A DNA stretch of 64,000 bases, taken from NCBI GenBank assembly GCA_030537355.1, contig JAUNNF010000003.1, forward strand, positions 62,001 through 126,000, given 5' to 3'. Below are positions 1 through 64,000 of this stretch, in pieces (the stretch's first letter is position 1; each line of letters begins with the position of its first letter). The stretch is from Coriobacteriia bacterium (lineage in GTDB: Bacteria > Actinomycetota > Coriobacteriia > Coriobacteriales > Eggerthellaceae). The notes below the pieces were generated by a model. The model was not told the origin of the DNA. It searched no databases and was given only the letters and a program-made list of their open reading frames with translations. The position numbers were made by a program, and so were the translations under genes.

Positions 1-427
1 AAATTGACAGGATGCAAACATTTTTAATGGCACCAGTATCAAATTCTGCAGGGCAAACAAGATTACCAACATTCTCAAGAATAGCAAGGTCAACATCATC
101 CGTACCAAGTTCTTCAATACCTTGACGTGTCATCTCAGCATCCAAATGGCACATACCACCAGTGTGAAGTTGAATTGTTTTGACTCCAGCATCACTCATG
201 GTTTGAGCATCAACGCTCGAGTCAATATCGGCTTCCATGATGCCAATTTTGAGTTTATCTTTTAGCTGCTCACATGTACGAAGAAGAGTTGTAGTCTTAC
301 CAGATCCCGGGGATGACATAAGATTTAAGAGAAAGGTCTTGCTTTGCTTTAACTCATCGCGTAACTTGTCTGCGCGTTCATCATTGTTTTTAAAAACACT
401 CTCTTTTACTTCAATGATCTTGACCAT
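1..427 (-). CDS. hypB: Hydrogenase maturation GTPase HypB (3' part beyond window)
   Basis: This is the N-terminal 142 codons of the nickel-inserting GTPase of [NiFe]-hydrogenase maturation; the rest lies beyond base 1. The translation shows the P-loop SSPGSGKTT at residues 38-46, the EADIDSSVDAQ segment at about 65, and the GGMCHLDA metal-site motif with Cys93 and His94, followed by ENVGNLVCPAEFD. These are standard HypB signatures. The ATG follows the hypA stop codon with no gap, and its ribosome site (GAGGG) lies in the end of hypA, so the two genes are probably translationally coupled. HypB acts with HypA to deliver nickel. No hydrogenase structural gene is visible in the window. Confidence 0.93.
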   Translation of the reverse strand, partial: MVKIIEVKESVFKNNDERADKLRDELKQSKTFLLNLMSSPGSGKTTTLLRTCEQLKDKLKIGIMEADIDSSVDAQTMSDAGVKTIQLHTGGMCHLDAEMTRQGIEELGTDDVDLAILENVGNLVCPAEFDTGAIKNVCILSI

Positions 428-772
428 TTAGTTCCCTCGTATCTCTTTAATTATAAGTTCTCTGCCGGTAAGTGGTGTATGCTTTTTATCCTCGCCACAT
501 TTAGGGCATTTAAGGTCACAAGCATAAGCGTTAAATTCCTCGCCACAAGAATCGCATCTAACATTACCAGGAATAACGTTCATCTCTAACTTTGTATTCT
601 CAAATCGAGTTTTATAAGTGGCAGCCGGAAAGCACTCTTCCATAAAATGCGGCACAACGCCTGAAAGCTCACCCACATCCAAGACAATTGTCTCAACTGT
701 CGTGAGATTTTCGTCTTTCATAATGTCTTCTACAGTATGGAGAATGGATGTTATGACACCAACTTCGTGCAT
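428..772 (-). CDS. hypA: Hydrogenase nickel incorporation protein HypA
   Basis: A 114-residue protein of normal HypA length. It begins MHE, and His2 is the nickel ligand in the family. It carries a zinc site built from Cys73, Cys76, Cys89 and Cys92 (CDSCGEEF and CPKCGED). HypA transfers nickel to the hydrogenase large subunit together with HypB. The gene lies between the large oxidoreductase gene and hypB with no spacing on either side, so the three are one transcription unit. The pairing implies that a [NiFe]-hydrogenase is encoded elsewhere, or that HypAB serve another nickel enzyme. Confidence 0.95.
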   Translation of the reverse strand: MHEVGVITSILHTVEDIMKDENLTTVETIVLDVGELSGVVPHFMEECFPAATYKTRFENTKLEMNVIPGNVRCDSCGEEFNAYACDLKCPKCGEDKKHTPLTGRELIIKEIRGN

Positions 773-3463
773 CTACTCTTTGCCTCCGCTAAGCTTCTTA
801 CCAATAATGTTTCCTGTTCGCTTAACAACCTGTTTAGCAACAGCAATTGGAAGTCTCTCAAATTCCATACCCCAAGCATCTGTCTTTTTAACAAGATGTA
901 TAGCATCAAATGAACAGCGTGTAGTGCAAAGACCACAACCCACACACAAGTACTCATCAACTTTTGTGCTACCACATTTAAGACATCTTGCTGTTTCTTT
1001 CTTTATCTGATCTAGTGTCAAATCAAGACGACCATCTTCAAAAGTCTTAGCTTTTGATTTGTCGCGCTTTACGCTCTGACGTTTTGTGTTGTCAAAACCT
1101 GTGCGTTCAAAATCAGCATTGTCTTTATTGAGAGACTTAAAGATTCTGTTGTCGCGACCGTAAAGCAAGTTTTGTCCCGCGTGTACTGCACGATGAAGTG
1201 ATACAGCAGCCTCGTGTCCATGAGCAATCGCATCTATTGCAAAAGCTGGACCTGTGACCACATCACCACCAGCAAAGATGTCAGAAACTTCTGTCTGTAG
1301 TGTTTGTGCGTCTACTGGAATTGTTCCGTTTTTGTTGAGTTTAATATCCTCGCCTCTGAGAACTTCACCCCAATCAATAGATTGACCAACGCTCATAAGA
1401 ACATTCTTGCATTCAACCTCTATAGTCTCTTTTTCATCATATTTAGGATTGAATTTGCCTTGATTATCAAAAACACTTACACACTTCTTAAACACAATGC
1501 CACGAACTTTGCCTTTATCATCTGTGAGGATTTCTTTTGGACCCCAACCATTGTTGACTTTAACGCCCTCTTCTTTAGCCTCGGCAACTTCATCATCTGC
1601 TGCAGGCATCTCATCAGCGCCTTCCAAACAATACATTTCTACATCATCATTAGTAACGCGAACTGCAGTTCTTGCAACATCAACTGCTACATTACCACCG
1701 CCAACAACAACGGTTTTTCCTTTGAGTTTAGCCTTGCTATCCTGAGCTACAAATTTAACGCCCGCTTGAACGCCTTCAGCATCCTCGCCAGGAATACCGA
1801 GTGCGTGACCATCCTGAGCGCCTATTGCAATGAAAAATCCCTTGTAGCCTTGGTCTCTGAGCTCTTGGATTGTCACATCCTTGCCAACTTCGACGCCACA
1901 TTTAATCTCAGCGCCCATCTCCTCGATGATGTCGATTTCAGCCTTTACAACGTCCTTTTGAAGTCTAAAACTTGGAATGCCGTGCATAAGCATACCGCCA
2001 GGGCTTTTAGCCTTTTCAAACACAGTAGGCTTATAACCTTTCTCGGCTAGGAAAAATGCAGCAGTAAGTCCTGCTGGACCTGAACCGATGATTGCAATTT
2101 TCTCATCATAAGGCTTTCCAATTTGGTTAACCATAGGTGGAACGTAGCGAGTTTTCTCGTCCAAATCCTTATCGGCGATGAATTTCTTGACATCATCGAT
2201 TGCGACTGCATCGTCAATACATGCACGTGAGCACTCGGTCTCGCAAACATGATTACAAATACGACCGCAAACTGCCGGGAATGGGTTTTCCTTTTTGATG
2301 AGCTTCAAAGCCTCAGTAAAATCACCCTCAGCAGCTTTGCGCAGATAACCTTGGACAGCAACGTGAGCAGGACAAGCAGCCTTACATGGAGCCGTTCCAG
2401 TTTCCACTGTGTTTTTACGATTTGTACGATAATCACTGTCCCACTTCTTCTCGTTCCAAGTGGAATTTGTAATTTTTTCATAGCCTTTAGGCTCTGGTGG
2501 AAGTTCTTCTTTTGTCTCGAGCTTCTGTCCAAGTAAAAGTGCTTTTCCAGGGCAAGTCTCTACACACTGACCGCAAGCTACACATTTTTCCTCGTCAACT
2601 TCAGCTTTGAAGTTTGAACTGATAGCATCGCGGGCACCATATAAAAGACCAATACGAAGGCCAAAACATGAACAAGCACAGCAAGAACAAATTGAGTCAG
2701 AATCACCAGGCTCGTGAATATTTGGAATTGAGTGCATAAGTCCGTTGTCCTCAGCGCGCCTGAGAAGCTCTTTGGCCTCCTCTTTTGTGACATAGTGAGC
2801 CTTGCCAGTATCAGCATAGAACTCAGCACATGGGCCTAAGTGCAAGCACATATCAGTTTCCAAGTGGCCGCAACCATCGCCCATGATTCTGCGTGATGCT
2901 CTGCATGAACAGTCAGACACGCTAAATGTATCAAATTTGTCCAAGTAATAAGAAATCTTCTCGTATTCCTCGACATTTGGCAAGCCTTCAATTGAACGCT
3001 CAATTGGAATTACACGCATAAGCGATGAACCCATAGGAAGCGTAGCTGCAAGTTTAGCGCCAGTGTTACCGGTGTACTCGTCAAACGCACGTCCAATTTC
3101 AGGATGGGCAGCCAACTGCTCGCGGTTACCGACCATACGCTCGAGGGTACCTGGAGCAAAAATCTCCACATGGCACATCTCCTCGCCAGTTTTCTTGTCT
3201 GTCCACATTGTGAACACGCCCGTATCAGCAAGCTTGTGGCAAATCTCGCGAGTCTCCTCTAGTGGATGTCCATACTTTTTTGCAATATAGCCGACAGTAC
3301 GAGGTTTACGCAGACCCGCACATTGCGCACATTTTGCCATTTCATCATCAAGCACGCATTCAAGGGCATAATACTCAGGTGATTCCTCAGTCAATTTATT
3401 GAGTTTACCTGGTGTGCCGCCAATCATGCGAGCAAGCTTCATGATTTCTTTTCTTGGAGCCAT
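773..3463 (-). CDS. Fe-S/FAD pyridine-nucleotide oxidoreductase, glutamate-synthase small-subunit-like
   Basis: An 896-residue multidomain electron-transfer protein. The N-terminal third has cysteine clusters at 185-212 and 259-266 and a ferredoxin motif at Cys294, 297, 300 and 304. From about residue 355 it follows the GltD/NfnL pattern: a cysteine-rich region (Cys360, 364, 399, 403), an FAD-binding GSGPAG at 460-465, and an NAD(P)H site near GGGNVAVD. A further ferredoxin motif (CVGCGLCTTRC) lies near the C terminus. The family moves electrons between NAD(P)H and Fe-S proteins. It is first in an operon with hypA and hypB, so I infer a link to hydrogen metabolism. The true partner is unknown. 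A ribosome site (GAAAGGA) precedes the ATG. Confidence 0.8.
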   Translation of the reverse strand: MAPRKEIMKLARMIGGTPGKLNKLTEESPEYYALECVLDDEMAKCAQCAGLRKPRTVGYIAKKYGHPLEETREICHKLADTGVFTMWTDKKTGEEMCHVEIFAPGTLERMVGNREQLAAHPEIGRAFDEYTGNTGAKLAATLPMGSSLMRVIPIERSIEGLPNVEEYEKISYYLDKFDTFSVSDCSCRASRRIMGDGCGHLETDMCLHLGPCAEFYADTGKAHYVTKEEAKELLRRAEDNGLMHSIPNIHEPGDSDSICSCCACSCFGLRIGLLYGARDAISSNFKAEVDEEKCVACGQCVETCPGKALLLGQKLETKEELPPEPKGYEKITNSTWNEKKWDSDYRTNRKNTVETGTAPCKAACPAHVAVQGYLRKAAEGDFTEALKLIKKENPFPAVCGRICNHVCETECSRACIDDAVAIDDVKKFIADKDLDEKTRYVPPMVNQIGKPYDEKIAIIGSGPAGLTAAFFLAEKGYKPTVFEKAKSPGGMLMHGIPSFRLQKDVVKAEIDIIEEMGAEIKCGVEVGKDVTIQELRDQGYKGFFIAIGAQDGHALGIPGEDAEGVQAGVKFVAQDSKAKLKGKTVVVGGGNVAVDVARTAVRVTNDDVEMYCLEGADEMPAADDEVAEAKEEGVKVNNGWGPKEILTDDKGKVRGIVFKKCVSVFDNQGKFNPKYDEKETIEVECKNVLMSVGQSIDWGEVLRGEDIKLNKNGTIPVDAQTLQTEVSDIFAGGDVVTGPAFAIDAIAHGHEAAVSLHRAVHAGQNLLYGRDNRIFKSLNKDNADFERTGFDNTKRQSVKRDKSKAKTFEDGRLDLTLDQIKKETARCLKCGSTKVDEYLCVGCGLCTTRCSFDAIHLVKKTDAWGMEFERLPIAVAKQVVKRTGNIIGKKLSGGKE

Positions 3464-3486
3464 TTGTCTTTCCTTTCTAACGACTA

Positions 3487-3570
3487 TGGTGCCCGAGGCG
3501 AGATTCGAACTCGCACAGGTTGCCCCAACGGTTTTTGAGACCGCCGCGTCTGCCGTTCCGCCACTCGGGC
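3487..3570 (-). tRNA. tRNA-Leu (anticodon CAA), CCA encoded
   Basis: The minus strand folds as a class II tRNA. The acceptor stem is GCCCGAG paired with CUCGGGC, the anticodon stem CGGU/ACCG encloses loop CUCAAAA with anticodon CAA, a long variable arm follows, and the T arm contains GUUCGAAUC. Discriminator A and a genomic CCA follow at 3490-3487. The long variable arm and CAA anticodon identify leucine, reading UUG. Confidence 0.95.
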
Positions 3571-3918
3571 ACAGCTGTTTATTATAGAGAATTTCCTGTA
3601 AAATCGGCAGACTATTTAGATTATTTTTAGAAAAAATACTATATTTATTTTAATAATCTTTTTTTCTTATAAGACTTTATTTTGTTAGATTATCTTGAAA
3701 TTTTCATAAATTTTTGGAAAAATCTTCCAAAATGATAGGTTGTGGGGTATTTTAATGATTTTTGGGTGTTCCATAATATCGAATCTTTAATATTTTTTTT
3801 ATCAAGAACAACATAATTGGGGTTATTTTAACATATTTTTCTTTTATCTATTTATGCATACCCCACAACCTATCATTTTGGAACTAATTTTGAAATATTT
3901 TTGAAGATTTGATGAAAT
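3571..3918. other. Intergenic region with one inverted-repeat element
   Basis: There is no gene in these 348 bases. The region is very AT-rich and holds the upstream region of the tRNA-Leu gene plus one copy of the ~159 bp inverted-repeat element annotated separately. No intrinsic terminator with a short loop is evident. Confidence 0.7.
3725..3883. repeat. Inverted-repeat intergenic element, copy 1
   Basis: Perfect 26 bp arms at 3725-3750 and 3858-3883 contain the core AAAATGATAGGTTGTGGGGT, inverted at the right end. They enclose about 107 bp of AT-rich, non-coding sequence. The same arms recur near 17.6, 40.3 and 43.5-43.9 kb. The element lies just past the prmC stop codon. I see no flanking target-site duplication. 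It may be a non-autonomous transposable element (MITE-like) or a long-range RNA hairpin. Confidence 0.85.
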
Positions 3919-4719
3919 TTAGATACAAGCAACAAGAAAACGATCTTTCTTGTTCAAATCTTGAATAATTTCGACGGAATTAAACCCCTTATTCAAAGCA
4001 CCTTCCTTTGCGGCGAGTAAACAATCTTCATGCAGCTCCAATATTAATTTTTTAGCATGATCTTTGACAAAATCAAGGATACTATCCAAAAACTTAAGGC
4101 CATCTTCACCGCCATCCAATGCAAGTATGGGTTCAAAATCCCTAACTTCCGGACTAAGAGTCTCAATTAAGCCACTTGGAATGTAAGGTGGATTAGAAAC
4201 AGCTAAATCAAAATTCTCGTCCACAAAAGTTCCTTTTATAAGTTCTACATTCAGCTTATATTTATCAATATTTTTTTTAGCATAACTAAGTGCCTCTTCA
4301 GATATATCAGTAGCCACAACATGTGCCTCCGGAAACATTTTTGCCAGACAAATAGCTAGGCATCCTGATCCTGTTCCTATATCAAGTATCGTTTGTGGCG
4401 TATCACTATCCTTTGCTACAATTTCCGTAATTAGTTCCGTTTCAGGACGAGGAATTAAAACACCTGGTCCAACATTTAGTTCCAAATCCCTAAAATAAGC
4501 CTTACCGGTAATATATTGAATTGGTTCGAAATTGAACCTGCGGTCATGAAACTCATAGAACTTATCAGCATCAATCTTGTCATCTAGGTGCGTGTACAAA
4601 TCAGTACGAGACAGACCAGTAAGACCAGATAACAACAATTCTGTATCCAAACGAGGAAGTTTAGAGATTGCAAGTGCGTCTTGTATACTACTCAACTGCA
4701 TCGGCCAGTTTTTGAGCAC
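3919..4719 (-). CDS. prmC: Release factor glutamine methyltransferase PrmC
   Basis: PrmC methylates the glutamine of the GGQ motif in release factors, using S-adenosylmethionine. The protein has the SAM-binding GTGSGC motif after VLDIG-like sequence, and the catalytic NPPY (VSNPPYIPSG), followed by a conserved EPILALDGGEDG stretch. Its length (266) is normal. It overlaps the end of prfA, its substrate, which is the classic arrangement. The start at 4719 is a GTG; an ATG at 4701 giving MQLSSIQ is equally possible, since neither has a clear ribosome site and translation is probably coupled to prfA. Confidence 0.95.
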   Translation of the reverse strand: MLKNWPMQLSSIQDALAISKLPRLDTELLLSGLTGLSRTDLYTHLDDKIDADKFYEFHDRRFNFEPIQYITGKAYFRDLELNVGPGVLIPRPETELITEIVAKDSDTPQTILDIGTGSGCLAICLAKMFPEAHVVATDISEEALSYAKKNIDKYKLNVELIKGTFVDENFDLAVSNPPYIPSGLIETLSPEVRDFEPILALDGGEDGLKFLDSILDFVKDHAKKLILELHEDCLLAAKEGALNKGFNSVEIIQDLNKKDRFLVACI

Positions 4720-5755
4720 GGTCAGCAGCTTGGAGTTCTATAATCAAGTTACCTAAATCATTGCCAAGCAAAATACCATTATAGGTCCCATTATATCCAA
4801 TACGATGGTCAGTAACTCTATCCTGAGGTCCGTTGTAGGTTCTGATTTTTTCAGAGCGATCACCCTTACCAATCTGAGCAAGACGCGCAGCTCCTTCCTC
4901 AGCTTGCTGGTCGGCCAACATCTTTTCATAAAGACGAGCTCGAAGCACCGACATTGCTGCAGCTCTATTCTGTATTTGAGACTTCTGATCCTGTGACTGA
5001 ACAACCAAACCAGTAGGTATATGAGTAATTCGAACAGCACTATCGGTAGTATTTACACACTGTCCACCAGGGCCACCTGCTCGATACACGTCAATGCGCA
5101 AATCGTTTTCATCAATTTTAACCTCAACTTCATCAGCTTCTGGAAGTACAGCAACTGTGGCTGTTGAAGTATGAATTCTACCCTGACTCTCAGTTTTGGG
5201 TACGCGTTGTACTCGGTGCACTCCGCTCTCAAATTTCATTAGCGAATAAACGTAATCTCCCTTTACTTTGAACTGAATCTCTTTATATCCGCCCATGTCA
5301 GAAGCTGACATATCCATTGGCTCAATCTTCCAGCCTTTGTCGGAAATGTAGCGTTCATACATACGATACAAATCTCCAGCAAAAATCGCAGCTTCGTCAC
5401 CACCAGCAGCAGCTCTAATCTCAACGATAATATCCTTCTCGTCAGCAGGGTCTTCAGGAATCAGCATGAGTTTGATTTCGTTTTCCAAGTTTGGAAACTT
5501 AGCTTCAATTTCAGAAATTTCATCTTGTGCGAAGTCATGCATGTCGTCGTCAGAAAGCATTTCTTTTGCGTCGCTTAGGTCATTCAATAACTGCAAATAT
5601 TCTCGTGCATTTTTGACCAATGGACCTTGCTTTGCATATTCCTTAGCGAGACGCTGATATTCAACCTGGTCAGCAACAACACTTGGATCCCCCATCTTTT
5701 CTTGGAGATCCTCGTAAGCATCGATTATTTTTTGCATTTTAGCTTGCTCTAGCAT
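4688..5755 (-). CDS. prfA: Peptide chain release factor 1
   Basis: RF1 terminates translation at UAA and UAG. The protein is 355 residues with the catalytic GGQ at 230-232 (in GGPGGQCVNTTDSA) and the stop-recognition PxT tripeptide as PKT at 186-188, which separates RF1 from RF2. The start ATG overlaps the end of thrS by 7 bases and the 3' end overlaps prmC, so thrS, prfA and prmC form one operon. The GPGGQ loop is like actinobacterial RF1 proteins. Confidence 0.97.
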   Translation of the reverse strand: MLEQAKMQKIIDAYEDLQEKMGDPSVVADQVEYQRLAKEYAKQGPLVKNAREYLQLLNDLSDAKEMLSDDDMHDFAQDEISEIEAKFPNLENEIKLMLIPEDPADEKDIIVEIRAAAGGDEAAIFAGDLYRMYERYISDKGWKIEPMDMSASDMGGYKEIQFKVKGDYVYSLMKFESGVHRVQRVPKTESQGRIHTSTATVAVLPEADEVEVKIDENDLRIDVYRAGGPGGQCVNTTDSAVRITHIPTGLVVQSQDQKSQIQNRAAAMSVLRARLYEKMLADQQAEEGAARLAQIGKGDRSEKIRTYNGPQDRVTDHRIGYNGTYNGILLGNDLGNLIIELQAADRAQKLADAVE

Positions 5756-7647
5756 GTGATCTCCTTGATCAGATCATCAATACTCATCTTACCAATATCA
5801 CCGGCCTTGCGTTCGCGAACAGCGACTTGCCCGCTCTCGATTTCTTTGTCCCCAAGCACAACCATATATGGAACTTTTTGAGCCTGAGCCTTGGCAATTT
5901 TAACGCGCATTGGCTCGCTATCTTCATAGACCTCAACTCTGCCGCCAGCAGCTTTAACTTTACGAGCTAGATCATAAGCCGCATCCAAGTGCCTGTCTGC
6001 AATTGGTAAAATAGCCAACTGAACTGGAGATAGCCAAACAGGTAAGGCTCCCGCATAATGTTCTATCAAAATGCCTAAGAAACGCTCGATGGAACCAAAA
6101 ATTGCACGGTGCAACATCCATGGACGCTCAAGCGTGTTATTTTCCGTCTTGTAATTTAAGTCAAAACGCTCAGGAAAATTAAAGTCAACTTGAATAGTGG
6201 AGCACTGCCATGTACGTCCAATTGCATCTTTTACTTTAATATCAATCTTAGGACCATAAAAAGCTCCATCGCCCTCGTTAATATCATATTTCAAATTATG
6301 AACTTCACATGCTTGTTTGAGAACACTTGTAGCATGATCCCACATGTCATCAGTTCCAATGCTCTTTTCAGGGCGAGTAGAAATTTCAGCTTCGTACTCA
6401 AAGTCAAATGTTGTCATAATATGATCAACAAGTTTTAAGATATCAACGACCTCATCTACTAACTGCTCGCGAGTACAAAATACATGAGCATCATCTTGCG
6501 TAAAACCGCGTGCGCGAAGAAGTCCGTGAACAACGCCGCTCATCTCATGTCTATACACTGTACCAAACTCAAAGAAACGCAGCGGCAGCTCTCTATAAGA
6601 ACGCTGCTTAGCTTTGTAGAGCATTACATGACCTGGGCAGTTCATAGGTTTCACGCCATATTCAGAAAGCTTAGGCTCCTCATCACTTCCCTCGTTAATA
6701 TTAAAGAAATACATATTTCCTTTGTAAAAGTCGTAGTGACCAGAAGTCTTCCAAACATCAGCGTTATAAATATGAGGTGTAATTACTTCCTCATATCCTC
6801 GCTCAATCAAATCAGCTCGCAGCCAATCTTGAAGCTTGCGAATAATGATTGCACCTTTTGGAAGGTACATTGGCAAACCAACACCAGCCATATTATCCAT
6901 GGTGTAGATTTCAAGTTCACGCCCAAGTTTGCGATGGTCACGAGCCTCAGCTTCTTCCAAGTTATGTAAATATTCATCTAACTGCTTTTGCTTGAAGAAA
7001 GCAGTTCCATAAATCCTAGTTAACTGTTTGTTGTCAGCATCGCCTTTCCAATATGCACCAGCAATTTTCATTAACTTAAATGCGCCGATTTTGCTAGCAT
7101 CTGGCACATGAACACCACTACACAAATCAACAAAATTACCATGACGTCTGATTGTTAAGTCGCCATCTAACTCTTCGATATGCTCAAGCTTTAATGCTTG
7201 ATCTTTGAAAATTTTGCGAGCCTCGTCCTTGCTAACAACTTCCTTAACAAAAGGCTCTCCTGCATCTATTATCTTTTTCATTTGAGCTTCAATTTTCTCA
7301 AAGTCATCAGACGATACAGCTTCGGGCAAATCGAAGTCATAAAAATATCCATCTTCAGTTTGTGGGCCAAAACCAATCTGTGTACCAGGATATATAATCT
7401 GAACTGCTTCAGCCAAAACATGAGCACATGAATGACGCATGATGCCTAAAGCCTCAGGTGACTTATCTGTCAGAATAGAAACCTTATCGCCATCTGCCAC
7501 AGCATCGCTCAAGTCAACAAGCTCATCACCTATCTTACCAGCAATTGCAGCTTTAGCCAAACCTGCACCTATAGCAGATGCAACATCAGCAACTGTAGCT
7601 CCGTCTTTAACTTCAATCTTTGATTTGTCCGGTAAAATTACATACAT
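5749..7647 (-). CDS. thrS: Threonyl-tRNA synthetase
   Basis: ThrRS charges tRNA-Thr. In order it has an N-terminal TGS domain (MYVILPDKSKIEV), the editing domain with HSCAHVLAEA and SGVHVP, the class II core with MNCPGHVMLY and RHEMSGVVHGLLRARGF (motif 2), and a C-terminal anticodon-binding domain. I place the start at 7647, not at the upstream in-frame GTG/ATG options, because AAGGAGGA precedes it at correct spacing. That gives 632 residues. A short hairpin (GCACG/CGTGC) sits just upstream of the ribosome site, but there is no T-box leader. Confidence 0.96.
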   Translation of the reverse strand: MYVILPDKSKIEVKDGATVADVASAIGAGLAKAAIAGKIGDELVDLSDAVADGDKVSILTDKSPEALGIMRHSCAHVLAEAVQIIYPGTQIGFGPQTEDGYFYDFDLPEAVSSDDFEKIEAQMKKIIDAGEPFVKEVVSKDEARKIFKDQALKLEHIEELDGDLTIRRHGNFVDLCSGVHVPDASKIGAFKLMKIAGAYWKGDADNKQLTRIYGTAFFKQKQLDEYLHNLEEAEARDHRKLGRELEIYTMDNMAGVGLPMYLPKGAIIIRKLQDWLRADLIERGYEEVITPHIYNADVWKTSGHYDFYKGNMYFFNINEGSDEEPKLSEYGVKPMNCPGHVMLYKAKQRSYRELPLRFFEFGTVYRHEMSGVVHGLLRARGFTQDDAHVFCTREQLVDEVVDILKLVDHIMTTFDFEYEAEISTRPEKSIGTDDMWDHATSVLKQACEVHNLKYDINEGDGAFYGPKIDIKVKDAIGRTWQCSTIQVDFNFPERFDLNYKTENNTLERPWMLHRAIFGSIERFLGILIEHYAGALPVWLSPVQLAILPIADRHLDAAYDLARKVKAAGGRVEVYEDSEPMRVKIAKAQAQKVPYMVVLGDKEIESGQVAVRERKAGDIGKMSIDDLIKEITC

Positions 7648-7690
7648 AGTTCCTCCTTGCCGCACGGATACAAACACGTGCACAAAATAC

Positions 7691-8191
7691 CTATTTATCT
7701 TTTGTTGTTTCTAGATTGTCTTCTTTGAATGGAGAGCTAGCCTTTACGTGACTAGGTCTATCACTTGTAGTTGGGCTTTTTTTAGGTGTGCCACAATAAG
7801 CACATATTTTCCAATTGAAAGCCATCAACTTTCCACATTTAGAGCATCTATTTTTTAATTTTTGTCCGCAATTTGGACATATAAAATAATCATCTTTTAC
7901 AGGAAACCCGCATCTTGAACACTCGCCATATTTCATAAGCTGGCGTTGTTTAAGCGCAATCTCTAACTCCTGCTCGTCTTTATCAATAGCCAAAAGTGGA
8001 GGTCTCATTAATACATACGCAAGCACACCAGCAAAAGGAATAAGCGCAATTAAACCCCAGAACTTAAACTTTGCACCTCTAGCATAAGCATCGCGCATAG
8101 TCCAGATAATAGATAATACATACAGGGCAACAATGACCAATATGACAACAAATAAACCAATTTGTACTTCTGATGAAAACAAGTTGTTCAA
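7691..8191 (-). CDS. Membrane protein with double zinc ribbon
   Basis: A small protein with two N-terminal membrane segments (an FVVILVIVALYVLSIIW stretch and a GLIALIPFAGVLAYVLM stretch) and a cytoplasmic tail bearing four CxxC pairs, spaced as a double zinc ribbon (CSRCG, CPNCG, CSKCG, CAYCG). It ends with a charged, Ser/Thr-rich segment. I chose the TTG at 8191, because GAAGGGA precedes it at a good distance; a TTG at 8206 would add five residues. It is 43 bases upstream of thrS and may share its transcript. Its function is unknown; zinc-ribbon membrane proteins of this shape are often regulatory or scaffold proteins. Confidence 0.75.
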   Translation of the reverse strand: MNNLFSSEVQIGLFVVILVIVALYVLSIIWTMRDAYARGAKFKFWGLIALIPFAGVLAYVLMRPPLLAIDKDEQELEIALKQRQLMKYGECSRCGFPVKDDYFICPNCGQKLKNRCSKCGKLMAFNWKICAYCGTPKKSPTTSDRPSHVKASSPFKEDNLETTKDK

Positions 8192-8252
8192 TATAGTTCC
8201 CTTCAATTAATAATTTATCTGTGTCTATTGTACTATAAATTCAACATTTTGT

Positions 8253-8843
8253 ATGATAAACTATTTAAAAATGAATTTGAATATCGATGACATATCCAAG
8301 ATAAACCTAATTAGCGATACTCATTATAAATTATCAGAATCGGCATACGATGCTATGCGAGGAGATTTTTCTGCTGATCAAATTTATGACGAGTCTCTTT
8401 TTGGCAGTGCCTACTTTATGAAGATAAGACGAGAACTAGACGCAAAAACTCCTGACTTGATTATTCATGCAGGAGATATTGGAAGCCAAAACGTAATTGA
8501 TAAGCTAGAAGGCATATGTCCAGTGGTGGCCGTTAGCGGCAACTGCGACTTTGAGTCTTACAAAACCCTGCGCGGATGGACAGAAGATTTAGAATTTTTT
8601 AAATTTGCTGATATAAATATTGTTGTTGGGCATAGACCATACCAAGTAGAATCATATTGTGACGAGGCAGATTTGATAGTTCACGGGCATACCCACGAAT
8701 CACACATAAGCCCACTCGACAATGGGCATTTGTTTATCTGCCCTGGCTCTGCTACAATGGGTCGTTATGGTACACCAAATAGTATAGCTAGCGTATATGT
8801 AATGGACAAAACGATTATTTTTGCTGAACTTATAAGCGTATAA
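8253..8843 (+). CDS. Metallophosphoesterase, YfcE/MJ0936-type phosphodiesterase
   Basis: A 196-residue calcineurin-like phosphoesterase. All metal-binding blocks are present: ISDTH, HAGDIGS, SGNCDF, VGHR and HGHTHES, followed by PGSATMGRYG. The family hydrolyses phosphodiesters with a two-metal site; the natural substrate is uncertain. The start at 8253 lacks a ribosome site; an internal ATG at 8271 would give MNLNIDD. A TATAAA-like box lies 13 bases upstream of 8253. It stands divergent from the zinc-ribbon gene and 11 bases before the aminopeptidase gene, so the latter two are likely co-transcribed. Confidence 0.88.
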   Translation: MINYLKMNLNIDDISKINLISDTHYKLSESAYDAMRGDFSADQIYDESLFGSAYFMKIRRELDAKTPDLIIHAGDIGSQNVIDKLEGICPVVAVSGNCDFESYKTLRGWTEDLEFFKFADINIVVGHRPYQVESYCDEADLIVHGHTHESHISPLDNGHLFICPGSATMGRYGTPNSIASVYVMDKTIIFAELISV

Positions 8844-8854
8844 AAGGAGACTAG

Positions 8855-10207
8855 ATGAACATTATTCCAAACAAAGCTGAACTCAATTTTACAAAGCGAA
8901 TACTTGAACTTATGGATGTAAGCCCTACCTCTTTCAATGTAATTGACAACAACAAAAAATTACTAGAAGAGGCTGGATACCAAGAACTAATTGAAACAAA
9001 AAAATGGAGCATAAAACCTGGTGGCAAATACTATGTAACAAGAAATATGTCTTGCATTGCGGCATTCCAAATACCAAATGCAAAAAATTTGGATGAATTA
9101 AAGAAAAAACTGAATGGTTTTATGATTGTAGCCACACATAGTGATCATCCTTGCTTTAAGCTCAAACGTAATCCTGAAATCGAAACCGAGGAATATACTG
9201 TTCTTAATACTGAACCATATGGAAATCTCATGTATTATACATGGATGGACAGACCACTTACTGTTGCTGGAAGAGTGTTCTTAAAAACAAAGAAAGGTTT
9301 TAAAACAAAATCAGTAATGGTTAATCGTCCATTGTTTTTAATTCCTAGCCTATCAGCTCACCAATCTGATGACGTGAACAATAAAGGCTTTGTAGCAAAT
9401 GCGCATACTCATATGCGACCACTTTTCGCAGGTCTTAAGAACAATTCGCTATTAGATATTGTTGCCTCTGAAAATAATGTCTCAATTGACGATATCATTG
9501 ACTATGAACTCTATGCATGTAGAACTTCCGAATCCAAAATTTGGGGTGCCAATTATGAATTCATGTCTGCGCGCGCAATAGATGATCAAACGTCTGTATA
9601 TTGTTCACTTTTAGGCTTGCTCGAAGCAAAACCTACATACAGCATTCCTTTGCATGTTGTTTTTGACAACGAAGAAATTGGCTCCAGCACAAAACAAGGA
9701 GCAAACTCAACTATACTCCCTCACGTTTTGCAGCGTATTACAGAGAGCCTTGGTTTAAGCTTTGACCAATATGTTCAAGCACTCCCAAGTAGTCTAATTG
9801 TCTCTGCAGACAATGGTCATGCTTATCATCCAAATTATGGCGAGGCAACAGACAAGCAAATTAAAACTTATCTTGGTCAAGGAATACTGCTTAAATATAC
9901 TGCAGGATTTGCATATGCTACTGATGGTGTGTCATCTACGCTCACTTACAAATTAGCCGAAAAAGGTAGTGTTCCAATTCAGGAGTATTACAATAAATCA
10001 GGCATTACTCCAGGTTCTACTCTTGCAAGATTTATTTCTCCAAAAACAACCATACCGAGTGCAGATATTGGACTACCTCAACTTGCTATGCATTCGAGCT
10101 ATGAAACTTGTTCGACAAAAGACCTGATTTATTTAAAAGACTTTGCAAAAACCGTATATTCTTCATCTATAAAAATGGAAAAAGATGGAAATTATATTGT
10201 AATTTAG
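8855..10207 (+). CDS. M18 family aminopeptidase (aspartyl aminopeptidase type)
   Basis: A 450-residue zinc peptidase of the M18 family, which removes acidic or other residues from peptide N termini in the cytoplasm. Family signatures are HSDHPCFKLK, AIDDQTS, the catalytic/metal DNEEIGSS, SADNGHAYHPNYG and the C-terminal AMHSSYETC. AAAAGGAG precedes the ATG by seven bases. The gene follows the phosphoesterase and precedes a lone PTS EIIA, probably in the same transcript. Peptide use fits an amino-acid-consuming anaerobe. Confidence 0.93.
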   Translation: MNIIPNKAELNFTKRILELMDVSPTSFNVIDNNKKLLEEAGYQELIETKKWSIKPGGKYYVTRNMSCIAAFQIPNAKNLDELKKKLNGFMIVATHSDHPCFKLKRNPEIETEEYTVLNTEPYGNLMYYTWMDRPLTVAGRVFLKTKKGFKTKSVMVNRPLFLIPSLSAHQSDDVNNKGFVANAHTHMRPLFAGLKNNSLLDIVASENNVSIDDIIDYELYACRTSESKIWGANYEFMSARAIDDQTSVYCSLLGLLEAKPTYSIPLHVVFDNEEIGSSTKQGANSTILPHVLQRITESLGLSFDQYVQALPSSLIVSADNGHAYHPNYGEATDKQIKTYLGQGILLKYTAGFAYATDGVSSTLTYKLAEKGSVPIQEYYNKSGITPGSTLARFISPKTTIPSADIGLPQLAMHSSYETCSTKDLIYLKDFAKTVYSSSIKMEKDGNYIVI

Positions 10208-10243
10208 CGTATTATATATAGAACAGAGAGAAAGGATACTAAC

Positions 10244-10684
10244 ATGGCAGATTTAATTACAGAGAAAATGATTAACTTTAACTTAAATGTTAAAACTAGG
10301 GACGAGGCTATCAAAGCATTAGCTGAATCAATTGATTCAGAAGGCCGCATAAGCGATATCGATACATTTATCGAAGATATCTTAAAACGCGAAGCTACAT
10401 GTACAACCGCAATTGGCTTTGGAATAGCTACTCCTCATGCTAAATCTGCTGGTATTAATACACCTGCACTTGCATTTGCAAGACTAGAAAAACCAATCAA
10501 ATGGGATGACGAATCAGAAGAAATCTCAATGATTTTTATGATTGGTGTTGAGCAATCAGGTGCTGATCAGCATCTTGAAATCTTAGCTTCTATCTTTAGA
10601 CAATTGGTTCACAAGAAATTTAGAGACCAATTAAATGCTACTAAGAGTCCACAAGACATCATTGATTTAATCAATAAACTTTAA
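10244..10684 (+). CDS. Lone PTS EIIA, fructose/nitrogen type
   Basis: A 146-residue single-domain EIIA of the fructose/mannitol/Ntr superfamily. His65 in GIATPHAKSAG is the expected phosphorylated residue. There is a ribosome site (GAGAAAGGA). No EIIB or EIIC lies nearby, so it is either an orphan component serving a transporter elsewhere or a regulatory EIIA like PtsN. The sequence cannot decide between these. It converges with the amino-acid ABC operon, only three bases from that operon's last stop codon. Confidence 0.88.
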   Translation: MADLITEKMINFNLNVKTRDEAIKALAESIDSEGRISDIDTFIEDILKREATCTTAIGFGIATPHAKSAGINTPALAFARLEKPIKWDDESEEISMIFMIGVEQSGADQHLEILASIFRQLVHKKFRDQLNATKSPQDIIDLINKL

Positions 10685-10687
10685 GTT

Positions 10688-11416
10688 TTATTTTAGATGC
10701 CCTAAAAAGTTTTTGGTTCGTGGATGTTGCGGATTATCGAAAATCTGTGATGGATTTCCGCTCTCTATAATTTTGCCGCCATCCATGAACACTACCCTGT
10801 CGGCAACATCACGTGCAAAATCAAGTTCGTGAGTGACCACCAACATTGTCATGCCACGGTCCGCTAATCCTTTCATAACCGAGAGTACATCACGTACAAG
10901 TTCAGGGTCAAGTGCACTTGTTGGCTCGTCAAACAACATCACATGAGGATCCATAGCCACAGCTCGTGCAATGGCTACACGTTGTTGCTGCCCACCAGAA
11001 AGCTGATGCGGATAATGATCAGCACGGTCTGCCAAACCTACAGCATCTAACAAGTCCATAGCAATTTTCTCAGCCTCGCTAGACTTAGTCTTTAGCACCT
11101 TCGTCTGTGCAAGCATTACATTTTTTAGTGCATCCATATGCGGAAAAAGATTAAAACCTTGAAATACCATGCCCATGCGTGCTCGTACTTTATTTATGTC
11201 TACACCTTTTGCTGTGATATCCTCGTCTTCAAAAATAATACGTCCACTTGTTGGTGTATCCAACATATTAATACAACGTAGCAAAGTAGATTTTCCAGAA
11301 CCACTAGGCCCTAAGAAAACAACAACCTCGCCAGCTTCAACAGAAAAATTAACGCCATTTAAAACATTAAGGTCGTCAAACTTCTTGTATAAATTTTTAA
11401 CTTCAATAATTGGCAT
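10688..11416 (-). CDS. Polar amino acid ABC transporter ATP-binding protein (GlnQ type)
   Basis: A 242-residue ABC ATPase with Walker [10 protein letters not shown], signature [14 protein letters not shown], Walker [15 protein letters not shown] and the switch His in VVTHE. It matches the GlnQ/HisP group that energises polar amino acid uptake. Its ATG sits directly after the stop codon of the fused permease/binding-protein gene, so they are one operon and one transporter. Confidence 0.95.
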
Positions 11417-13522
11417 TTAAACACTTCCCATCTGATTTGAATCAATACCACCTTTTGGAAACACTTCATGTGAAGCAATTGTGCTTTTATCGGGCTTTTG
11501 ATCTTTTTTCATTATACGTTTTGGGGCACCTGTTGGCTTATGAGATTTTTTGAACTTTTTCTCCAAATTTCCAACAATCTTGGCGAGCGGAATTGTAATA
11601 ACAAGATAAAATAGCGCTGCCACAATATATGGAGTAATGGAACCAGTGGATGCAACAATAGTTTTTGCAAACATAACAATTTCCATAACGCCCACACTCG
11701 CAAGAAGTGAGGTATCCTTGTATAGTAAAATAAATTCAGATGTCATTGTAGGTATACATACTCTAAATGCTTGAGGCAATACAACGCTCAACATCGTTTG
11801 CTGCGCAGACATACCAAGGCTCCTTGCTGCCTCAAACTGACCTTTAGGTATAGACTGGATGCCTGCTCTGAATATCTCACAGAGATAAGCACTTGAGTTC
11901 ATCGCCAATACTATGAGTCCTAACAAGAAATTTGGTATATTAATGCCAGCTAGCGGGAGCCCAAAAAACGCAATATATATTTGTAAGAAGAGCGGGGTTC
12001 CACGAATGATATTTACGTATGTTGCGGCAATGGCTCTGAATACACGTAGTTTAGACAGACGCATCAGTGCCAAAATTAATCCTAGCGGTATTGCCAATGG
12101 GAAGGCACAGAGAACAGTTGCCAGTGCCATCAAAAATCCTGTGAAAACAACTGGAATGCTCAACAAGAATATATATGGATTCAAAAATAAATTGAGAAAG
12201 GTGTTGCTATTCCACGCTTTTACAAATTCAGTTTCATTGATGTCCTCAGCAAATCTTTGAATCCACGAGGGATTTATAACAGCAATCGATGGCATATCGT
12301 TGACCTTATGCGACACATCATCTATAGTATAATAGGTGGCGGCACATTTGTATTCCGTTGCGTAATTTTCCGGGAACACAACATCGTATATTTCTAACCT
12401 GAAATAAGCTCCGTACTTTATCTGATTAGGATCTAGAAAGTTAACTTTTATTGTTTGAGCTTCTGCTGTAGCCTTAATTTTTATTGGAGTGCGCGTTAGC
12501 AAGTCTTCGCCTGTTAACATTGTAAGCGCTGTATCTTCGACGCCAAACTTCACACCTTCAGGAAGCGTAAATTGAATGCCGTTTAAATATTCATTTTTTG
12601 CAGTTTGAGCTTCCCAAGTAATGCGAGTCGGCTTGCCACTCATAACATCACTTGTAGCCTGGGTATTTGCTTTGGCAGTACATTTTATTGTCTTGAGGCT
12701 AGTTGTCTCTTCTTTTTCACCACTTACATTAATACCATGTTTAGAAGCAATTTTGTTGAGAGTGCCGTCAGTTTTCATTTCGGCGAGAACACGGTTAATA
12801 TTAGTGAGCAGTGTTGTGTCACTCTTATTGATGGCGATCCCATACTCCTCGCCGGTAGCCACATTTAGAACTACTCGCATGTTTGAAAATGAGGACTTGA
12901 GCATGTCATTAACAACAGCTTTAGTTGAACATACTACGTCAGCTTGATCTGCAAGCACAGCACTAAAACAGTCATTTGCATTTGTGTAGGCCAAACATCT
13001 GGCTCGAGGATAATTTTCTTTTACGAATGTTTCAGCTGTTGTGCCACTCTGAACTGCAAATGTAAGCCCGCTGTCGTAAATTTTGTATTTAGCATTTGAT
13101 GATTCAATGTCAGAACGCTCAGCAACTGCAAAGGACAGATCGGCAGTATAGTAAGGGTCAGAAAAATTCACGCTCTTCTCGCGTTCTGGATCAATTGAAA
13201 TTCCTGACATGCCGATGTCGCATTGCGTACCTGAGGCAACTGCTGTGATGATTGAATCAAAATTCATGATTTTTTCTTCGAGCTTAAGCCCTAGACGGTT
13301 TGCTATTTCATGATAAATGTCAGGCTCATAACCTACTATTTTGTCACCCTGAAGCTCGCAAAAGGGAGGATAATCAGGCGAAGTTGCAACAATTAATTTA
13401 TCCGATTGGCGCTGCGAATCATTGTTGTCAGCATGACTCTGATTTGGATTTTGCATAAAGATAAAACTTAATAGCGCAACTGCTAAAATTCCAAAAATTA
13501 TTTTTACCTTTGCTGCTTTCAT
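11417..13522 (-). CDS. Fused amino acid ABC transporter binding protein and permease
   Basis: A 701-residue fusion. It has an N-terminal signal or anchor segment (KVKIIFGILAVALLSFIFM), a type-3 extracellular solute-binding domain at about 40-266 (LIVATSPDYPPFCE, CDIGMSGISIDPER), an unassigned extracytoplasmic domain of about 145 residues, and a GlnP-type permease at about 433-648 with its EAA loop EAARSLGMSAQQTML. Binding-protein/permease fusions are known in this family; the extra middle domain is unusual. I chose the ATG at 13522 because a TATAAT lies nine bases upstream and there is no ribosome site, which implies a leaderless mRNA. Longer in-frame starts would cross that promoter. Confidence 0.88.
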   Translation of the reverse strand: MKAAKVKIIFGILAVALLSFIFMQNPNQSHADNNDSQRQSDKLIVATSPDYPPFCELQGDKIVGYEPDIYHEIANRLGLKLEEKIMNFDSIITAVASGTQCDIGMSGISIDPEREKSVNFSDPYYTADLSFAVAERSDIESSNAKYKIYDSGLTFAVQSGTTAETFVKENYPRARCLAYTNANDCFSAVLADQADVVCSTKAVVNDMLKSSFSNMRVVLNVATGEEYGIAINKSDTTLLTNINRVLAEMKTDGTLNKIASKHGINVSGEKEETTSLKTIKCTAKANTQATSDVMSGKPTRITWEAQTAKNEYLNGIQFTLPEGVKFGVEDTALTMLTGEDLLTRTPIKIKATAEAQTIKVNFLDPNQIKYGAYFRLEIYDVVFPENYATEYKCAATYYTIDDVSHKVNDMPSIAVINPSWIQRFAEDINETEFVKAWNSNTFLNLFLNPYIFLLSIPVVFTGFLMALATVLCAFPLAIPLGLILALMRLSKLRVFRAIAATYVNIIRGTPLFLQIYIAFFGLPLAGINIPNFLLGLIVLAMNSSAYLCEIFRAGIQSIPKGQFEAARSLGMSAQQTMLSVVLPQAFRVCIPTMTSEFILLYKDTSLLASVGVMEIVMFAKTIVASTGSITPYIVAALFYLVITIPLAKIVGNLEKKFKKSHKPTGAPKRIMKKDQKPDKSTIASHEVFPKGGIDSNQMGSV

Positions 13523-13531
13523 GAATAAGAA

Positions 13532-13537
13532 ATTATA
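13532..13537 (-). promoter_or_regulatory. -10 box of a leaderless promoter (amino acid ABC operon)
   Basis: TATAAT on the minus strand is separated by nine bases from the ATG at 13522, and no ribosome site lies between. Transcription would begin at or next to the start codon. No strong -35 is visible. Confidence 0.6.
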
Positions 13538-13570
13538 CATTGTTTTTAGGCGTATTTGTGCAGTATTTTG

Positions 13571-13576
13571 TATAAT
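13571..13576 (+). promoter_or_regulatory. -10 box of a leaderless promoter (rlmB)
   Basis: TATAAT ends seven bases before the ATG at 13584, so the transcript should start at or beside the start codon. It is divergent from the similar box at 13532-13537; the two -10 boxes are 33 bases apart. Confidence 0.65.
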
Positions 13577-13583
13577 TAGTGTT

Positions 13584-14285
13584 ATGCAAAAGGCATACGA
13601 ATACATAGAAGGAAAACGAGCAATAATCGAAGCTCTTGATGCAAATTGTAAAATAAAGAGAATTTTTTGCATGAGCAAACCTGATAAAAAAATCCTCGAT
13701 ATTGTTAAAAATATTGAATATTGCGATAAGCAAAAACTCGATAGTATGTCACACCATGGTTCTCATCAGGGAATTATTGCTGAAGTTGAATCTTTTCGCT
13801 ATGCTAGCATGAATGACATTCCAGATAACGATAGGTCTTTGGTTGTTGTGCTTGATCACATTGTTGATGCCGGAAATTTAGGTGCAATTATCCGAAGCGC
13901 TGATGCGGTTGGTGCTGATGCAGTTATTATCCCTAAGCAAAGAGCTGCTTCAATTACAGCAGCCACTTACAAAAGTTCAGCAGGTGCTGTGTTTAATATA
14001 CCTGTTATACAGGTGGCTAATTTAAACCAAGCATTAGAGCAGCTTAAAAGTAGAGGATACTGGTCTTACGCTGCTAGTGAACACACAGATACCCTGATTT
14101 GGGACGCTGACTTAAAAGGCAAAGTGGCACTTATCATGGGAGCTGAGCATGACGGGGTCTCGCCATTAGTGCTAAAAAATTCCGATTTTGTAGTCAAGTT
14201 GCCAATTGACGGAAAAGTCGAATCCTTAAATGTCGCTCAAGCAGCTACTGCCTGCATGTACGAATGGGCCAGACAAAATGCCTAA
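13584..14285 (+). CDS. rlmB: 23S rRNA guanosine 2'-O-methyltransferase RlmB/TrmH family
   Basis: A SPOUT-family RNA 2'-O-ribose methyltransferase of 233 residues. It has an N-terminal substrate-binding domain (YIEGKRAIIEAL) and the knot domain with LDHIVDAGNLGAIIRSADA, IMGAEHDGVSPL and LPIDGKVESLNVAQAA. RlmB methylates a guanosine in the 23S rRNA peptidyl-transferase region. The exact target is inferred from the family. The start at 13584 is chosen because a TATAAT lies seven bases before it. It overlaps mnmA by 8 bases, so two RNA-modification genes are coupled. Confidence 0.9.
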   Translation: MQKAYEYIEGKRAIIEALDANCKIKRIFCMSKPDKKILDIVKNIEYCDKQKLDSMSHHGSHQGIIAEVESFRYASMNDIPDNDRSLVVVLDHIVDAGNLGAIIRSADAVGADAVIIPKQRAASITAATYKSSAGAVFNIPVIQVANLNQALEQLKSRGYWSYAASEHTDTLIWDADLKGKVALIMGAEHDGVSPLVLKNSDFVVKLPIDGKVESLNVAQAATACMYEWARQNA

Positions 14286-15264
14286 GGTTTTGGTCGAACT
14301 TTCCGGTGGTGTGGACAGTGCTGTCTGTGCACTTCTGCTTAAAAATCAAGGCTACGAGCTAGTAGGCGCTTGTATGGACCTGCATGAAAGCGTAGATGCG
14401 CAAGGTGCTAAAAATATATGTAAGCAGTTGGATATCGAGTTTAGGCTAATTGAGGTCAGAAGCGAATTCACCAAAAATGTCATTGATTATTTTGCCAGTG
14501 AATACCGCTCAGCTAGAACTCCAAACCCATGCATCATGTGCAACAAAACAATGAAATTTGGGATTATGTATGATGTTGCAAAAGACCTCGCTTGCGACTT
14601 CCTCGCCACCGGACATTATGCACGAATTGTTGATGGCCACCTATATAAAGCCACAGACACCGCAAAAGATCAGAGTTATGTGTTGCACTTTTTGACAAAA
14701 GAGCAACTCACCAAAACCCTACTCCCCTTAGGCGAATACACCAAAAACCAAATTAGACAGCTTGCCAAAGATGCAAATTTAAGTTGCGCAGAAGCAGCGG
14801 AGAGTCAGGATATTTGTTTTTGCGAGGACGGCAAATATGCTGACTACATAAAAGATCACTACAACTATAATTTTGAACCTGGAGATATTGTTGACGAGGA
14901 AGGACACGTGCTTGGGACTCACAACGGACTCATTAACTACACAATTGGCCAGCGCAAAGGGTTAGGCGTAGCTCTCGGAGAACCTACATATGTCTGCAAG
15001 CTTGACTCCCAGAAAAACCAAGTAATTCTAGGCAACGTCAGCACAAACACAGTGCATGTCAAAAACTTTAAATGGATTGAAAAGCCTCGCAAGACCTGCG
15101 AGACAAAACTCAGATACAGACAAAAACAAATTAAATGTCAGACAAAAACCAACAATGATATTATAGAATTACATTTTGATGAGCCAATTACAGCACCTGC
15201 CCCTGGACAGTTTGCGGTGCTCTATGAAGGCGATTTAGTTTTAGGCGGAGGAACAATATGTTAA
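14278..15264 (+). CDS. mnmA: tRNA 2-thiouridylase MnmA
   Basis: MnmA thiolates U34 of tRNAs for Lys, Glu and Gln, using ATP and a persulfide relay. The protein (328 residues) has the PP-loop SGGVDSAVC near its start, the first catalytic Cys in TPNPCIMCN, the second in SQDICFC, and the IGQRKGLGV motif. The ATG at 14278 overlaps the rlmB stop codon by 8 bases and replaces an upstream in-frame option that would extend into rlmB. The end overlaps the ABC ATPase gene by 7 bases. Confidence 0.95.
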   Translation: MPKVLVELSGGVDSAVCALLLKNQGYELVGACMDLHESVDAQGAKNICKQLDIEFRLIEVRSEFTKNVIDYFASEYRSARTPNPCIMCNKTMKFGIMYDVAKDLACDFLATGHYARIVDGHLYKATDTAKDQSYVLHFLTKEQLTKTLLPLGEYTKNQIRQLAKDANLSCAEAAESQDICFCEDGKYADYIKDHYNYNFEPGDIVDEEGHVLGTHNGLINYTIGQRKGLGVALGEPTYVCKLDSQKNQVILGNVSTNTVHVKNFKWIEKPRKTCETKLRYRQKQIKCQTKTNNDIIELHFDEPITAPAPGQFAVLYEGDLVLGGGTIC

Positions 15265-15977
15265 AAATCGAACATCTAACCAAGACCTTTGGCGAAAAAA
15301 AAGCTGTTGACAACCTTAGCTTGCATATTAAACCCGGCGAAATCTATGGCTTTATCGGCCACAACGGAGCTGGCAAAACAACTACTTTGAAAAGCGTTGC
15401 TGGGATTCAGAATTGTGACAGCGGCACTATCACAATTGATGGAAAATCTATCATTGACTCGCCTACTGAATGCAAACGCATATTCGCCTACATCCCTGAT
15501 AATCCAGACATCTACGATTATATGACAGGAATCCAGTACCTAAACTTTATTGGGGATATTTTTGAAGTTGATGCAAAAGTTCGCGAGGAACTTATACACA
15601 AATATGCAAGCGAGCTTGAGATTGAAGATTCTCTCGCACAGAGCATCTCAGAATACAGCCACGGTATGAAACAAAAACTCACTATTGTTTCTGCATGGAT
15701 TCATAAGCCGAAACTTATTATTATGGACGAGCCTTTTGTTGGGCTAGACCCAAGTGCAGCTTTCAAGCTTAAAGGCATGATGCGCGATTTGTGCGATGCC
15801 GGTGGTGCAATTTTCTTTAGTACGCACGTGCTGGAAGTGGCCGAAAAACTTTGCGACAAGATTGCCATCATCAAACAAGGTAGGCTTATCAAGAGTGGTA
15901 CGATGGAGGAAGTCCGTGGCGATGAGAGCTTAGAAGAGGTATTTTTGGAGTTGGAAGATGTTAAAGACGCTGATTAA
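15258..15977 (+). CDS. ABC transporter ATP-binding protein (exporter type)
   Basis: A 239-residue ABC ATPase with Walker A GHNGAGKTT, a variant signature YSHGMKQKLTI, Walker B LIIMDEPFVGLDP and a switch His in FSTHVLE. The sequence type resembles Bacillus EcsA/YtrB-like ATPases, which pair with large hydrophobic permeases. It overlaps the next gene, a membrane protein, by 20 bases and is clearly its partner. The transported substrate is unknown. Confidence 0.92.
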   Translation: MLKIEHLTKTFGEKKAVDNLSLHIKPGEIYGFIGHNGAGKTTTLKSVAGIQNCDSGTITIDGKSIIDSPTECKRIFAYIPDNPDIYDYMTGIQYLNFIGDIFEVDAKVREELIHKYASELEIEDSLAQSISEYSHGMKQKLTIVSAWIHKPKLIIMDEPFVGLDPSAAFKLKGMMRDLCDAGGAIFFSTHVLEVAEKLCDKIAIIKQGRLIKSGTMEEVRGDESLEEVFLELEDVKDAD

Positions 15978-17553
15978 AAAACAATTTTCTGAGCTGTTTA
16001 GTATTTACTTTCAGAGAGGGTCTTCTAAAAAGAAGAAAAAATCTTCCGGCAGCAAAACTGGAATTGCTATCCTCATTGCATTAATTGTACTTGTTAGCAT
16101 GTTTGCTTTTTACGGCATGGCTGAGCTATTGGGCAGCGTCATGTACAACACAGCTAATTGTTGGCTATTTTTCGACATTTTTGCAGGACTTGCTGTTGTT
16201 ATCGCAGCTTTTGTGAATATTTTTATTAGCTCGTCAATGCTATACAAAGCAAAAGACAACTCCCTACTTTTAAGCCTGCCAATAAAACCAAAAACAATTT
16301 TACTATCCAGGATGTCTGTCCTGTATTTTAACTGCACAATATTTACGACAATCATTTGGCTTCCAATATCAATCAACTATTTTGTGCACGTTAGTGCGGG
16401 GATTGTATCTGTCGTAAATATTATTTTACTGTTGTTTATTCTTCCACTATCAGCATTAATAATATCCTGCATCCTCGGTTTTTTGGTTTCCCTTATATCT
16501 ATGAAGCGAGGCATAACTCGAGTACTCGGACTTTTTGGTGTTGCTATTTTAGTTGTTGCTTTTATTGCAATTAGAGTAAACATCAACAGCTCCTTAAATG
16601 CTATCACTGACAACGTCGACCAAATTTCCGCTACAGCTAAAGGTTGGGTCTACCCTGCTCAAGCTGCTGGACTTGCAGCCTGTGGCGACGTGCTCGCGAT
16701 GCTTTTTGTGGTTGGTATCACATTGATAGTATTTGCTCTTTTGTATCTACTTATGTTAAAAACTTTTATAAACCTCATCACCAGCTCAAAAGGTGGCAAA
16801 AAGGCTGTTTATAAGGAAAAGGAAGGCAAGCGTAGAAGTGTTGGAGCAGCGCTACTGATCAAAGAATTCAGGCTCTTTTGGGGTACACCAACATATATGA
16901 TTAACTGCGGATTAGGTGTGGCAATTATGATTATCGGAATTATTGCCGCAATTTGGCAAGCAGGAACCCTGAAGCAGTTTGCCCCATTATTTCAAGCAGT
17001 ACCTGAGTTTGGCAACGCGCTTCCCATTTGTCTTGTCTCGTTAATTGGATTTGTTATCGGTCTGGACGTAATCTCAACTCCAAGCGTTTCAGTTGAAGGC
17101 CGCAAGAACATCTGGATTCTACAAAGCCTGCCAATCGACCCTTACCAGCCCCTAAAGGCAAAAACTTTGTTACACTTTATTGTAAACTCAGTTCCAGCAG
17201 TCCTCCTCGCAATTGTGATTTGCATAATTTTGGAGATTAATGTTCTTATCAGTATTCTTTTATGTATTACATTGTTAAGCTTTATCCTGCTGACAGGCAT
17301 ATTCGGCACATTTATATCAGTTAGACGCGCCAATCTCGACTGGATCAATATCGTAATCCCAGTTAAACAAAACATTGGAATCCTATTTTCGATTTTATTT
17401 ACCTTTGGATTGTCTATTGCTATCTGCATACCTGGTATTTTTGTTGTACCTTATGCTTACTTGCCAGTTATTAGTGTGGTTATGCTACTCTTTTGCCTAC
17501 TTATTAACAAGTGGCTTAAGAATACAGGAGCTAAAAGGTTTAGTAATTTATAA
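15958..17553 (+). CDS. ABC transporter permease, multi-spanning
   Basis: A 531-residue hydrophobic protein with roughly 12 predicted membrane segments in two halves, separated by a basic cytoplasmic stretch (SKGGKKAVYKEKEGKRRS) near residue 280. A second basic patch (KKKKKSSGSK) lies near residue 25, before the first membrane segment. The start lies inside the ATPase gene, with a G-rich ribosome site. It is the membrane partner of the preceding ATPase. The architecture resembles EcsB or BcrB-type exporters, but no substrate can be named. Confidence 0.85.
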   Translation: MLKTLIKKQFSELFSIYFQRGSSKKKKKSSGSKTGIAILIALIVLVSMFAFYGMAELLGSVMYNTANCWLFFDIFAGLAVVIAAFVNIFISSSMLYKAKDNSLLLSLPIKPKTILLSRMSVLYFNCTIFTTIIWLPISINYFVHVSAGIVSVVNIILLLFILPLSALIISCILGFLVSLISMKRGITRVLGLFGVAILVVAFIAIRVNINSSLNAITDNVDQISATAKGWVYPAQAAGLAACGDVLAMLFVVGITLIVFALLYLLMLKTFINLITSSKGGKKAVYKEKEGKRRSVGAALLIKEFRLFWGTPTYMINCGLGVAIMIIGIIAAIWQAGTLKQFAPLFQAVPEFGNALPICLVSLIGFVIGLDVISTPSVSVEGRKNIWILQSLPIDPYQPLKAKTLLHFIVNSVPAVLLAIVICIILEINVLISILLCITLLSFILLTGIFGTFISVRRANLDWINIVIPVKQNIGILFSILFTFGLSIAICIPGIFVVPYAYLPVISVVMLLFCLLINKWLKNTGAKRFSNL

Positions 17554-17624
17554 TTAATTTTGTTTGTTTATCTATTTATTTATTTGGTTTATTAAAATAA
17601 CAAAAGTAGAGAATAATAAAATAC

Positions 17625-17823
17625 AATACCCACAACCTATCATTTTGTACAATAATTCAATAAATTTTGACACAAATTGTCAAATTTAATAGGTTGTGGG
17701 GTATAAAATATATTTTTAACACTATATCTACAATAAAATCTATAAGTTGAAGTAATTTCTAAACAATTATGAACTTAATTATAGAAATTTTATATACAAA
17801 TACCCCACAACCTATCATTTTGG
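17625..17823. repeat. Inverted-repeat intergenic element, copy 2 (three arms)
   Basis: The 314 bp between two convergent genes (17554-17867) holds three arms of the element: an imperfect right-type arm at 17625-17649 (one C missing), a left-type arm at about 17684-17704, and a perfect right arm at 17800-17823. The outer pair 17687-17704 / 17800-17817 matches base for base except near the tip. A short palindrome TTTGACA/TGTCAAA lies between the first two arms. The rest of the gap is AT-rich with no gene. It looks like a nested or rearranged copy. Confidence 0.8.
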
Positions 17824-17867
17824 AGTAAATTTTAAAAAATTATTATTATTTTTAGAGAAAATTTGCT

Positions 17868-20828
17868 TTATTGGATAGGAATATGACAAACCTCTGCATT
17901 TACATCAAATCCAGTTAGCTTTTTAAAAGCCTGCTCATAAGCTTTGAGTTGTCCCGTATATTTTGACAAAGTAGTAGAATCAGCGTCGGTTTTGTAATCA
18001 ATTATGTGCCATTTATTATCTTTAAAATAAACAAGGTCCATAATTCCATTATATACATCTGTCCCATCAACATAGCAAAATGGCAGCTCACAATAGCATT
18101 CTGCTCCTTTAAGCTTAGCTTTTAGATCCTCTAATTTGAGAACTGCCTGCTTTAAGGCGCCTTCATACTCTTGCGCATTGAAACTAGAAGTAACTTCTTT
18201 AATTGCCGCATCTACATTAACTTTAAACTCAGAAGAAACCAGCACTTCCATCAGTTTATGCACCATAGTTCCTATTAGTGCAGCATCTTCTTTGTTTGTT
18301 GGGGTCATAACCGTTGTGATGTCTGGAATCCGCTCCTCATCACTTGGACGTTTAATATGGTACGTTGGAGCATGCTTGCTGGTATCAGTAATAAATTTTG
18401 TTTGTTTGTAAAATTCACTACCTGAAAGGCTCTCTGGCTTGTCAAGTGCGACATTCTCAACTTCTAAAACGCTCAATATGTCCTTATGCTGGCAACTTTC
18501 AATCAGTGGCCACCAAGGATTCTTGCTCTGTTCCTCAGTTGTATTACACATAATCAAAGCTTGTTTTGCCCTAGTAGCAGCAACGTAGAGCAGCCTGATT
18601 TCTTCAGCTTTTAAGGCATCGGCCTCAGCAGCTTGCTCGTCAGCAAATTCTGTTGTTTGCATACCACCAATGTTAAACATATAAGAGTTTGCAGGATTTG
18701 AGCTATAGTCAGAACGAGAAGTTGGAGTTGCATTTTTCTCATCAATCTTGTATGGATCGGCGAGGATAACGACAGGCGCTTGCAAGCCTTTGACCTTATG
18801 CAAGTTTGCAAGCAAAACTCGGTTTGAACCAGCGCTGAGCTGAGGACAGACTTCTTCACCGGTTTCTCGTGCTGCAATGTCAGCGATATAGCTTGCTGCA
18901 TCTGTCAAGCTTGCAATGCCCGATGCACGCAAAAGCTCGAGAGCAAAATAAACGTACTCAGCATACAAGCTACCAAGATAATTAAAAATCTGAAAGTCCT
19001 CCAAAATTTTTGAGAACACCGAAGCTGGAGGCATTGCTTCAACAGCCAAGGCAAAATCCTTGATATCTTGCTCTGTAATTTTTACACCTGAAAGTTGCGT
19101 AGCTGCATACATTGCCTTTTTGTCAGATGGATCAGCAACAGCACTAAAAATAGTTGAAGTTGCATATAGTGCAGGACACTCATCTGTCATGCAATAACCT
19201 CGCAGGTCAAAAGGAATGCCGAGCTCGCTTAGAGCCTTCATATAATTTTTCAGGTGATTCTTTTTACGAACAATCACCATAATATCCTTGTATTCAAACT
19301 CGGAGTTGGTAAGACCTGCAATCAACTTTGCAACAGTGGGCGCATCGTCGCTCCGATAAGCTTGAGATTTGTATTCAATATTATATGTAAAAGCACCAGA
19401 AATCCTGGATTTGACGTTGCGACCCTTGTCAGGAATTGGCGAGAAAGCTCGTTGATTTGCTGTATCTTTTGGTAAAAGCTTTGTAAACATGTCGTTAAAA
19501 ACGTGACATATCGTATCAGTCGAGCGGAAGTTCCTAATGAGCGGCAAGCGCTCCCCGACCTGCTCTTTGTCAAACAACTTTGCAACATTTAAATACGAGC
19601 TCACATCAGCATTTCTAAAGCGGTAGATTGACTGCTTTGGGTCGCCAACAATAAAAAGCGAACCCGGATGCGGAATACATTTAGTCCAATCCACATCTCT
19701 AACACGTGAGGTCAAGTAAAAGAAAATCTCAGCTTGAATAGGATTTGTGTCCTGGAACTCGTCAATCAAAAAATAGCTATGACGCTTGTAGATATAATCC
19801 ACAAGCTTGCCGTCGTTGTGTGCGATATCATCTCTCAGTAAATCACGCAGATAAATCTGGTAATCAAAAAATGAAAGTATGCCTTCACGCTTCAAAGCCT
19901 CAGCAACTATATCCGCAACGCTGGCCATATAATCGAGCGCAACACCGCACTTAAAGCTATCAATTTTCGCGAGAAGTGGTGCAAGCAACCCATCAGCCTT
20001 ATCGATTTCCCAATATGTTTCCTTCCCTGCTGGAGTTGTGTGCTGCTTAAAAAACTGACTTATGTTTGTCACGATATTTTCTGGTTCAGATTTATGGTCA
20101 AGCTCCATCTTATTGAGCGCGCTCAACGCTCTTGTAACATCATCAAAGTTTTCATCCCAATCGGAGTTTAGAGCATCAATATTGTTAACGATAACATTCA
20201 AATCATCCAAACATTTAGTCTTTACAACATCATGAGCAGGCCCTGAAAGCTCGTTTACAAGACGCAGGACGTCATCCTTAAACACAGCAACATAAGCCTC
20301 TAAGCTGCAATCAATCACAGGCACAGAAACTTGAGTATTACGCAGGTCAAGTAAGCTGCCAATTCCATCAGCAAAAATGTCGGCAGCATTCCAGTTGTAA
20401 TGCAAGAAACGAGTAAGCTTGTCGTCTCCGCCACGACGTCTGAGTTCAGCAAATATACGAGAATAAGCCTCACGCAAATCCTCGTCCAAAGACGTCTCGC
20501 TGCTTGCAGGAATTCCAGCCTCCATAGGATGTTCGGACAAAACCATATTACAGAACGAATCGATAGTACCCATAAAACAGTGGTCGATATTAGACAGTGC
20601 TTCAAAACACTCAGCCTTGGCTAACTCCTCCTGGAACCGCTCATAAAACTCACCCGCAGCAGCCTTTGTAAAAGTGATAGCGCATATCTTTTCTATCGGA
20701 ATGCCAGACTTAACCATGTTAACCATGCGATCAACAAGAACCGTAGTCTTACCAGATCCAGCACCTGCTTCAACAAAAATATTGGTGTCTAGGTTGTGCT
20801 TTATTTTCTCTCTGTTTATCTCTGGCAT
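17868..20828 (-). CDS. addA: ATP-dependent helicase/nuclease subunit A (AddA)
   Basis: AddA is the UvrD-like helicase and 3'-strand nuclease of the AddAB double-strand-break resection enzyme. The protein (986 residues from the chosen start) has Walker A EAGAGSGKTT near residue 25, the DEFQDTN motif, GDPKQSIYRFR, and LLYVAATRAKQ, and ends in a RecB-like nuclease with GIMDLVYF and the IDYKTD motif. The ATG at 20828 (MPEINREK) is preceded by a GGGGA ribosome site and replaces an upstream GTG/ATG option. It overlaps addB by 13 bases. Confidence 0.94.
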   Translation of the reverse strand: MPEINREKIKHNLDTNIFVEAGAGSGKTTVLVDRMVNMVKSGIPIEKICAITFTKAAAGEFYERFQEELAKAECFEALSNIDHCFMGTIDSFCNMVLSEHPMEAGIPASSETSLDEDLREAYSRIFAELRRRGGDDKLTRFLHYNWNAADIFADGIGSLLDLRNTQVSVPVIDCSLEAYVAVFKDDVLRLVNELSGPAHDVVKTKCLDDLNVIVNNIDALNSDWDENFDDVTRALSALNKMELDHKSEPENIVTNISQFFKQHTTPAGKETYWEIDKADGLLAPLLAKIDSFKCGVALDYMASVADIVAEALKREGILSFFDYQIYLRDLLRDDIAHNDGKLVDYIYKRHSYFLIDEFQDTNPIQAEIFFYLTSRVRDVDWTKCIPHPGSLFIVGDPKQSIYRFRNADVSSYLNVAKLFDKEQVGERLPLIRNFRSTDTICHVFNDMFTKLLPKDTANQRAFSPIPDKGRNVKSRISGAFTYNIEYKSQAYRSDDAPTVAKLIAGLTNSEFEYKDIMVIVRKKNHLKNYMKALSELGIPFDLRGYCMTDECPALYATSTIFSAVADPSDKKAMYAATQLSGVKITEQDIKDFALAVEAMPPASVFSKILEDFQIFNYLGSLYAEYVYFALELLRASGIASLTDAASYIADIAARETGEEVCPQLSAGSNRVLLANLHKVKGLQAPVVILADPYKIDEKNATPTSRSDYSSNPANSYMFNIGGMQTTEFADEQAAEADALKAEEIRLLYVAATRAKQALIMCNTTEEQSKNPWWPLIESCQHKDILSVLEVENVALDKPESLSGSEFYKQTKFITDTSKHAPTYHIKRPSDEERIPDITTVMTPTNKEDAALIGTMVHKLMEVLVSSEFKVNVDAAIKEVTSSFNAQEYEGALKQAVLKLEDLKAKLKGAECYCELPFCYVDGTDVYNGIMDLVYFKDNKWHIIDYKTDADSTTLSKYTGQLKAYEQAFKKLTGFDVNAEVCHIPIQ

Positions 20829-23068
20829 ATATCCCCAAACTGACAATATGTGCACTTCTCACTTTTAGGAATCTTAGTTTTGGTCTCCCAAGTATTAGAA
20901 TTTGCACATTTCACAAGCTCCTCGAGTTTCTCAGCAAAACGTGCCTTCATAGCCTCGTCATAAGCACATTCAACTTTCTGCCCCAAACGCAGATACCAAT
21001 ATTCACAATGATCAATATCAATCCCAGCCTGCTCACAAAGCCAAGCATACATAACAACCTGCACGCACCTGTCAATGTCGTCTGTCTTGTGCTTGACGTT
21101 CCGACCAGTTTTAAAATCAACGAGCGTGCCATCCTTCTCAACCCTATCAGGATATCCTTTTAGTTTAACACCTGATTCGTGCACAGCAGAATAGCGAGTC
21201 TCAGTGCTGATTACCTCAGCTGTAGTGTACGACTTCAGCATTGCATCCATGAACTGCTTTTTTTCGCGAGGAACTTCCGCACCAAACACAGCAGGACGCG
21301 TAAGTAAATATTCGTCAAATGCGTGGCTACAATGATCCTTGAATTCATCTTTTGATATATTGCTACCGCTAAGCAGTTCCATCATCTTATGAGCAAGATT
21401 TCCAAAAGTCTTAGCGTCTATAATACATAACGGATCCTCTGGTTCATGCGGCCATATGTCGAGCAATCGTTGCAGATAAAAAAGCTTAGGGCACTTGACA
21501 AAAGCATCAATTGCGCTGGCCGAATACTCACGATCTTGCCAATCTTTAACATGAATTGCGACTGGCTTATATTCAAACTCTGGAATTATATTTGAGTCGA
21601 TAAAGTAATTTACCTCTTCAAAGTCATTGCCAAACAAAACAGACGATGGATTTTGTGGCTTGACTTCAGCCAGGTCAAAACTAGAGTATGACAAAGTTTT
21701 GTCTTTGTAAAGCGAAATTAAGTTTTCGTAATCTTTAAGTTTTTTGTCCAACACTACATCAGACAATGGAGCGCGATCAGAAAAGTTTTTTAAATCGTCG
21801 TCAAGAAGCAAATAGCTTTCACGAACTGAACCTGGGAAGTTGGTAGAACTTAAACCACAAGCATAAAGCTTAGGTCTAACCGTACTCATAGCGCCTGCAA
21901 TGGTGGTAAGATATACCTTGCCCTCTTCGCTTATAGAATTGCCGTAATTTCTATCGAATATATCAAGAGCAATATCCTTGTAATTAGAACCAGGGTTATA
22001 ATTCAGGAAAGAGTCTATTGCATTGCAAATAAGATCGAGGGCGGCCTCGTCGTCCACGATGCAGTACTTTCTGATAAAAGCTGTAACTCCTGCCTCCATA
22101 TCTGCAGCAAAACTCCTGACAAAATCAGTATCAGTGTTGACTTTCTCGTAATCGGAAATGCGCTTATCGTTTGTAGCTTTGTTAAAACAAATTCGCAGGT
22201 TACCAATTGCCTCCAAGTATTTTTCGTTGAATAACTCAGTATTAAAAGTGCCTGATTTTAGGATTTTGTATAAGCCATCAATGCCGAAATAATTGCTTGT
22301 CTCCCAATTCATTATCAATGAGAGAAGTTTAGCTGGATTAGTAGTAGCAATCGGCTTGCCACACCCAAAAGTAATTGGAATATCGTACTGGACAGCCAAG
22401 TCATTAAAAACTTCTGTGTAGATGGCTGGGTTTGCACAAGCAATTACACACTCATCAAGGCTATGATTTTTATAAATATCTTTTAAGATGTACTTAGCTT
22501 CGTTAATTTCACCATAAGCTTTTATAGATTTTATGTTATCATTAAATTTAAATATATTTTTTAAAGACCAGTGTTTCGGATTTGAAACAAGCCTAGATTC
22601 TATAGGAGCTAGCGGAAATTCGTCCAAAATAACAGCCTCCATAGGAGGCGCCATATGAATAATATCGTCAGCATCAACTAGATTATGCTCGTGTTTGTAG
22701 TCTTGATATGCATTATACAATTCAAGTATAGCCTCGTTCTTCTCCTTAAATTGACCTGCCTTCAACGGTGTCTCAACATCATCCACAAGACTGTTCATTA
22801 CCTTAAAGGCACGTGCAATATTAACTGCATCGACATACTTTGCAGCAGAGAAAAATCCCCCTTTATTTAGTGAATAAATAATATTTGGAATGTCACTGCT
22901 AGGAATAAAGTCTGCATCAATGCTGATACCAGACTTCATCAACGAATAACGAACAAACTCAAGAGTGCTCATAATACGAACTCCTAGAGTGTTATATCCC
23001 GCCTTCGCACAACTGCGAAGTAACTCTGTAGGATTAGCTCCAGGAGCAAGTATTATAGTTTCATGCAT
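20816..23068 (-). CDS. addB: AddB-type helicase/nuclease subunit, PD-(D/E)XK family
   Basis: Partner of AddA. The C-terminal third is a RecB-like nuclease with an Fe-S staple: the upstream Cys in FVKCPKLF, nuclease residues in GYPDRVEKDGTLVDFKTG, and the cluster cysteines KCTYCQFGDIC at the very end. The N-terminal part corresponds to an AddB helicase-like region, but I see no Walker A in it. At 750 residues it is much shorter than Bacillus AddB, about 1160. The ATG lies two bases after the glucitol EIIA stop codon, so addBA appears to be read from the sugar operon. Confidence 0.85.
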   Translation of the reverse strand: MHETIILAPGANPTELLRSCAKAGYNTLGVRIMSTLEFVRYSLMKSGISIDADFIPSSDIPNIIYSLNKGGFFSAAKYVDAVNIARAFKVMNSLVDDVETPLKAGQFKEKNEAILELYNAYQDYKHEHNLVDADDIIHMAPPMEAVILDEFPLAPIESRLVSNPKHWSLKNIFKFNDNIKSIKAYGEINEAKYILKDIYKNHSLDECVIACANPAIYTEVFNDLAVQYDIPITFGCGKPIATTNPAKLLSLIMNWETSNYFGIDGLYKILKSGTFNTELFNEKYLEAIGNLRICFNKATNDKRISDYEKVNTDTDFVRSFAADMEAGVTAFIRKYCIVDDEAALDLICNAIDSFLNYNPGSNYKDIALDIFDRNYGNSISEEGKVYLTTIAGAMSTVRPKLYACGLSSTNFPGSVRESYLLLDDDLKNFSDRAPLSDVVLDKKLKDYENLISLYKDKTLSYSSFDLAEVKPQNPSSVLFGNDFEEVNYFIDSNIIPEFEYKPVAIHVKDWQDREYSASAIDAFVKCPKLFYLQRLLDIWPHEPEDPLCIIDAKTFGNLAHKMMELLSGSNISKDEFKDHCSHAFDEYLLTRPAVFGAEVPREKKQFMDAMLKSYTTAEVISTETRYSAVHESGVKLKGYPDRVEKDGTLVDFKTGRNVKHKTDDIDRCVQVVMYAWLCEQAGIDIDHCEYWYLRLGQKVECAYDEAMKARFAEKLEELVKCANSNTWETKTKIPKSEKCTYCQFGDICQR

Positions 23069-23070
23069 TA

Positions 23071-23424
23071 CTAAGAAATTTTAATAACCGTGCCGATTTG
23101 AACCTCAGGCATTGGCTTTGCCTCAACATAAATAGTTCCTGGAAGCTCAACTTCAGTAGCCCCATTAAAACAAATTGTGCAATGGCCTAAGCCTTCTAAA
23201 GTTCTCTGGGCCTCATCGCCAATAGCAGTAATCTTATAATCATTATCGTCAAAAGACAATGTCATACCAGCTTCAATTGTCCCATCCACTGGCAACACGT
23301 CAATGGTATAACAAAAATCCTTCAATGTGTCAGGAGCATTATCTCCAAACAACACCAACAATCCAGTGCCTTTAAAGTCATCAACATTTGCGCCAATTGC
23401 TTTTACTTTATTTGTGTATTTCAT
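23071..23424 (-). CDS. srlB: PTS glucitol/sorbitol EIIA component
   Basis: A 117-residue EIIA of the glucitol type, recognised by FCYTIDVLPVDGTIEAG, AIGDEAQRTLEGLGHCTICFNG and PGTIYVEA. It should pass phosphate from HPr to EIIB. The residue matching the E. coli active-site His43 (FCFIHCHG) appears to be Ile here, and the only histidine is His81, in a segment also conserved in E. coli. The active residue therefore needs checking. It has a ribosome site (AAGGAGG) and is the last PTS gene of the operon. Confidence 0.88.
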   Translation of the reverse strand: MKYTNKVKAIGANVDDFKGTGLLVLFGDNAPDTLKDFCYTIDVLPVDGTIEAGMTLSFDDNDYKITAIGDEAQRTLEGLGHCTICFNGATEVELPGTIYVEAKPMPEVQIGTVIKIS

Positions 23425-23433
23425 ACAACCTCC

Positions 23434-24471
23434 TTATGAGCCCCAAACAGACAATAACCAGAAACTCGCGCCCCATGCAAGCAAAACTCGCAGCCATCCA
23501 GTTAAGAATCGCGAGTACATAACTGACAAAACGCCAACCTCAATAGTCTCAGTTTTTGCTTCAGACAAGCCTAAACCAACAGGAATAAAATCGCAAGCTG
23601 CTTGAGTATTAATTGCAAAGAGTGCTGGCAATGCTAAATGTGGTGGAATGTTTCCAGCCCCTATTTGAGTACCAATTAATGTACCGACAATCTGAGCGAT
23701 TACAGCACCTGGACCTAGCAATGCTGAAAGACCAGGAATTGAACAAATAATACCTAGTGCCAAAAGACCCCAAATGTTACCAGCAAGAGGAGTCAAAATA
23801 TTAGCAAATGCATTACCAAAACCTGTTCCGTTGATGATACCAATAAGCAATGATACAAATGCCATGAATGGAAGCAATGTAACAATGCAAGTTTGTACTG
23901 CATCACGGGCAGCTTGGTAGAAAGTGTTTACAACTTTGCCAACGCCTAGACCAATAGATGTAAGCCAGCTTTTCTTCTTGCTTGCAGCCAGCGTCTCAGA
24001 AACTTTTTTATCAGCTGTAAACTTAGGTTTATCGTCGTCTTTCTTATCTTCTTTCTTCTTAGTTTCTTTCTTTTTAGGAGCAGGAGCACTCTCTCCATCA
24101 GCTAAGCTAACATTATCTGATTTAACTCCAGAAACATAAATATCCTCAGTTATATACTGAGCCATTGGACCACTCTTGCCCACAGGATTTGTATTTACAG
24201 TAGGAATGCGTTTTTGTGGATAAATACCACAACGAAGAGTTCCACCGCAATCGATAATTGCAAGCGCAATCTCCTCTTCAGGACACGAAGTCTTAAATCC
24301 ATTAACGGGGGTGAGTCCTGATAACTCTACAATCTTAGCCAAACATTCAGGTTCGGCACCGCCTCCTGTTATGAATATAACCTTATCTTTTTCCTCAGTT
24401 GGTGTGACAACTAATGGACCACCAAAACCGCCTGTACCTTTTTCAATTTTTATCGAATTAAATTTAGCCAT
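23434..24471 (-). CDS. srlE: PTS glucitol/sorbitol EIIB (with C-terminal membrane domain)
   Basis: A 345-residue protein with an N-terminal EIIB domain containing the type-5 site [13 protein letters not shown] (Cys75 and Cys81; Cys75 is the likely phosphocysteine), a very basic/acidic linker rich in Lys, Glu and Asp at about 125-155, and a membrane domain of about 170 residues with four to five hydrophobic segments. It matches E. coli SrlE. It sits between the EIIC gene and the EIIA gene. AGGAGGTG lies before the ATG. Confidence 0.93.
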
Positions 24472-24481
24472 ATCACACCTC

Positions 24482-25039
24482 CTATTTCACATGATCGAGT
24501 TTAACTTTTCTATCTAGCTTAACACCTTGTTGTTTTTCAACAAACATAGTTGTTAACTCAGTTGCCCAACCTGATATAAAGTTAGCAACAATACCAACAG
24601 CCAAGTAAGCCAAAGCTAGAGGTGCAACATCCAAGCCTAAGTCTGTAATACCTTTAGAAATGCCCAACCAAATAAATATCTCCGCTGCATTTATATGCGG
24701 AAACAAGCCGCTATTTGTATGTGCATGAAATGCACAAGAAGCATAATAACAAGGCTTATAAAACTCTGGCAAGAATTTACCAATAGAAAACGCCATTGGA
24801 TTGCCCAGCATAAACATAGCTACAAAAGGTAGAACTAAGTAGCGCAGGAATGGATTTTTGGAGCAAACTTTTCCCAGCTTTTCTACACGTTTATCCCCCA
24901 CGAGCATAATAATTGCGTTCATAAGCACAAGCAACATCAAAATCGTTGGAATAATTCCAGTTACCCAATTCATGAACTGCTCGCCACCGAGCTTAAACAG
25001 ATTCATGAACGCATTAGCAAAATCCACTATTGGTTCCAT
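24482..25039 (-). CDS. srlA: PTS glucitol/sorbitol EIIC
   Basis: A 185-residue membrane protein of the GutC/SrlA family. It has the motifs [43 protein letters not shown] and [19 protein letters not shown], with about four hydrophobic segments. It forms the sugar channel with the membrane part of EIIB. Its ATG directly follows the gutM stop codon, and AGGAGGTAAG precedes it. Confidence 0.93.
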
Positions 25040-25480
25040 CTACTTACCTCCTTTAATCAGATTCCCAATTTTCTTAAATAGCGATGGAGGATTCTCGATA
25101 ACTCCTCCACCCTCATATGTATTATAATTGTTTGCGGCATCTGCAATTGCTTTTTTTAAATTTCTATGCTTTTCTGGACCATCTTTTTCAGTCAACTTTG
25201 AAATGTCTTTTCCTTCGAAACCCGGCAAGTCTTTAAAACGAGCAAGTACGGTAACACCTTCCATATATTTAGCCTGTTGAATGATACCATCACCATCAAT
25301 CTGGAACATAACAATAGCGCCCGCAAAAAATGCGCCATTTTTCCTGCCGACAGCCACTCTGCCCTTTTTCTTTAATTTTACAAACTCATGACTAAAATGC
25401 TTCATCTGCAACATAGAAAATGCAGTTTGCAAAAGAAAGGCTATACCAAGGACAATACCTAGTGTAATTACAATTTCCAA
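25040..25480 (-). CDS. gutM: Glucitol operon activator GutM
   Basis: A 146-residue GutM-family protein. An N-terminal membrane segment (EIVITLGIVLGIAFLLQTAFSM) is followed by KGRVAVGRKNGAFFAGAIVMFQID, the typical family block. In E. coli GutM (SrlM) promotes expression of the glucitol operon. The C-terminal end is GGGVIENPPSLFKK. It lies between the dehydrogenase and EIIC genes with almost no gap. Confidence 0.9.
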   Translation of the reverse strand: MEIVITLGIVLGIAFLLQTAFSMLQMKHFSHEFVKLKKKGRVAVGRKNGAFFAGAIVMFQIDGDGIIQQAKYMEGVTVLARFKDLPGFEGKDISKLTEKDGPEKHRNLKKAIADAANNYNTYEGGGVIENPPSLFKKIGNLIKGGK

Positions 25481-25482
25481 GT

Positions 25483-26277
25483 TTAACCTCTAGATTTACC
25501 GCCTGATGCATTAACTGTAGTTCCAGAAATATATCCACCGCGCTTACTTGCTAGATAAACACACAAATCTCCAATTTCTGAAAGCTTACCTTCTCTACCA
25601 ATTGGAATTGACTTTGTGTAGTCTGTATTCATTTCACTTACTTTAATATTTCTTGTATAAGCTAGAGCCTTCTCGTAAGCATCTGAACGTAGCCCTGTAG
25701 CTTCCATAATTCCTGGAGCAACTGCCACAACTCTTATGCCAAATTTTCCTAGCTCTTTTGCCCAAGAGCGAGTAGCACTGTCAATTGCACCTTTTGTAGC
25801 AGCGTAAATTGACTGTCCTTGACTTCCCTCTTTGCCGCTCTCTGAAGACATATTAATGATAACGCCAGACTTTGCTTTTATCATATACCTAGCGCAAGCC
25901 TGAGCACAAAGGAAAGCGCCTTTTACGTTGATACCAAAAATCTTATCGTAATCATCAACATTAAACTCATATTCAGGAGCTTCGCCTCTATCATCAACTA
26001 GTAAGCGAGGCAAATTAATACCAGCATTGTTAATAAGAAAATCAATGCGTCCGAATTTCTCATAAACGTGATCAGCCATATCGCTAACACTTTGTGCGTC
26101 CATGATGTTACACTTAATGCAATAAGCACCATCAAGCTCATCCCCTGTTTCAACACTAACATCAACAACAACGACCTTTGCACCAGCAGTAACAAACGAA
26201 TTTACAACAGCACGTCCAATGCCTGATGCGCCACCTGTTACAATTGCTACTTTATCTTCCATCTCTAACCAACTCAT
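25483..26277 (-). CDS. srlD: Sorbitol-6-phosphate 2-dehydrogenase (SDR family)
   Basis: A 264-residue short-chain dehydrogenase. It has the NAD-binding TGGASGIG, NNAG, the catalytic Ser in MSSESG and YAATK with Tyr and Lys, and ends with a GG-containing tail (GTTVNASGGKSRG). From its place in the glucitol PTS operon it should oxidise sorbitol-6-phosphate to fructose-6-phosphate. I use the ATG at 26277, which has GAGAGGAGA just upstream; the in-frame GTG at 26292 lies in that ribosome site region. Confidence 0.92.
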   Translation of the reverse strand: MSWLEMEDKVAIVTGGASGIGRAVVNSFVTAGAKVVVVDVSVETGDELDGAYCIKCNIMDAQSVSDMADHVYEKFGRIDFLINNAGINLPRLLVDDRGEAPEYEFNVDDYDKIFGINVKGAFLCAQACARYMIKAKSGVIINMSSESGKEGSQGQSIYAATKGAIDSATRSWAKELGKFGIRVVAVAPGIMEATGLRSDAYEKALAYTRNIKVSEMNTDYTKSIPIGREGKLSEIGDLCVYLASKRGGYISGTTVNASGGKSRG

Positions 26278-26288
26278 AATCTCTCCTC

Positions 26289-26945
26289 TCACATAGTTGA
26301 ATTTGGTCCGACTAGTTTATAAAAATCATTGACAAAAGCATCCACTGCCTCGTCAACATCTTTGTTGTGTATAAAATTAATCAGCAAGTCTGCAGGGATT
26401 GTGGCAGCGTCCACACCAGCTTTGGCTAGAGCCATAACCTGATCATTCCTCTTAAAACTTGCTGCTAAGATCTTTGTTTTTAAATTATTGTTTTTGTAAA
26501 TCTCTTGAATATTTTTAACAGTTCCTATGCCATCACCATAGAACTTTTCAATGCGGTTGACGTAAGGCGCAACGTATTCAGCTCCAGCTAAAGCTGCCAT
26601 AAAAGCCTGCTCTTCGGTATAGATTGCTGTACCACATGTGTGATAACCTTGTGCACTCAAATGCTTAATCGCACGAAGTCCCTCGTCAGTTACAGGAATT
26701 TTAATAACAACGTCGCCGAGTTTGTCAGTAATGCGTTTAGCTTCCTCGACCATACCATCAAAATCTTTGCTAATTGCTTGGACAAAAAGTAAATCTTTAA
26801 TTTGCTTTAGTTTTTCTAATAACTCATATGGCTCAGTATTCTCCTTGCATAAAATGCTTGGATTAGTGGTAATACCATCAATTGGAAAATACTTAACTAT
26901 ATGGTTGATTTTCTCTAAATTGGCACTATCAATTAAAATTTTCAT
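26289..26945 (-). CDS. Transaldolase/fructose-6-phosphate aldolase family protein
   Basis: A 218-residue small transaldolase. It has the N-terminal DSANLEKI, DGITTNPSIL, the Schiff-base Lys in VVIKIPVTDEGL, TAIYTEEQAFMAALAGA and AASFKRNDQVM. The length matches the TalC/FSA group rather than the long transaldolases. As first gene of the glucitol operon it probably handles fructose-6-phosphate made by the dehydrogenase. The start at 26945 (MKILIDS) follows an ACGAGGTG ribosome site; an upstream GTG would add two residues. Two overlapping TATAAT-like boxes lie upstream. Confidence 0.88.
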   Translation of the reverse strand: MKILIDSANLEKINHIVKYFPIDGITTNPSILCKENTEPYELLEKLKQIKDLLFVQAISKDFDGMVEEAKRITDKLGDVVIKIPVTDEGLRAIKHLSAQGYHTCGTAIYTEEQAFMAALAGAEYVAPYVNRIEKFYGDGIGTVKNIQEIYKNNNLKTKILAASFKRNDQVMALAKAGVDAATIPADLLINFIHNKDVDEAVDAFVNDFYKLVGPNSTM

Positions 26946-27004
26946 ATACACCTCGTGTTCTTTTTGATATTATACATTATAAGGCTAACAAGAAAGGTCA
27001 AATC

Positions 27005-27796
27005 ATGAAAAATACACTAGCTACAATTATTGGTGCAATTTTCGATTATTTTTTCCAGCTTTTTCATCTTATAGGAGATTGCTTCCATCTGAGATGGACT
27101 CCAGAAAACAGAAACGAGAACATTTTAAACCTGCTTCGTGCAGCGCTTGTTGTGCTCCCTATTATCGTGTGTATCATTTGCTGCTGTACATATTACGCAA
27201 ATCATCCTTTTGTGCCTACAGGCAACTCAATGTTTGGTTTTGATGCAATTGAAAAGTTTTATGTAATCAATTTAATAACTGTTGTTATGCTTCTTATTGC
27301 ATGTGTTATATTTTTGTTTCTTGTAAGACGCTCACCTGATTTTATGCTTGTTTTGCGTTTATTGTTGTTTAGTTTTATATTCCTACCTATTATTATTTTC
27401 TGTGTTACAAACTTGTACATGCTAATAGCTCTAGTTATAATTGTTGTACTTATTATCATACTCGGAAAACTAATATTGAACAGAGACCGTGTTGTTCCTA
27501 AAAGAAAAAGGGAGAAACCAGCACAAAAAACACGCGAAGAACATACATCAGAGCCTCCTGAGTTAAATGGTAAACCTTATACAAGCAATCAAGCTGGTAC
27601 TAAATTCAGAGTAAAAAATATGCATCGTGTAAAAATTTATGTAGGTCAAGAGGGTGAGATGATGGTTGCTACAAATACATTTGGCGAGCCATCTGTAGAC
27701 CTTGGGCCCGAACGTGATTTTAGAAGCGGAAAATTAAGCTTATTTGACGAGGAAAACAATCAAATTAATCCTCGTCAAATAAGACATATTAAATAG
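27005..27796 (+). CDS. Membrane protein of unknown function
   Basis: A 263-residue protein with four hydrophobic segments between about residues 40 and 165, very rich in Ile, Val and Leu, followed by a basic stretch (RDRVVPKRKREKPAQKTRE) and a soluble C-terminal region of about 70 residues ending NPRQIRHIK. I recognise no family. GAAAGG precedes the ATG. It is divergent from the glucitol operon and converges with the dfx gene, three bases away. The C-terminal part may be a small beta-rich domain, but this is a guess. Confidence 0.7.
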   Translation: MKNTLATIIGAIFDYFFQLFHLIGDCFHLRWTPENRNENILNLLRAALVVLPIIVCIICCCTYYANHPFVPTGNSMFGFDAIEKFYVINLITVVMLLIACVIFLFLVRRSPDFMLVLRLLLFSFIFLPIIIFCVTNLYMLIALVIIVVLIIILGKLILNRDRVVPKRKREKPAQKTREEHTSEPPELNGKPYTSNQAGTKFRVKNMHRVKIYVGQEGEMMVATNTFGEPSVDLGPERDFRSGKLSLFDEENNQINPRQIRHIK

Positions 27797-27798
27797 AT

Positions 27799-28167
27799 TT
27801 AAGCCTTCCAGAGACCGTGAAGATTACAATAGCAATAAACTGCTACTAATTCATCGTTGTCGCATAATCTAAAGCAGCAATTTGGTTTATCTCCTGGAGC
27901 TAGAGTTTTTCTCTGACCACCTAGCTTAGTTTGTATTGCAACCCATTCAATGTAGTGTTCATCTAACATTGGATGATCAGCTTCGCCAATGTTAACGACG
28001 ACTTTGTTGCCTTCTACCCTGTAGACTGGTACATGCTTCTCAACTGCTGCATCAACTGTATTAGCTACAATCTCATCCATAGGTTGACCGCAGCAAATAA
28101 TTGGGACTCCAGTTTCCTTGACCATGGCAACAATCTGGCCACATTTTGCGCATTTGAAAAACTTCAT
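27799..28167 (-). CDS. dfx: Desulfoferrodoxin (superoxide reductase)
   Basis: A 122-residue two-domain superoxide reductase. The N-terminal desulforedoxin centre uses Cys6, Cys9, Cys25 and Cys26. The catalytic iron centre is made by VEKHVPV, ADHPMLDEHYIEW and CNLHGLW, giving the usual four His and one Cys ligands and the EKH motif. It reduces superoxide to peroxide in the cytoplasm without making oxygen. It follows rubrerythrin (18 bases) and perR, forming an oxidative-stress operon. AGGAGGTAC precedes the ATG. Confidence 0.96.
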   Translation of the reverse strand: MKFFKCAKCGQIVAMVKETGVPIICCGQPMDEIVANTVDAAVEKHVPVYRVEGNKVVVNIGEADHPMLDEHYIEWVAIQTKLGGQRKTLAPGDKPNCCFRLCDNDELVAVYCYCNLHGLWKA

Positions 28168-28185
28168 TTTGTACCTCCTTAAATC

Positions 28186-28725
28186 TTAGTAGTTTTCCGG
28201 TGAAATCATAAAATAAGCTTGTGGATGAGCACAAATTGGACAAATCTCAGGAGCTTTATTTCCTACACAGATATGTCCGCACTTGCGGCATTCCCAAACT
28301 TTAACTTCTGACTTCTCAAAGACAGCTTTTGTCTCAACGTTCTCGAGCAGTTTGCGATAGCGCTCCTCGTGACGTTTTTCTACGGCAGCAACGGCACGGA
28401 ATTTTGCAGCCAACTCTGGAAATCCCTCTTTCTCAGCAGTACCAGCAAAATCATCATACATGTCTGTCCACTCAAACATCTCGCCATCAGCAGCAGCTTT
28501 AAGGTTTTGTGGAGTATCTCCAATTCCATCTAACTCCTTGAACCATTGCTTTGCATGTACTTGCTCGTTTGCAGCTGTTTCTAAAAAGATTGCAGCAATT
28601 TGCTCGTAACCTTCTTTTTTTGCAACGCCTGCAAAGTAAGTATACTTATTGCGAGCCTGACTCTCGCCTGCAAAGGCTGCTTCCAAATTTTTCTCTGTCT
28701 GTGTTCCTGCGTACTTGTTTGCCAT
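28186..28725 (-). CDS. rbr: Rubrerythrin
   Basis: A 179-residue rubrerythrin. The ferritin-like diiron domain has E-x-x-x-R-x-x-Y helices ([43 protein letters not shown]), and the C-terminal rubredoxin domain has [10 protein letters not shown] and CPICAHP. It reduces hydrogen peroxide. The start at 28725 is chosen because AAAGGAGG lies directly upstream, inside the end of perR; the longer ORF start is unlikely. It is co-transcribed with perR and dfx. Confidence 0.96.
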
Positions 28726-28736
28726 AATTTCCTCCT

Positions 28737-29087
28737 TTATCTCGACTGGCATTTACTACATACATACTTTAAAGTTAAATCGTATGAATCAAAATCAATA
28801 TCTGTCGACTCCTTTAAAGTTTTAGACAAATTTAAGTCAATATCCTCAATCTTACCACACGTGCTACAAATTATATGTTCGTGATCGCAGGTGGTCTTAT
28901 CAAAGATATCAGGCTGACCTGATACGGGAATTTTTTTTAATTGGTTTTCTGATACAAGATCAGCGAGGATTCTGTAAACGCTTGCATAAGAAACTTTAAT
29001 ACCGGACCTTTTGCATTTCATAAAAACTTCTTCGGCGGTATTATGGCCCTCAGCAATATTCAATATGTTACGCTTTAAGTCAGTCAT
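28737..29087 (-). CDS. perR: Fur-family peroxide repressor, PerR type
   Basis: A 116-residue Fur-family regulator. It has a winged-helix region ([27 protein letters not shown]), the metal/His region [18 protein letters not shown] and a second CxxC (YVCSKCQSR) that completes the structural zinc site. The neighbours rbr and dfx identify a PerR role rather than Fur or Zur. A perfect 7-1-7 palindrome covers its own start codon and transcription start, so it probably represses itself. There is no ribosome site and a leader of only about 8 bases. Confidence 0.9.
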
Positions 29088-29101
29088 AAGAATGATTCTT
29101 A
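29087..29101 (-). promoter_or_regulatory. PerR/Fur-type operator
   Basis: TAAGAAT-C-ATTCTTA on the minus strand is a perfect 7-1-7 inverted repeat, the spacing known for Per and Fur boxes. It lies between the -10 box and the perR ATG and covers the expected transcription start, ideal for repression of perR-rbr-dfx. Confidence 0.8.
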
Positions 29102-29130
29102 ATCTTACAGGAAAAAATTATAAATGTCAA
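29102..29130 (-). promoter_or_regulatory. Promoter of perR-rbr-dfx
   Basis: On the minus strand, -35 TTGACA (29125-29130) is followed by a 17-base spacer and -10 TAAGAT (29102-29107). The expected start near 29095 leaves a leader of about 8 bases. Confidence 0.85.
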
Positions 29131-29133
29131 TAG

Positions 29134-29646
29134 CTATTTTATTAGCGAGGAAAACTTTGTGTCAGTATCAATAACTTTAATGCGAGGAGATGTACTAAAT
29201 TTGATCTTTGCTGTCTCTACTTGATGAGGGCGCACAACCACAACAGCTCGCTTATATTTGAGTCCAACAAGCAATCTACATGCATAAAAAATACCCTTAT
29301 TCTGCACGAGTTCAAGTGGCCCTAGCTCATCAACAATAACAAAATCCTTAATCTCAATGTGATGGAAATACTCGTTAACTTTATCCATTGCATCAAGATC
29401 AAATTTCCAGTTTTTTGAAAAACCAACTTGTCCGCCACCCACTTTATGATCAGCAAAACGGAAACGCTCGCCTTCAGGCAATAAAACATTATCGATGGCG
29501 ACTTTTTTCTTGCCCTCGAACACGCCAGGAGCCAAAACACCAGTGTAAGTGATACTTTTCTTATCAAGATATTTGACAAATTTTTGGAGGTAAGTAGACT
29601 TCCCGCAACCCCGCTTGCCGGAGAGTATGTATAACTTTTGTTCCAT
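29134..29646 (-). CDS. Nucleoside-triphosphatase, THEP1 family
   Basis: A 170-residue P-loop NTPase of the THEP1 (NTPase_1) family. Walker A is SGKRGCGKST at about residue 9 and the Walker B-like strand is FVIVDELGPLEL. The family hydrolyses ATP and GTP in vitro; its biological role is poorly known. It is divergent from the iron-type ABC importer, with shared regulatory DNA between. Its promoter (TTGTAT, 17 bases, TATAAT) ends six bases before the ATG, so the mRNA is leaderless. Confidence 0.85.
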   Translation of the reverse strand: MEQKLYILSGKRGCGKSTYLQKFVKYLDKKSITYTGVLAPGVFEGKKKVAIDNVLLPEGERFRFADHKVGGGQVGFSKNWKFDLDAMDKVNEYFHHIEIKDFVIVDELGPLELVQNKGIFYACRLLVGLKYKRAVVVVRPHQVETAKIKFSTSPRIKVIDTDTKFSSLIK

Positions 29647-29652
29647 ATTTAT

Positions 29653-29681
29653 ATTATACTACGAAAGCATTAGTGATACAA
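29653..29681 (-). promoter_or_regulatory. Leaderless promoter of THEP1-type NTPase gene
   Basis: Minus strand: -35 TTGTAT (29676-29681), 17-base spacer, -10 TATAAT (29653-29658), six bases, then the ATG. The spacing puts the RNA start at the start codon. Confidence 0.75.
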
Positions 29682-29700
29682 TAAAAACTAAGTTAGTTTT
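29674..29700 (+). promoter_or_regulatory. Extended -10 and palindromic operator before iron-type importer
   Basis: TGATACAAT (29674-29682) is an extended -10 box. The adjacent AAAACTAA-G-TTAGTTTT (29684-29700) is a perfect 8-1-8 palindrome that covers the expected transcription start. TTAG/CTAA half-sites recall metal-dependent DtxR/MntR-family operators, so iron control is a reasonable inference. Confidence 0.65.
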
Positions 29701-29716
29701 GAGTGGGAGGGAAATC

Positions 29717-30760
29717 ATGAAAACTATCATTAGAAGAAGTCTGCTCTTAGCATTTGCATTGTTTGGCTTGTGTTTTCTGTGCGCATGTCAACAGGGTGGA
29801 CAGGCAGACGGAAAAATCCACATCACAGATGTTTTAGGTAAAGAGTTCACTTTTGACCAACCGATATCGAAGGTCGTAAGTACTCACAACCCTACGCTAA
29901 ATCATGTTGTTGTTCTTGGCAATGGTACTTCAAAGTACTTAGCAGGATTTGGCAACAAAGACAAGGCTGATGGTCTCTACAGCAGAATTTTAGATGACTG
30001 GAACGAGCTTACTGTAATTGGGAGCCCTGGTAATCCTGTCAACAAGGAAACCATTATCAAGCTTCACCCTGACCTTGCATTAGTTCCAGAGAACTTATCT
30101 GCGATGGCCGAGAAAGACTATGAAGGTACTGGAGTTGACACATTTATTGCACTTCCTCAGAATGAAAAGCTAGAGACTATTCCAGAAAGTTCTGCTCGCA
30201 TTGCCAAACTTTTTGGTGCTGAGGCAGAAGAACGCTCTAGGACTGTAACTGACGGAAGCACAAAAATTGTGGAAGATGCTTATAACGCAGTTAAAGATGT
30301 TAAGGATAAACCTAGAGTCTTATTCCTAGGTAGCGGTTACAAAGTTGCTACAAGCGACATGATTCAAACACAAATCATAGAGGCAACTGGTGGCCAGAAC
30401 GCAGCAGCTGGTCAGTTTGACAGCGGTTTCTTCGCAAATACAGACGCCGAGACAATCGCAAAGATCAACCCTGATGTAATCTATTATGCAAATTATTCAA
30501 AACACACAAAAGACGAGATAATGAATGATCCTAAATTAGCAAGTACTAATGCTGTTAAATCAGGCAAAGTTTACGAGTTCCCTTGCAAGCTTGAGCCATG
30601 GGATTATCCAACATTCTCAACGGCCTTAGGCATTGCATGGAGTGCCCACACCTTACATCCTGACCTATACAGCAAGGACAAGCTATACAAAAATTGCGAT
30701 GATTTCTATAAGTTGCTCTACAACAAGACATTTACTCCAGAAGAATTAGGTCTTGAGTAA
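29717..30760 (+). CDS. Iron/cobalamin-type ABC transporter substrate-binding lipoprotein
   Basis: A 347-residue lipoprotein. The signal peptide ends in a lipobox LCAC, with Cys24 as the lipidated residue. It is followed by a periplasmic-binding fold of the FepB/BtuF class (ITDVLGKEFTFDQPISKVVS, LALVPENL, INPDVIYYANY). It captures the substrate outside the membrane and delivers it to the FecCD-type permease downstream. Iron-siderophore, haem or cobalamin are candidates; the operator upstream favours iron. The start at 29717 has GGGAGGG before it; an upstream in-frame start would remove the signal peptide position. Confidence 0.88.
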   Translation: MKTIIRRSLLLAFALFGLCFLCACQQGGQADGKIHITDVLGKEFTFDQPISKVVSTHNPTLNHVVVLGNGTSKYLAGFGNKDKADGLYSRILDDWNELTVIGSPGNPVNKETIIKLHPDLALVPENLSAMAEKDYEGTGVDTFIALPQNEKLETIPESSARIAKLFGAEAEERSRTVTDGSTKIVEDAYNAVKDVKDKPRVLFLGSGYKVATSDMIQTQIIEATGGQNAAAGQFDSGFFANTDAETIAKINPDVIYYANYSKHTKDEIMNDPKLASTNAVKSGKVYEFPCKLEPWDYPTFSTALGIAWSAHTLHPDLYSKDKLYKNCDDFYKLLYNKTFTPEELGLE

Positions 30761-31778
30761 ACTTTATAACAAAACACGTTATGGCGGGGTATTTATAGTC
30801 CTCGCCATAATATTAATTGTAGTCACTATTGTGGCACTTTCAATGGGGCATTATTCATACAACCCCATGGATGTTATAAGATCTATTGGAGATTTTATCC
30901 TGGGTAAACCTAGCGCGGACACGTCGATGGACATGGTTATAGTCAATGTGAGGTTACCGAGAATCATTGCTGCAATCGTTATAGGTGCAGCGCTATCACT
31001 CTCAGGTGCTGTATACCAAGGTGTGTTCAGGAATCCACTGGTGTCTCCTGACTTGCTTGGTGTCTCAAACGGCGCTTGTGTCGGTGCTGCTATCGCTATC
31101 ATATTTGGTACTAGCATGATTGCACAGCAAGTTTTTGCCTTTGGTTTTGGTATTTTAGCTGTAGGTATCGCGGTTTTAATACCAAGACTTGTTCGTAATA
31201 CGTCAAATTTGATGCTAGTTCTCGCGGGCATTATCACAAGCGGTTTCTTCTCATCTATTATGGCGCTGCTTAAATTTACAGCTAGCGAAGATAAGGAATT
31301 GGCTTCCATTGTGTATTGGCAAATGGGTTCACTCACTAAAATCGGATTTGGTGATCTTGGTGCAATTCTTCCAATTGTGGTTTTGTGTACAATAGTTCTA
31401 CTCGCTCTTTCCTGGAGGCTTAACATTCTTTCATTTGGCGAGGTCGAGGCACAAACCCTCGGCATGAACGTTAAACGCATGCGAGGCATCATCATAGTTT
31501 GTGCTAGTGCGCTAACCGCTGGATGCGTCTGCATATCAGGTACAATCGGCTGGATTGGGCTTGTAATTCCTCACTTAGCAAGGTTGCTCGTTGGCAGCGA
31601 CCATCGCAAGATGTTGCCAATTACAATATTATTAGGATCAACATTTTTACTAGTTGTCGATACTGCTTGCCGGACCATCTCAACACTTGACATTCCACTA
31701 TCAGTTTTAACAGGACTTGTAGGAGCTCCGTTTTATGCATGGCTCCTCTGGAGACAAAAGAGCGCCAACCTACTATGA
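30753..31778 (+). CDS. FecCD-family ABC transporter permease
   Basis: A 341-residue permease with about ten membrane segments of the BtuC/FecCD family. Signatures are VRLPRIIAAIVIGAALSLSG, QGVFRNPLVSPDLLGVSNGA and GTIGWIGLVIPHLARLLVG. It starts with TTG at 30753, overlapping the end of the binding-protein gene by 8 bases. The end overlaps the ATPase gene by four (ATGA). It forms the membrane channel of the importer. Confidence 0.93.
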   Translation: MSKLYNKTRYGGVFIVLAIILIVVTIVALSMGHYSYNPMDVIRSIGDFILGKPSADTSMDMVIVNVRLPRIIAAIVIGAALSLSGAVYQGVFRNPLVSPDLLGVSNGACVGAAIAIIFGTSMIAQQVFAFGFGILAVGIAVLIPRLVRNTSNLMLVLAGIITSGFFSSIMALLKFTASEDKELASIVYWQMGSLTKIGFGDLGAILPIVVLCTIVLLALSWRLNILSFGEVEAQTLGMNVKRMRGIIIVCASALTAGCVCISGTIGWIGLVIPHLARLLVGSDHRKMLPITILLGSTFLLVVDTACRTISTLDIPLSVLTGLVGAPFYAWLLWRQKSANLL

Positions 31779-32551
31779 GTAAATGTTTAGAAATACAAGA
31801 CCTTGCCTTTCATTATCAGAACACTGATAATATCTTTGAAGGTATCAACTTTGAACTCCATAATGGTGAAATCTTGAGCCTGCTCGGCCCTAACGGATGT
31901 GGTAAAACTACGCTTTTGAACTGCATTATTGGATTGTGCAAGAACACACATGGCAACATTATAATCAACGGCAAAACTGAACTTACAGGCAAAGAAAAGT
32001 CCCAGGCTTTAGGCTTTGTACCACAAACAATGACCGCAACATTTGACTACAAAGTTATCGATTACGTTGTATGCGGTGTGGCACCATATTTAAAGATGTT
32101 TAACCGCCCTGGCAAATGCGAATACGAGCGTGCCTGGGAATCATTAGAGACCATGAAGATTACAGACCTTGCTGAGAAAAGCTATGCACAAATCAGCGGT
32201 GGCGAGCAACAGTTGGTTTCTATCGCGCGTGTACTCACCCAAAAACCTGACTTTATACTGCTTGATGAACCAACGAGCCATCTCGACTTTGGAAACATCG
32301 TACGAACTTTAAAGATTATCAAAAGTATGTCTGACAAAGGTTTTGGAATTATCATGACCACACATAATCCTGATCATGCTCTTATGATGGGAGGCAGCAC
32401 GCTTATTATGAAGGACTGCGGCAACTTCAAGTTTGGCAACACTAAACAAATTGTTACGCAAGACTCGCTACGTGATTTGTATGGAATTGACCTTTATTTG
32501 GAAGAATCATTGAACGCGCAGAGATTAACTTGTGTGGCGCCTAAGCTTTAA
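31775..32551 (+). CDS. FecE/BtuD-type ABC transporter ATP-binding protein
   Basis: A 258-residue ABC ATPase with Walker A GPNGCGKTT, signature ISGGEQQLVSIARV, Walker B FILLDEPTSHLD and a switch His in MTTHNPDHA. I place the start at 31775 (MSKCLEIQD), which overlaps the permease stop as ATGA, rather than at an upstream in-frame ATG. It powers the importer. Its last 27 bases overlap the convergent RelB-like gene. Confidence 0.93.
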   Translation: MSKCLEIQDLAFHYQNTDNIFEGINFELHNGEILSLLGPNGCGKTTLLNCIIGLCKNTHGNIIINGKTELTGKEKSQALGFVPQTMTATFDYKVIDYVVCGVAPYLKMFNRPGKCEYERAWESLETMKITDLAEKSYAQISGGEQQLVSIARVLTQKPDFILLDEPTSHLDFGNIVRTLKIIKSMSDKGFGIIMTTHNPDHALMMGGSTLIMKDCGNFKFGNTKQIVTQDSLRDLYGIDLYLEESLNAQRLTCVAPKL

Positions 32552-32863
32552 TTGTTTTTTATCTATCTCGTCTAAATGCTCAAATAATTCTTCTACAGTA
32601 TAAGTCTCACCGCGCTCATACTGCTTCTGAGATTCCTCTAATGACTCCAACAACTCTTCATCAGTTAAATCGTCCAGTGCAACTGGCTTTGTTACAGTAG
32701 TAAGTTTTACAGGAATTTCTCTGTTTCTGACTGCACTTTTCATAATCATATTAAGAGCAGAGGACACAGATAAACCGAGGTCGTTACATAATTCAGAAAA
32801 GGTTCTTTTTGTTTCTTCGTCAGATCTAATGTTGATTGAAATTGTTTTTGCTGCCGTTGACAT
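32525..32863 (-). CDS. RelB/DinJ-family antitoxin, no toxin gene adjacent
   Basis: A 112-residue protein with a ribbon-helix-helix N terminus (KTISINIRSDEETKRTFSELCNDLGLSVSSALNMIM), the RelB/DinJ signature. The C-terminal half is acidic and would wrap a toxin. The usual RelE or YafQ toxin gene should follow, but the downstream sequence is the oppositely oriented ATPase gene, so the antitoxin stands alone. AAGGAGA precedes the ATG, and a spaced inverted repeat upstream looks like an autoregulatory operator. Orphan antitoxins may be relics or may regulate another toxin. Confidence 0.82.
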   Translation of the reverse strand: MSTAAKTISINIRSDEETKRTFSELCNDLGLSVSSALNMIMKSAVRNREIPVKLTTVTKPVALDDLTDEELLESLEESQKQYERGETYTVEELFEHLDEIDKKQLKLRRHTS

Positions 32864-32874
32864 GTTATCTCCTT

Positions 32875-32908
32875 TTGTATATCAAAATTATATACATATT
32901 ATATACAA
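32875..32908 (-). promoter_or_regulatory. Spaced inverted repeat upstream of RelB-like gene
   Basis: TTGTATAT (32875-32882) and ATATACAA (32901-32908) form an 8 bp inverted repeat around an AT-rich stretch with TATAAT-like sequences. The position just ahead of the ribosome site suits antitoxin autoregulation. Confidence 0.5.
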
Positions 32909-32922
32909 ATGGATTATTTTTG

Positions 32923-33603
32923 TCAACTCAGTTCCATAACTTCAAAACTTGATGTCCTCATGTCAACCATTAAGATTTTATTGCGAAGTACATCTTTATG
33001 ACCTAACAACACTTTAACAGCTTCTGCTGCTTGAATACTAGCAACAGTGGCTGCAGTAAAAACGAGGTTACCTTCAGTCTCCTTTTGGTCAGTGCCATCC
33101 TCCATTGAACCATAAATGTCTACAAACGAAACATCACCTGGGAAGATCGTGCTAACTTGCCCATACCATCCAGCTATAGCACCATAGATGATAGGCATTT
33201 CCTTGCATGCATTTGCGAGCCAGAATCTATCTTTAAAATTGTCAAGGCAGTCGATAACTAAGTCATGGTTAGAAACTAAATCTTTAGCATTTGCTCTAGT
33301 CAATCTATCTTTGATAGCGTTGAGTTTAACATCAGGATTAATTAATGTAACCCTCTCTTTGGTAACATCAACTTTAGACTTGCCTAAATTTTCTGTTGTT
33401 GAGAATGCCTGTCTGTTTAAATTGCTTTCTTCAAAAACATCACAGTCAATAACAGTGATATTCAAAACTCCAATGCGAGCTAGTTCCTCAACAACATAGC
33501 CACCAAGACCACCACAGCCAACTACACAAACGCATTTGCTGTGCAGTTGGTTGCATTCGTCTTCGGTCAAAGCGTTTGTATTTCTGATATAACGCTTAAG
33601 CAT
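32923..33603 (-). CDS. MoeB/ThiF/HesA-family adenylyltransferase
   Basis: An E1-like enzyme of 226 residues from the chosen ATG (MLKRYIRNTNALTEDE). It has the ATP loop GCGGLGGYV, the FEESNLNRQAF motif, and IDCLDNFKDRF. It lacks the CxxC zinc pairs seen in E. coli MoeB. The family adenylates the C-terminal GG of small ubiquitin-like sulfur carriers. It is the last gene of the aldehyde oxidoreductase operon, which also encodes a MoaD-like protein ending GG, so it most likely activates that carrier for pterin cofactor synthesis. It overlaps the preceding gene by 8 bases. Confidence 0.87.
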   Translation of the reverse strand: MLKRYIRNTNALTEDECNQLHSKCVCVVGCGGLGGYVVEELARIGVLNITVIDCDVFEESNLNRQAFSTTENLGKSKVDVTKERVTLINPDVKLNAIKDRLTRANAKDLVSNHDLVIDCLDNFKDRFWLANACKEMPIIYGAIAGWYGQVSTIFPGDVSFVDIYGSMEDGTDQKETEGNLVFTAATVASIQAAEAVKVLLGHKDVLRNKILMVDMRTSSFEVMELS

Positions 33604-34297
33604 TAGTATAAGTTTTGCGGAAATCTTCAGCAACCTGTGCTTTCTTGCAAGCATCACACAAAGACTCGCCATTTAATTCTTCTGGAGTACCGATTACTTT
33701 GCCACACTCCTCACACTTCATGAGCTTAAACTTTTTATTCCAGATAGTGCGAGTATTAGCTGTTTCCTTAAACTCAATTGCCCCTGTTGGACAAACATTA
33801 GCGCAGCTCAAGCAACCAATGCAGGAAACAGATGGATTACCGTAAGGAGTGTTCACTTCCTTTTCTGTACCGCGATTAACTGTGCTTATTGCTCCCGATC
33901 CTAGAGAATCGCAAGCCTGAACACAAAGTCCACAAAGTATGCATTTGCCTGAATCAAGTGACACTAACCTGTCAAAACCCTCAGGCATCTCAAGGTCTGA
34001 TTCTGGTGCACGTTTCTTCAACAGTGCATAAATTACTTTTCTCTCTTCCAAAATCTTCTTCGATTTAGTACGAACAATGCAGTCACGCTCAACAGGATAA
34101 ACGCAAGAAGTCACAATCTTGGTCCTACCGTTAATCTCGACCTCGACAATACAGATTCTGCAGCATGACCTACGATCTTCAAAACCATCATGTCTACAAA
34201 GAACTGGAATAAAAATCCCGTTACGCTTTGCAACATCGTAGAGATATTCGCCCTTTTCACATGTACATTTTTTACCGTCTATTTTTACATTAATCAT
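33596..34297 (-). CDS. NuoG/HndD N-terminal-like Fe-S subunit (BfuA-like)
   Basis: A 233-residue iron-sulfur protein. It begins with a [2Fe-2S] plant-type ferredoxin domain (CRHDG, SCCRICIVEV, TSCVYP), then has two [4Fe-4S] motifs (CILCGLCVQACD and CIGCLSCANVCP) and ends in a rubredoxin- or zinc-ribbon-like pair (CEECG, CDACKK). It corresponds to the N-terminal electron-entry part of NuoG or HndD without a catalytic domain. With the NuoE- and NuoF-like genes next to it, it forms an NADH/ferredoxin module like the Bfu modules of bifurcating oxidoreductases. Confidence 0.88.
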   Translation of the reverse strand: MINVKIDGKKCTCEKGEYLYDVAKRNGIFIPVLCRHDGFEDRRSCCRICIVEVEINGRTKIVTSCVYPVERDCIVRTKSKKILEERKVIYALLKKRAPESDLEMPEGFDRLVSLDSGKCILCGLCVQACDSLGSGAISTVNRGTEKEVNTPYGNPSVSCIGCLSCANVCPTGAIEFKETANTRTIWNKKFKLMKCEECGKVIGTPEELNGESLCDACKKAQVAEDFRKTYTNA

Positions 34298-34299
34298 GA

Positions 34300-36063
34300 T
34301 TATCTCCCCTTTGTCTCAATAGCGTCGAATCTGCAAGCTTCTCTACATGAACCACATGAGATGCACTTCTTAGTATTAATTTTATGAGGCAATTTAGGTT
34401 TGCCTTTAATTGCGTCAGTTGGGCAAGCGCGAGAACAAGCACAACATCCACGACACTTATCTTTATTGACTACAAATTTTGTTAATTTTGGACAAACGCC
34501 AGCTGGACATCTGTGCTCTTTGATATGAGCTACATATTCTGAGCGGAAGTATTTAATAGTTGAAAGTACAGGATTAGATGCAGATTTACCAAGCGCACAA
34601 AGCGAAGCATCTTGCATCATATTCCCTATGCGCTTAAGCATCTCAATGTCTTCCATCTCACCTTTGCCCTCGCAAATACGAGTTAAAATCTCTCTCATTT
34701 GACGAAGTCCCTCGCGGCAAGGAGTACATTTACCGCAAGATTCCTCGCATAAGAAATCTACATAATATCTTGCAACCTCAACCATACAAGATCTATCATC
34801 CATAACAATCATGCCGCCTGAACCCATCATGGCTCCATGTTCTGATAATGTGTCAAAATCAACTGGTAAATCTAGGAGCTTTTCAGGAATACATCCACCA
34901 GAAGGACCCCCAGTTTGTACTGCCTTAAATGGTCTATCACCGATTATTCCTCCACCGATATCATAGATTAAAGTTCTAAGCGTTGTGCCCATTGGAACCT
35001 CAACGAGACCAGTACTTTTAACCTTGCCTACCATTGCAAAAACTTTAGTCTTAGTGTACTTTTTTCCACCATCTTTTAAAATTACAGGGATAGAAGCTAA
35101 GGTCTCAACGTTATTTAATACTGTAGGCTGATCCCAAAGACCACGTTGCACTGATCTGATGTATTTAGCTCTTGGTTCACCAACACGGCCTTCAATTGAG
35201 GCCATAAGTGCTGTAGACTCGCCACATACAAACGCGCCTCCACCTCTAACAATTTCAAGTTCAAGTTTTTTACCAGAACCTAGAATATTTTTGCCGAGTA
35301 TTTTTTTACGCTTACAATCATCGATTGCTTTTTGAATACGCTGGCGAGCAAGCGCATACTCGTCTCTAATATATAGATATCCTTTTTCTGCACCAATGGC
35401 TAGAGCACCAATAATCATTCCTTCAATTACAGAATGAGGACATCCTTCCATGGTCGACCTATCCATAAATGCACCAGGATCACCTTCGTCGCCGTTGCAT
35501 ACAATATATTTAGGAAAATTATCATAACCAGCAGCTGTCCTCCATTTAATTGCAGTTGGAAATCCGGCTCCTCCCTTTCCCCGCAGGCCACTAATTTCCA
35601 CTTGTTTGATAATATCTTCTGGCTTCATTTTTAAAGCCTTTTTCAAGCCCACGTAACCGCCAGCTTCAATATAAGCATCGATGCTTTCTGGATCAATTAT
35701 TCCCATACTAGCAAGAACTAATTTGTGCTGTTTATGATGGAAGGGATTCTCATGCATATGCTCAAAGAATTTTCCATCTTGCCGGTGCAGAAGCCGCTTA
35801 ACTGGCTCTCCTTCTAATGAATCAATAATATCTTTAGCGTCAGTTGTTTTGACTTTATAATATACAGTATCACGTGGAAGCAACCTTACAATTGGACCTC
35901 TTGCGCACTCTCCAGAACATCCTGACCTCTCAACATGAGCAACAATTTTCACTTTACGTTTTTGGCGTTTAATTTCTTTTTCTAGCGCATCAGCAACTTC
36001 AAGAGAGCCATTAGCAATACATCCAGTTCCGCAACATACGATTATTTTTTCAGTTTTAGCCAT
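34300..36063 (-). CDS. NuoF/HndC-like NAD(P)-binding flavoprotein subunit (BfuB-like)
   Basis: A 587-residue subunit with an N-terminal thioredoxin-like [2Fe-2S] domain (CCGTGCIANGS, ERSGCSGECARG), the FMN/NADH core (GLRGKGGAGFPT, GDEGDPGAFMDR, GGAFVCGESTALMASIEGR), the N3-type cluster CGKCTPCREG and a C-terminal pair of [4Fe-4S] motifs (CRGCCACSRACP and CISCGSCREAC). This is the layout of electron-bifurcating NADH modules in [FeFe]-hydrogenases and tungsten oxidoreductases. It exchanges electrons between NADH and ferredoxin. It sits two bases from the BfuA-like gene. Confidence 0.92.
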   Translation of the reverse strand: MAKTEKIIVCCGTGCIANGSLEVADALEKEIKRQKRKVKIVAHVERSGCSGECARGPIVRLLPRDTVYYKVKTTDAKDIIDSLEGEPVKRLLHRQDGKFFEHMHENPFHHKQHKLVLASMGIIDPESIDAYIEAGGYVGLKKALKMKPEDIIKQVEISGLRGKGGAGFPTAIKWRTAAGYDNFPKYIVCNGDEGDPGAFMDRSTMEGCPHSVIEGMIIGALAIGAEKGYLYIRDEYALARQRIQKAIDDCKRKKILGKNILGSGKKLELEIVRGGGAFVCGESTALMASIEGRVGEPRAKYIRSVQRGLWDQPTVLNNVETLASIPVILKDGGKKYTKTKVFAMVGKVKSTGLVEVPMGTTLRTLIYDIGGGIIGDRPFKAVQTGGPSGGCIPEKLLDLPVDFDTLSEHGAMMGSGGMIVMDDRSCMVEVARYYVDFLCEESCGKCTPCREGLRQMREILTRICEGKGEMEDIEMLKRIGNMMQDASLCALGKSASNPVLSTIKYFRSEYVAHIKEHRCPAGVCPKLTKFVVNKDKCRGCCACSRACPTDAIKGKPKLPHKINTKKCISCGSCREACRFDAIETKGR

Positions 36064-36518
36064 TATTTCCTCCCATACTCTTTTAATACGCGAGGCACAT
36101 CTTCTAATGTAAGCCTATTATGATATTTTTCATCAACAAGCATTACTGGTGCCAAAGCACAAGCACCTAGGCAATTAACCAGCTCAATTGAGAATTTCCC
36201 ATCAGCTGTAGTTTCATCTGGATCAATTCCAAGTTCACGTTTAAGACCACTGACCAGGTTCATGCTCCCACGCAGGTGACATGCTGTCCCATTGCAAATT
36301 TTAATAATGTGTTTGCCTTTTGGTTTTAGCGACAAAGCTTTGTAGAATGTGGCCATTGAGTATAGTTGAGATTCTGGTATTTCTAAATACTCAGCTAACA
36401 TTTTTAGTCCTTCTTCTGGCACATAGTTAAACTTAGATTGCATATCCTGTAATACAGCTAGCGCATAGTGCCTATCTTTAGGATAAGCCGAAATTATTTT
36501 TTTGAGTTGTTTCTCCAT
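36063..36518 (-). CDS. NuoE/HndA-like [2Fe-2S] subunit (BfuC-like)
   Basis: A 151-residue thioredoxin-like ferredoxin. It has an N-terminal helical part (LQDMQSKFNYVPEEGLKML) and cluster motifs CNGTACHLRG and CLGACALAPV. It pairs with the NuoF-like subunit in NADH oxidation. Its stop codon shares one base with the NuoF-like start codon. Confidence 0.93.
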   Translation of the reverse strand: MEKQLKKIISAYPKDRHYALAVLQDMQSKFNYVPEEGLKMLAEYLEIPESQLYSMATFYKALSLKPKGKHIIKICNGTACHLRGSMNLVSGLKRELGIDPDETTADGKFSIELVNCLGACALAPVMLVDEKYHNRLTLEDVPRVLKEYGRK

Positions 36519-36520
36519 CT

Positions 36521-36793
36521 CTAACCTCCTGCCATTTGTGGAGTAATAGCTACTACATCCTCGTCAGTCAACTTTGTGTTGATGCCGTCCAAGTGTTGGA
36601 TGTGACGGCCATTTACCATTATAATCAAATCGGGTCCTAATTGACGCCCTGATTTATCAAGAAGCAAATCTCTGAACTTAGGCCATTTTTTTGAACAGTA
36701 TTGTAGCAGCTCCAACATAGTACAAGGTGCGGGAGCATCAAAGCTCTCGCACCCAGCAATTGCCCTATATGTGGCGAAAAATTTGACTTTCAT
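36521..36793 (-). CDS. MoaD-like sulfur carrier
   Basis: A 90-residue ubiquitin-fold protein ending in MAGG. The C-terminal GG is the thiocarboxylation site used in molybdopterin synthesis. It lies between the tungsten oxidoreductase and its NADH module, and the operon's MoeB-like enzyme is the likely activator. It probably supplies dithiolene sulfur for the tungstopterin of the oxidoreductase. Confidence 0.9.
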   Translation of the reverse strand: MKVKFFATYRAIAGCESFDAPAPCTMLELLQYCSKKWPKFRDLLLDKSGRQLGPDLIIMVNGRHIQHLDGINTKLTDEDVVAITPQMAGG

Positions 36794-38623
36794 TTACAGC
36801 TTGTAGCCGTCCAATGAAAGTGCCTTTAATTTAGCCTTAGTTGGCTCACCATCCTTGCTCCAACCACGTTCAGCATAGTATTCAGCAAGCATAGTTTGAA
36901 GCTCGTTAACCTTGCCCTTAGCAGGACCAGAAGGTAACTCTTCTCTGAGCAAGCGTGGAGGAAGTGTATCTTTCTCAACGCCAGCAGCCATATTGAACTT
37001 CTTCTCCAAGTTCCATACGCGCTCACCTTTGAGCAAGATCTCCTCATCAGACTCGTCACTTCCAACTGCTTCTCTGTATTGGCCAGCAATTTCTGGAAGA
37101 CCAATACCAAAAGTTGAGAAGAGGCATATTCCAGTTGAGTCGCATAGTGCGGTCAAATCCTGGAACAACTTCAGTGTGGAGGCTTTACCTTCAGTTACGA
37201 GTGGGTCCATCTTAAATGGCAGACCTAACACTTCTGGGGAAATCATGTAACCTCTAACGTGGCAGCCCCCACGGTTTGAAGTTGCGTATTCAAGGCCGAT
37301 GCCTTGGATAGCACGTCCATCATAAGCAGGCATTTCCTGCTTCTTAACGCTCATTGATAGCTCTGGATGGCCATATTTCTCAGCCATTCTGTAAGAACCA
37401 AGTGCAAGCGTATTACCAAAACCTTTGCCCTTAGCGGTCATCTCAGCGAGTTTAACCATGCCCTCTGCATCGCCAAATGCAAATGGGAATGGAACGTCAG
37501 CCTCAGGAATTGCGCCCATTTCGTAAAGCTCATAAGCACAAGCAATTGTTGAACCCAAAGTAATTGGATCCATACCGTATTCGTTGCAAAGCCAGTTGGC
37601 CTTGAGCACAGCCGCTATGTCGTCAACACCGCAAGCTGCACCAAAACTCCAGCCTGCCTCGTATTCTGGGCCCTCGCCCTTGCCTTCAAAAATACCTTGT
37701 GGAACCTTTGTTACACGGCCGCAAGCCATTGAGCAACCAAAGCAACCTTGGTTTTTAACAAGGTAAGTCTCAGCGAGCATCTCGCCAGAAATATTGTTGG
37801 CTTTATCAAAGCTTGAGCCGTCGCGAGCATTGTTTACTGGAAGCCCGCCAACCTCGTTTACAATATTAACGAGAATCTCAGTACCAAATGCAGCCAAGCC
37901 TTCGCCGCAAACTGGATGTTCCATAAGCATCTTACGTGCTTTTGTAACTTCCTTGAGGAACTTCTCAGGACGAGCAACTTTGATATCTCCTGTACCATGA
38001 ACAGCAATAGCCTTGAGGTTTTTAGAACCCATAACAGCACCCATGCCACCACGGCCAGCAGCACGGTTCTTCTCGTTCATAATAGTTGCGAAAAGAACGC
38101 CACGCTCACCAGTAGGTGCGATAGTTGCAATTCTAAATTCTTTACCTAAATCCTCCTGCATCTTGTCAGTTGTTACAGGAACACTCTTGCCCCAATATTT
38201 CTTGGCACTTCTGAGTTCTACAACGTCATCGTTGATGTATAAGTAAACAGGCTCTTTAGCCTTGCCTTCGAAAATAATGCCGTCGTATCCAGCAAACTTA
38301 AGCTCTGGACCAAAGTGTCCACCTGAGTTAGCTGCACCAATTGTGCCTGTAAGCGGAGCTTTAGAAACTACCTCATAACGGCCACCAGATGTAGCAAATG
38401 TACCTGTCAAAGGGCCTGTCATGAAGATAAGTTTGTTCTTTGGAGAGAGTGGGTTAACCTTTGGGTCAACCTCGTCGCAATACATTTTTGTACCAAGACC
38501 ACGAGCACCAACATAATCATGAGCATCTTGCATATTTAGTGGCTCACGCTTGATTGTGCCGCGAGTTAGGTTAACGCGAAGAATGGTTCCAGTCCATCCG
38601 CCTTGTGATATATTATCAGCCAT
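36794..38623 (-). CDS. Tungsten-containing aldehyde:ferredoxin oxidoreductase family catalytic subunit
   Basis: A 609-residue AOR-family enzyme of standard length. It shows the N-terminal dipterin-binding region (GARGLGTKMYCDEVDP, GPLTGTFATSGGRYEV, GAANSGGHFGPELKFAGYDG), GRGGMGAVMGSKNLKAI, the [4Fe-4S] ligands CFGCSMACG with the fourth Cys in DSTGICLFS, and GPEYEAGWSFGAACG. The family oxidises aldehydes to acids. Neighbouring electron-carrier and NADH subunits make it the L subunit of a multi-subunit, NAD-linked complex rather than a free ferredoxin enzyme. Its substrate cannot be read from sequence. Confidence 0.94.
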   Translation of the reverse strand: MADNISQGGWTGTILRVNLTRGTIKREPLNMQDAHDYVGARGLGTKMYCDEVDPKVNPLSPKNKLIFMTGPLTGTFATSGGRYEVVSKAPLTGTIGAANSGGHFGPELKFAGYDGIIFEGKAKEPVYLYINDDVVELRSAKKYWGKSVPVTTDKMQEDLGKEFRIATIAPTGERGVLFATIMNEKNRAAGRGGMGAVMGSKNLKAIAVHGTGDIKVARPEKFLKEVTKARKMLMEHPVCGEGLAAFGTEILVNIVNEVGGLPVNNARDGSSFDKANNISGEMLAETYLVKNQGCFGCSMACGRVTKVPQGIFEGKGEGPEYEAGWSFGAACGVDDIAAVLKANWLCNEYGMDPITLGSTIACAYELYEMGAIPEADVPFPFAFGDAEGMVKLAEMTAKGKGFGNTLALGSYRMAEKYGHPELSMSVKKQEMPAYDGRAIQGIGLEYATSNRGGCHVRGYMISPEVLGLPFKMDPLVTEGKASTLKLFQDLTALCDSTGICLFSTFGIGLPEIAGQYREAVGSDESDEEILLKGERVWNLEKKFNMAAGVEKDTLPPRLLREELPSGPAKGKVNELQTMLAEYYAERGWSKDGEPTKAKLKALSLDGYKL

Positions 38624-38625
38624 TT

Positions 38626-39108
38626 TTATTCCCCCTCTCTTGTCTGGAGGGCCGCTTCTTTGATCTTATCAGCCGCCTCTTGTTTTTTATCTGGAGCAAA
38701 ATCTGTATCCGCAAAAGTAATTGCGTGTGATGGGCAGAATTTAACACACATTGGGTCTCCTCCGCACAAGTCACATTTAAATACATTTTGAACTTTAGGT
38801 GAATATGAAATATTACCTAACGGACAAGCACTTACGCATTGTTTACATTTGATACATTTTGAATTGTCGTGCTCGATCACACCATCTTCGTTTCGGTGCA
38901 GTGCGCCTGTTGGGCAAACGGCAGCGCAAGATGGCTCATCACACTGCATGCATACAACAGGAACAGAAATCATGTCTTCTTCATAATGAAAAACATTAAT
39001 CCTAGATAGTGTTGGATTAATGACATCATGATGTCCAAAAGAGCAGGCTAGCTCACATGTGCGACATGAAACACATTTTTTTGGATCAACTACTAGATGT
39101 TTTGCCAT
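38626..39108 (-). CDS. Polyferredoxin electron-transfer subunit of aldehyde oxidoreductase
   Basis: A 160-residue ferredoxin with four [4Fe-4S] motifs (CVSCRTCELACS, CMQCDEPSCAAVCP, CIKCKQCVSACP, CDLCGGDPMCVKFCP), the HycB/WorS/AorA pattern. It is the first gene of the operon and should pass electrons from the tungsten subunit to the NADH module. GAAAGGAG stands before the ATG. Confidence 0.93.
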   Translation of the reverse strand: MAKHLVVDPKKCVSCRTCELACSFGHHDVINPTLSRINVFHYEEDMISVPVVCMQCDEPSCAAVCPTGALHRNEDGVIEHDNSKCIKCKQCVSACPLGNISYSPKVQNVFKCDLCGGDPMCVKFCPSHAITFADTDFAPDKKQEAADKIKEAALQTREGE

Positions 39109-39137
39109 GTGAATTCTCCTTTCTGAATCTTTGACTT

Positions 39138-39165
39138 ATTATAGATAAATGTAGGAAAATTACAA
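39138..39165 (-). promoter_or_regulatory. Promoter of the aldehyde oxidoreductase operon
   Basis: Minus strand: -35 TTGTAA (39160-39165), 16-base spacer, -10 TATAAT (39138-39143), about 29 bases upstream of the polyferredoxin ATG, with a ribosome site between. Confidence 0.65.
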
Positions 39166-39217
39166 ATACAAAATTTCCAAATTTTAATTATTCTGCCCAA
39201 ATTTATAAGTTTTTGTG

Positions 39218-39223
39218 TAGAAT
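39218..39223 (+). promoter_or_regulatory. -10 box of a leaderless promoter (Fic-like gene)
   Basis: TAGAAT ends six bases before the ATG at 39230, with no ribosome site. The -35 is weak. Confidence 0.5.
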
Positions 39224-39229
39224 AAAAGT

Positions 39230-40273
39230 ATGAAAACTTTTGACTATAAAAAGACTTCTTACAATGCACTTCTTGACGAGGTTCGTAAATGTCAGGGTAA
39301 GATGGAATTTGTCCGGATGAGTTTTCCTGAGCTGCTCGAATCCTTGAAAGATTCTGCTGCTTTTGAGGAGGCTTATTTCTCCACTAAAATTGAGGGAATC
39401 ATTCTCGACTATAAAGGATGCAAGAAACTCATGGACAAACTCGAGCAGGCATCATCTAGCCATGCAGGAGATGTAAGTGACTTCGTGGAGCAGTTTAGAG
39501 GATACGCCAAGGTTTTGCTCACAATTAATAAGAGGATTGATTTTTTCAAGGTAGACACCACAAGCATTCTCGCTATGTTCTATGCCCTGTTCAATATTCC
39601 GGCAGATTACAAGGAAAGCGTTTATCGCAAGGTCGACTACCAAGACATGATCCAGGATGGCAAAGTTGTAAGCGTGCGCGTGAGCCCGGTTGAGTCCTAT
39701 GAGACTCCCCTGTATATCGGCTCTGCCACAACAGCACTTTGCGAAGCTTTTGACGAGGCGCCCACATTTAACATAATCAACATTGCTAAATACATGGTCG
39801 ATTTTATGTGCATAAGACCTTTTGATGCAGGCTGCGGACGAGTGATGAGGCTTTTTGCCTATCTGCTCCTATTGAAATCTGACATTGATATAGTTAAATA
39901 TGTGTCTATGTCTAAAATCTTTGAAGCCAACGCTTCTGACTATTATGAAACAATGTCTCTGTGCTGCGGGGGCTGGGACGAAGACAAAAACACCTACGAG
40001 CCTTTTATTGAATTTTTCTTGAAATGCATAATTAAAGCTTACAACATTTTATTTGAACAAACCAAGTTTAAGGGCGGCAAAAAACTCAAGGGAGCCGAAA
40101 GAGTCTTTGAATATTTCAAAAACAACAAGTGTGAGGTTTGCAAAAAGGATCTACAAACAGCACTGCCAGATATCAGCTTATCAACAATTGAAAACGCATT
40201 GCATAAGCTTAAATCCGATGGCAAGATTATTCAAGTCGGCGGCGGTCGCTCAACTAGATATAAAATTAGCTAA
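39230..40273 (+). CDS. Fic-fold protein with degenerate catalytic motif
   Basis: A 347-residue Fic-family protein of the class with an N-terminal inhibitory helix: STKIEG at 51-56 fits (S/T)xxxE(G/N). The catalytic motif HPFxxGNGR is replaced at 195-204 by IRPFDAGCGR, with Arg196 for the His and Cys202 for the Asn. AMP transfer by the normal mechanism seems impossible. The C terminus is a winged-helix region (CEVCKKDLQTALPDISLSTIENALHKLKSDGKI, positions about 283-316). It may act as a DNA-binding or partner-binding pseudo-enzyme. Codon pattern and frame are intact, so it is not a decayed gene. Confidence 0.82.
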   Translation: MKTFDYKKTSYNALLDEVRKCQGKMEFVRMSFPELLESLKDSAAFEEAYFSTKIEGIILDYKGCKKLMDKLEQASSSHAGDVSDFVEQFRGYAKVLLTINKRIDFFKVDTTSILAMFYALFNIPADYKESVYRKVDYQDMIQDGKVVSVRVSPVESYETPLYIGSATTALCEAFDEAPTFNIINIAKYMVDFMCIRPFDAGCGRVMRLFAYLLLLKSDIDIVKYVSMSKIFEANASDYYETMSLCCGGWDEDKNTYEPFIEFFLKCIIKAYNILFEQTKFKGGKKLKGAERVFEYFKNNKCEVCKKDLQTALPDISLSTIENALHKLKSDGKIIQVGGGRSTRYKIS

Positions 40274-40340
40274 ACTTACTCATTTAAATTTTGTTTCTTT
40301 TATTTTTAAACTAGATTACAAAAATTTTACCGAAAACTGA

Positions 40341-40483
40341 CTAAAACAATAGGTTGTGGGGTATAAAATTTAACGAAATTTCACAAAATTGATAAAACAC
40401 AACCAAAATATTTCAAAATGCTTAAATTTAATTAGAATTAATCAATAAATTAACACAAAATACCCCACAACCTATTGTTTTAG
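40341..40483. repeat. Inverted-repeat intergenic element, copy 3 (co-varied arms)
   Basis: Arms at 40341-40364 and 40460-40483 are perfectly complementary over 24 bases. Relative to copy 1 the outer part reads ACAATAGG instead of ATGATAGG, and the other arm carries the matching change CCTATTGT. One mismatch further out, three more bases pair. The loop is AT-rich and unrelated to the other copies. It lies between two convergent genes (40274-40555), which otherwise contains no gene. Confidence 0.88.
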
Positions 40484-40555
40484 ACATTTTGATAAAAGAT
40501 TTATATAATTTAAATCAAATTGAACTCCGTGATTCAGGCACGAATTTTTAAATCT

Positions 40556-41392
40556 TTACAAACAATTTTTATTGTTTTGGATGTAATAAAACGCATATTG
40601 CTGCATAATTCCTGCAACGTCTCCATAACCAGGTAAAGGATTTTTGCCAGCATAGTAATGGTCAATTATCTTTTGAATCCACGTATCAACAGGCGCACAT
40701 TCCACTCTCCCGTAAGCAAAAAGCGCAACACAATTGGCCACTTTCATGCCAACACCTTTTATCTGCATTAAAGAATCCAGAAGCTCGTTGGTTGTAAGTT
40801 TGTCCAACGCAAACAAATCAGGTGGATTAGTGGCCAGTCCACATATATATCCTTCCCTATAGCCCAAACCACAGTCGCAAATGTCTTTATCGGCAAGTTG
40901 ATCAGGGCAAGGAAAAAGGTGGAAGTTATCCTGAATATCCTGAATGCCATGATGATTAATTTCAATTCTATCACCATATTTTTGACAAAGCACTTCCACA
41001 CAAGATTTAATTGCAGGGATACTCTTACGCTGCGATATTACAAAAGACACAAGAGTCTCCCAAGGATCCTGCCGTAATATCCGAATTCCACGAGAATACT
41101 CTTCCGCTCGTTTCATGAATTTGTCATTGTGTTTAATATCACGAGCAATACTACCGTAATCACGATCGAGGTCAAAGTACTCAACCCAAAACTTATCCCA
41201 GCTTGCGTTTGTTAATATTCTATAATTATTGGATTGTGTAATTTCGCGAACAGGTTTTATATACAAAACATTCTTGCCCGAGACAAATCGGTAATAGCCA
41301 TTCTCCAAAAGCCGTGCTCTAAAACACTGGCCAGAATCAATAATCATATCCAAGTCAAAATTATCTTTAATTGTAATTTCCTTAGCTAGCAT
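40556..41392 (-). CDS. 8-oxoguanine DNA glycosylase-like HhH-GPD protein
   Basis: A 278-residue base-excision repair glycosylase. It has an OGG-type N terminus (DLDMIIDSGQCFRARL), a helix-hairpin-helix (LMQIKGVGMKVANCVALFAYG) and the catalytic Asp in CAPVDTWIQKII. It should excise oxidised purine. The Lys expected at the OGG1 active site would lie in the RKSIPAIKSC region, with Lys plausibly at the S-Q-R-K position. An extended -10 box (TGTTATAAT) ends six bases before the ATG, so the message is leaderless. Confidence 0.88.
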   Translation of the reverse strand: MLAKEITIKDNFDLDMIIDSGQCFRARLLENGYYRFVSGKNVLYIKPVREITQSNNYRILTNASWDKFWVEYFDLDRDYGSIARDIKHNDKFMKRAEEYSRGIRILRQDPWETLVSFVISQRKSIPAIKSCVEVLCQKYGDRIEINHHGIQDIQDNFHLFPCPDQLADKDICDCGLGYREGYICGLATNPPDLFALDKLTTNELLDSLMQIKGVGMKVANCVALFAYGRVECAPVDTWIQKIIDHYYAGKNPLPGYGDVAGIMQQYAFYYIQNNKNCL

Positions 41393-41398
41393 AAATCA

Positions 41399-41404
41399 AT
41401 TATA
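41399..41404 (-). promoter_or_regulatory. Leaderless extended -10 box of the glycosylase gene
   Basis: Minus strand TGTTATAAT: the hexamer TATAAT ends six bases before the ATG at 41392. The TGn extension compensates for a poor -35. Confidence 0.65.
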
Positions 41405-41510
41405 ACAAGAAAAAATTTTGATTCTTGCCAAAATAATTTGCACCCTTCAATTCAAATTTTGATAATATAGGCACTAGCCGTTAACTCAAAGTTTAAAAAA
41501 GGAGACGCCT

Positions 41511-42449
41511 ATGTCAGAAAACATGTTTGACCCAGATGTTTACTACAATGAACTCCAGAAAAACGTCGAGCAAATTCAAAAAATTACAGATCTAAAACCT
41601 GATGTCGCAATAGTGCTCGGCAGTGGACTAGATCACTTTGTTAGCCAACTGGAAGTGGAAGCTGAAATAAGCTTTTCCGAGCTTGACAACTTCCCAGTAA
41701 GCACAAACAAAGCACATAAAGGCAAGTTTATCCTCGCCAAAGCAAAAGGCACAAGGCTTATTTGCATGTCAGGGCGTATCCATTATTATGAAGGCTACCC
41801 AATGCGAGACGTTGTCAAACCAATCCGCTTGATGAATATGCTTGGGGCCAAAACAATCATTATCACTCACTCAGTGGGCGCCATCAATCCGTTTTACAAA
41901 GTCGGAGATTTTGTTTCTGTGCGCGACCACATTTCAATGTTTGTGCCATCACCTCTTGTTGGTCCAAACATCTCGCAGCTCGGTGACGATTTCACAGACA
42001 TGACCAACATCTACGACGACGACATCAACCACGTGCTCTACGAAATCGCCCGCGACAACCACCTAAAGCTCAACCAGGGTGTTATGGTTCAATCCTCGGG
42101 CCGTCAATATGAAAGCCCAGCTGAAACCAAAATGCTTCATGCACTTGGTGCAGACATCGTTGGCATGAGTTCAACTTGCGAGGCAATCGCAGCGCGTCAT
42201 GCGGGTATGAGGATCACAGAAATTGCATGCATCACCAATATGGCAGGCGGTCTACAAGATGTTGTCACCGACGAAGAAGTAAAAGCTCGAGCCGTTGCCG
42301 TCAATAAAGGTTTCTCTGCACTTGTCAATGGTATTCTTGAATTTTTAAAAGACGAGTACGACCTTAAGCTCACATACAAGCGCTTCAAAACAGCTGAAGC
42401 TATAATCCAAATGGAAGAGGAAGAGAATAAACAATCGCCGGATAATTAA
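41511..42449 (+). CDS. Purine nucleoside phosphorylase, family I
   Basis: A 312-residue trimeric-type PNP. Signatures are VLGSGLDHFV, GRIHYYEGYPM, TNKAHKGKF, SVGAINPFYKVGDFV, and MSSTCEAIAARHAGMRI with CITNMAGG. It cleaves inosine and guanosine (or their deoxy forms) with phosphate for purine salvage. An acidic C-terminal extension (QMEEEENKQSPDN) is longer than usual. AAAAGGAGA precedes the ATG. Its last four bases overlap the convergent STAS gene. Confidence 0.92.
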   Translation: MSENMFDPDVYYNELQKNVEQIQKITDLKPDVAIVLGSGLDHFVSQLEVEAEISFSELDNFPVSTNKAHKGKFILAKAKGTRLICMSGRIHYYEGYPMRDVVKPIRLMNMLGAKTIIITHSVGAINPFYKVGDFVSVRDHISMFVPSPLVGPNISQLGDDFTDMTNIYDDDINHVLYEIARDNHLKLNQGVMVQSSGRQYESPAETKMLHALGADIVGMSSTCEAIAARHAGMRITEIACITNMAGGLQDVVTDEEVKARAVAVNKGFSALVNGILEFLKDEYDLKLTYKRFKTAEAIIQMEEEENKQSPDN

Positions 42450-42721
42450 TCCACACTAGGACTCTCAACGCTCATAATCGCTGTAAAGCCAATATTCTCA
42501 AAAATTGTATAGACGCTTTGGCTGACGTTTATTATTCTGATGTCGCCAATTTTCTTTTCATACTTAAGAAAAACGCGCAGGCCCGCAGAAGTAATGTGAT
42601 CAACCTTCTCAAAATCAATAATCAGACAGTTAGGGGTCTTATCCGCAATCTTAGCCTCGATATATTTATCGACTTCAGAGGCATTGCCTGAATCAATATT
42701 TCCTGACAGTTGAATTTGCAT
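42446..42721 (-). CDS. STAS-domain protein (anti-anti-sigma-factor-like)
   Basis: A 91-residue single STAS domain. Its core strand LIIDFEKVDHITSAGLRVFL matches SpoIIAA/RsbV proteins, with the phosphorylatable Ser in TSAGL. Such proteins bind anti-sigma factors. No kinase or sigma gene is near. The -10 box TACAAT is seven bases from the ATG, so the message is leaderless. Confidence 0.85.
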   Translation of the reverse strand: MQIQLSGNIDSGNASEVDKYIEAKIADKTPNCLIIDFEKVDHITSAGLRVFLKYEKKIGDIRIINVSQSVYTIFENIGFTAIMSVESPSVD

Positions 42722-42728
42722 GCAGCAT

Positions 42729-42734
42729 ATTGTA
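42729..42734 (-). promoter_or_regulatory. -10 box of a leaderless promoter (STAS gene)
   Basis: Minus strand TACAAT lies seven bases from the ATG at 42721, without a ribosome site. A divergent extended -10 (TGATATAAT, about 42748-42756) for the NUDIX gene lies beside it. Confidence 0.55.
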
Positions 42735-42773
42735 GCAAAATATTTGTGATATAATCATATTAATGAGGTATTT

Positions 42774-43307
42774 ATGAATCTAGAAGAAAAACAGATAAGC
42801 ACGCAGCGTGTATACGACGGAGCCCTGCTCAAAGTCAATAAGGACCAGATTGAGCTCCCTAACAAAAATACTACAATCAGAGAGTACTTTAATCATCCAG
42901 GCGCATCATGCGTGGTCGCCCTGACAGATGACAACAAAGTGGTTATCGAGCGACAGTTCAGGTATCCATTTCACAGTATTATCACAGAGCTTCCTGCAGG
43001 CAAGCTTGACAAGGGCGAGGACCCGTTGGTTGCTGCCAAGCGCGAGCTCAAAGAAGAAACAGGATACACTGCCAAACGCTGGACTTACATGGGAGATTTC
43101 TATCCTTCGGTGGCCTACACTGACGAGAACATTCGCCTTTACCTCGCGCAAGATTTGACTCTAGAAGAACAACATCTTGACGATGATGAGTTTGTCGAAG
43201 TTGAACTTATAGACTTCCAAGAACTAGTTAATATGGTCATGCAAGGAAAAATTAAAGACGGCAAATCTATCGCCGCAATTCTAAAAGCCGATAAAATTAT
43301 CTCATAA
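42774..43307 (+). CDS. NUDIX hydrolase, ADP-ribose pyrophosphatase type
   Basis: A 177-residue NUDIX protein. The NUDIX box runs from GKLDKGEDPLVAAKRE to LKEETGYTA, with the REUxEExGU core intact, and is preceded by EYFNHPGASCVVALTD. It resembles NudF ADP-ribose pyrophosphatases. A GAGG ribosome site precedes the ATG. A DraG-like ADP-ribosylhydrolase lies downstream, so ADP-ribose released there could be the substrate. Confidence 0.9.
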   Translation: MNLEEKQISTQRVYDGALLKVNKDQIELPNKNTTIREYFNHPGASCVVALTDDNKVVIERQFRYPFHSIITELPAGKLDKGEDPLVAAKRELKEETGYTAKRWTYMGDFYPSVAYTDENIRLYLAQDLTLEEQHLDDDEFVEVELIDFQELVNMVMQGKIKDGKSIAAILKADKIIS

Positions 43308-43502
43308 CGCTAGAGTTTTTTGTTTTTTGGATGAGACAAGTGGAACTCGATGACGACAATCCTAATTATCATAATCACCGCAACGGCAATTTTATTGTTT
43401 TCTTAATATATGCCTTAAGAATTCAAATTGAGTTAATTACCAATTTAAAAAATCCTTTTTTCTTTAAAACATTAGAAAATTTAAAAATTTCCAACTATTT
43501 AA

Positions 43503-43679
43503 ACCAAAATGATAGGTTGTGGGGTATTTTTAATAAAAAATTGATTAGATTTGTTGTTGTGCTCGAAGTTCAAATATACAGAAAACGCTCAAACAGGTAT
43601 TTTGCAAATAATAAAACTTTGGATACTCTGAAAATCAGAAAAAATGCAATCGTCAATACCCTCAACCTATCATTTTGGT
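43503..43679. repeat. Inverted-repeat intergenic element, copy 4
   Basis: The left arm at 43503-43527 has the full core AAAATGATAGGTTGTGGGGT. The right arm at 43656-43679 is slightly altered (ATACCCTCAACC in place of ATACCCCACAACC). The loop is about 128 bases. It lies after the NUDIX gene. Confidence 0.82.
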
Positions 43680-43710
43680 CAAATTTTTGCAAAATTTTTA
43701 TAAAATAAGT

Positions 43711-43864
43711 TCAAAATGATAGGTTGTCGGGCTAATAATCAATTTATTTATATAAATTAACTAAATTTTAATCAACATTTTTAATTTATTAAAATTTATC
43801 CAGGGTTTTTATAATTATACAAATGTCATTAAATACAATTTAACCCGACAACCTATCATTTTGG
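43711..43864. repeat. Inverted-repeat intergenic element, copy 5 (co-varied arms)
   Basis: The arms 43711-43735 and 43840-43864 pair almost fully. Here the core reads GGTTGTCGGG instead of GGTTGTGGGG, and the opposite arm has the matching CCCGACAACC. Two positions near the ends are mismatched. The loop is about 104 AT-rich bases. Confidence 0.87.
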
Positions 43865-43909
43865 TCATTTTTACAAACAATTTATAATATGTTGGCAGCT
43901 AATTACAAG

Positions 43910-43939
43910 TTAGACGTCATGATGTATATAATGTATAAT
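43910..43939 (+). promoter_or_regulatory. Likely promoter of the ADP-ribosylglycohydrolase gene
   Basis: TTAGAC (43910-43915), an 18-base spacer and TATAAT (43934-43939). The start near 43946 leaves a leader containing GGAGG and AAGGAAGGAG before the ATG at 43973. Another TATAAT lies at about 43924-43931. Confidence 0.5.
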
Positions 43940-43972
43940 ATTAATACAGGAGGCAAGGAAGGAGTAAATCTC

Positions 43973-47630
<3,658 letters not shown>

Positions 47631-47654
47631 TTAATCAATAGAAAAGGGCAAACA

Positions 47655-48500
47655 ATAACAAACAAAGATATCGAAAAATTTATTACTGATTACATGGCAG
47701 ACCCAAAGCTCAATACCATGAAAAAGCTAGACGGCTTTGCTTTTGACACACCGCTTGTTGGCTTTTCGTCAGCTACCGATGAGCTATATCCATATTACAA
47801 AAATCACATCGATCCTAACTTTTATCGCCTACCAGAGGAATGGCTAAAAGGCTACTACAAGCATGACTTCGACCCAAAAAATGTAAGCGTAGTTAGCTGG
47901 GTGCTCCCTCAAACAGAAGACACTCGCAAAAAAGCACGCGAGTGCGATGACGCCCCAACGCTAGAATGGGAAAGAGTTCGAGTTTACGGAGAAGAGTGCA
48001 ATCGCGATATGGCTGAAGCGCTGCAAAATTGGCTTCGCGAGCAAGGTATTGAAGCAATTGCTCCAATAGTATCGCCTGAATTTTCATGGGGAGATAGCGA
48101 GCGCTTCTTCCTCATTTCCAACTGGTCGGAACGCCACACAGCTCTTATCTCTGGGCTTGGCACATTCGGACTTTGCGATGGCCTCATCACCAAAGCGGGT
48201 AAAGCCGTACGCTACGGGTCTGTAATTCTAAACGCACCACTAACACCAACAAAACGAGAATACACTGAATACAACGAATACTGCCAAGCCAAAAACGGCT
48301 GTCGCGCATGCATTAACCGCTGCCCCGCAGATGCAATCACACCAGAGGGAGGCCACAACAAGGCCTTATGCCAAAAATTCCAACAAGAGACAACTGCAAA
48401 AATTCTAAAAGAACGCTACGATTATGACGAGTTAGCAGTCTGTGGATTATGCCAGACGGGTGTTCCATGCGAGGCTGGGATTCCTGAAAAGTTGAATTAA
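47655..48500 (+). CDS. Epoxyqueuosine-reductase-like 4Fe-4S protein; start codon uncertain
   Basis: An iron-sulfur protein related to QueG and other double-cubane 4Fe-4S proteins. It has two cysteine groups near the C terminus (CRACINRCPADAI and CGLCQTGVPCEAG) after HTALISGLGTFGLCDGLITKAG. The first ATG is at 47694, without a ribosome site. Upstream in the same frame a GAAAAGGG site stands six bases before an ATA at 47655, which would give a plausible N terminus TNKDIEKFITDY. No NTG codon lies between the upstream stop and 47694. The coordinates given use the ATA; the conservative start is 47694. Confidence 0.75.
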   Translation: MTNKDIEKFITDYMADPKLNTMKKLDGFAFDTPLVGFSSATDELYPYYKNHIDPNFYRLPEEWLKGYYKHDFDPKNVSVVSWVLPQTEDTRKKARECDDAPTLEWERVRVYGEECNRDMAEALQNWLREQGIEAIAPIVSPEFSWGDSERFFLISNWSERHTALISGLGTFGLCDGLITKAGKAVRYGSVILNAPLTPTKREYTEYNEYCQAKNGCRACINRCPADAITPEGGHNKALCQKFQQETTAKILKERYDYDELAVCGLCQTGVPCEAGIPEKLN

Positions 48501-48930
48501 AAAACCTGAACTTCTCTTTTGTTCAACTTGTACATATACTTCTTAATTTCTGGCAAATATGGCTTGAGATCTGCCTGATGCTTCTCCCGTTCGGGACTAC
48601 CTTTTTCAATTATTTTATCTGTACACATAGAAATTGACTTTTCCAGCAAATCATCATGGTCGATAAAAAACGTAGTATCAAACACATCGTTAAATTGGAA
48701 AGGCGCGGAATACCGTATTCTATTATTTGTTATTGAATTGAGGTTAATTTCATTGTCGGCATTATATTTCTATAAGGATTTAGGAGCCTCATCAATTGTG
48801 TAATAATGGCCAATGTCTTTAATAGCTTCTGCGCGTTCTGCAGCATCTGCGGCACATTGACTCGTAATAAAATTTTAACGTAATTCTTCTTTCCACTGGT
48901 CTGTATTATTAATAATCTCTTCCCATCTAC
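48497..48930 (-). pseudogene. Decayed DUF2971-like gene
   Basis: One minus-strand frame reads with sense across this stretch but is broken by stops at 48875-48877 (TAA) and 48770-48772 (TAG). Translated pieces are RWEEIINNTDQWKEELR, a middle part with IKDIGHYYTIDEAPKSL, and KYNADNEINLNSITNNRIRY followed by SAPFQFNDVFDTTFF. The last resembles the N-terminal LYKY...FSxPxxFNDPFD pattern of DUF2971 proteins. The C-terminal part is missing compared with that family. The remaining open part is 62 codons. It lies downstream of the RhuM gene at the edge of the accessory island. Confidence 0.65.
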
Positions 48931-49947
48931 TTAGAAGTCTTTTTGAGTTCTACTATTCAAATCTTCGATTGCGTCAAAATAATCTTTTTCAACATCACTT
49001 AATATGCGTTGCTTATATTTAACATATTCGCTTTCAGCTTTATTCATAGCTTGCCTATGGGTAACTGAACCCGCATCCATTAACAATTGCTCGCCATTGC
49101 TAGTAAGCACTTTATCCAAATGTTTAGACCAGTCTTCCATGGTCATTGCAATGCCACGTTCAGCTTGACGTTCTGCAAAATCCAAATAACCTGAAACAAT
49201 TTGTCCCATTACCCTAAGTTCTTTTTCATCCAAATAGTTTTTAGCAATTTTTGCTTCATCTAGCGTAGGTTGCTTGCCTCTAAAAACAGTCAAGCCCATA
49301 AAAACTTTTTCTGCATCTGCCCTATTAAATATAACCTCGCTTGCAGTATTACCATGGACTGCATAATGAATCTTGTTTTGCACTTTCTTGAAAAACTCAA
49401 TGGAAATTTCAGCCTGAGGATCATAATCTATACTCGTTGCATAAATTTCTAATACTTGCCTATAAAATACTTTCTCAGAAGCGCGAATATCACGAATACG
49501 CTCAAGCAGCTCTTTAAAGTAATTACCTCCTCCAAGCTCTTTTAAGCGATTATCGTCCAATGCATAACCCTTGCGAATATACTCATTCAACACACGTGTA
49601 GCCCATTGACGAAACTTAGTAGCTTTTTTGGAATTAACACGATAGCCAACGGAGATTATCATGTCTAAATTATAAAATTGTTTAGAGCGTTTAACTTCTC
49701 TATTGCCTTCTTTTTGAACTGTTAAGAAATCCTTAACAGTTGCCTTTTCACCTAGTTCTTTGCTGTCATAAATAGATTTTATATGCATTGAAATATTAGC
49801 TTTTGAACTATCAAATAGTTTAGCCATTGCAGATTGTGTCATCCAAAAAGTGTCGTCTTCAAGATACACATCAACATATTGTTTTTCCCCATCTAAGTTG
49901 TATAACAATATGTTTTCTGTTTTAACCAACGACACCTCCAGCATCAA
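48931..49947 (-). CDS. RhuM-family (virulence/Fic-DOC-associated) protein
   Basis: A 338-residue RhuM protein. It has an N-terminal winged-helix-like segment (DDTFWMTQSAMAKLFDSSKANISMHI), then the hallmark KRSKQFYNLDMIISVGYRVNSKKATKFRQWATRVLNEYI. RhuM proteins are common near type I restriction loci and other islands. Their function is unresolved; DNA binding is likely from the N-terminal region. It lies upstream of the decayed DUF2971 gene. The first ATG pair lacks a clear ribosome site. Confidence 0.85.
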   Translation of the reverse strand: MMLEVSLVKTENILLYNLDGEKQYVDVYLEDDTFWMTQSAMAKLFDSSKANISMHIKSIYDSKELGEKATVKDFLTVQKEGNREVKRSKQFYNLDMIISVGYRVNSKKATKFRQWATRVLNEYIRKGYALDDNRLKELGGGNYFKELLERIRDIRASEKVFYRQVLEIYATSIDYDPQAEISIEFFKKVQNKIHYAVHGNTASEVIFNRADAEKVFMGLTVFRGKQPTLDEAKIAKNYLDEKELRVMGQIVSGYLDFAERQAERGIAMTMEDWSKHLDKVLTSNGEQLLMDAGSVTHRQAMNKAESEYVKYKQRILSDVEKDYFDAIEDLNSRTQKDF

Positions 49948-50059
49948 AATAATCTTATCATTTATTTGAAAACATTATATCACAAATTTCTACAAAACCG
50001 AACAAATATTCTTTTTTATCTCATCAAACTTTTTTTATTTATCGTGATTTGCCTCCCCT

Positions 50060-50097
50060 AGAGCTTTGATTGTTACAGCATAGTTGAGTGGCGAGGA
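50060..50097. repeat. Direct repeat flanking NYN module, left copy
   Basis: About 38 bases beginning AGAGCTTTGATTGTTACAGC and ending GAGTGGCGAGGA. The second copy at 50943-50980 differs at roughly six positions. The pair brackets the NYN gene and its leader. Confidence 0.75.
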
Positions 50098-50167
50098 CAA
50101 ATTAACTCTATACAGAATTTTTAAAAAACCTTACTTCCCTATTTACAAATATACTAAAAGGTGTTAA

Positions 50168-50173
50168 TATAAT
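50168..50173 (+). promoter_or_regulatory. -10 box of the NYN leader transcript
   Basis: TATAAT with an expected RNA start near 50180. A TTTACA at 50142-50147 lies 20 bases upstream, longer than ideal. Confidence 0.5.
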
Positions 50174-50211
50174 ATCAACTTTTGGACACGCGTTCAGCGG
50201 GCCCAACCAAA

Positions 50212-50236
50212 GGCGGGGAGGTACCCCGCCCTTTTT
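50212..50236 (+). terminator. GC-rich intrinsic terminator (attenuator) in NYN leader
   Basis: GGCGGGG (50212-50218), loop AGGTA, CCCCGCC (50224-50230), then CTTTTT. This is a perfect 7 bp stem with a T run. It ends the leader before any coding sequence, so expression of NYN requires read-through. Confidence 0.85.
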
Positions 50237-50267
50237 CTACCCTTTAGGAGGTATATGGCGGGGGTAC
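50221..50267 (+). promoter_or_regulatory. Alternative hairpin competing with the terminator
   Basis: GTACCCCGCC (50221-50230), the right half of the terminator, can also pair with GGCGGGGGTAC (50257-50267; one bulged G). The two structures exclude one another. The alternative pairing takes in the start of the small leader ORF. Confidence 0.55.
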
Positions 50268-50332
50268 TATCAAAAATTCAATATTCGTACTGCCGTATAC
50301 GAATAAATGTCCTAATTAAGGAGGCAACATGA
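50255..50332 (+). CDS. 25-residue leader ORF overlapping the NYN start
   Basis: A small ORF beginning MAGVLSKIQYSYC and ending with TGA that overlaps the NYN ATG (ATGA). TTTAGGAGG precedes its start codon at short spacing. An 8 bp inverted repeat, TATTCGTA/TACGAATA (50282-50305), lies within it. It could be a leader peptide coupled to NYN translation. I recognise no family, and it could be non-coding in practice. Confidence 0.5.
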   Translation: MAGVLSKIQYSYCRIRINVLIKEAT

Positions 50333-50838
50333 ATCAGGCATTCATTGACGGTCAAAACTTAATATATAGCGCAAGAAACGACAAACAATCCTGGGATATA
50401 GATTTAGCTAAATTTAGATTTTATTTGCTAAGAAAATACAACGTAGACAAAGCATATTATTTTATTGGTTATTATGAAAAAAAGAATTCTGAATTGTATA
50501 ACACAATTAAAAATGCTAATTTTCACATAATTTTTAGAGAACACGCAACAGGAATGAAAAGCATCAAAAAAGGGAACGTTGATACCGATATTGTGTTTGA
50601 AATAATGAGGAAAATTTCAGACAGAGAAGATTTTGATAAAATTGTACTTGTATCTGGTGATGGGGACTATTATAAAATGGTTAATTACTTAATTAATAAA
50701 AATAAATTTATGAGATTACTTGCCCCATCAGAAAAACGTATGTCATCCTTGTACAGAAAATTAGGATCTAATAGATACATGTTTTTAGACAGAAAAGAAA
50801 TTAAAAAGAAAATCGGAAAAAATGCGGGTTCTGCTTAG
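50329..50838 (+). CDS. NYN-domain nuclease-like protein
   Basis: A 169-residue PIN-fold NYN protein. The acidic residues expected of the site are present: IDGQNL near residue 7, GNVDTDIVFEIM near 86 and VSGDGDYYKMV near 108. NYN domains are RNA- or DNA-cleaving nucleases. AAGGAGG stands five bases before the ATG. Its leader has a terminator, an alternative hairpin and a small ORF, implying regulated read-through. The C-terminal tail is lysine-rich. The gene is AT-rich and sits between two direct repeats, suggesting acquisition as a unit. Confidence 0.85.
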   Translation: MNQAFIDGQNLIYSARNDKQSWDIDLAKFRFYLLRKYNVDKAYYFIGYYEKKNSELYNTIKNANFHIIFREHATGMKSIKKGNVDTDIVFEIMRKISDREDFDKIVLVSGDGDYYKMVNYLINKNKFMRLLAPSEKRMSSLYRKLGSNRYMFLDRKEIKKKIGKNAGSA

Positions 50839-50942
50839 GTAGTTAACCGTTCGCATCCCCCGCTTCGTAATACCGCTACTATAACACAATATTTAAGAAA
50901 TTTCTAGTCCTAATTTTTGAACAGCTTAAAATTACCTCACAT

Positions 50943-50980
50943 GGAGCTTTGATTATTATAGCATATTTGAGTGGCGAGTA
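50943..50980. repeat. Direct repeat flanking NYN module, right copy
   Basis: Begins GGAGCTTTGATTATTATAGC and ends GAGTGGCGAGTA; partner of 50060-50097 about 883 bases away. Confidence 0.75.
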
Positions 50981-51010
50981 TGAGATGGCGAGGAGGAGGC
51001 GTGCGAGCCC

Positions 51011-51025
51011 TTAGCTCCCAGCTAA
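51011..51025. repeat. Small inverted repeat TTAGCT-CCC-AGCTAA
   Basis: A 6-3-6 palindrome. The same unit recurs at 52355-52369 within a longer duplicated block, and a version with loop ACG occurs at 63242-63256. Confidence 0.7.
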
Positions 51026-51082
51026 TGAATTAGGCTGTAATATATATACAATATTAAATAAACCAAGCAAAGGATGTCCAAA

Positions 51083-51343
51083 ATGATGATCAGCCCAGAC
51101 ATGTATTACGAGAACCTAAAAGACAAAAGCAAAGACCAAATTCTCAAAGAAATCAATGAGCTAAAAGCCAATATTAAAAGCCTAGAGGCCCAAATCGATA
51201 AGAACGCTAAAGCAATGGCCGAGTATTCAGAAAATCCAGATAATGCTCCTGAGATATATGAGATGGATCCTTCATATGAGCTTCAATTAGATATGAATCG
51301 CGAGTATCTGGATATGGCCAACAAGGCTTATGAGGAGGCGTAG
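51083..51343 (+). CDS. Small coiled-coil protein of unknown function
   Basis: An 86-residue helical, acidic protein with a heptad-like stretch (ILKEINELKANIKSLEAQID) and a Tyr/Met-rich end. I prefer the ATG at 51083, because AAAGGA lies nine bases before it; the ATG at 51074 is too close to that site. A broken partial copy of this gene lies at 52384-52546. The sequence after its stop is a GGCGAGGA-rich tract. Confidence 0.6.
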   Translation: MMISPDMYYENLKDKSKDQILKEINELKANIKSLEAQIDKNAKAMAEYSENPDNAPEIYEMDPSYELQLDMNREYLDMANKAYEEA

Positions 51344-51385
51344 GGCGAGGATGAGGATGGCGAGGAGTTGTAAGCGGCAAGCTAA

Positions 51386-51414
51386 TTGCCAACCCTCACC
51401 CAATGCTGTATAAT
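51386..51414 (+). promoter_or_regulatory. Promoter of the 51464 gene
   Basis: TTGCCA (51386-51391), exactly 17 bases, TATAAT (51409-51414). The expected start is near 51421. The -35 also forms the right half of a small palindrome GGCAA/TTGCC. Confidence 0.75.
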
Positions 51415-51463
51415 ACAACTCACATCCACAAACACTAGACACACTAAAAACAAGGAGTCATAA

Positions 51464-51832
51464 ATGTATCAAACAGTAGACAATCCAAGCTTAAATGGTT
51501 TTCTCATGGGCAGCGCTGCCGCCGAAATGGTCAAACGCAACAAAAGCAAACAAATCACGCTCGACAGACTTCAAGAAGTTATTTACAATCTTGTCTTAGA
51601 GGACGAAAGCAAACTTAAGAACTTTCAAAAGTGCAGCCTAGACATCCTATACCACATCTGCCAAAACAACTATAAAAAATGCAAGAACCTAAAAGTGTTC
51701 GAGCAAAAATACCTAAACTACGACAATCTAAAATCGCTCGACAAACTCAAACAATACACCGACGAAGAAATCTACAACTCAATTGTCGAGATCAAAACCT
51801 TGCTCACTTACACTAAACCTACAGAAGTCTAA
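51464..51832 (+). CDS. Unknown accessory protein
   Basis: A 122-residue protein, probably all helical, with a basic middle part (AAEMVKRNKSKQ, NNYKKCKNLKVF). I recognise no family. It has a good promoter and a ribosome site (ACAAGGAG), so it is likely a real gene. It is followed 12 bases later by a small membrane-anchored protein, probably in the same transcript. Confidence 0.65.
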   Translation: MYQTVDNPSLNGFLMGSAAAEMVKRNKSKQITLDRLQEVIYNLVLEDESKLKNFQKCSLDILYHICQNNYKKCKNLKVFEQKYLNYDNLKSLDKLKQYTDEEIYNSIVEIKTLLTYTKPTEV

Positions 51833-51844
51833 CAAAACCCACAA

Positions 51845-52369
51845 ATGGATTTCATACAACAAATAGGAAATTTTGCGATTCAATCTCCGCTACACACAAT
51901 TTTAATTGTGGCAATCCTTGCAATAATAGTTCTAATTATCTGCGAGACTCCGATATGTATTTATATCAAACTTAAAAGCATCAAAAAGAAAAAAATCGAC
52001 GCAATCATACACGCCCTTGTTTTTGAAGAAAAAGAAATTCTAATTGATGAAATCTATAAGTATGCCTCATTTAAAAAAGACTGGACTCAGCCCTCATACC
52101 TTATGAACTATCGATTAGTTGGCTTATACATAATCCGCAACACCACTAAAAGCGAGCATCTAATAGGCGCTGGTTACTACATATTTAAAGATGCTTACGA
52201 GCAATATTCCTCAATACCAGAAATTATAAGAGATGTACACAAAGGAGATAAATTTACATTAAAAATTTTACCGATGTTTAATTCAGGATCATACAATCTC
52301 AAAAATTTTTATGGGAGAGTGGTTAGCGAGTATAGCAATGGTGTTAGCGAGCCCTTAGCTCCCAGCTAA
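51845..52369 (+). CDS. Unknown membrane-anchored protein with repeat-derived C terminus
   Basis: A 174-residue protein with one N-terminal membrane segment (HTILIVAILAIIVLIICETP), a basic stretch (KLKSIKKKKID) and a soluble domain. No family is recognised and there is no clear ribosome site. The last residues (GVSEPLAPS) and the stop are encoded by the duplicated block containing TTAGCT-CCC-AGCTAA, so the original 3' end may have been replaced. Confidence 0.6.
   Translation: MDFIQQIGNFAIQSPLHTILIVAILAIIVLIICETPICIYIKLKSIKKKKIDAIIHALVFEEKEILIDEIYKYASFKKDWTQPSYLMNYRLVGLYIIRNTTKSEHLIGAGYYIFKDAYEQYSSIPEIIRDVHKGDKFTLKILPMFNSGSYNLKNFYGRVVSEYSNGVSEPLAPS
52355..52369. repeat. Small inverted repeat TTAGCT-CCC-AGCTAA, second copy
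   Basis: Identical to 51011-51025. The identity extends on both sides from GCGAGCCC to AATTAG, so the copy is part of a duplicated block. Confidence 0.75.
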
Positions 52370-52383
52370 TGAATTAGACTATC

Positions 52384-52546
52384 CTAGAAGCCCAAATCGA
52401 TAAGAACGCTAAAGCAATGGCCGAGTATTCAGAGAATCCAGATAATGCTCCTGAGATTTATGAAATAGATCCTTCCCCATAGAGCTTCAATTAGATATGA
52501 ATCGCGAGTATCTGGATATGGCTGTTAGGGTTTATGAGGAGGCTTA
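52384..52546 (+). pseudogene. Decayed partial copy of the 51083 coiled-coil gene
   Basis: About 160 bases match 51188-51343 almost exactly (GCCCAAATCGATAAGAACGC and following), but the N-terminal coding part and promoter are missing. After GATCCTTCC a small insertion changes the frame and makes a TAG. With the upstream block at 52349-52380 it represents a copy of 51005-51343 from which about 146 bases have been deleted. Confidence 0.8.
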
Positions 52547-52573
52547 AATTAGAATACTAAAAATAAAATAAAT

Positions 52574-53251
52574 TTATAATTTTTTGTTAAAAACCAGCTC
52601 ACAAAACTTTATAGCTACATCATTAAATTCGTAGCCTGTCATCATGTTATTTTTTCCCGTTGAACCGTCATCTTCATATGTGAAAGTTAACTCTGAATTC
52701 ATCGGCGTCAACCAGCCATTAGCGTTTAAACTAATTTCTTCAGTTTTCATATTATTGTTCTCAATTGACTTATTCCAATTATTTTTTAAATATAATAAAT
52801 CTTGATAAGGTGTGTTTTTTGTCATCAACATATAACGCCTAAACTCATTTCTGTTAATCTTTTCTTTCATTAATAAATGAGATAATTTTGAATAAATAGA
52901 AATTTTTTCATACTCTTCTGTCTTATCAATAATTTCTAAAATAAACAAATCTTCATGGTAGATTGCATGTTTTTCAATTTTTTTTGAAAATTTCTTTTTA
53001 TCTTTATCTGTTAATTCAGCATAATCCATAAGGTACAATTTTAATTTATGATAAAACAAATTATCTCTTACAGTAAAGCACAGTTTTCCAAGCTTAACAA
53101 GCTTAGAGATAACAGGTATAGTTTGTAAACCATCATCTATGTCGTTAGAAAAATCATCTGAATTAAAATAATCATGCAAACCACTACTGTCAACATGAAC
53201 AATATCCAGTATTTGATTACTTAAGTCAATTTGTTCAGATTCGCTATTCAT
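52574..53251 (-). CDS. Unknown protein at the end of the type I R-M operon
   Basis: A 225-residue, mostly helical and very AT-rich gene product, acidic at the N terminus. The central part (GLQTIPVISKLVKLGKLCF) is hydrophobic. I recognise no family with confidence. It lies 16 bases after hsdR in the same direction, so it is likely in the restriction operon. Its role may be accessory defence or none. Confidence 0.65.
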   Translation of the reverse strand: MNSESEQIDLSNQILDIVHVDSSGLHDYFNSDDFSNDIDDGLQTIPVISKLVKLGKLCFTVRDNLFYHKLKLYLMDYAELTDKDKKKFSKKIEKHAIYHEDLFILEIIDKTEEYEKISIYSKLSHLLMKEKINRNEFRRYMLMTKNTPYQDLLYLKNNWNKSIENNNMKTEEISLNANGWLTPMNSELTFTYEDDGSTGKNNMMTGYEFNDVAIKFCELVFNKKL

Positions 53252-53267
53252 AAAAATAACCTATATC

Positions 53268-56200
53268 TTAGGCAGCTTCCCCTAAGCTAACCCATGCATA
53301 TTCATAAATCTCACGATTAAGTTTTGCAAAACTATCACTATCATAGCTATCAGGTAATTTACTCCATAAAATATTTCTGATTAGGTTACTTACTTCTGCT
53401 TGAGTTTGCTCTTTGTCTCTCCAATGATCGAGTTCAGCGACTTTTGCTTTTAACTCTTCTAGTAACTCAGCAGACAACTCTTTAACTTGTTTAATTTCAG
53501 CTTTAGACAAGTCATCTTTAAACACAATCTCATACAAAGCCTGCTCTTGTTCATTCTTAAAACCTTCTTTAATGTATCTTTGCTGCTCGTCATCCAAGCT
53601 TTTTGCAAACTTCATTAACTCTTCAAAAGTTCTTTCAATTTCAGATTTATCCTGCTTTTTATTGTATTCTTCAATAATCTTTTGATAGCGCTTATAATAA
53701 TCAATACGATTTGAGTTTACTTTTAGCATATTATCAAGCTTGAATTCAATAACATCCTGCAAATCTCTTATAACAAGCTTCTTGTTCTTTACACGTTCAA
53801 ACTCTTTACTTAATAGATCAAAATTGATTTCACTGATATCAAATTTCTTTGTTTCTGTATCGTAATTTAACTCTGTACCCTCTTCTATTTCTATATTTTC
53901 ACTAATAATCCCATTAATTTTTACCATCAAATCAGTAATATCTGTATGAGACCTCTTCCTCATTAAAGCTGAATGAATTGCTGTAATTGCATCAGATTCC
54001 TTACGAGTCTCTTTGCTAATGTCTTCTCTATCTGCATACTTCATCAATGTAATAATCTCGGAGCTGTATGTTGTAAATATCTTTCTATCTTCAACAGGAG
54101 AACAAACTGAATTTGCACCTTTATTTACAAGAGCTAACTTATCGAAGTTCTTAGCATCGATTAACTCCTGTAGATCAAACCCTTTATCTTTCAAGAAACT
54201 TTTAGCGTCTTTAATAGTTTGCAAAATTTTAGCTATAAGAACTTTCTTGTCGATTGTAGGGTCTACACCACCTTTATGTCCTACATTAGCTGTGTAATCT
54301 GCAAGAGCCTTGCGCAATGCTTTTACTATACCTACATAATCAATAATCATTCCATTACTTTTGCCCTTATCAACTCTATTTGCTCTAGCAATAGCCTGCA
54401 TCAAAGTATGAGCCTTTAATGGTTTATCAAGATATAAACAAGATAGTGGTTTTACGTCAAAGCCAGTAAGCCACATCGCACATACAAACACAACTCTAAA
54501 TGGATTATCCCTGTCTTTAAACTCTTTATCGAGCTCGCGATTCATCATCTTTGCTCTATGAGGTAATATATCTAAGCCCCACTTTTCAAAAGTGGATATT
54601 TCATTTTGCTCTTGACTGATAACCACAGCCATTTCTGTTTCTTCCATCCATTTAATCTTGTCCTGAAGATCATCATACTCATCACCTGACAATGTAGACA
54701 ATAAAGACTTAAGCCTTCCAATTTCTTCCTCCCAATATTCCTGAACAAGGTTATACATACGCACACAAGTAACTTTGTTGATACTTACAAACATTGCCTT
54801 GCCGCTCTTCCACATATCGGAGTAATTCTTAACAAAATCCTTAGCAATTAACCTAAGTCTTGGTTCGGCGGTATAAAGATGAATTTCTTTAGCAAATTCT
54901 GCTTCCACCTTGTCCTGCTTGTCAGGATCTAGATCAGCTTCTTCAATAGCATCTAATATTTCTTCAGTAATCTGAGGATTCTTTAAATCTTGTATCTTTT
55001 CTCCCCTATTTTCATAGAACAGAGGAACAGTTGCATTATCTTCAACAGCACGCTTGAAATCATATATGGAAATATATCCACCAAATGTTCTAGCAGTAAT
55101 ATTATCTTCAGACAACAATGGAGTACCAGTAAACCCAATGCGAGAAGCAGTTGGTAGCAAATCCATCATATTGTTTGCGTATACACCATATTGACTTCTA
55201 TGAGCTTCATCCGAAATGATAATAATATCGTGATCAGGCTTAATTGGTTCTTTAACAGGCTGATTAAACTTTTGAATTAAAGTAAATATATAACTAGGAT
55301 TGCCTTTAAGCTTTTTAACTAAATCTTTACCGCTGCTTGCTATAAATTCAGAAGCTTTAACACTTCCCAACAATCCGCAATTTTCAAACGTATCGCTTAT
55401 TTGCGTGTTTAAATCATCTCTATCGGTCAGAATTACAAAAGTTGGAGAACCAGCAAATTTACGTTTAATCTTTTGAGTAAGAAATAACATAGAATAACTT
55501 TTACCAGAACCTTGTGTATGCCAGAATACACCTAACTTACCTTCTCTAACTTTCCTATTGCTATATGCTCTCATAGCCTCATTAACACCTAAATATTGAT
55601 GATTTCGAGCAAGGATCTTATTAGTTTTACCACCTGAATGATCAAACAATATAAAATTTTCAATAATATCTAGGAAGTTTTCTTTCTTGCATATACCTCT
55701 AAGCATTGTCTGCAATTCAACACTGCCTTCATCTTCTTCAGCTAAACGCTTCCAATCGTGAAAGAATTCATATGGACTACCCAAAGTACCAACCTTGGCC
55801 TCGTCACCATTAGAAAGTATAACCATTGCATTGTAATGAAACAATTTAGGAATCGTTCTTTGGTAATCTCGATAATTGTCTATGTAAGCATTCTCGACAT
55901 CAACATCATTTCGCTTAAATTCAATAAACAACAATGGTATACCGTTAACAAATCCAACAATATCAGTACGTCTATGATACAAATCCCCGTAAATTTTCAT
56001 TTCTTCTACAGCAAAGAAATCGTTATTTTCTGGATCATCAAAATCTATTAAAATGACGGTTTTAACTTCATCTGTTCCATCTGGCCTCTTTAAATTAACC
56101 TTAATACCATTAATAATCTGTCTATACTTTTCTTCATTTATTTGCAAAAGAGAAGAAGTGGACATATAGCTTTCAAACTTTTTAATAACATCATCTATTA

Positions 56201-56411
56201 GTTCATCGGTTATCCATGGATTTAATTTTTTAATGGATTTCTTTAAATAACGTGTAAGAAGAATCTCTTTGTATGATATACGTCCTAATGTTCCTTCAGA
56301 CCCTAGCTTTTCCTGGTTGTATGCATATACAACATGCCAACCTAACTCTTGTGATAGTAAGTTACCAGCACTTTCTTGAATTAATTTTGTTTCTGAAAAA
56401 TCATAACTCAT
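53268..56411 (-). CDS. hsdR: Type I restriction enzyme R subunit HsdR
   Basis: A 1047-residue restriction/translocase subunit. The N-terminal nuclease contains TDIVGFVNGIPLLFIEFKR (D...ExK) near residue 150-170. The helicase motor follows, with Walker A WHTQGSGKSYSM, DEAHRSQYG, GFTGTPL and a C-terminal helicase region (IARANRVDKGK). The helical C-terminal domain binds the methylase. I start at 56411, since AAAGGA sits eight bases before that ATG. It overlaps the cyclase-like gene by 11 bases. Confidence 0.95.
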   Translation of the reverse strand: MSYDFSETKLIQESAGNLLSQELGWHVVYAYNQEKLGSEGTLGRISYKEILLTRYLKKSIKKLNPWITDELIDDVIKKFESYMSTSSLLQINEEKYRQIINGIKVNLKRPDGTDEVKTVILIDFDDPENNDFFAVEEMKIYGDLYHRRTDIVGFVNGIPLLFIEFKRNDVDVENAYIDNYRDYQRTIPKLFHYNAMVILSNGDEAKVGTLGSPYEFFHDWKRLAEEDEGSVELQTMLRGICKKENFLDIIENFILFDHSGGKTNKILARNHQYLGVNEAMRAYSNRKVREGKLGVFWHTQGSGKSYSMLFLTQKIKRKFAGSPTFVILTDRDDLNTQISDTFENCGLLGSVKASEFIASSGKDLVKKLKGNPSYIFTLIQKFNQPVKEPIKPDHDIIIISDEAHRSQYGVYANNMMDLLPTASRIGFTGTPLLSEDNITARTFGGYISIYDFKRAVEDNATVPLFYENRGEKIQDLKNPQITEEILDAIEEADLDPDKQDKVEAEFAKEIHLYTAEPRLRLIAKDFVKNYSDMWKSGKAMFVSINKVTCVRMYNLVQEYWEEEIGRLKSLLSTLSGDEYDDLQDKIKWMEETEMAVVISQEQNEISTFEKWGLDILPHRAKMMNRELDKEFKDRDNPFRVVFVCAMWLTGFDVKPLSCLYLDKPLKAHTLMQAIARANRVDKGKSNGMIIDYVGIVKALRKALADYTANVGHKGGVDPTIDKKVLIAKILQTIKDAKSFLKDKGFDLQELIDAKNFDKLALVNKGANSVCSPVEDRKIFTTYSSEIITLMKYADREDISKETRKESDAITAIHSALMRKRSHTDITDLMVKINGIISENIEIEEGTELNYDTETKKFDISEINFDLLSKEFERVKNKKLVIRDLQDVIEFKLDNMLKVNSNRIDYYKRYQKIIEEYNKKQDKSEIERTFEELMKFAKSLDDEQQRYIKEGFKNEQEQALYEIVFKDDLSKAEIKQVKELSAELLEELKAKVAELDHWRDKEQTQAEVSNLIRNILWSKLPDSYDSDSFAKLNREIYEYAWVSLGEAA

Positions 56412-57135
56412 CCAAAACATCCTTTGAAATTGTTGGTTTTACTTTTTCGATCAAATCATTTACATGCATATAATGCCTTTTTAGATATAAATATTTTTCT
56501 TTGATTCTTTGAACATTATCGTATTTTATTAACATAGAATCAATATATGTAATTAATCTTTCATTATCATTTTTAAAATTTTTAACATTGTTATTTTCTA
56601 TGCAATTATATCTATCAAAATCAACATACAATAATAAATTACCAATTATAGGATTCAAAGATTCGTTGCAATTAATTTTTCTTGAAATAATGACACGAGG
56701 ATATATAGCAACTTCTTTCTCAAGTCTATAAGCTTCAGTAATTGCTGGGCCGAACATAACATCATTTTGACAAAATAATTTATTTTTAATAACAGCACCA
56801 CGAACAAAAACAGGATTTTTTAATTTTGTCAAATGACTTAATGTTAACGAAGTTGATTCGACAATCATATCTAAAGCATTTTTTTCTGAAGAGTTAATGT
56901 AAATAATTATCGTATCTGACATAATATAGAAATGGACTTTATCAAATCGTAAATCCAATTCTTCCCCGTTCATTGTCGCCTTTTTAATCTTTGACCCTTT
57001 AATTTGATGAAAGACATCCAGTATTTGATCGCATTCCCGCTTTTCAACAATATCTTGAAAACCTAATATATCCATAAAAGCAACATAGCAATCTTGATAA
57101 TTTATTTCATTAAAGTTAGACACTGATTTCCCCAT
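56401..57135 (-). CDS. Class III nucleotide-cyclase-like protein within the R-M operon
   Basis: A 244-residue protein. Its N-terminal strand AFMDILGF matches the first metal motif of class III cyclases (FxDIxGF), with Asp22. IMSDTIIIY supplies a second Asp (Asp74). RGAVIKN...FGPAITEAYRLEKEVAIYPRVIIS resembles the cyclase C-terminal core (GxxVNxAxRLExxAxPGxIxxS), with Arg137 in the stabilising position. Both metal ligands are kept, so it may make a cyclic nucleotide or another product. It overlaps hsdS (20 bases) and hsdR and has no ribosome site of its own. No effector gene is obvious. The assignment rests on motifs alone. Confidence 0.6.
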   Translation of the reverse strand: MGKSVSNFNEINYQDCYVAFMDILGFQDIVEKRECDQILDVFHQIKGSKIKKATMNGEELDLRFDKVHFYIMSDTIIIYINSSEKNALDMIVESTSLTLSHLTKLKNPVFVRGAVIKNKLFCQNDVMFGPAITEAYRLEKEVAIYPRVIISRKINCNESLNPIIGNLLLYVDFDRYNCIENNNVKNFKNDNERLITYIDSMLIKYDNVQRIKEKYLYLKRHYMHVNDLIEKVKPTISKDVLDEL

Positions 57136-58336
57136 TCATAAGTTTAGTCAATAAACGATCTCTGGCCTCAACTAGAAGAATAATTTGATTTTGAAGTATT
57201 TTTCTTTTTTTAAATATAGGTTTAACTAAAGCAGTAAAATCATCCATAATTTTTTTAGAAGGAATTAATACCTCCTTGCTTTTTACGACATTAGCACTAA
57301 TATTTTGCTGACCAGCTCCTTTTGCTATTGCGTTGAACTCATCTCTTAACTCATAGAGTTTTAAATATAACCATTGCCAAGAAACAATTTCCTCATTTGA
57401 TAATAAGCATAAAGCTGCTTGATTACAGGCTGCTTCACTTGTTAATATACCTAATCTTCCAAGAGTAGGACTGGCATAAATAGCCATTAATATTGTGTTT
57501 TCGGGAAAAAGCTTTGCAGATGAACCATTTAATCCATCTATACTAATCATTTCGTCAGATTCAAAAACAAAACAATCTTGTAGCTCTCCAGTTTTAAACC
57601 ATTTTACTGTTGGATCTTCCCAATAATTCCTTTTTTTTCGACTTGGTGTCCCACCAGCATTAATACGAACACATATATCTTTTATAGGCTTAAAAAACCA
57701 CTTATAGGGTACACCATCATTAATCATTGTATTTTTATATCCCGGAAAATGCAATTTTACAAACCATTCTTTATATAAACGTTGAATGACTTCCTCAAGA
57801 ATATTAATTTGTTTTTTACTAACGAATAATAAATTGTCGTATTTTGACAAAATTTCTACTATTTTATTTTGTACATCTAAAGGAGGATGAATTACATTTA
57901 GATTCTTTAAGTCGGACGCTCTTATACCAGCTTGAGCACACTGGTTGACAATTGAACGAATTGGAGAAAGACTAGAGTTAAAATAATAAAAATAAAATAA
58001 CGGATTAGCTTTTTTATTAAGCCTAACACGAATAATATGAGACTCAAAAACAGTTATAGGTGAAACATCCATAACAATACTGCATTTACCAGCTCCCTCC
58101 AGCACTAATGATTGACGTGCGAATAATAAATCTCCGACACGTAGTTTAGCATTTTGTTTTTCTTTATCGGTAAGTGGCACAAGCTCCATAGGGATATCGT
58201 ATATATAATCATTTGAAAACAATTCACCCATGTTAACCATTTTATACCCTTCGCCTCGGATTTTGCTTGGTTTAGTAAGTCCGTTTCGAGAATCTTCAGA
58301 ATACAATTCACCAAATTTTACAATTGGCCATTTCAT
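57116..58336 (-). CDS. hsdS: Type I restriction specificity subunit HsdS
   Basis: A 406-residue specificity subunit with two target-recognition domains, each followed by a helical spacer (LDVQNKIVEILSKYDNLL and KIMDDFTALVKPIFKKRKI). Conserved turns are LPIVKFGELY-like at the start, and VCVRINAGGTPSRKKRNYW at the start of the second domain. The two halves define a bipartite DNA target that cannot be read from sequence. The start overlaps hsdM by 4 bases, and the end overlaps the cyclase-like gene. Confidence 0.92.
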   Translation of the reverse strand: MKWPIVKFGELYSEDSRNGLTKPSKIRGEGYKMVNMGELFSNDYIYDIPMELVPLTDKEKQNAKLRVGDLLFARQSLVLEGAGKCSIVMDVSPITVFESHIIRVRLNKKANPLFYFYYFNSSLSPIRSIVNQCAQAGIRASDLKNLNVIHPPLDVQNKIVEILSKYDNLLFVSKKQINILEEVIQRLYKEWFVKLHFPGYKNTMINDGVPYKWFFKPIKDICVRINAGGTPSRKKRNYWEDPTVKWFKTGELQDCFVFESDEMISIDGLNGSSAKLFPENTILMAIYASPTLGRLGILTSEAACNQAALCLLSNEEIVSWQWLYLKLYELRDEFNAIAKGAGQQNISANVVKSKEVLIPSKKIMDDFTALVKPIFKKRKILQNQIILLVEARDRLLTKLMNGEISV

Positions 58337-60153
58337 GAAATTATCTCCTGAAGATAATTAGATATTTGCTCCATAAGATTATTAGATTCATTCTGCAAAT
58401 CTAACAACTGTTCATTAGTTTCTTTCATACGTTCATGAAAGTCAACACCATCATCTTCTTCTAGAGCAACACCAACATAAGCGCCAGGAGTTAAAGACCA
58501 TCTTTTTTCGTTAAGTTCGTCAATAACTGCAGCTTTACACAATCCAATAGTATCTTTATATTCACCTTCGCCAAACTTCTCATAAAGCCATTTGGCCTCT
58601 TTAGCTATAGTTAAAACTTCGTTAGCAGTAAAAATTTTATCGTCATAAACTTTTTGAATTTTCTTCTTGTCTCTTCCAATAGTATCGTCAACAATCTTTT
58701 TAGCCTCATCCTTTAGAGCTTTTAACTTCTTAGTAAGATTTTCAACTTGTTCATCAAAAGGCTCTTGACTATTTAGCACAGCATGATACTCGTCAAGCAA
58801 ATCCTTATACTTATCAACTTCGCCTCTATAAAGCCAGACAATGGCATTTAGATTCTTTAATTGCCATTCTGACCATTCATTAAGCGTTCTATCAACTACT
58901 GTGTAATAATTTCTCGCATCGATAAATAATACTTTGTCTTTGTTTTCTTCACGCTTATTTTTATCAAAGAACCAAAGACTACAAGGAAGAGATTTAGTAT
59001 AGAAAAAATTATTTCCTACGCTAATCATCACATCAACATCACCTGTTTTGATTAACTTTTCGCGAATAGCCTTATCTTTACCCTGGCTGTCTGTAGCAGA
59101 TGAAGCCATAACAAAACCTGCACGACCATGGTCATTTAAATAGCTATAAAAATATGAAATCCAAAGATAATTAGCATTGCTAATTTCTTTATTTTTATTA
59201 ACAGAAGGCATTCCAAAAGGAAGACGTCCTGCGTTCTCGGTAGTTTCTGCTTTGACCTTATCTACATTAAATGGAGGATTTGCCATAACATAATCGCATT
59301 TGTTGTCTAAAAGATGAGTATCATGATAAAACGTATTAGCCTCATTACCAGATTTAACAACTCCTGTGAGCCCATGAACAGCCATATTCATAAGACAAAG
59401 TTGAGCATTATATTCAACCTTCTCTTGACCATAAAAAGTCATAGATTTGTTTGCGTCCATACCTTTTTGATTTACAAAATCTCCAGATTGGATAAACATT
59501 CCACCGGAACCACAGGCTGGATCTAAAAGCGTACCTGATTTTGGCTCTAAAATATTAACTATCATCTTTACTAATGATTTTGGTGTAAAGAAAACACCAT
59601 CGTCAGTTGCAACCTGAGGAGAAAACTTCATAAGAAAATATTCATATATTCTTCCTACAACGTCACCACCAATTTCGTCTAATGCATCGTTATTAAATAT
59701 ACGCAGAAGTTCTGCGAGTACATCATCGTCAAAGTCTGTATATGTTTTAGGTAAAACACCTTTTAATTGAGGACTTTGTTCTTCAATTAAATTCATTGCA
59801 TTATTAACAACTTCACCTAAACTATTCATTTTATGCCCGTCTGCATTTTTAAGGTTAGCTGATGAAATATTTTCAGGTAAGTTAACAAGATAATCATATT
59901 GAGCTTGTTCAGGTAGATATAGAGCAGATTTAGCTTTAAAGTCGTTCGCCTCTACAGGAAGTACTTTTCCGTTACGCTTTGGTCTATCTTTTAGTATTTC
60001 CTTTTCGACAGATTTGTATCTACTGTAAGCATATTTTAAAAATAAAAGTCCCAGAACTGGCATACAGTATTGGTTTGAAGTTAGGTCGGAGTTAGATCTT
60101 AAAAGATCTGCTGATTCCCATAAATCTTTTTCTAGTTTTTTGATGTTTAACAA
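58333..60153 (-). CDS. hsdM: Type I restriction methyltransferase HsdM
   Basis: A 606-residue N6-adenine methylase. It has an N-terminal helical domain (LEKDLWESADLLRSN), the SAM motif LLDPACGSGGMFIQS and the catalytic NPPF in YVMANPPFNVDKV. The start is TTG at 60153, with AAAGG upstream. It methylates the sites protected from HsdR. Confidence 0.95.
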   Translation of the reverse strand: MLNIKKLEKDLWESADLLRSNSDLTSNQYCMPVLGLLFLKYAYSRYKSVEKEILKDRPKRNGKVLPVEANDFKAKSALYLPEQAQYDYLVNLPENISSANLKNADGHKMNSLGEVVNNAMNLIEEQSPQLKGVLPKTYTDFDDDVLAELLRIFNNDALDEIGGDVVGRIYEYFLMKFSPQVATDDGVFFTPKSLVKMIVNILEPKSGTLLDPACGSGGMFIQSGDFVNQKGMDANKSMTFYGQEKVEYNAQLCLMNMAVHGLTGVVKSGNEANTFYHDTHLLDNKCDYVMANPPFNVDKVKAETTENAGRLPFGMPSVNKNKEISNANYLWISYFYSYLNDHGRAGFVMASSATDSQGKDKAIREKLIKTGDVDVMISVGNNFFYTKSLPCSLWFFDKNKREENKDKVLFIDARNYYTVVDRTLNEWSEWQLKNLNAIVWLYRGEVDKYKDLLDEYHAVLNSQEPFDEQVENLTKKLKALKDEAKKIVDDTIGRDKKKIQKVYDDKIFTANEVLTIAKEAKWLYEKFGEGEYKDTIGLCKAAVIDELNEKRWSLTPGAYVGVALEEDDGVDFHERMKETNEQLLDLQNESNNLMEQISNYLQEIIS

Positions 60154-60174
60154 TTTGATGCCTTTCTATATTAG

Positions 60175-62736
60175 TTATTTTTTATTCTCGCATATTCTTT
60201 TATTAACCCATACATTAAATTTTTCTAAGTCTTCTTCAAGCTCTTCTGCATCTACAAAAATTAAAGGGGCGTCATCAGGATGCGAGTGTTCTGGCTCTGA
60301 ATACTTAGTCATTAAATAATCGATCAACTTACATTCTGCATTAGTTATACTTGCTAGCTTATCAATTTTATTCTTAGTTTTAACATCTTTCCTGAAGCGA
60401 ACAACAACCTCATTTAATAAAATATCTTCAACACTTTTCTCTATAGCTATACGAAAGTCTTTTGTGATATTATTATATATAGCTTGATAGGAACAATTGT
60501 CAGTTGCTTTTTTTAGCCTTGGTAATAATTCATTTTTTATCCGTTTAATCTTTTGGGGAACTCTAGATGTAAAACTAGATGTTGTATCAGGCACACCCGT
60601 TCTATTTGGGACAACGGATAATGAAATTTCATTAAAATTTAAACCAGCTTTTTCAATTTTTTCTTTTAGGCAAACGACTAAGCTAATCCTATGAGTAAAT
60701 AATATAATTTGTCTATTTGCGGCTTTCTCAACCAATCTATCAATAAATGTTTTTTCATAATTATAATCTAATGAAGAAATCGGATCATCAAGGATCATAG
60801 GTGCTTGGTTATTGCCTAAGGAAGATTCTGCAAAAAAAGCAGCTAATGAAACAATTTTTCTTTCACCGTCGCTTAAAATATCTCTAGTTTTAACGTTATC
60901 TCTTTTTATACCTTGTAGAACAATTTTAAATGGTATTTTACTTTTCTTTGCAGAACATTGTTCAAGACGTACCTTTATTCTATTATTGGTTAGTTTCTTT
61001 AATTCATCATCAAAATTATTGATATATTCCTCAGACAAAACTTTAGCCGAAACCTCTTTAGCTTTTCTAGAAATTTTTACTGTCGAAAGACTATTTTTTG
61101 CAATATCTAATTCATACAGTATTTGTAATTTTTTAATTTTTTTCTCAATAATTGAATAATTATCGACCAGTATTTTCTTAGCCCTTAATTCTTTAATACT
61201 GTCAAATATTTTTTTATTATTATCATCTTCAAGATTTTCTACTAATAAATTATATTTCTCTTTAAGAAAATTTTTGTATTTAGATAATTCATCGCATATA
61301 TCTTCTATAAAATTAACTCTGGAAAGTTTATCCCATTCTTTAATACTTAAATAACTTTGAAAAGTATTTAGTTTTTTATTTAATTTTTGTAATTTTTCTG
61401 TTTCTTTAAAACCAGTTAATTCTAGCAAAGAATTGAAATCCTCATCTGTTTTAATTACAGGAAAATCTATATAATGTTGTGAAATGTTTTCTGAACATTC
61501 AATAACGTTTTCACTTGCACAACCATTAACATATTCATTTATTCTTATCATCCTAGTACTTATTTCAGGTTTAATAATTTTTTGATTACAAAGTGGACAT
61601 ATAGTATTAATTTCACCCAATGATTTATCATTCTTTTCGTTAACATTATCAAAATATGACTTTGCGTATTCCCATAGTTTTACCCAGTTAGTATTATTTA
61701 CATTAATTCGATCGATATCATCTGATTCTTCTTTAAATAACTTCATCGCTAAATCTTTTTCAGCACATGCTTCTTTATAATCAATTAAAAATTCTGCAAA
61801 TATGTTCCAATTTTTTTCTGCAAAATAAAATTGAAATTGAATCAAATAAGATTCTAATATATTAATATTTTTTATCTGACTTTTAAGTAGTGAGATTTGT
61901 TGCTTTAAAAAATCTTCATTAATTGTATTTTCTAAATCTTTTAGCTTTTTTTTATCATTGTCTGACCAGTTACTTTTAAATTCAGAAATAGCAGTTGTTC
62001 TCGAAATATTTGTGTATTTTCTATAAGATTCTGTCTGTTTTAATTCATCAGGGAAACAAATATCTTCAATATTAAGTTGCTGTTCTTGGATTACTATCCG
62101 ATTTTTTATATTTTCAGCAATTTGTACTAAATTTTCAAAATACCTTAAAATGTATGGGATATAAGTTGTTCTTTTACTTCTATCTACATACACATTAGAT
62201 ATATCTGAATCAAATACTGATATGTTAGAAAACATTGCTGGGTACTCTTTGCATTCACCATTAAGATCACAGGCATATTTATTCTCATTGTTATCTACAT
62301 CCTCAACAAAAATTTCAACACTAGGAGGCTCATATTCTTCTTCGTAAATATTACCTATGATGGTCTGTTCAGTAAATTCAGTAGATGATATGGTTTTAAA
62401 TATCCTGAAATAACTAGACTTACCTGTTCCGTTATCTCCGTATATTACACACATGTTATTATTATTAAATTCTAGTGGAGTTTCCGATTTAACAGCATTT
62501 ACACCTTCAACATTACTTAGTTTTCTAAAATAAAATTTAGTATCTTGGCTATCGTAATTAATATTATTGTTTATGTTAAATAACAATTTTTTGTCAGGAT
62601 GTATAGCAAGACTAGTTAAATCATTAAGCTCTTTTTCAGAAATATCTGTTTTATTAAAAAACATTTCTGAAGCTTTAATAAGCCATGGAGGCATTGAATT
62701 TATCCAGTCTATCAATTCTTGTGTTGAATGAAACAT
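60175..62736 (-). CDS. RloC/PrrC-like SMC-type ATPase, possible anticodon nuclease
   Basis: An 853-residue ABC/SMC-like ATPase. It has Walker A GDNGTGKSS (100-108), a long coiled-coil arm carrying a zinc-hook CPLC (Cys380, Cys383), signature LSDGER (621-626), and Walker B/D-loop MILDDPISSLD (647-657), the form typical of PrrC and RloC. The C-terminal region has Arg762-x3-Glu766 and a later His pair (817, 819), reminiscent of the Arg-Glu-His triad of PrrC tRNases. RloC/PrrC cut tRNA anticodon loops when restriction is blocked. It is first in the hsd operon, 21 bases from hsdM, consistent with that role. Confidence 0.72.
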   Translation of the reverse strand: MFHSTQELIDWINSMPPWLIKASEMFFNKTDISEKELNDLTSLAIHPDKKLLFNINNNINYDSQDTKFYFRKLSNVEGVNAVKSETPLEFNNNNMCVIYGDNGTGKSSYFRIFKTISSTEFTEQTIIGNIYEEEYEPPSVEIFVEDVDNNENKYACDLNGECKEYPAMFSNISVFDSDISNVYVDRSKRTTYIPYILRYFENLVQIAENIKNRIVIQEQQLNIEDICFPDELKQTESYRKYTNISRTTAISEFKSNWSDNDKKKLKDLENTINEDFLKQQISLLKSQIKNINILESYLIQFQFYFAEKNWNIFAEFLIDYKEACAEKDLAMKLFKEESDDIDRINVNNTNWVKLWEYAKSYFDNVNEKNDKSLGEINTICPLCNQKIIKPEISTRMIRINEYVNGCASENVIECSENISQHYIDFPVIKTDEDFNSLLELTGFKETEKLQKLNKKLNTFQSYLSIKEWDKLSRVNFIEDICDELSKYKNFLKEKYNLLVENLEDDNNKKIFDSIKELRAKKILVDNYSIIEKKIKKLQILYELDIAKNSLSTVKISRKAKEVSAKVLSEEYINNFDDELKKLTNNRIKVRLEQCSAKKSKIPFKIVLQGIKRDNVKTRDILSDGERKIVSLAAFFAESSLGNNQAPMILDDPISSLDYNYEKTFIDRLVEKAANRQIILFTHRISLVVCLKEKIEKAGLNFNEISLSVVPNRTGVPDTTSSFTSRVPQKIKRIKNELLPRLKKATDNCSYQAIYNNITKDFRIAIEKSVEDILLNEVVVRFRKDVKTKNKIDKLASITNAECKLIDYLMTKYSEPEHSHPDDAPLIFVDAEELEEDLEKFNVWVNKRICENKK

Positions 62737-62851
62737 AATGTATTATTCCTCTTTATGAAACTTAATTGACTTATGTGTTGTTATTAGACTTATTTTACAT
62801 AGGTATTCTATAACCAGACGACCAGGTTTATTATTTTTAAATTTATACTCA

Positions 62852-63190
62852 TTAAAGTTTTTCGTTTAGCTTATCTAATCCCTTATTCATTAAGCCTTTG
62901 AGTTTTTCATTTCTTTCGACCTTTTTTTGTTGCTTAACCACGTCATCAGGATTCCAATCATAACCACAATCTTGACAAATAGCTAATTTAGATTTAACAA
63001 TTTTGGATTTATTAGTACCTTTACTTTTCTTCCACACTAAATTTGACATACCAAGAGTAGCAACTGCAGTAAATCCACGAGCTGCATTATTTGCATGGCC
63101 TCCAAGACCCACACCTTTTTTTGATGTTTTTATCTTATCATCAACAACCTGAACATTAACGTTTTCGCTATCACAATTAGGACATATCAT
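62852..63190 (-). CDS. Small zinc-ribbon protein of unknown function
   Basis: A 112-residue protein with two CxxC pairs (CPNCDSENVNV at the start and CQDCGYDW at about 80) forming one zinc ribbon, a glycine-rich middle (GVGLGGHANNAARGF) and a lysine-rich helical tail. AAAGGAGG precedes the ATG. It lies upstream of the R-M operon with its own probable transcript. Its function is unknown. Confidence 0.7.
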   Translation of the reverse strand: MICPNCDSENVNVQVVDDKIKTSKKGVGLGGHANNAARGFTAVATLGMSNLVWKKSKGTNKSKIVKSKLAICQDCGYDWNPDDVVKQQKKVERNEKLKGLMNKGLDKLNEKL

Positions 63191-63241
63191 TTTAGCCTCC
63201 TTTTACTGTACGTTATTGTACTACAAAACAAAGGAAATCCT

Positions 63242-63256
63242 TTAGCTACGAGCTAA
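63242..63256. repeat. Small inverted repeat TTAGCT-ACG-AGCTAA
   Basis: The same stem as at 51011 and 52355 but with a different loop. It lies in a gap of 185 bases (63191-63375) that also contains CCTCGCCACT twice and no gene. Confidence 0.6.
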
Positions 63257-63375
63257 ATAATAAGAGAGATCTTCACACAGCCTTGCAACCTCCCACTCAT
63301 CCTCGCCACTCCTCCTCGCCACTAACTACCACAAAGTCTCGCCAACTTAGTCTCGCAACTATATACCCTCAATAA

Positions 63376-63690
63376 TTAACGCTTAACCTTCATCTTACCA
63401 CAAGTTTTTACGAACTTAATCGAATCTGGACAACCATTAGTAAAATAATAGTGGATTTCCATTGTTTCATCAAAAGCGGCTAATCTCACTTTATCGTCTT
63501 TAACTAATGCGTATTGAGGAGTACCGACTATGCCTTTTCGCTTAAAGCCATATACTATATAACCATTAAATGTAGCTTTTCTGTAATAACCATCAGATGA
63601 AGAGAATTTTGAATTAAGTTGATCCAGTTGGGATTTGATACTGGTTTCTAAGTGCTTTGAGTTTGTTTGTTTATGAGTTTTGGTTGGCAT
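63376..63690 (-). CDS. Unknown small basic protein
   Basis: A 104-residue basic protein (many Lys) with a beta-rich core containing YYRKATFNGYIVYGFKRKG and ending CGKMKVKR. No family is recognised. GAGAAAGA lies upstream of the ATG. It is divergent from the RNA II transcript of the type I toxin-antitoxin-like locus and 34 bases from its promoter. Confidence 0.6.
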   Translation of the reverse strand: MPTKTHKQTNSKHLETSIKSQLDQLNSKFSSSDGYYRKATFNGYIVYGFKRKGIVGTPQYALVKDDKVRLAAFDETMEIHYYFTNGCPDSIKFVKTCGKMKVKR

Positions 63691-63723
63691 TATGTATCTT
63701 TCTCGTTAATTTTGATTTACCTA

Positions 63724-63752
63724 TTGCTTATAGACAAATAGTGTTGTACAAT
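63724..63752 (+). promoter_or_regulatory. Promoter of the antitoxin-like RNA (RNA II)
   Basis: TTGCTT (63724-63729), 17 bases, TACAAT (63747-63752). The RNA start is expected near 63759. Confidence 0.75.
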
Positions 63753-63758
63753 ATCAGT

Positions 63759-63827
63759 GCTGCCGTGGGAACGGTTAGCCTAAAAGCTTTGACCGCTCAC
63801 CAATTGTATTGGGAGCGGTCCGTTTTT
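63759..63827 (+). ncRNA. Antitoxin-like small RNA (RNA II), Fst/par type
   Basis: About 68 nt from the predicted start to the T run of the bidirectional terminator. It carries GGAACG and GCCTAAAA, which are repeated in direct orientation at 63928-63940, where the opposite strand is transcribed into the toxin mRNA leader. The two RNAs can therefore pair there and across the shared terminator. This is the known logic of the pAD1 par antitoxin, whose RNA II is of similar length. Confidence 0.7.
63791..63826. terminator. Bidirectional intrinsic terminator shared by RNA I and RNA II
   Basis: GACCGCTC (63791-63798) pairs with GAGCGGTC (63813-63820), and inside it CCAAT pairs with ATTGG, with one bulged A. 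CGTTTTT follows on the plus strand and AAAGCTTTT on the minus strand. The plus direction is the stronger. Confidence 0.85.
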
Positions 63828-63903
63828 AATGACGAAGGCTAAGTCCCAAGGTCAATCCGACAGAGAAACAGCCAAGGCATAAACAAAGTGTGCTTATATC
63901 CAT
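63826..63903 (-). CDS. Fst-like type I toxin peptide, 25 residues
   Basis: A short hydrophobic peptide beginning MDISTLCLCLGC and ending SVGLTLGLSLRH, long enough for one membrane span. It is too short for usual gene finders. GGAGGAGG stands seven bases before the ATG, one of the best ribosome sites in the window. The VGLxLxxxxR pattern recalls the end of the membrane part in Fst (FVGLVLEMISR). In that family the peptide damages the membrane unless the antisense RNA blocks translation. The proline common in Fst is absent, so the family call rests mainly on locus architecture. Confidence 0.65.
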   Translation of the reverse strand: MDISTLCLCLGCFSVGLTLGLSLRH

Positions 63904-64000
63904 AAGCTTCACCTCCTCCCTAGACGAGGAACGCCTAAAATGGAGGCTAACCGCTACCCACATACTGGCAGCACCTTGACTCGAGATTTTAGCACGCTTG

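What the first reader, a model, noticed from the sequence alone, without database searches (positions are those of the whole stretch)
40341..43864. Paired (compensatory) changes in the two arms of the inverted-repeat elements
Copy 3 has ACAATAGG instead of ATGATAGG, and its other arm has the matching CCTATTGT. Copy 5 has TTGTCGGG instead of TTGTGGGG, and its partner has CCCGACAA. Two independent, matched changes are unlikely by drift of separate arms. Either pairing is selected (RNA or cruciform structure) or the arms are homogenised by a copying mechanism.
Basis: seen in the sequence. Interest (0 to 1): 0.78.

Follow-up and report, generated by a model that had tools for sequence, protein, structure and literature searches.

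The report
Helically phased inverted-repeat elements in Eggerthellaceae
The matched changes in the two arms are real, and they lead to a dispersed DNA element found across one family of gut bacteria: two inverted arms and a short middle motif spaced by whole turns of the DNA helix, which suggests a protein-held DNA loop rather than a folded RNA.

Summary
Copy 3 (40343-40481) carries matched CA for TG, and copy 5 (43713-43862) matched C16 plus TA at 21-22. Across all 10 copies in the genome, 9 matched non-consensus changes are seen against 2.9 expected (p about 0.003). However, 21 arm positions are unmatched, 13 of them transversions that no G-U wobble rescues, some in copy 4 inside the same interval. 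In another genus with about 53 copies, arm changes are independent (p = 0.69).

The stronger signal is spacing. Arm-to-arm distances are 139/150/160/171 bp. Between the arms lies a third, oriented CTGGG-type motif. Related elements occur in at least four other genera of Eggerthellaceae, with unrelated arms and G+C up to 67%; there the arm-to-motif distance is almost always 65, 75, 85 or 96 bp, steps of one helical turn.

Best reading: lineage-specific DNA sites where an unidentified protein joins two arms and a centre into a small loop. Paired arm changes come mainly from template switching between inverted arms, which also predicts the one spacer inversion found. Selection for RNA or cruciform pairing is disfavoured. 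REPIN, MITE and fast-inverton readings each fail a test or lack a defining part. Protein and function are unknown.

The parts
40457..40481 (-). e5, right arm core, same CA
40390..40403 (-). e5, middle motif (weak match)
   Evidence: Gibbs sampling over ten spacers
43506..43530 (+). copy 4 (e6), left arm core
43652..43676 (-). e6, right arm core; GAGGG against GTGGGG in the left arm, i.e. an unmatched change
43594..43607 (+). e6, middle motif CAGGTATTTTGCAA
43838..43862 (-). e7, right arm core with the matching CCCGACAA
43801..43814 (+). e7, middle motif CAGGGTTTTTATAA
43677..43712 (.). 36-bp gap between e6 and e7, holding an AAAATTTT box shared by the two outward-facing arms
3729..3753 (+). 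element e3, left arm core
3855..3879 (-). element e3, right arm core
3817..3830 (+). e3, middle motif TTGGGGTTATTTTA
17683..17707 (+). element e4, arm core with unmatched TTTAA
17797..17821 (-). element e4, arm core
17622..17646 (-). unpaired arm (e4x), 36 bp from e4

Best explanation
Each copy is a DNA-level nucleoprotein site. Two inward-pointing arms (about 25-bp core plus outer phased A-tracts) and an oriented middle motif lie on one face of the helix, so that an unidentified protein can bind all three and close or wrap a loop of about 130-170 bp. Shown: the three-part anatomy, spacing in whole helical turns at nearly the same absolute phase in four genera, and species-specific arm sequences. 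Inferred: the protein, the loop, and an architectural role rather than control of one gene (copies lie in convergent, codirectional and divergent intergenic regions). The paired arm changes are best explained by homogenisation of the inverted arms through replication template switching. That turns a change in one arm into a matched tract and occasionally flips the spacer. Unmatched changes are recent ones not yet corrected.
For: Third oriented motif in the spacers (LL 106.5 against shuffled maximum 83.7) while the spacers are otherwise no more alike than shuffled sequence. Spacing: totals 139/149-151/160/171 in G000 and 141/152-153/163 in G015; arm to centre 65, 75, 85 or 96 within 1 bp in nearly all elements of G000, G015, G004 and G044 despite unrelated arms; collapsed-event tests p = 0.003 in G000, none of 20,000 random sets across arm subfamilies, p = 0.0007 in one common frame. 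Phased A-tracts outside the arms. Constant 36-bp gap in three tandem cases. Matched tracts, matched variable block in G004 (24/25, p = 0.009) and one interior inverted between shared flanks; template switching is known to give both outcomes (PMC8604942).
Against: No binding protein identified. Only one inversion seen. In G015 the arms are not homogenised (p = 0.69), so homogenisation is not equally active everywhere. Template switching over spacers of about 100 bp is longer than the 2-5 bp spacers reported for the yeast inversions. G003 (3 elements) does not fit the common arm-to-arm phase, and G004 has two outliers (L180, L220:3499). Motif placement is uncertain in e2, e4 and e7.
Confidence: 0.55

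Rival explanations
1. Inverton-like recombination site. The arms are core sites of a site-specific (for example tyrosine) recombinase; conserved blocks flank a variable overlap that must match between partner sites, and the segment between them inverts or is exchanged.
For: Arms in G004 and G044 have conserved blocks around a variable block that matches within elements. One interior inverted between shared flanks. Similar interiors occur in different flanks in G015 (L101 and L103) and similar flanks with different interiors (L103 and L135). Short synapsis would need helical phasing.
Against: Twelve G015 copies with one flank type all keep one orientation, so inversion is rare. Copies lie between convergent genes, where a promoter switch makes no sense. 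Several elements have mismatched arms (e8: 5, 6 and 15). No recombinase was linked to the elements; tyrosine recombinases were not searched.
Confidence: 0.2
2. Miniature mobile element (MITE- or REPIN-like) whose arms are terminal repeats recognised by a transposase in trans; helical phasing reflects the short transpososome.
For: About 53 copies in G015, of which 12 of 24 sampled share flanks and most of those belong to a roughly 600-bp repeated unit. Arm type turns over between species. Y1-type transposase genes exist in G000, G004 and G003.
Against: In G000 the copies share only arms, phased flanks and middle motif; the spacers are unrelated, unlike recent copies. No arm lies on the contigs of the G000 Y1 genes, and the G004 gene has other palindromes beside it. 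Conservation continues outside the arms, and no target duplication was noticed by eye (not tested systematically).
Confidence: 0.13
3. Selected RNA or cruciform pairing: the arms are kept complementary because a long hairpin (3' UTR structure, terminator or small RNA) is functional.
For: Matched changes above chance in G000 and G004. Relatives' elements lie mostly 3' of genes, rarely in divergent regions (2 of 22 with both neighbours called; rough ORF calls).
Against: 13 of 21 unmatched positions in G000 are transversions. Arms vary independently in G015. Helical spacing across genera. No Rfam family matches.
Confidence: 0.1

Closest known systems
REPIN / REP doublets with RAYT (PMC3116915, PMC3733652)
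   Same: Dispersed intergenic inverted doublets, bias towards certain distances, compensatory changes, species-specific sequence, tandem clusters.
   Different: Arms are not GTAG-tagged hairpins of their own; spacing is about 130-170 bp in helical steps, not 71 bp; a conserved middle motif is present; no RAYT gene lies beside the elements.
BIMEs (mosaics of REP sequences in alternating orientation; known to me as binding gyrase and IHF)
   Same: Arms in alternating orientation, tandem units, intergenic, often 3' of genes, a presumed protein-binding role.
   Different: Sequence unrelated; each arm is not palindromic; spacing phased to the helix. Comparison rests partly on general knowledge.
GalR-HU repressosome and similar DNA-loop operators (from general knowledge)
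   Same: Two sites about 113 bp apart with a third site between them, dependent on helical phase.
   Different: Operators are palindromic and tied to one promoter; here sites are asymmetric, many, and not tied to a gene class.
Invertible promoters (invertons; PMC11892184 and PMC8748976 found by search, not read in full)
   Same: Short inverted repeats around a segment of 100-200 bp; one inverted interior seen.
   Different: Orientation is stable over 12 copies; copies also sit between convergent genes; no recombinase known.
Quasipalindrome template switching (PMC8604942, PMC8794818)
   Same: Arm homogenisation and spacer inversion.
   Different: It is a mutational process, not an element; it does not explain the conserved helical spacing or the middle motif.

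Membership tests
REPIN / REP-RAYT | two inverted repeats forming a doublet at preferred distance | tested here: met
   20 of 21 arms in inverted pairs; preferred distances.
REPIN / REP-RAYT | each repeat is a short palindrome tagged GTAG (or CGTC) at one end | tested here: not met
   the arm core is not palindromic and carries no such tag.
REPIN / REP-RAYT | RAYT gene flanked by the same repeat | tested here: not met
   Y1 genes in G000 on C7, C12 and C13; arms only on C8, C9 and C17.
MITE | copies share their internal sequence | tested here: not met
   G000 spacers are no more alike than shuffled. Met in part in G015.
MITE | target-site duplication and empty sites | tested here: inconclusive
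   No duplication noticed by eye beside the arms; no close strain available for empty sites.
Inverton | identical inverted repeats at both ends | tested here: inconclusive
   Several elements have identical arm cores, others differ at up to five positions.
Inverton | both orientations of the segment occur | tested here: inconclusive
   One inverted interior between homologous flanks; 12 others in one orientation.
Inverton | dedicated recombinase and a regulated gene | not tested
   Recombinases not searched; contexts show no common regulated gene.
Structured RNA family | match to a described family | tested here: not met
   no Rfam family over the elements at gathering score; only a sub-threshold hit.
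Structured RNA family | covariation kept across a larger set | tested here: not met
   none in G015 (p = 0.69); present in G000 and G004, with many non-wobble mismatches in G000.
DNA-loop nucleoprotein site (works like) | spacing restricted to whole helical turns | tested here: met
   exception G003 with three elements.
DNA-loop nucleoprotein site (works like) | an identified protein that bridges the sites | not testable with these tools
   Needs footprinting or pull-down.

The most novel reading that the evidence does not exclude
A new class of chromosomal architectural site in Eggerthellaceae: a three-point, helically phased loop site recognised by a fast-evolving, lineage-specific DNA-binding protein. 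Arm specificity changes between species and even between subsets of sites in one genome, while the geometry (65/75/85/96 bp from arm to centre) and a CTGGG-type centre stay fixed.
Probability: 0.35. Interest if true: 0.85.

Novelty: new variant of a known kind. Interest (0 to 1): 0.7.

Why it matters
Dispersed intergenic inverted repeats are usually read as RNA hairpins or dead mobile DNA. Here the geometry of the double helix is conserved while the sequence is free, in genomes from about 36% to 67% G+C. That makes a protein-held loop directly testable. It is also a natural case in which compensatory-looking changes need not mean selection for pairing, a point that matters for covariation tests in general.

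Tried and rejected
Same arm sequence elsewhere: none in IMG/VR (G015/G004-type arm also none), only a few scattered matches in GTDB genomes, at about the chance level I estimated, and in the family search only three weak partial matches outside this genome. Origin or centromere marking: dnaA and parS are on contig C7, which has no element; GC skew shows no clear single switch on C8, C9 or C17. Promoter regulon: copies also lie between convergent genes. RAYT association: not near. Conserved end pattern AAAATGRT across the order: only G000 and G015 have several real copies. Sampling of G049, G054, G002, G023, G009 and G011 (45-120 kb each) gave no repeated family. Literature searches found no report of such elements in this family.

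Full report
OBSERVATION. The window is G000:C9:62001-126000 of a 1.51-Mb genome in 19 contigs. The matched changes are in the sequence as stated. A profile of the arm finds exactly 21 arms in the genome, scores 37-58 bits, next best 15 bits: ten complete elements on contigs C8, C9 and C17 plus one unpaired arm. Seven of the ten lie in 72 kb of C9.

IS IT MORE THAN CHANCE? Yes, moderately. In core positions 1-22 of the ten elements there are 9 matched departures from consensus against 2.9 when right arms are permuted (p = 0.0027). There are also 21 unmatched positions, 13 of them transversions, in e2, e4, e6, e7, e8, e9 and e10. Some at positions 19-21 reflect a lost G and not separate substitutions. 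Matched changes fall in tracts: e7 positions 16, 21, 22; e5 positions 5, 6 and the flanking position 0.

ANATOMY. Each arm is a 25-bp core AAAATGATAGGTTGTGGGGTATTTT preceded outside by CC and by A-tracts starting near -30, -21, -10 and 0, about one helical turn apart. The spacers are AT-rich and no more alike than shuffled sequence, except for one oriented motif (CTGG..TTTTAT) found by Gibbs sampling (106.5 against a shuffled maximum of 83.7). Arm-to-arm lengths are 139, 149-151, 160 and 171; arm-to-middle 52/53, 63, 74; middle-to-arm 12, 22-24, 33, 44. Treating equal lengths as one event, the phasing of the total length near 10.5 bp has p = 0.003. Neighbouring elements (e6/e7, e9/e10, e4x/e4) are 36 bp apart core to core in all three cases.

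RELATIVES. The arm sequence itself is confined to this genome among those searched. Scanning relatives for inverted repeats showed the same architecture with other arms. G015 has 106 arm matches (about 53 elements) of the AAAAATGGTCAAAACTTCCGACTTTCCA type, lengths 141/152-153/163, middle TGGAGAACACTGGGCAAACAG. G004 (67% G+C) has about 15 in 185 kb with several arm types; G044 and G003 also have them; the middle there is GACCTGGGnAAAC. Measured from the T of the arm's TG to the T of the central CTGG, the distance is 65, 75, 85 or 96 (within 1) in nearly all elements of four genera, and 55/65/77 in the three of G003 (for e2, e4 and e7 the script chose another site than the Gibbs motif). Arm-to-arm phase concentration is 0.96, 0.96, 0.85 and 0.92 in G000, G015, G004 and G044, with mean phases 0.41, 0.49, 0.40 and 0.36 turns; G003 (n = 3) does not fit. 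Collapsing equal lengths within arm subfamilies, none of 20,000 random sets was as phased; in one common frame, p = 0.0007.

PAIRED CHANGES IN A LARGER SET. G004: searching only the conserved parts of one arm type gives ten hits, forming exactly five pairs; the five-base variable block agrees at 24 of 25 positions against 13.6 expected (p = 0.009). G044: 31 of 36 against 26.5 (p = 0.17). G015: 4 matched derived changes against 4.5 expected (p = 0.69) in 12 non-redundant elements. So pairing of changes is real in some lineages and absent in another.

MECHANISM OF PAIRING. In G015, elements L102:12753-12915 and L136:1360-1522 share both outer flanks, but the interior is inverted; no other of 276 pairs shows this. 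Template switching between inverted repeats is documented to homogenise arms and invert spacers (PMC8604942). Twelve copies in one flank type keep one orientation, so frequent switching is unlikely there. A site-specific recombinase acting rarely remains possible.

FUNCTION. Step shown: three-point geometry conserved with free sequence. Steps inferred: a protein binds arms and centre (which share a TGG..AAA-like core in G015 and G004, by eye), bends DNA over the A-tracts, and makes a small loop; the role is architectural or insulating. Copies in the own genome lie in convergent (e4, e5), codirectional (e2, e3, e6, e7, e8) and divergent (e1, e9, e10) regions, so control of one gene type is unlikely. 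In relatives divergent positions are rare (2 of 22 with both neighbours called; ORF calls in 67% G+C DNA are rough).

COMPARISON. REPINs (PMC3116915; PMC3733652) also show inverted doublets, distance bias and compensatory changes, but have tagged palindromic REPs and an associated RAYT gene; those features were tested and not met. MITE and inverton readings are treated among the rivals.

LIMITS. Discovery by inverted repeats favours matched arms; the profile search, the search by conserved arm parts and the G015 arm search reduce this bias. The G015 set for one search is 12 of about 53 elements. Only one inversion was seen. No expression or binding data exist here.

Noticed in passing
G004 loci L176-L180 and L219-L233; G003 locus L236: parS (TGTTTCACGTGAAACA) is very dense: 22 sites in 185 kb of G004, often in close groups, and 3 in 60 kb of G003, against none in 440 kb of G044. 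The own genome has only two, near dnaA.
   Followed up: partly
window 17622-17707 and 43652-43737; L020:2233-2318: Adjacent elements are always 36 bp apart core to core and share one AAAATTT box, although the gap sequences differ.
   Followed up: partly
L017:2257-2991, window 17868-20855, window 40556-41392, C17:119994-123356: Four of the loci border genes that look like DNA-repair genes from their sequence (AlkD-like, AddA-like, OGG-like glycosylase, Mfd-like); not tested against a proper background, no family search run.
   Followed up: no
G015 loci L114, L122, L131-L134, L137, L139, L142, L143: In G015 many elements ride on a repeated unit of about 600 bp (88-97% identical) that ends near CTGCCTATATGCC.
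   Followed up: partly
L239:1273-1381 and 2248-2347: A RAYT-like Y1 transposase gene in G004 is flanked by another palindromic repeat (GCACAGGGGACAGTTCTCCGTGC type), unrelated to the elements.
   Followed up: partly
G000:C9:24000-112000 against C9:1-20000 and window 52000-64000: All seven C9 elements lie in the G+C-richer stretch (about 0.40); the flanking parts are about 0.27-0.33.
   Followed up: no
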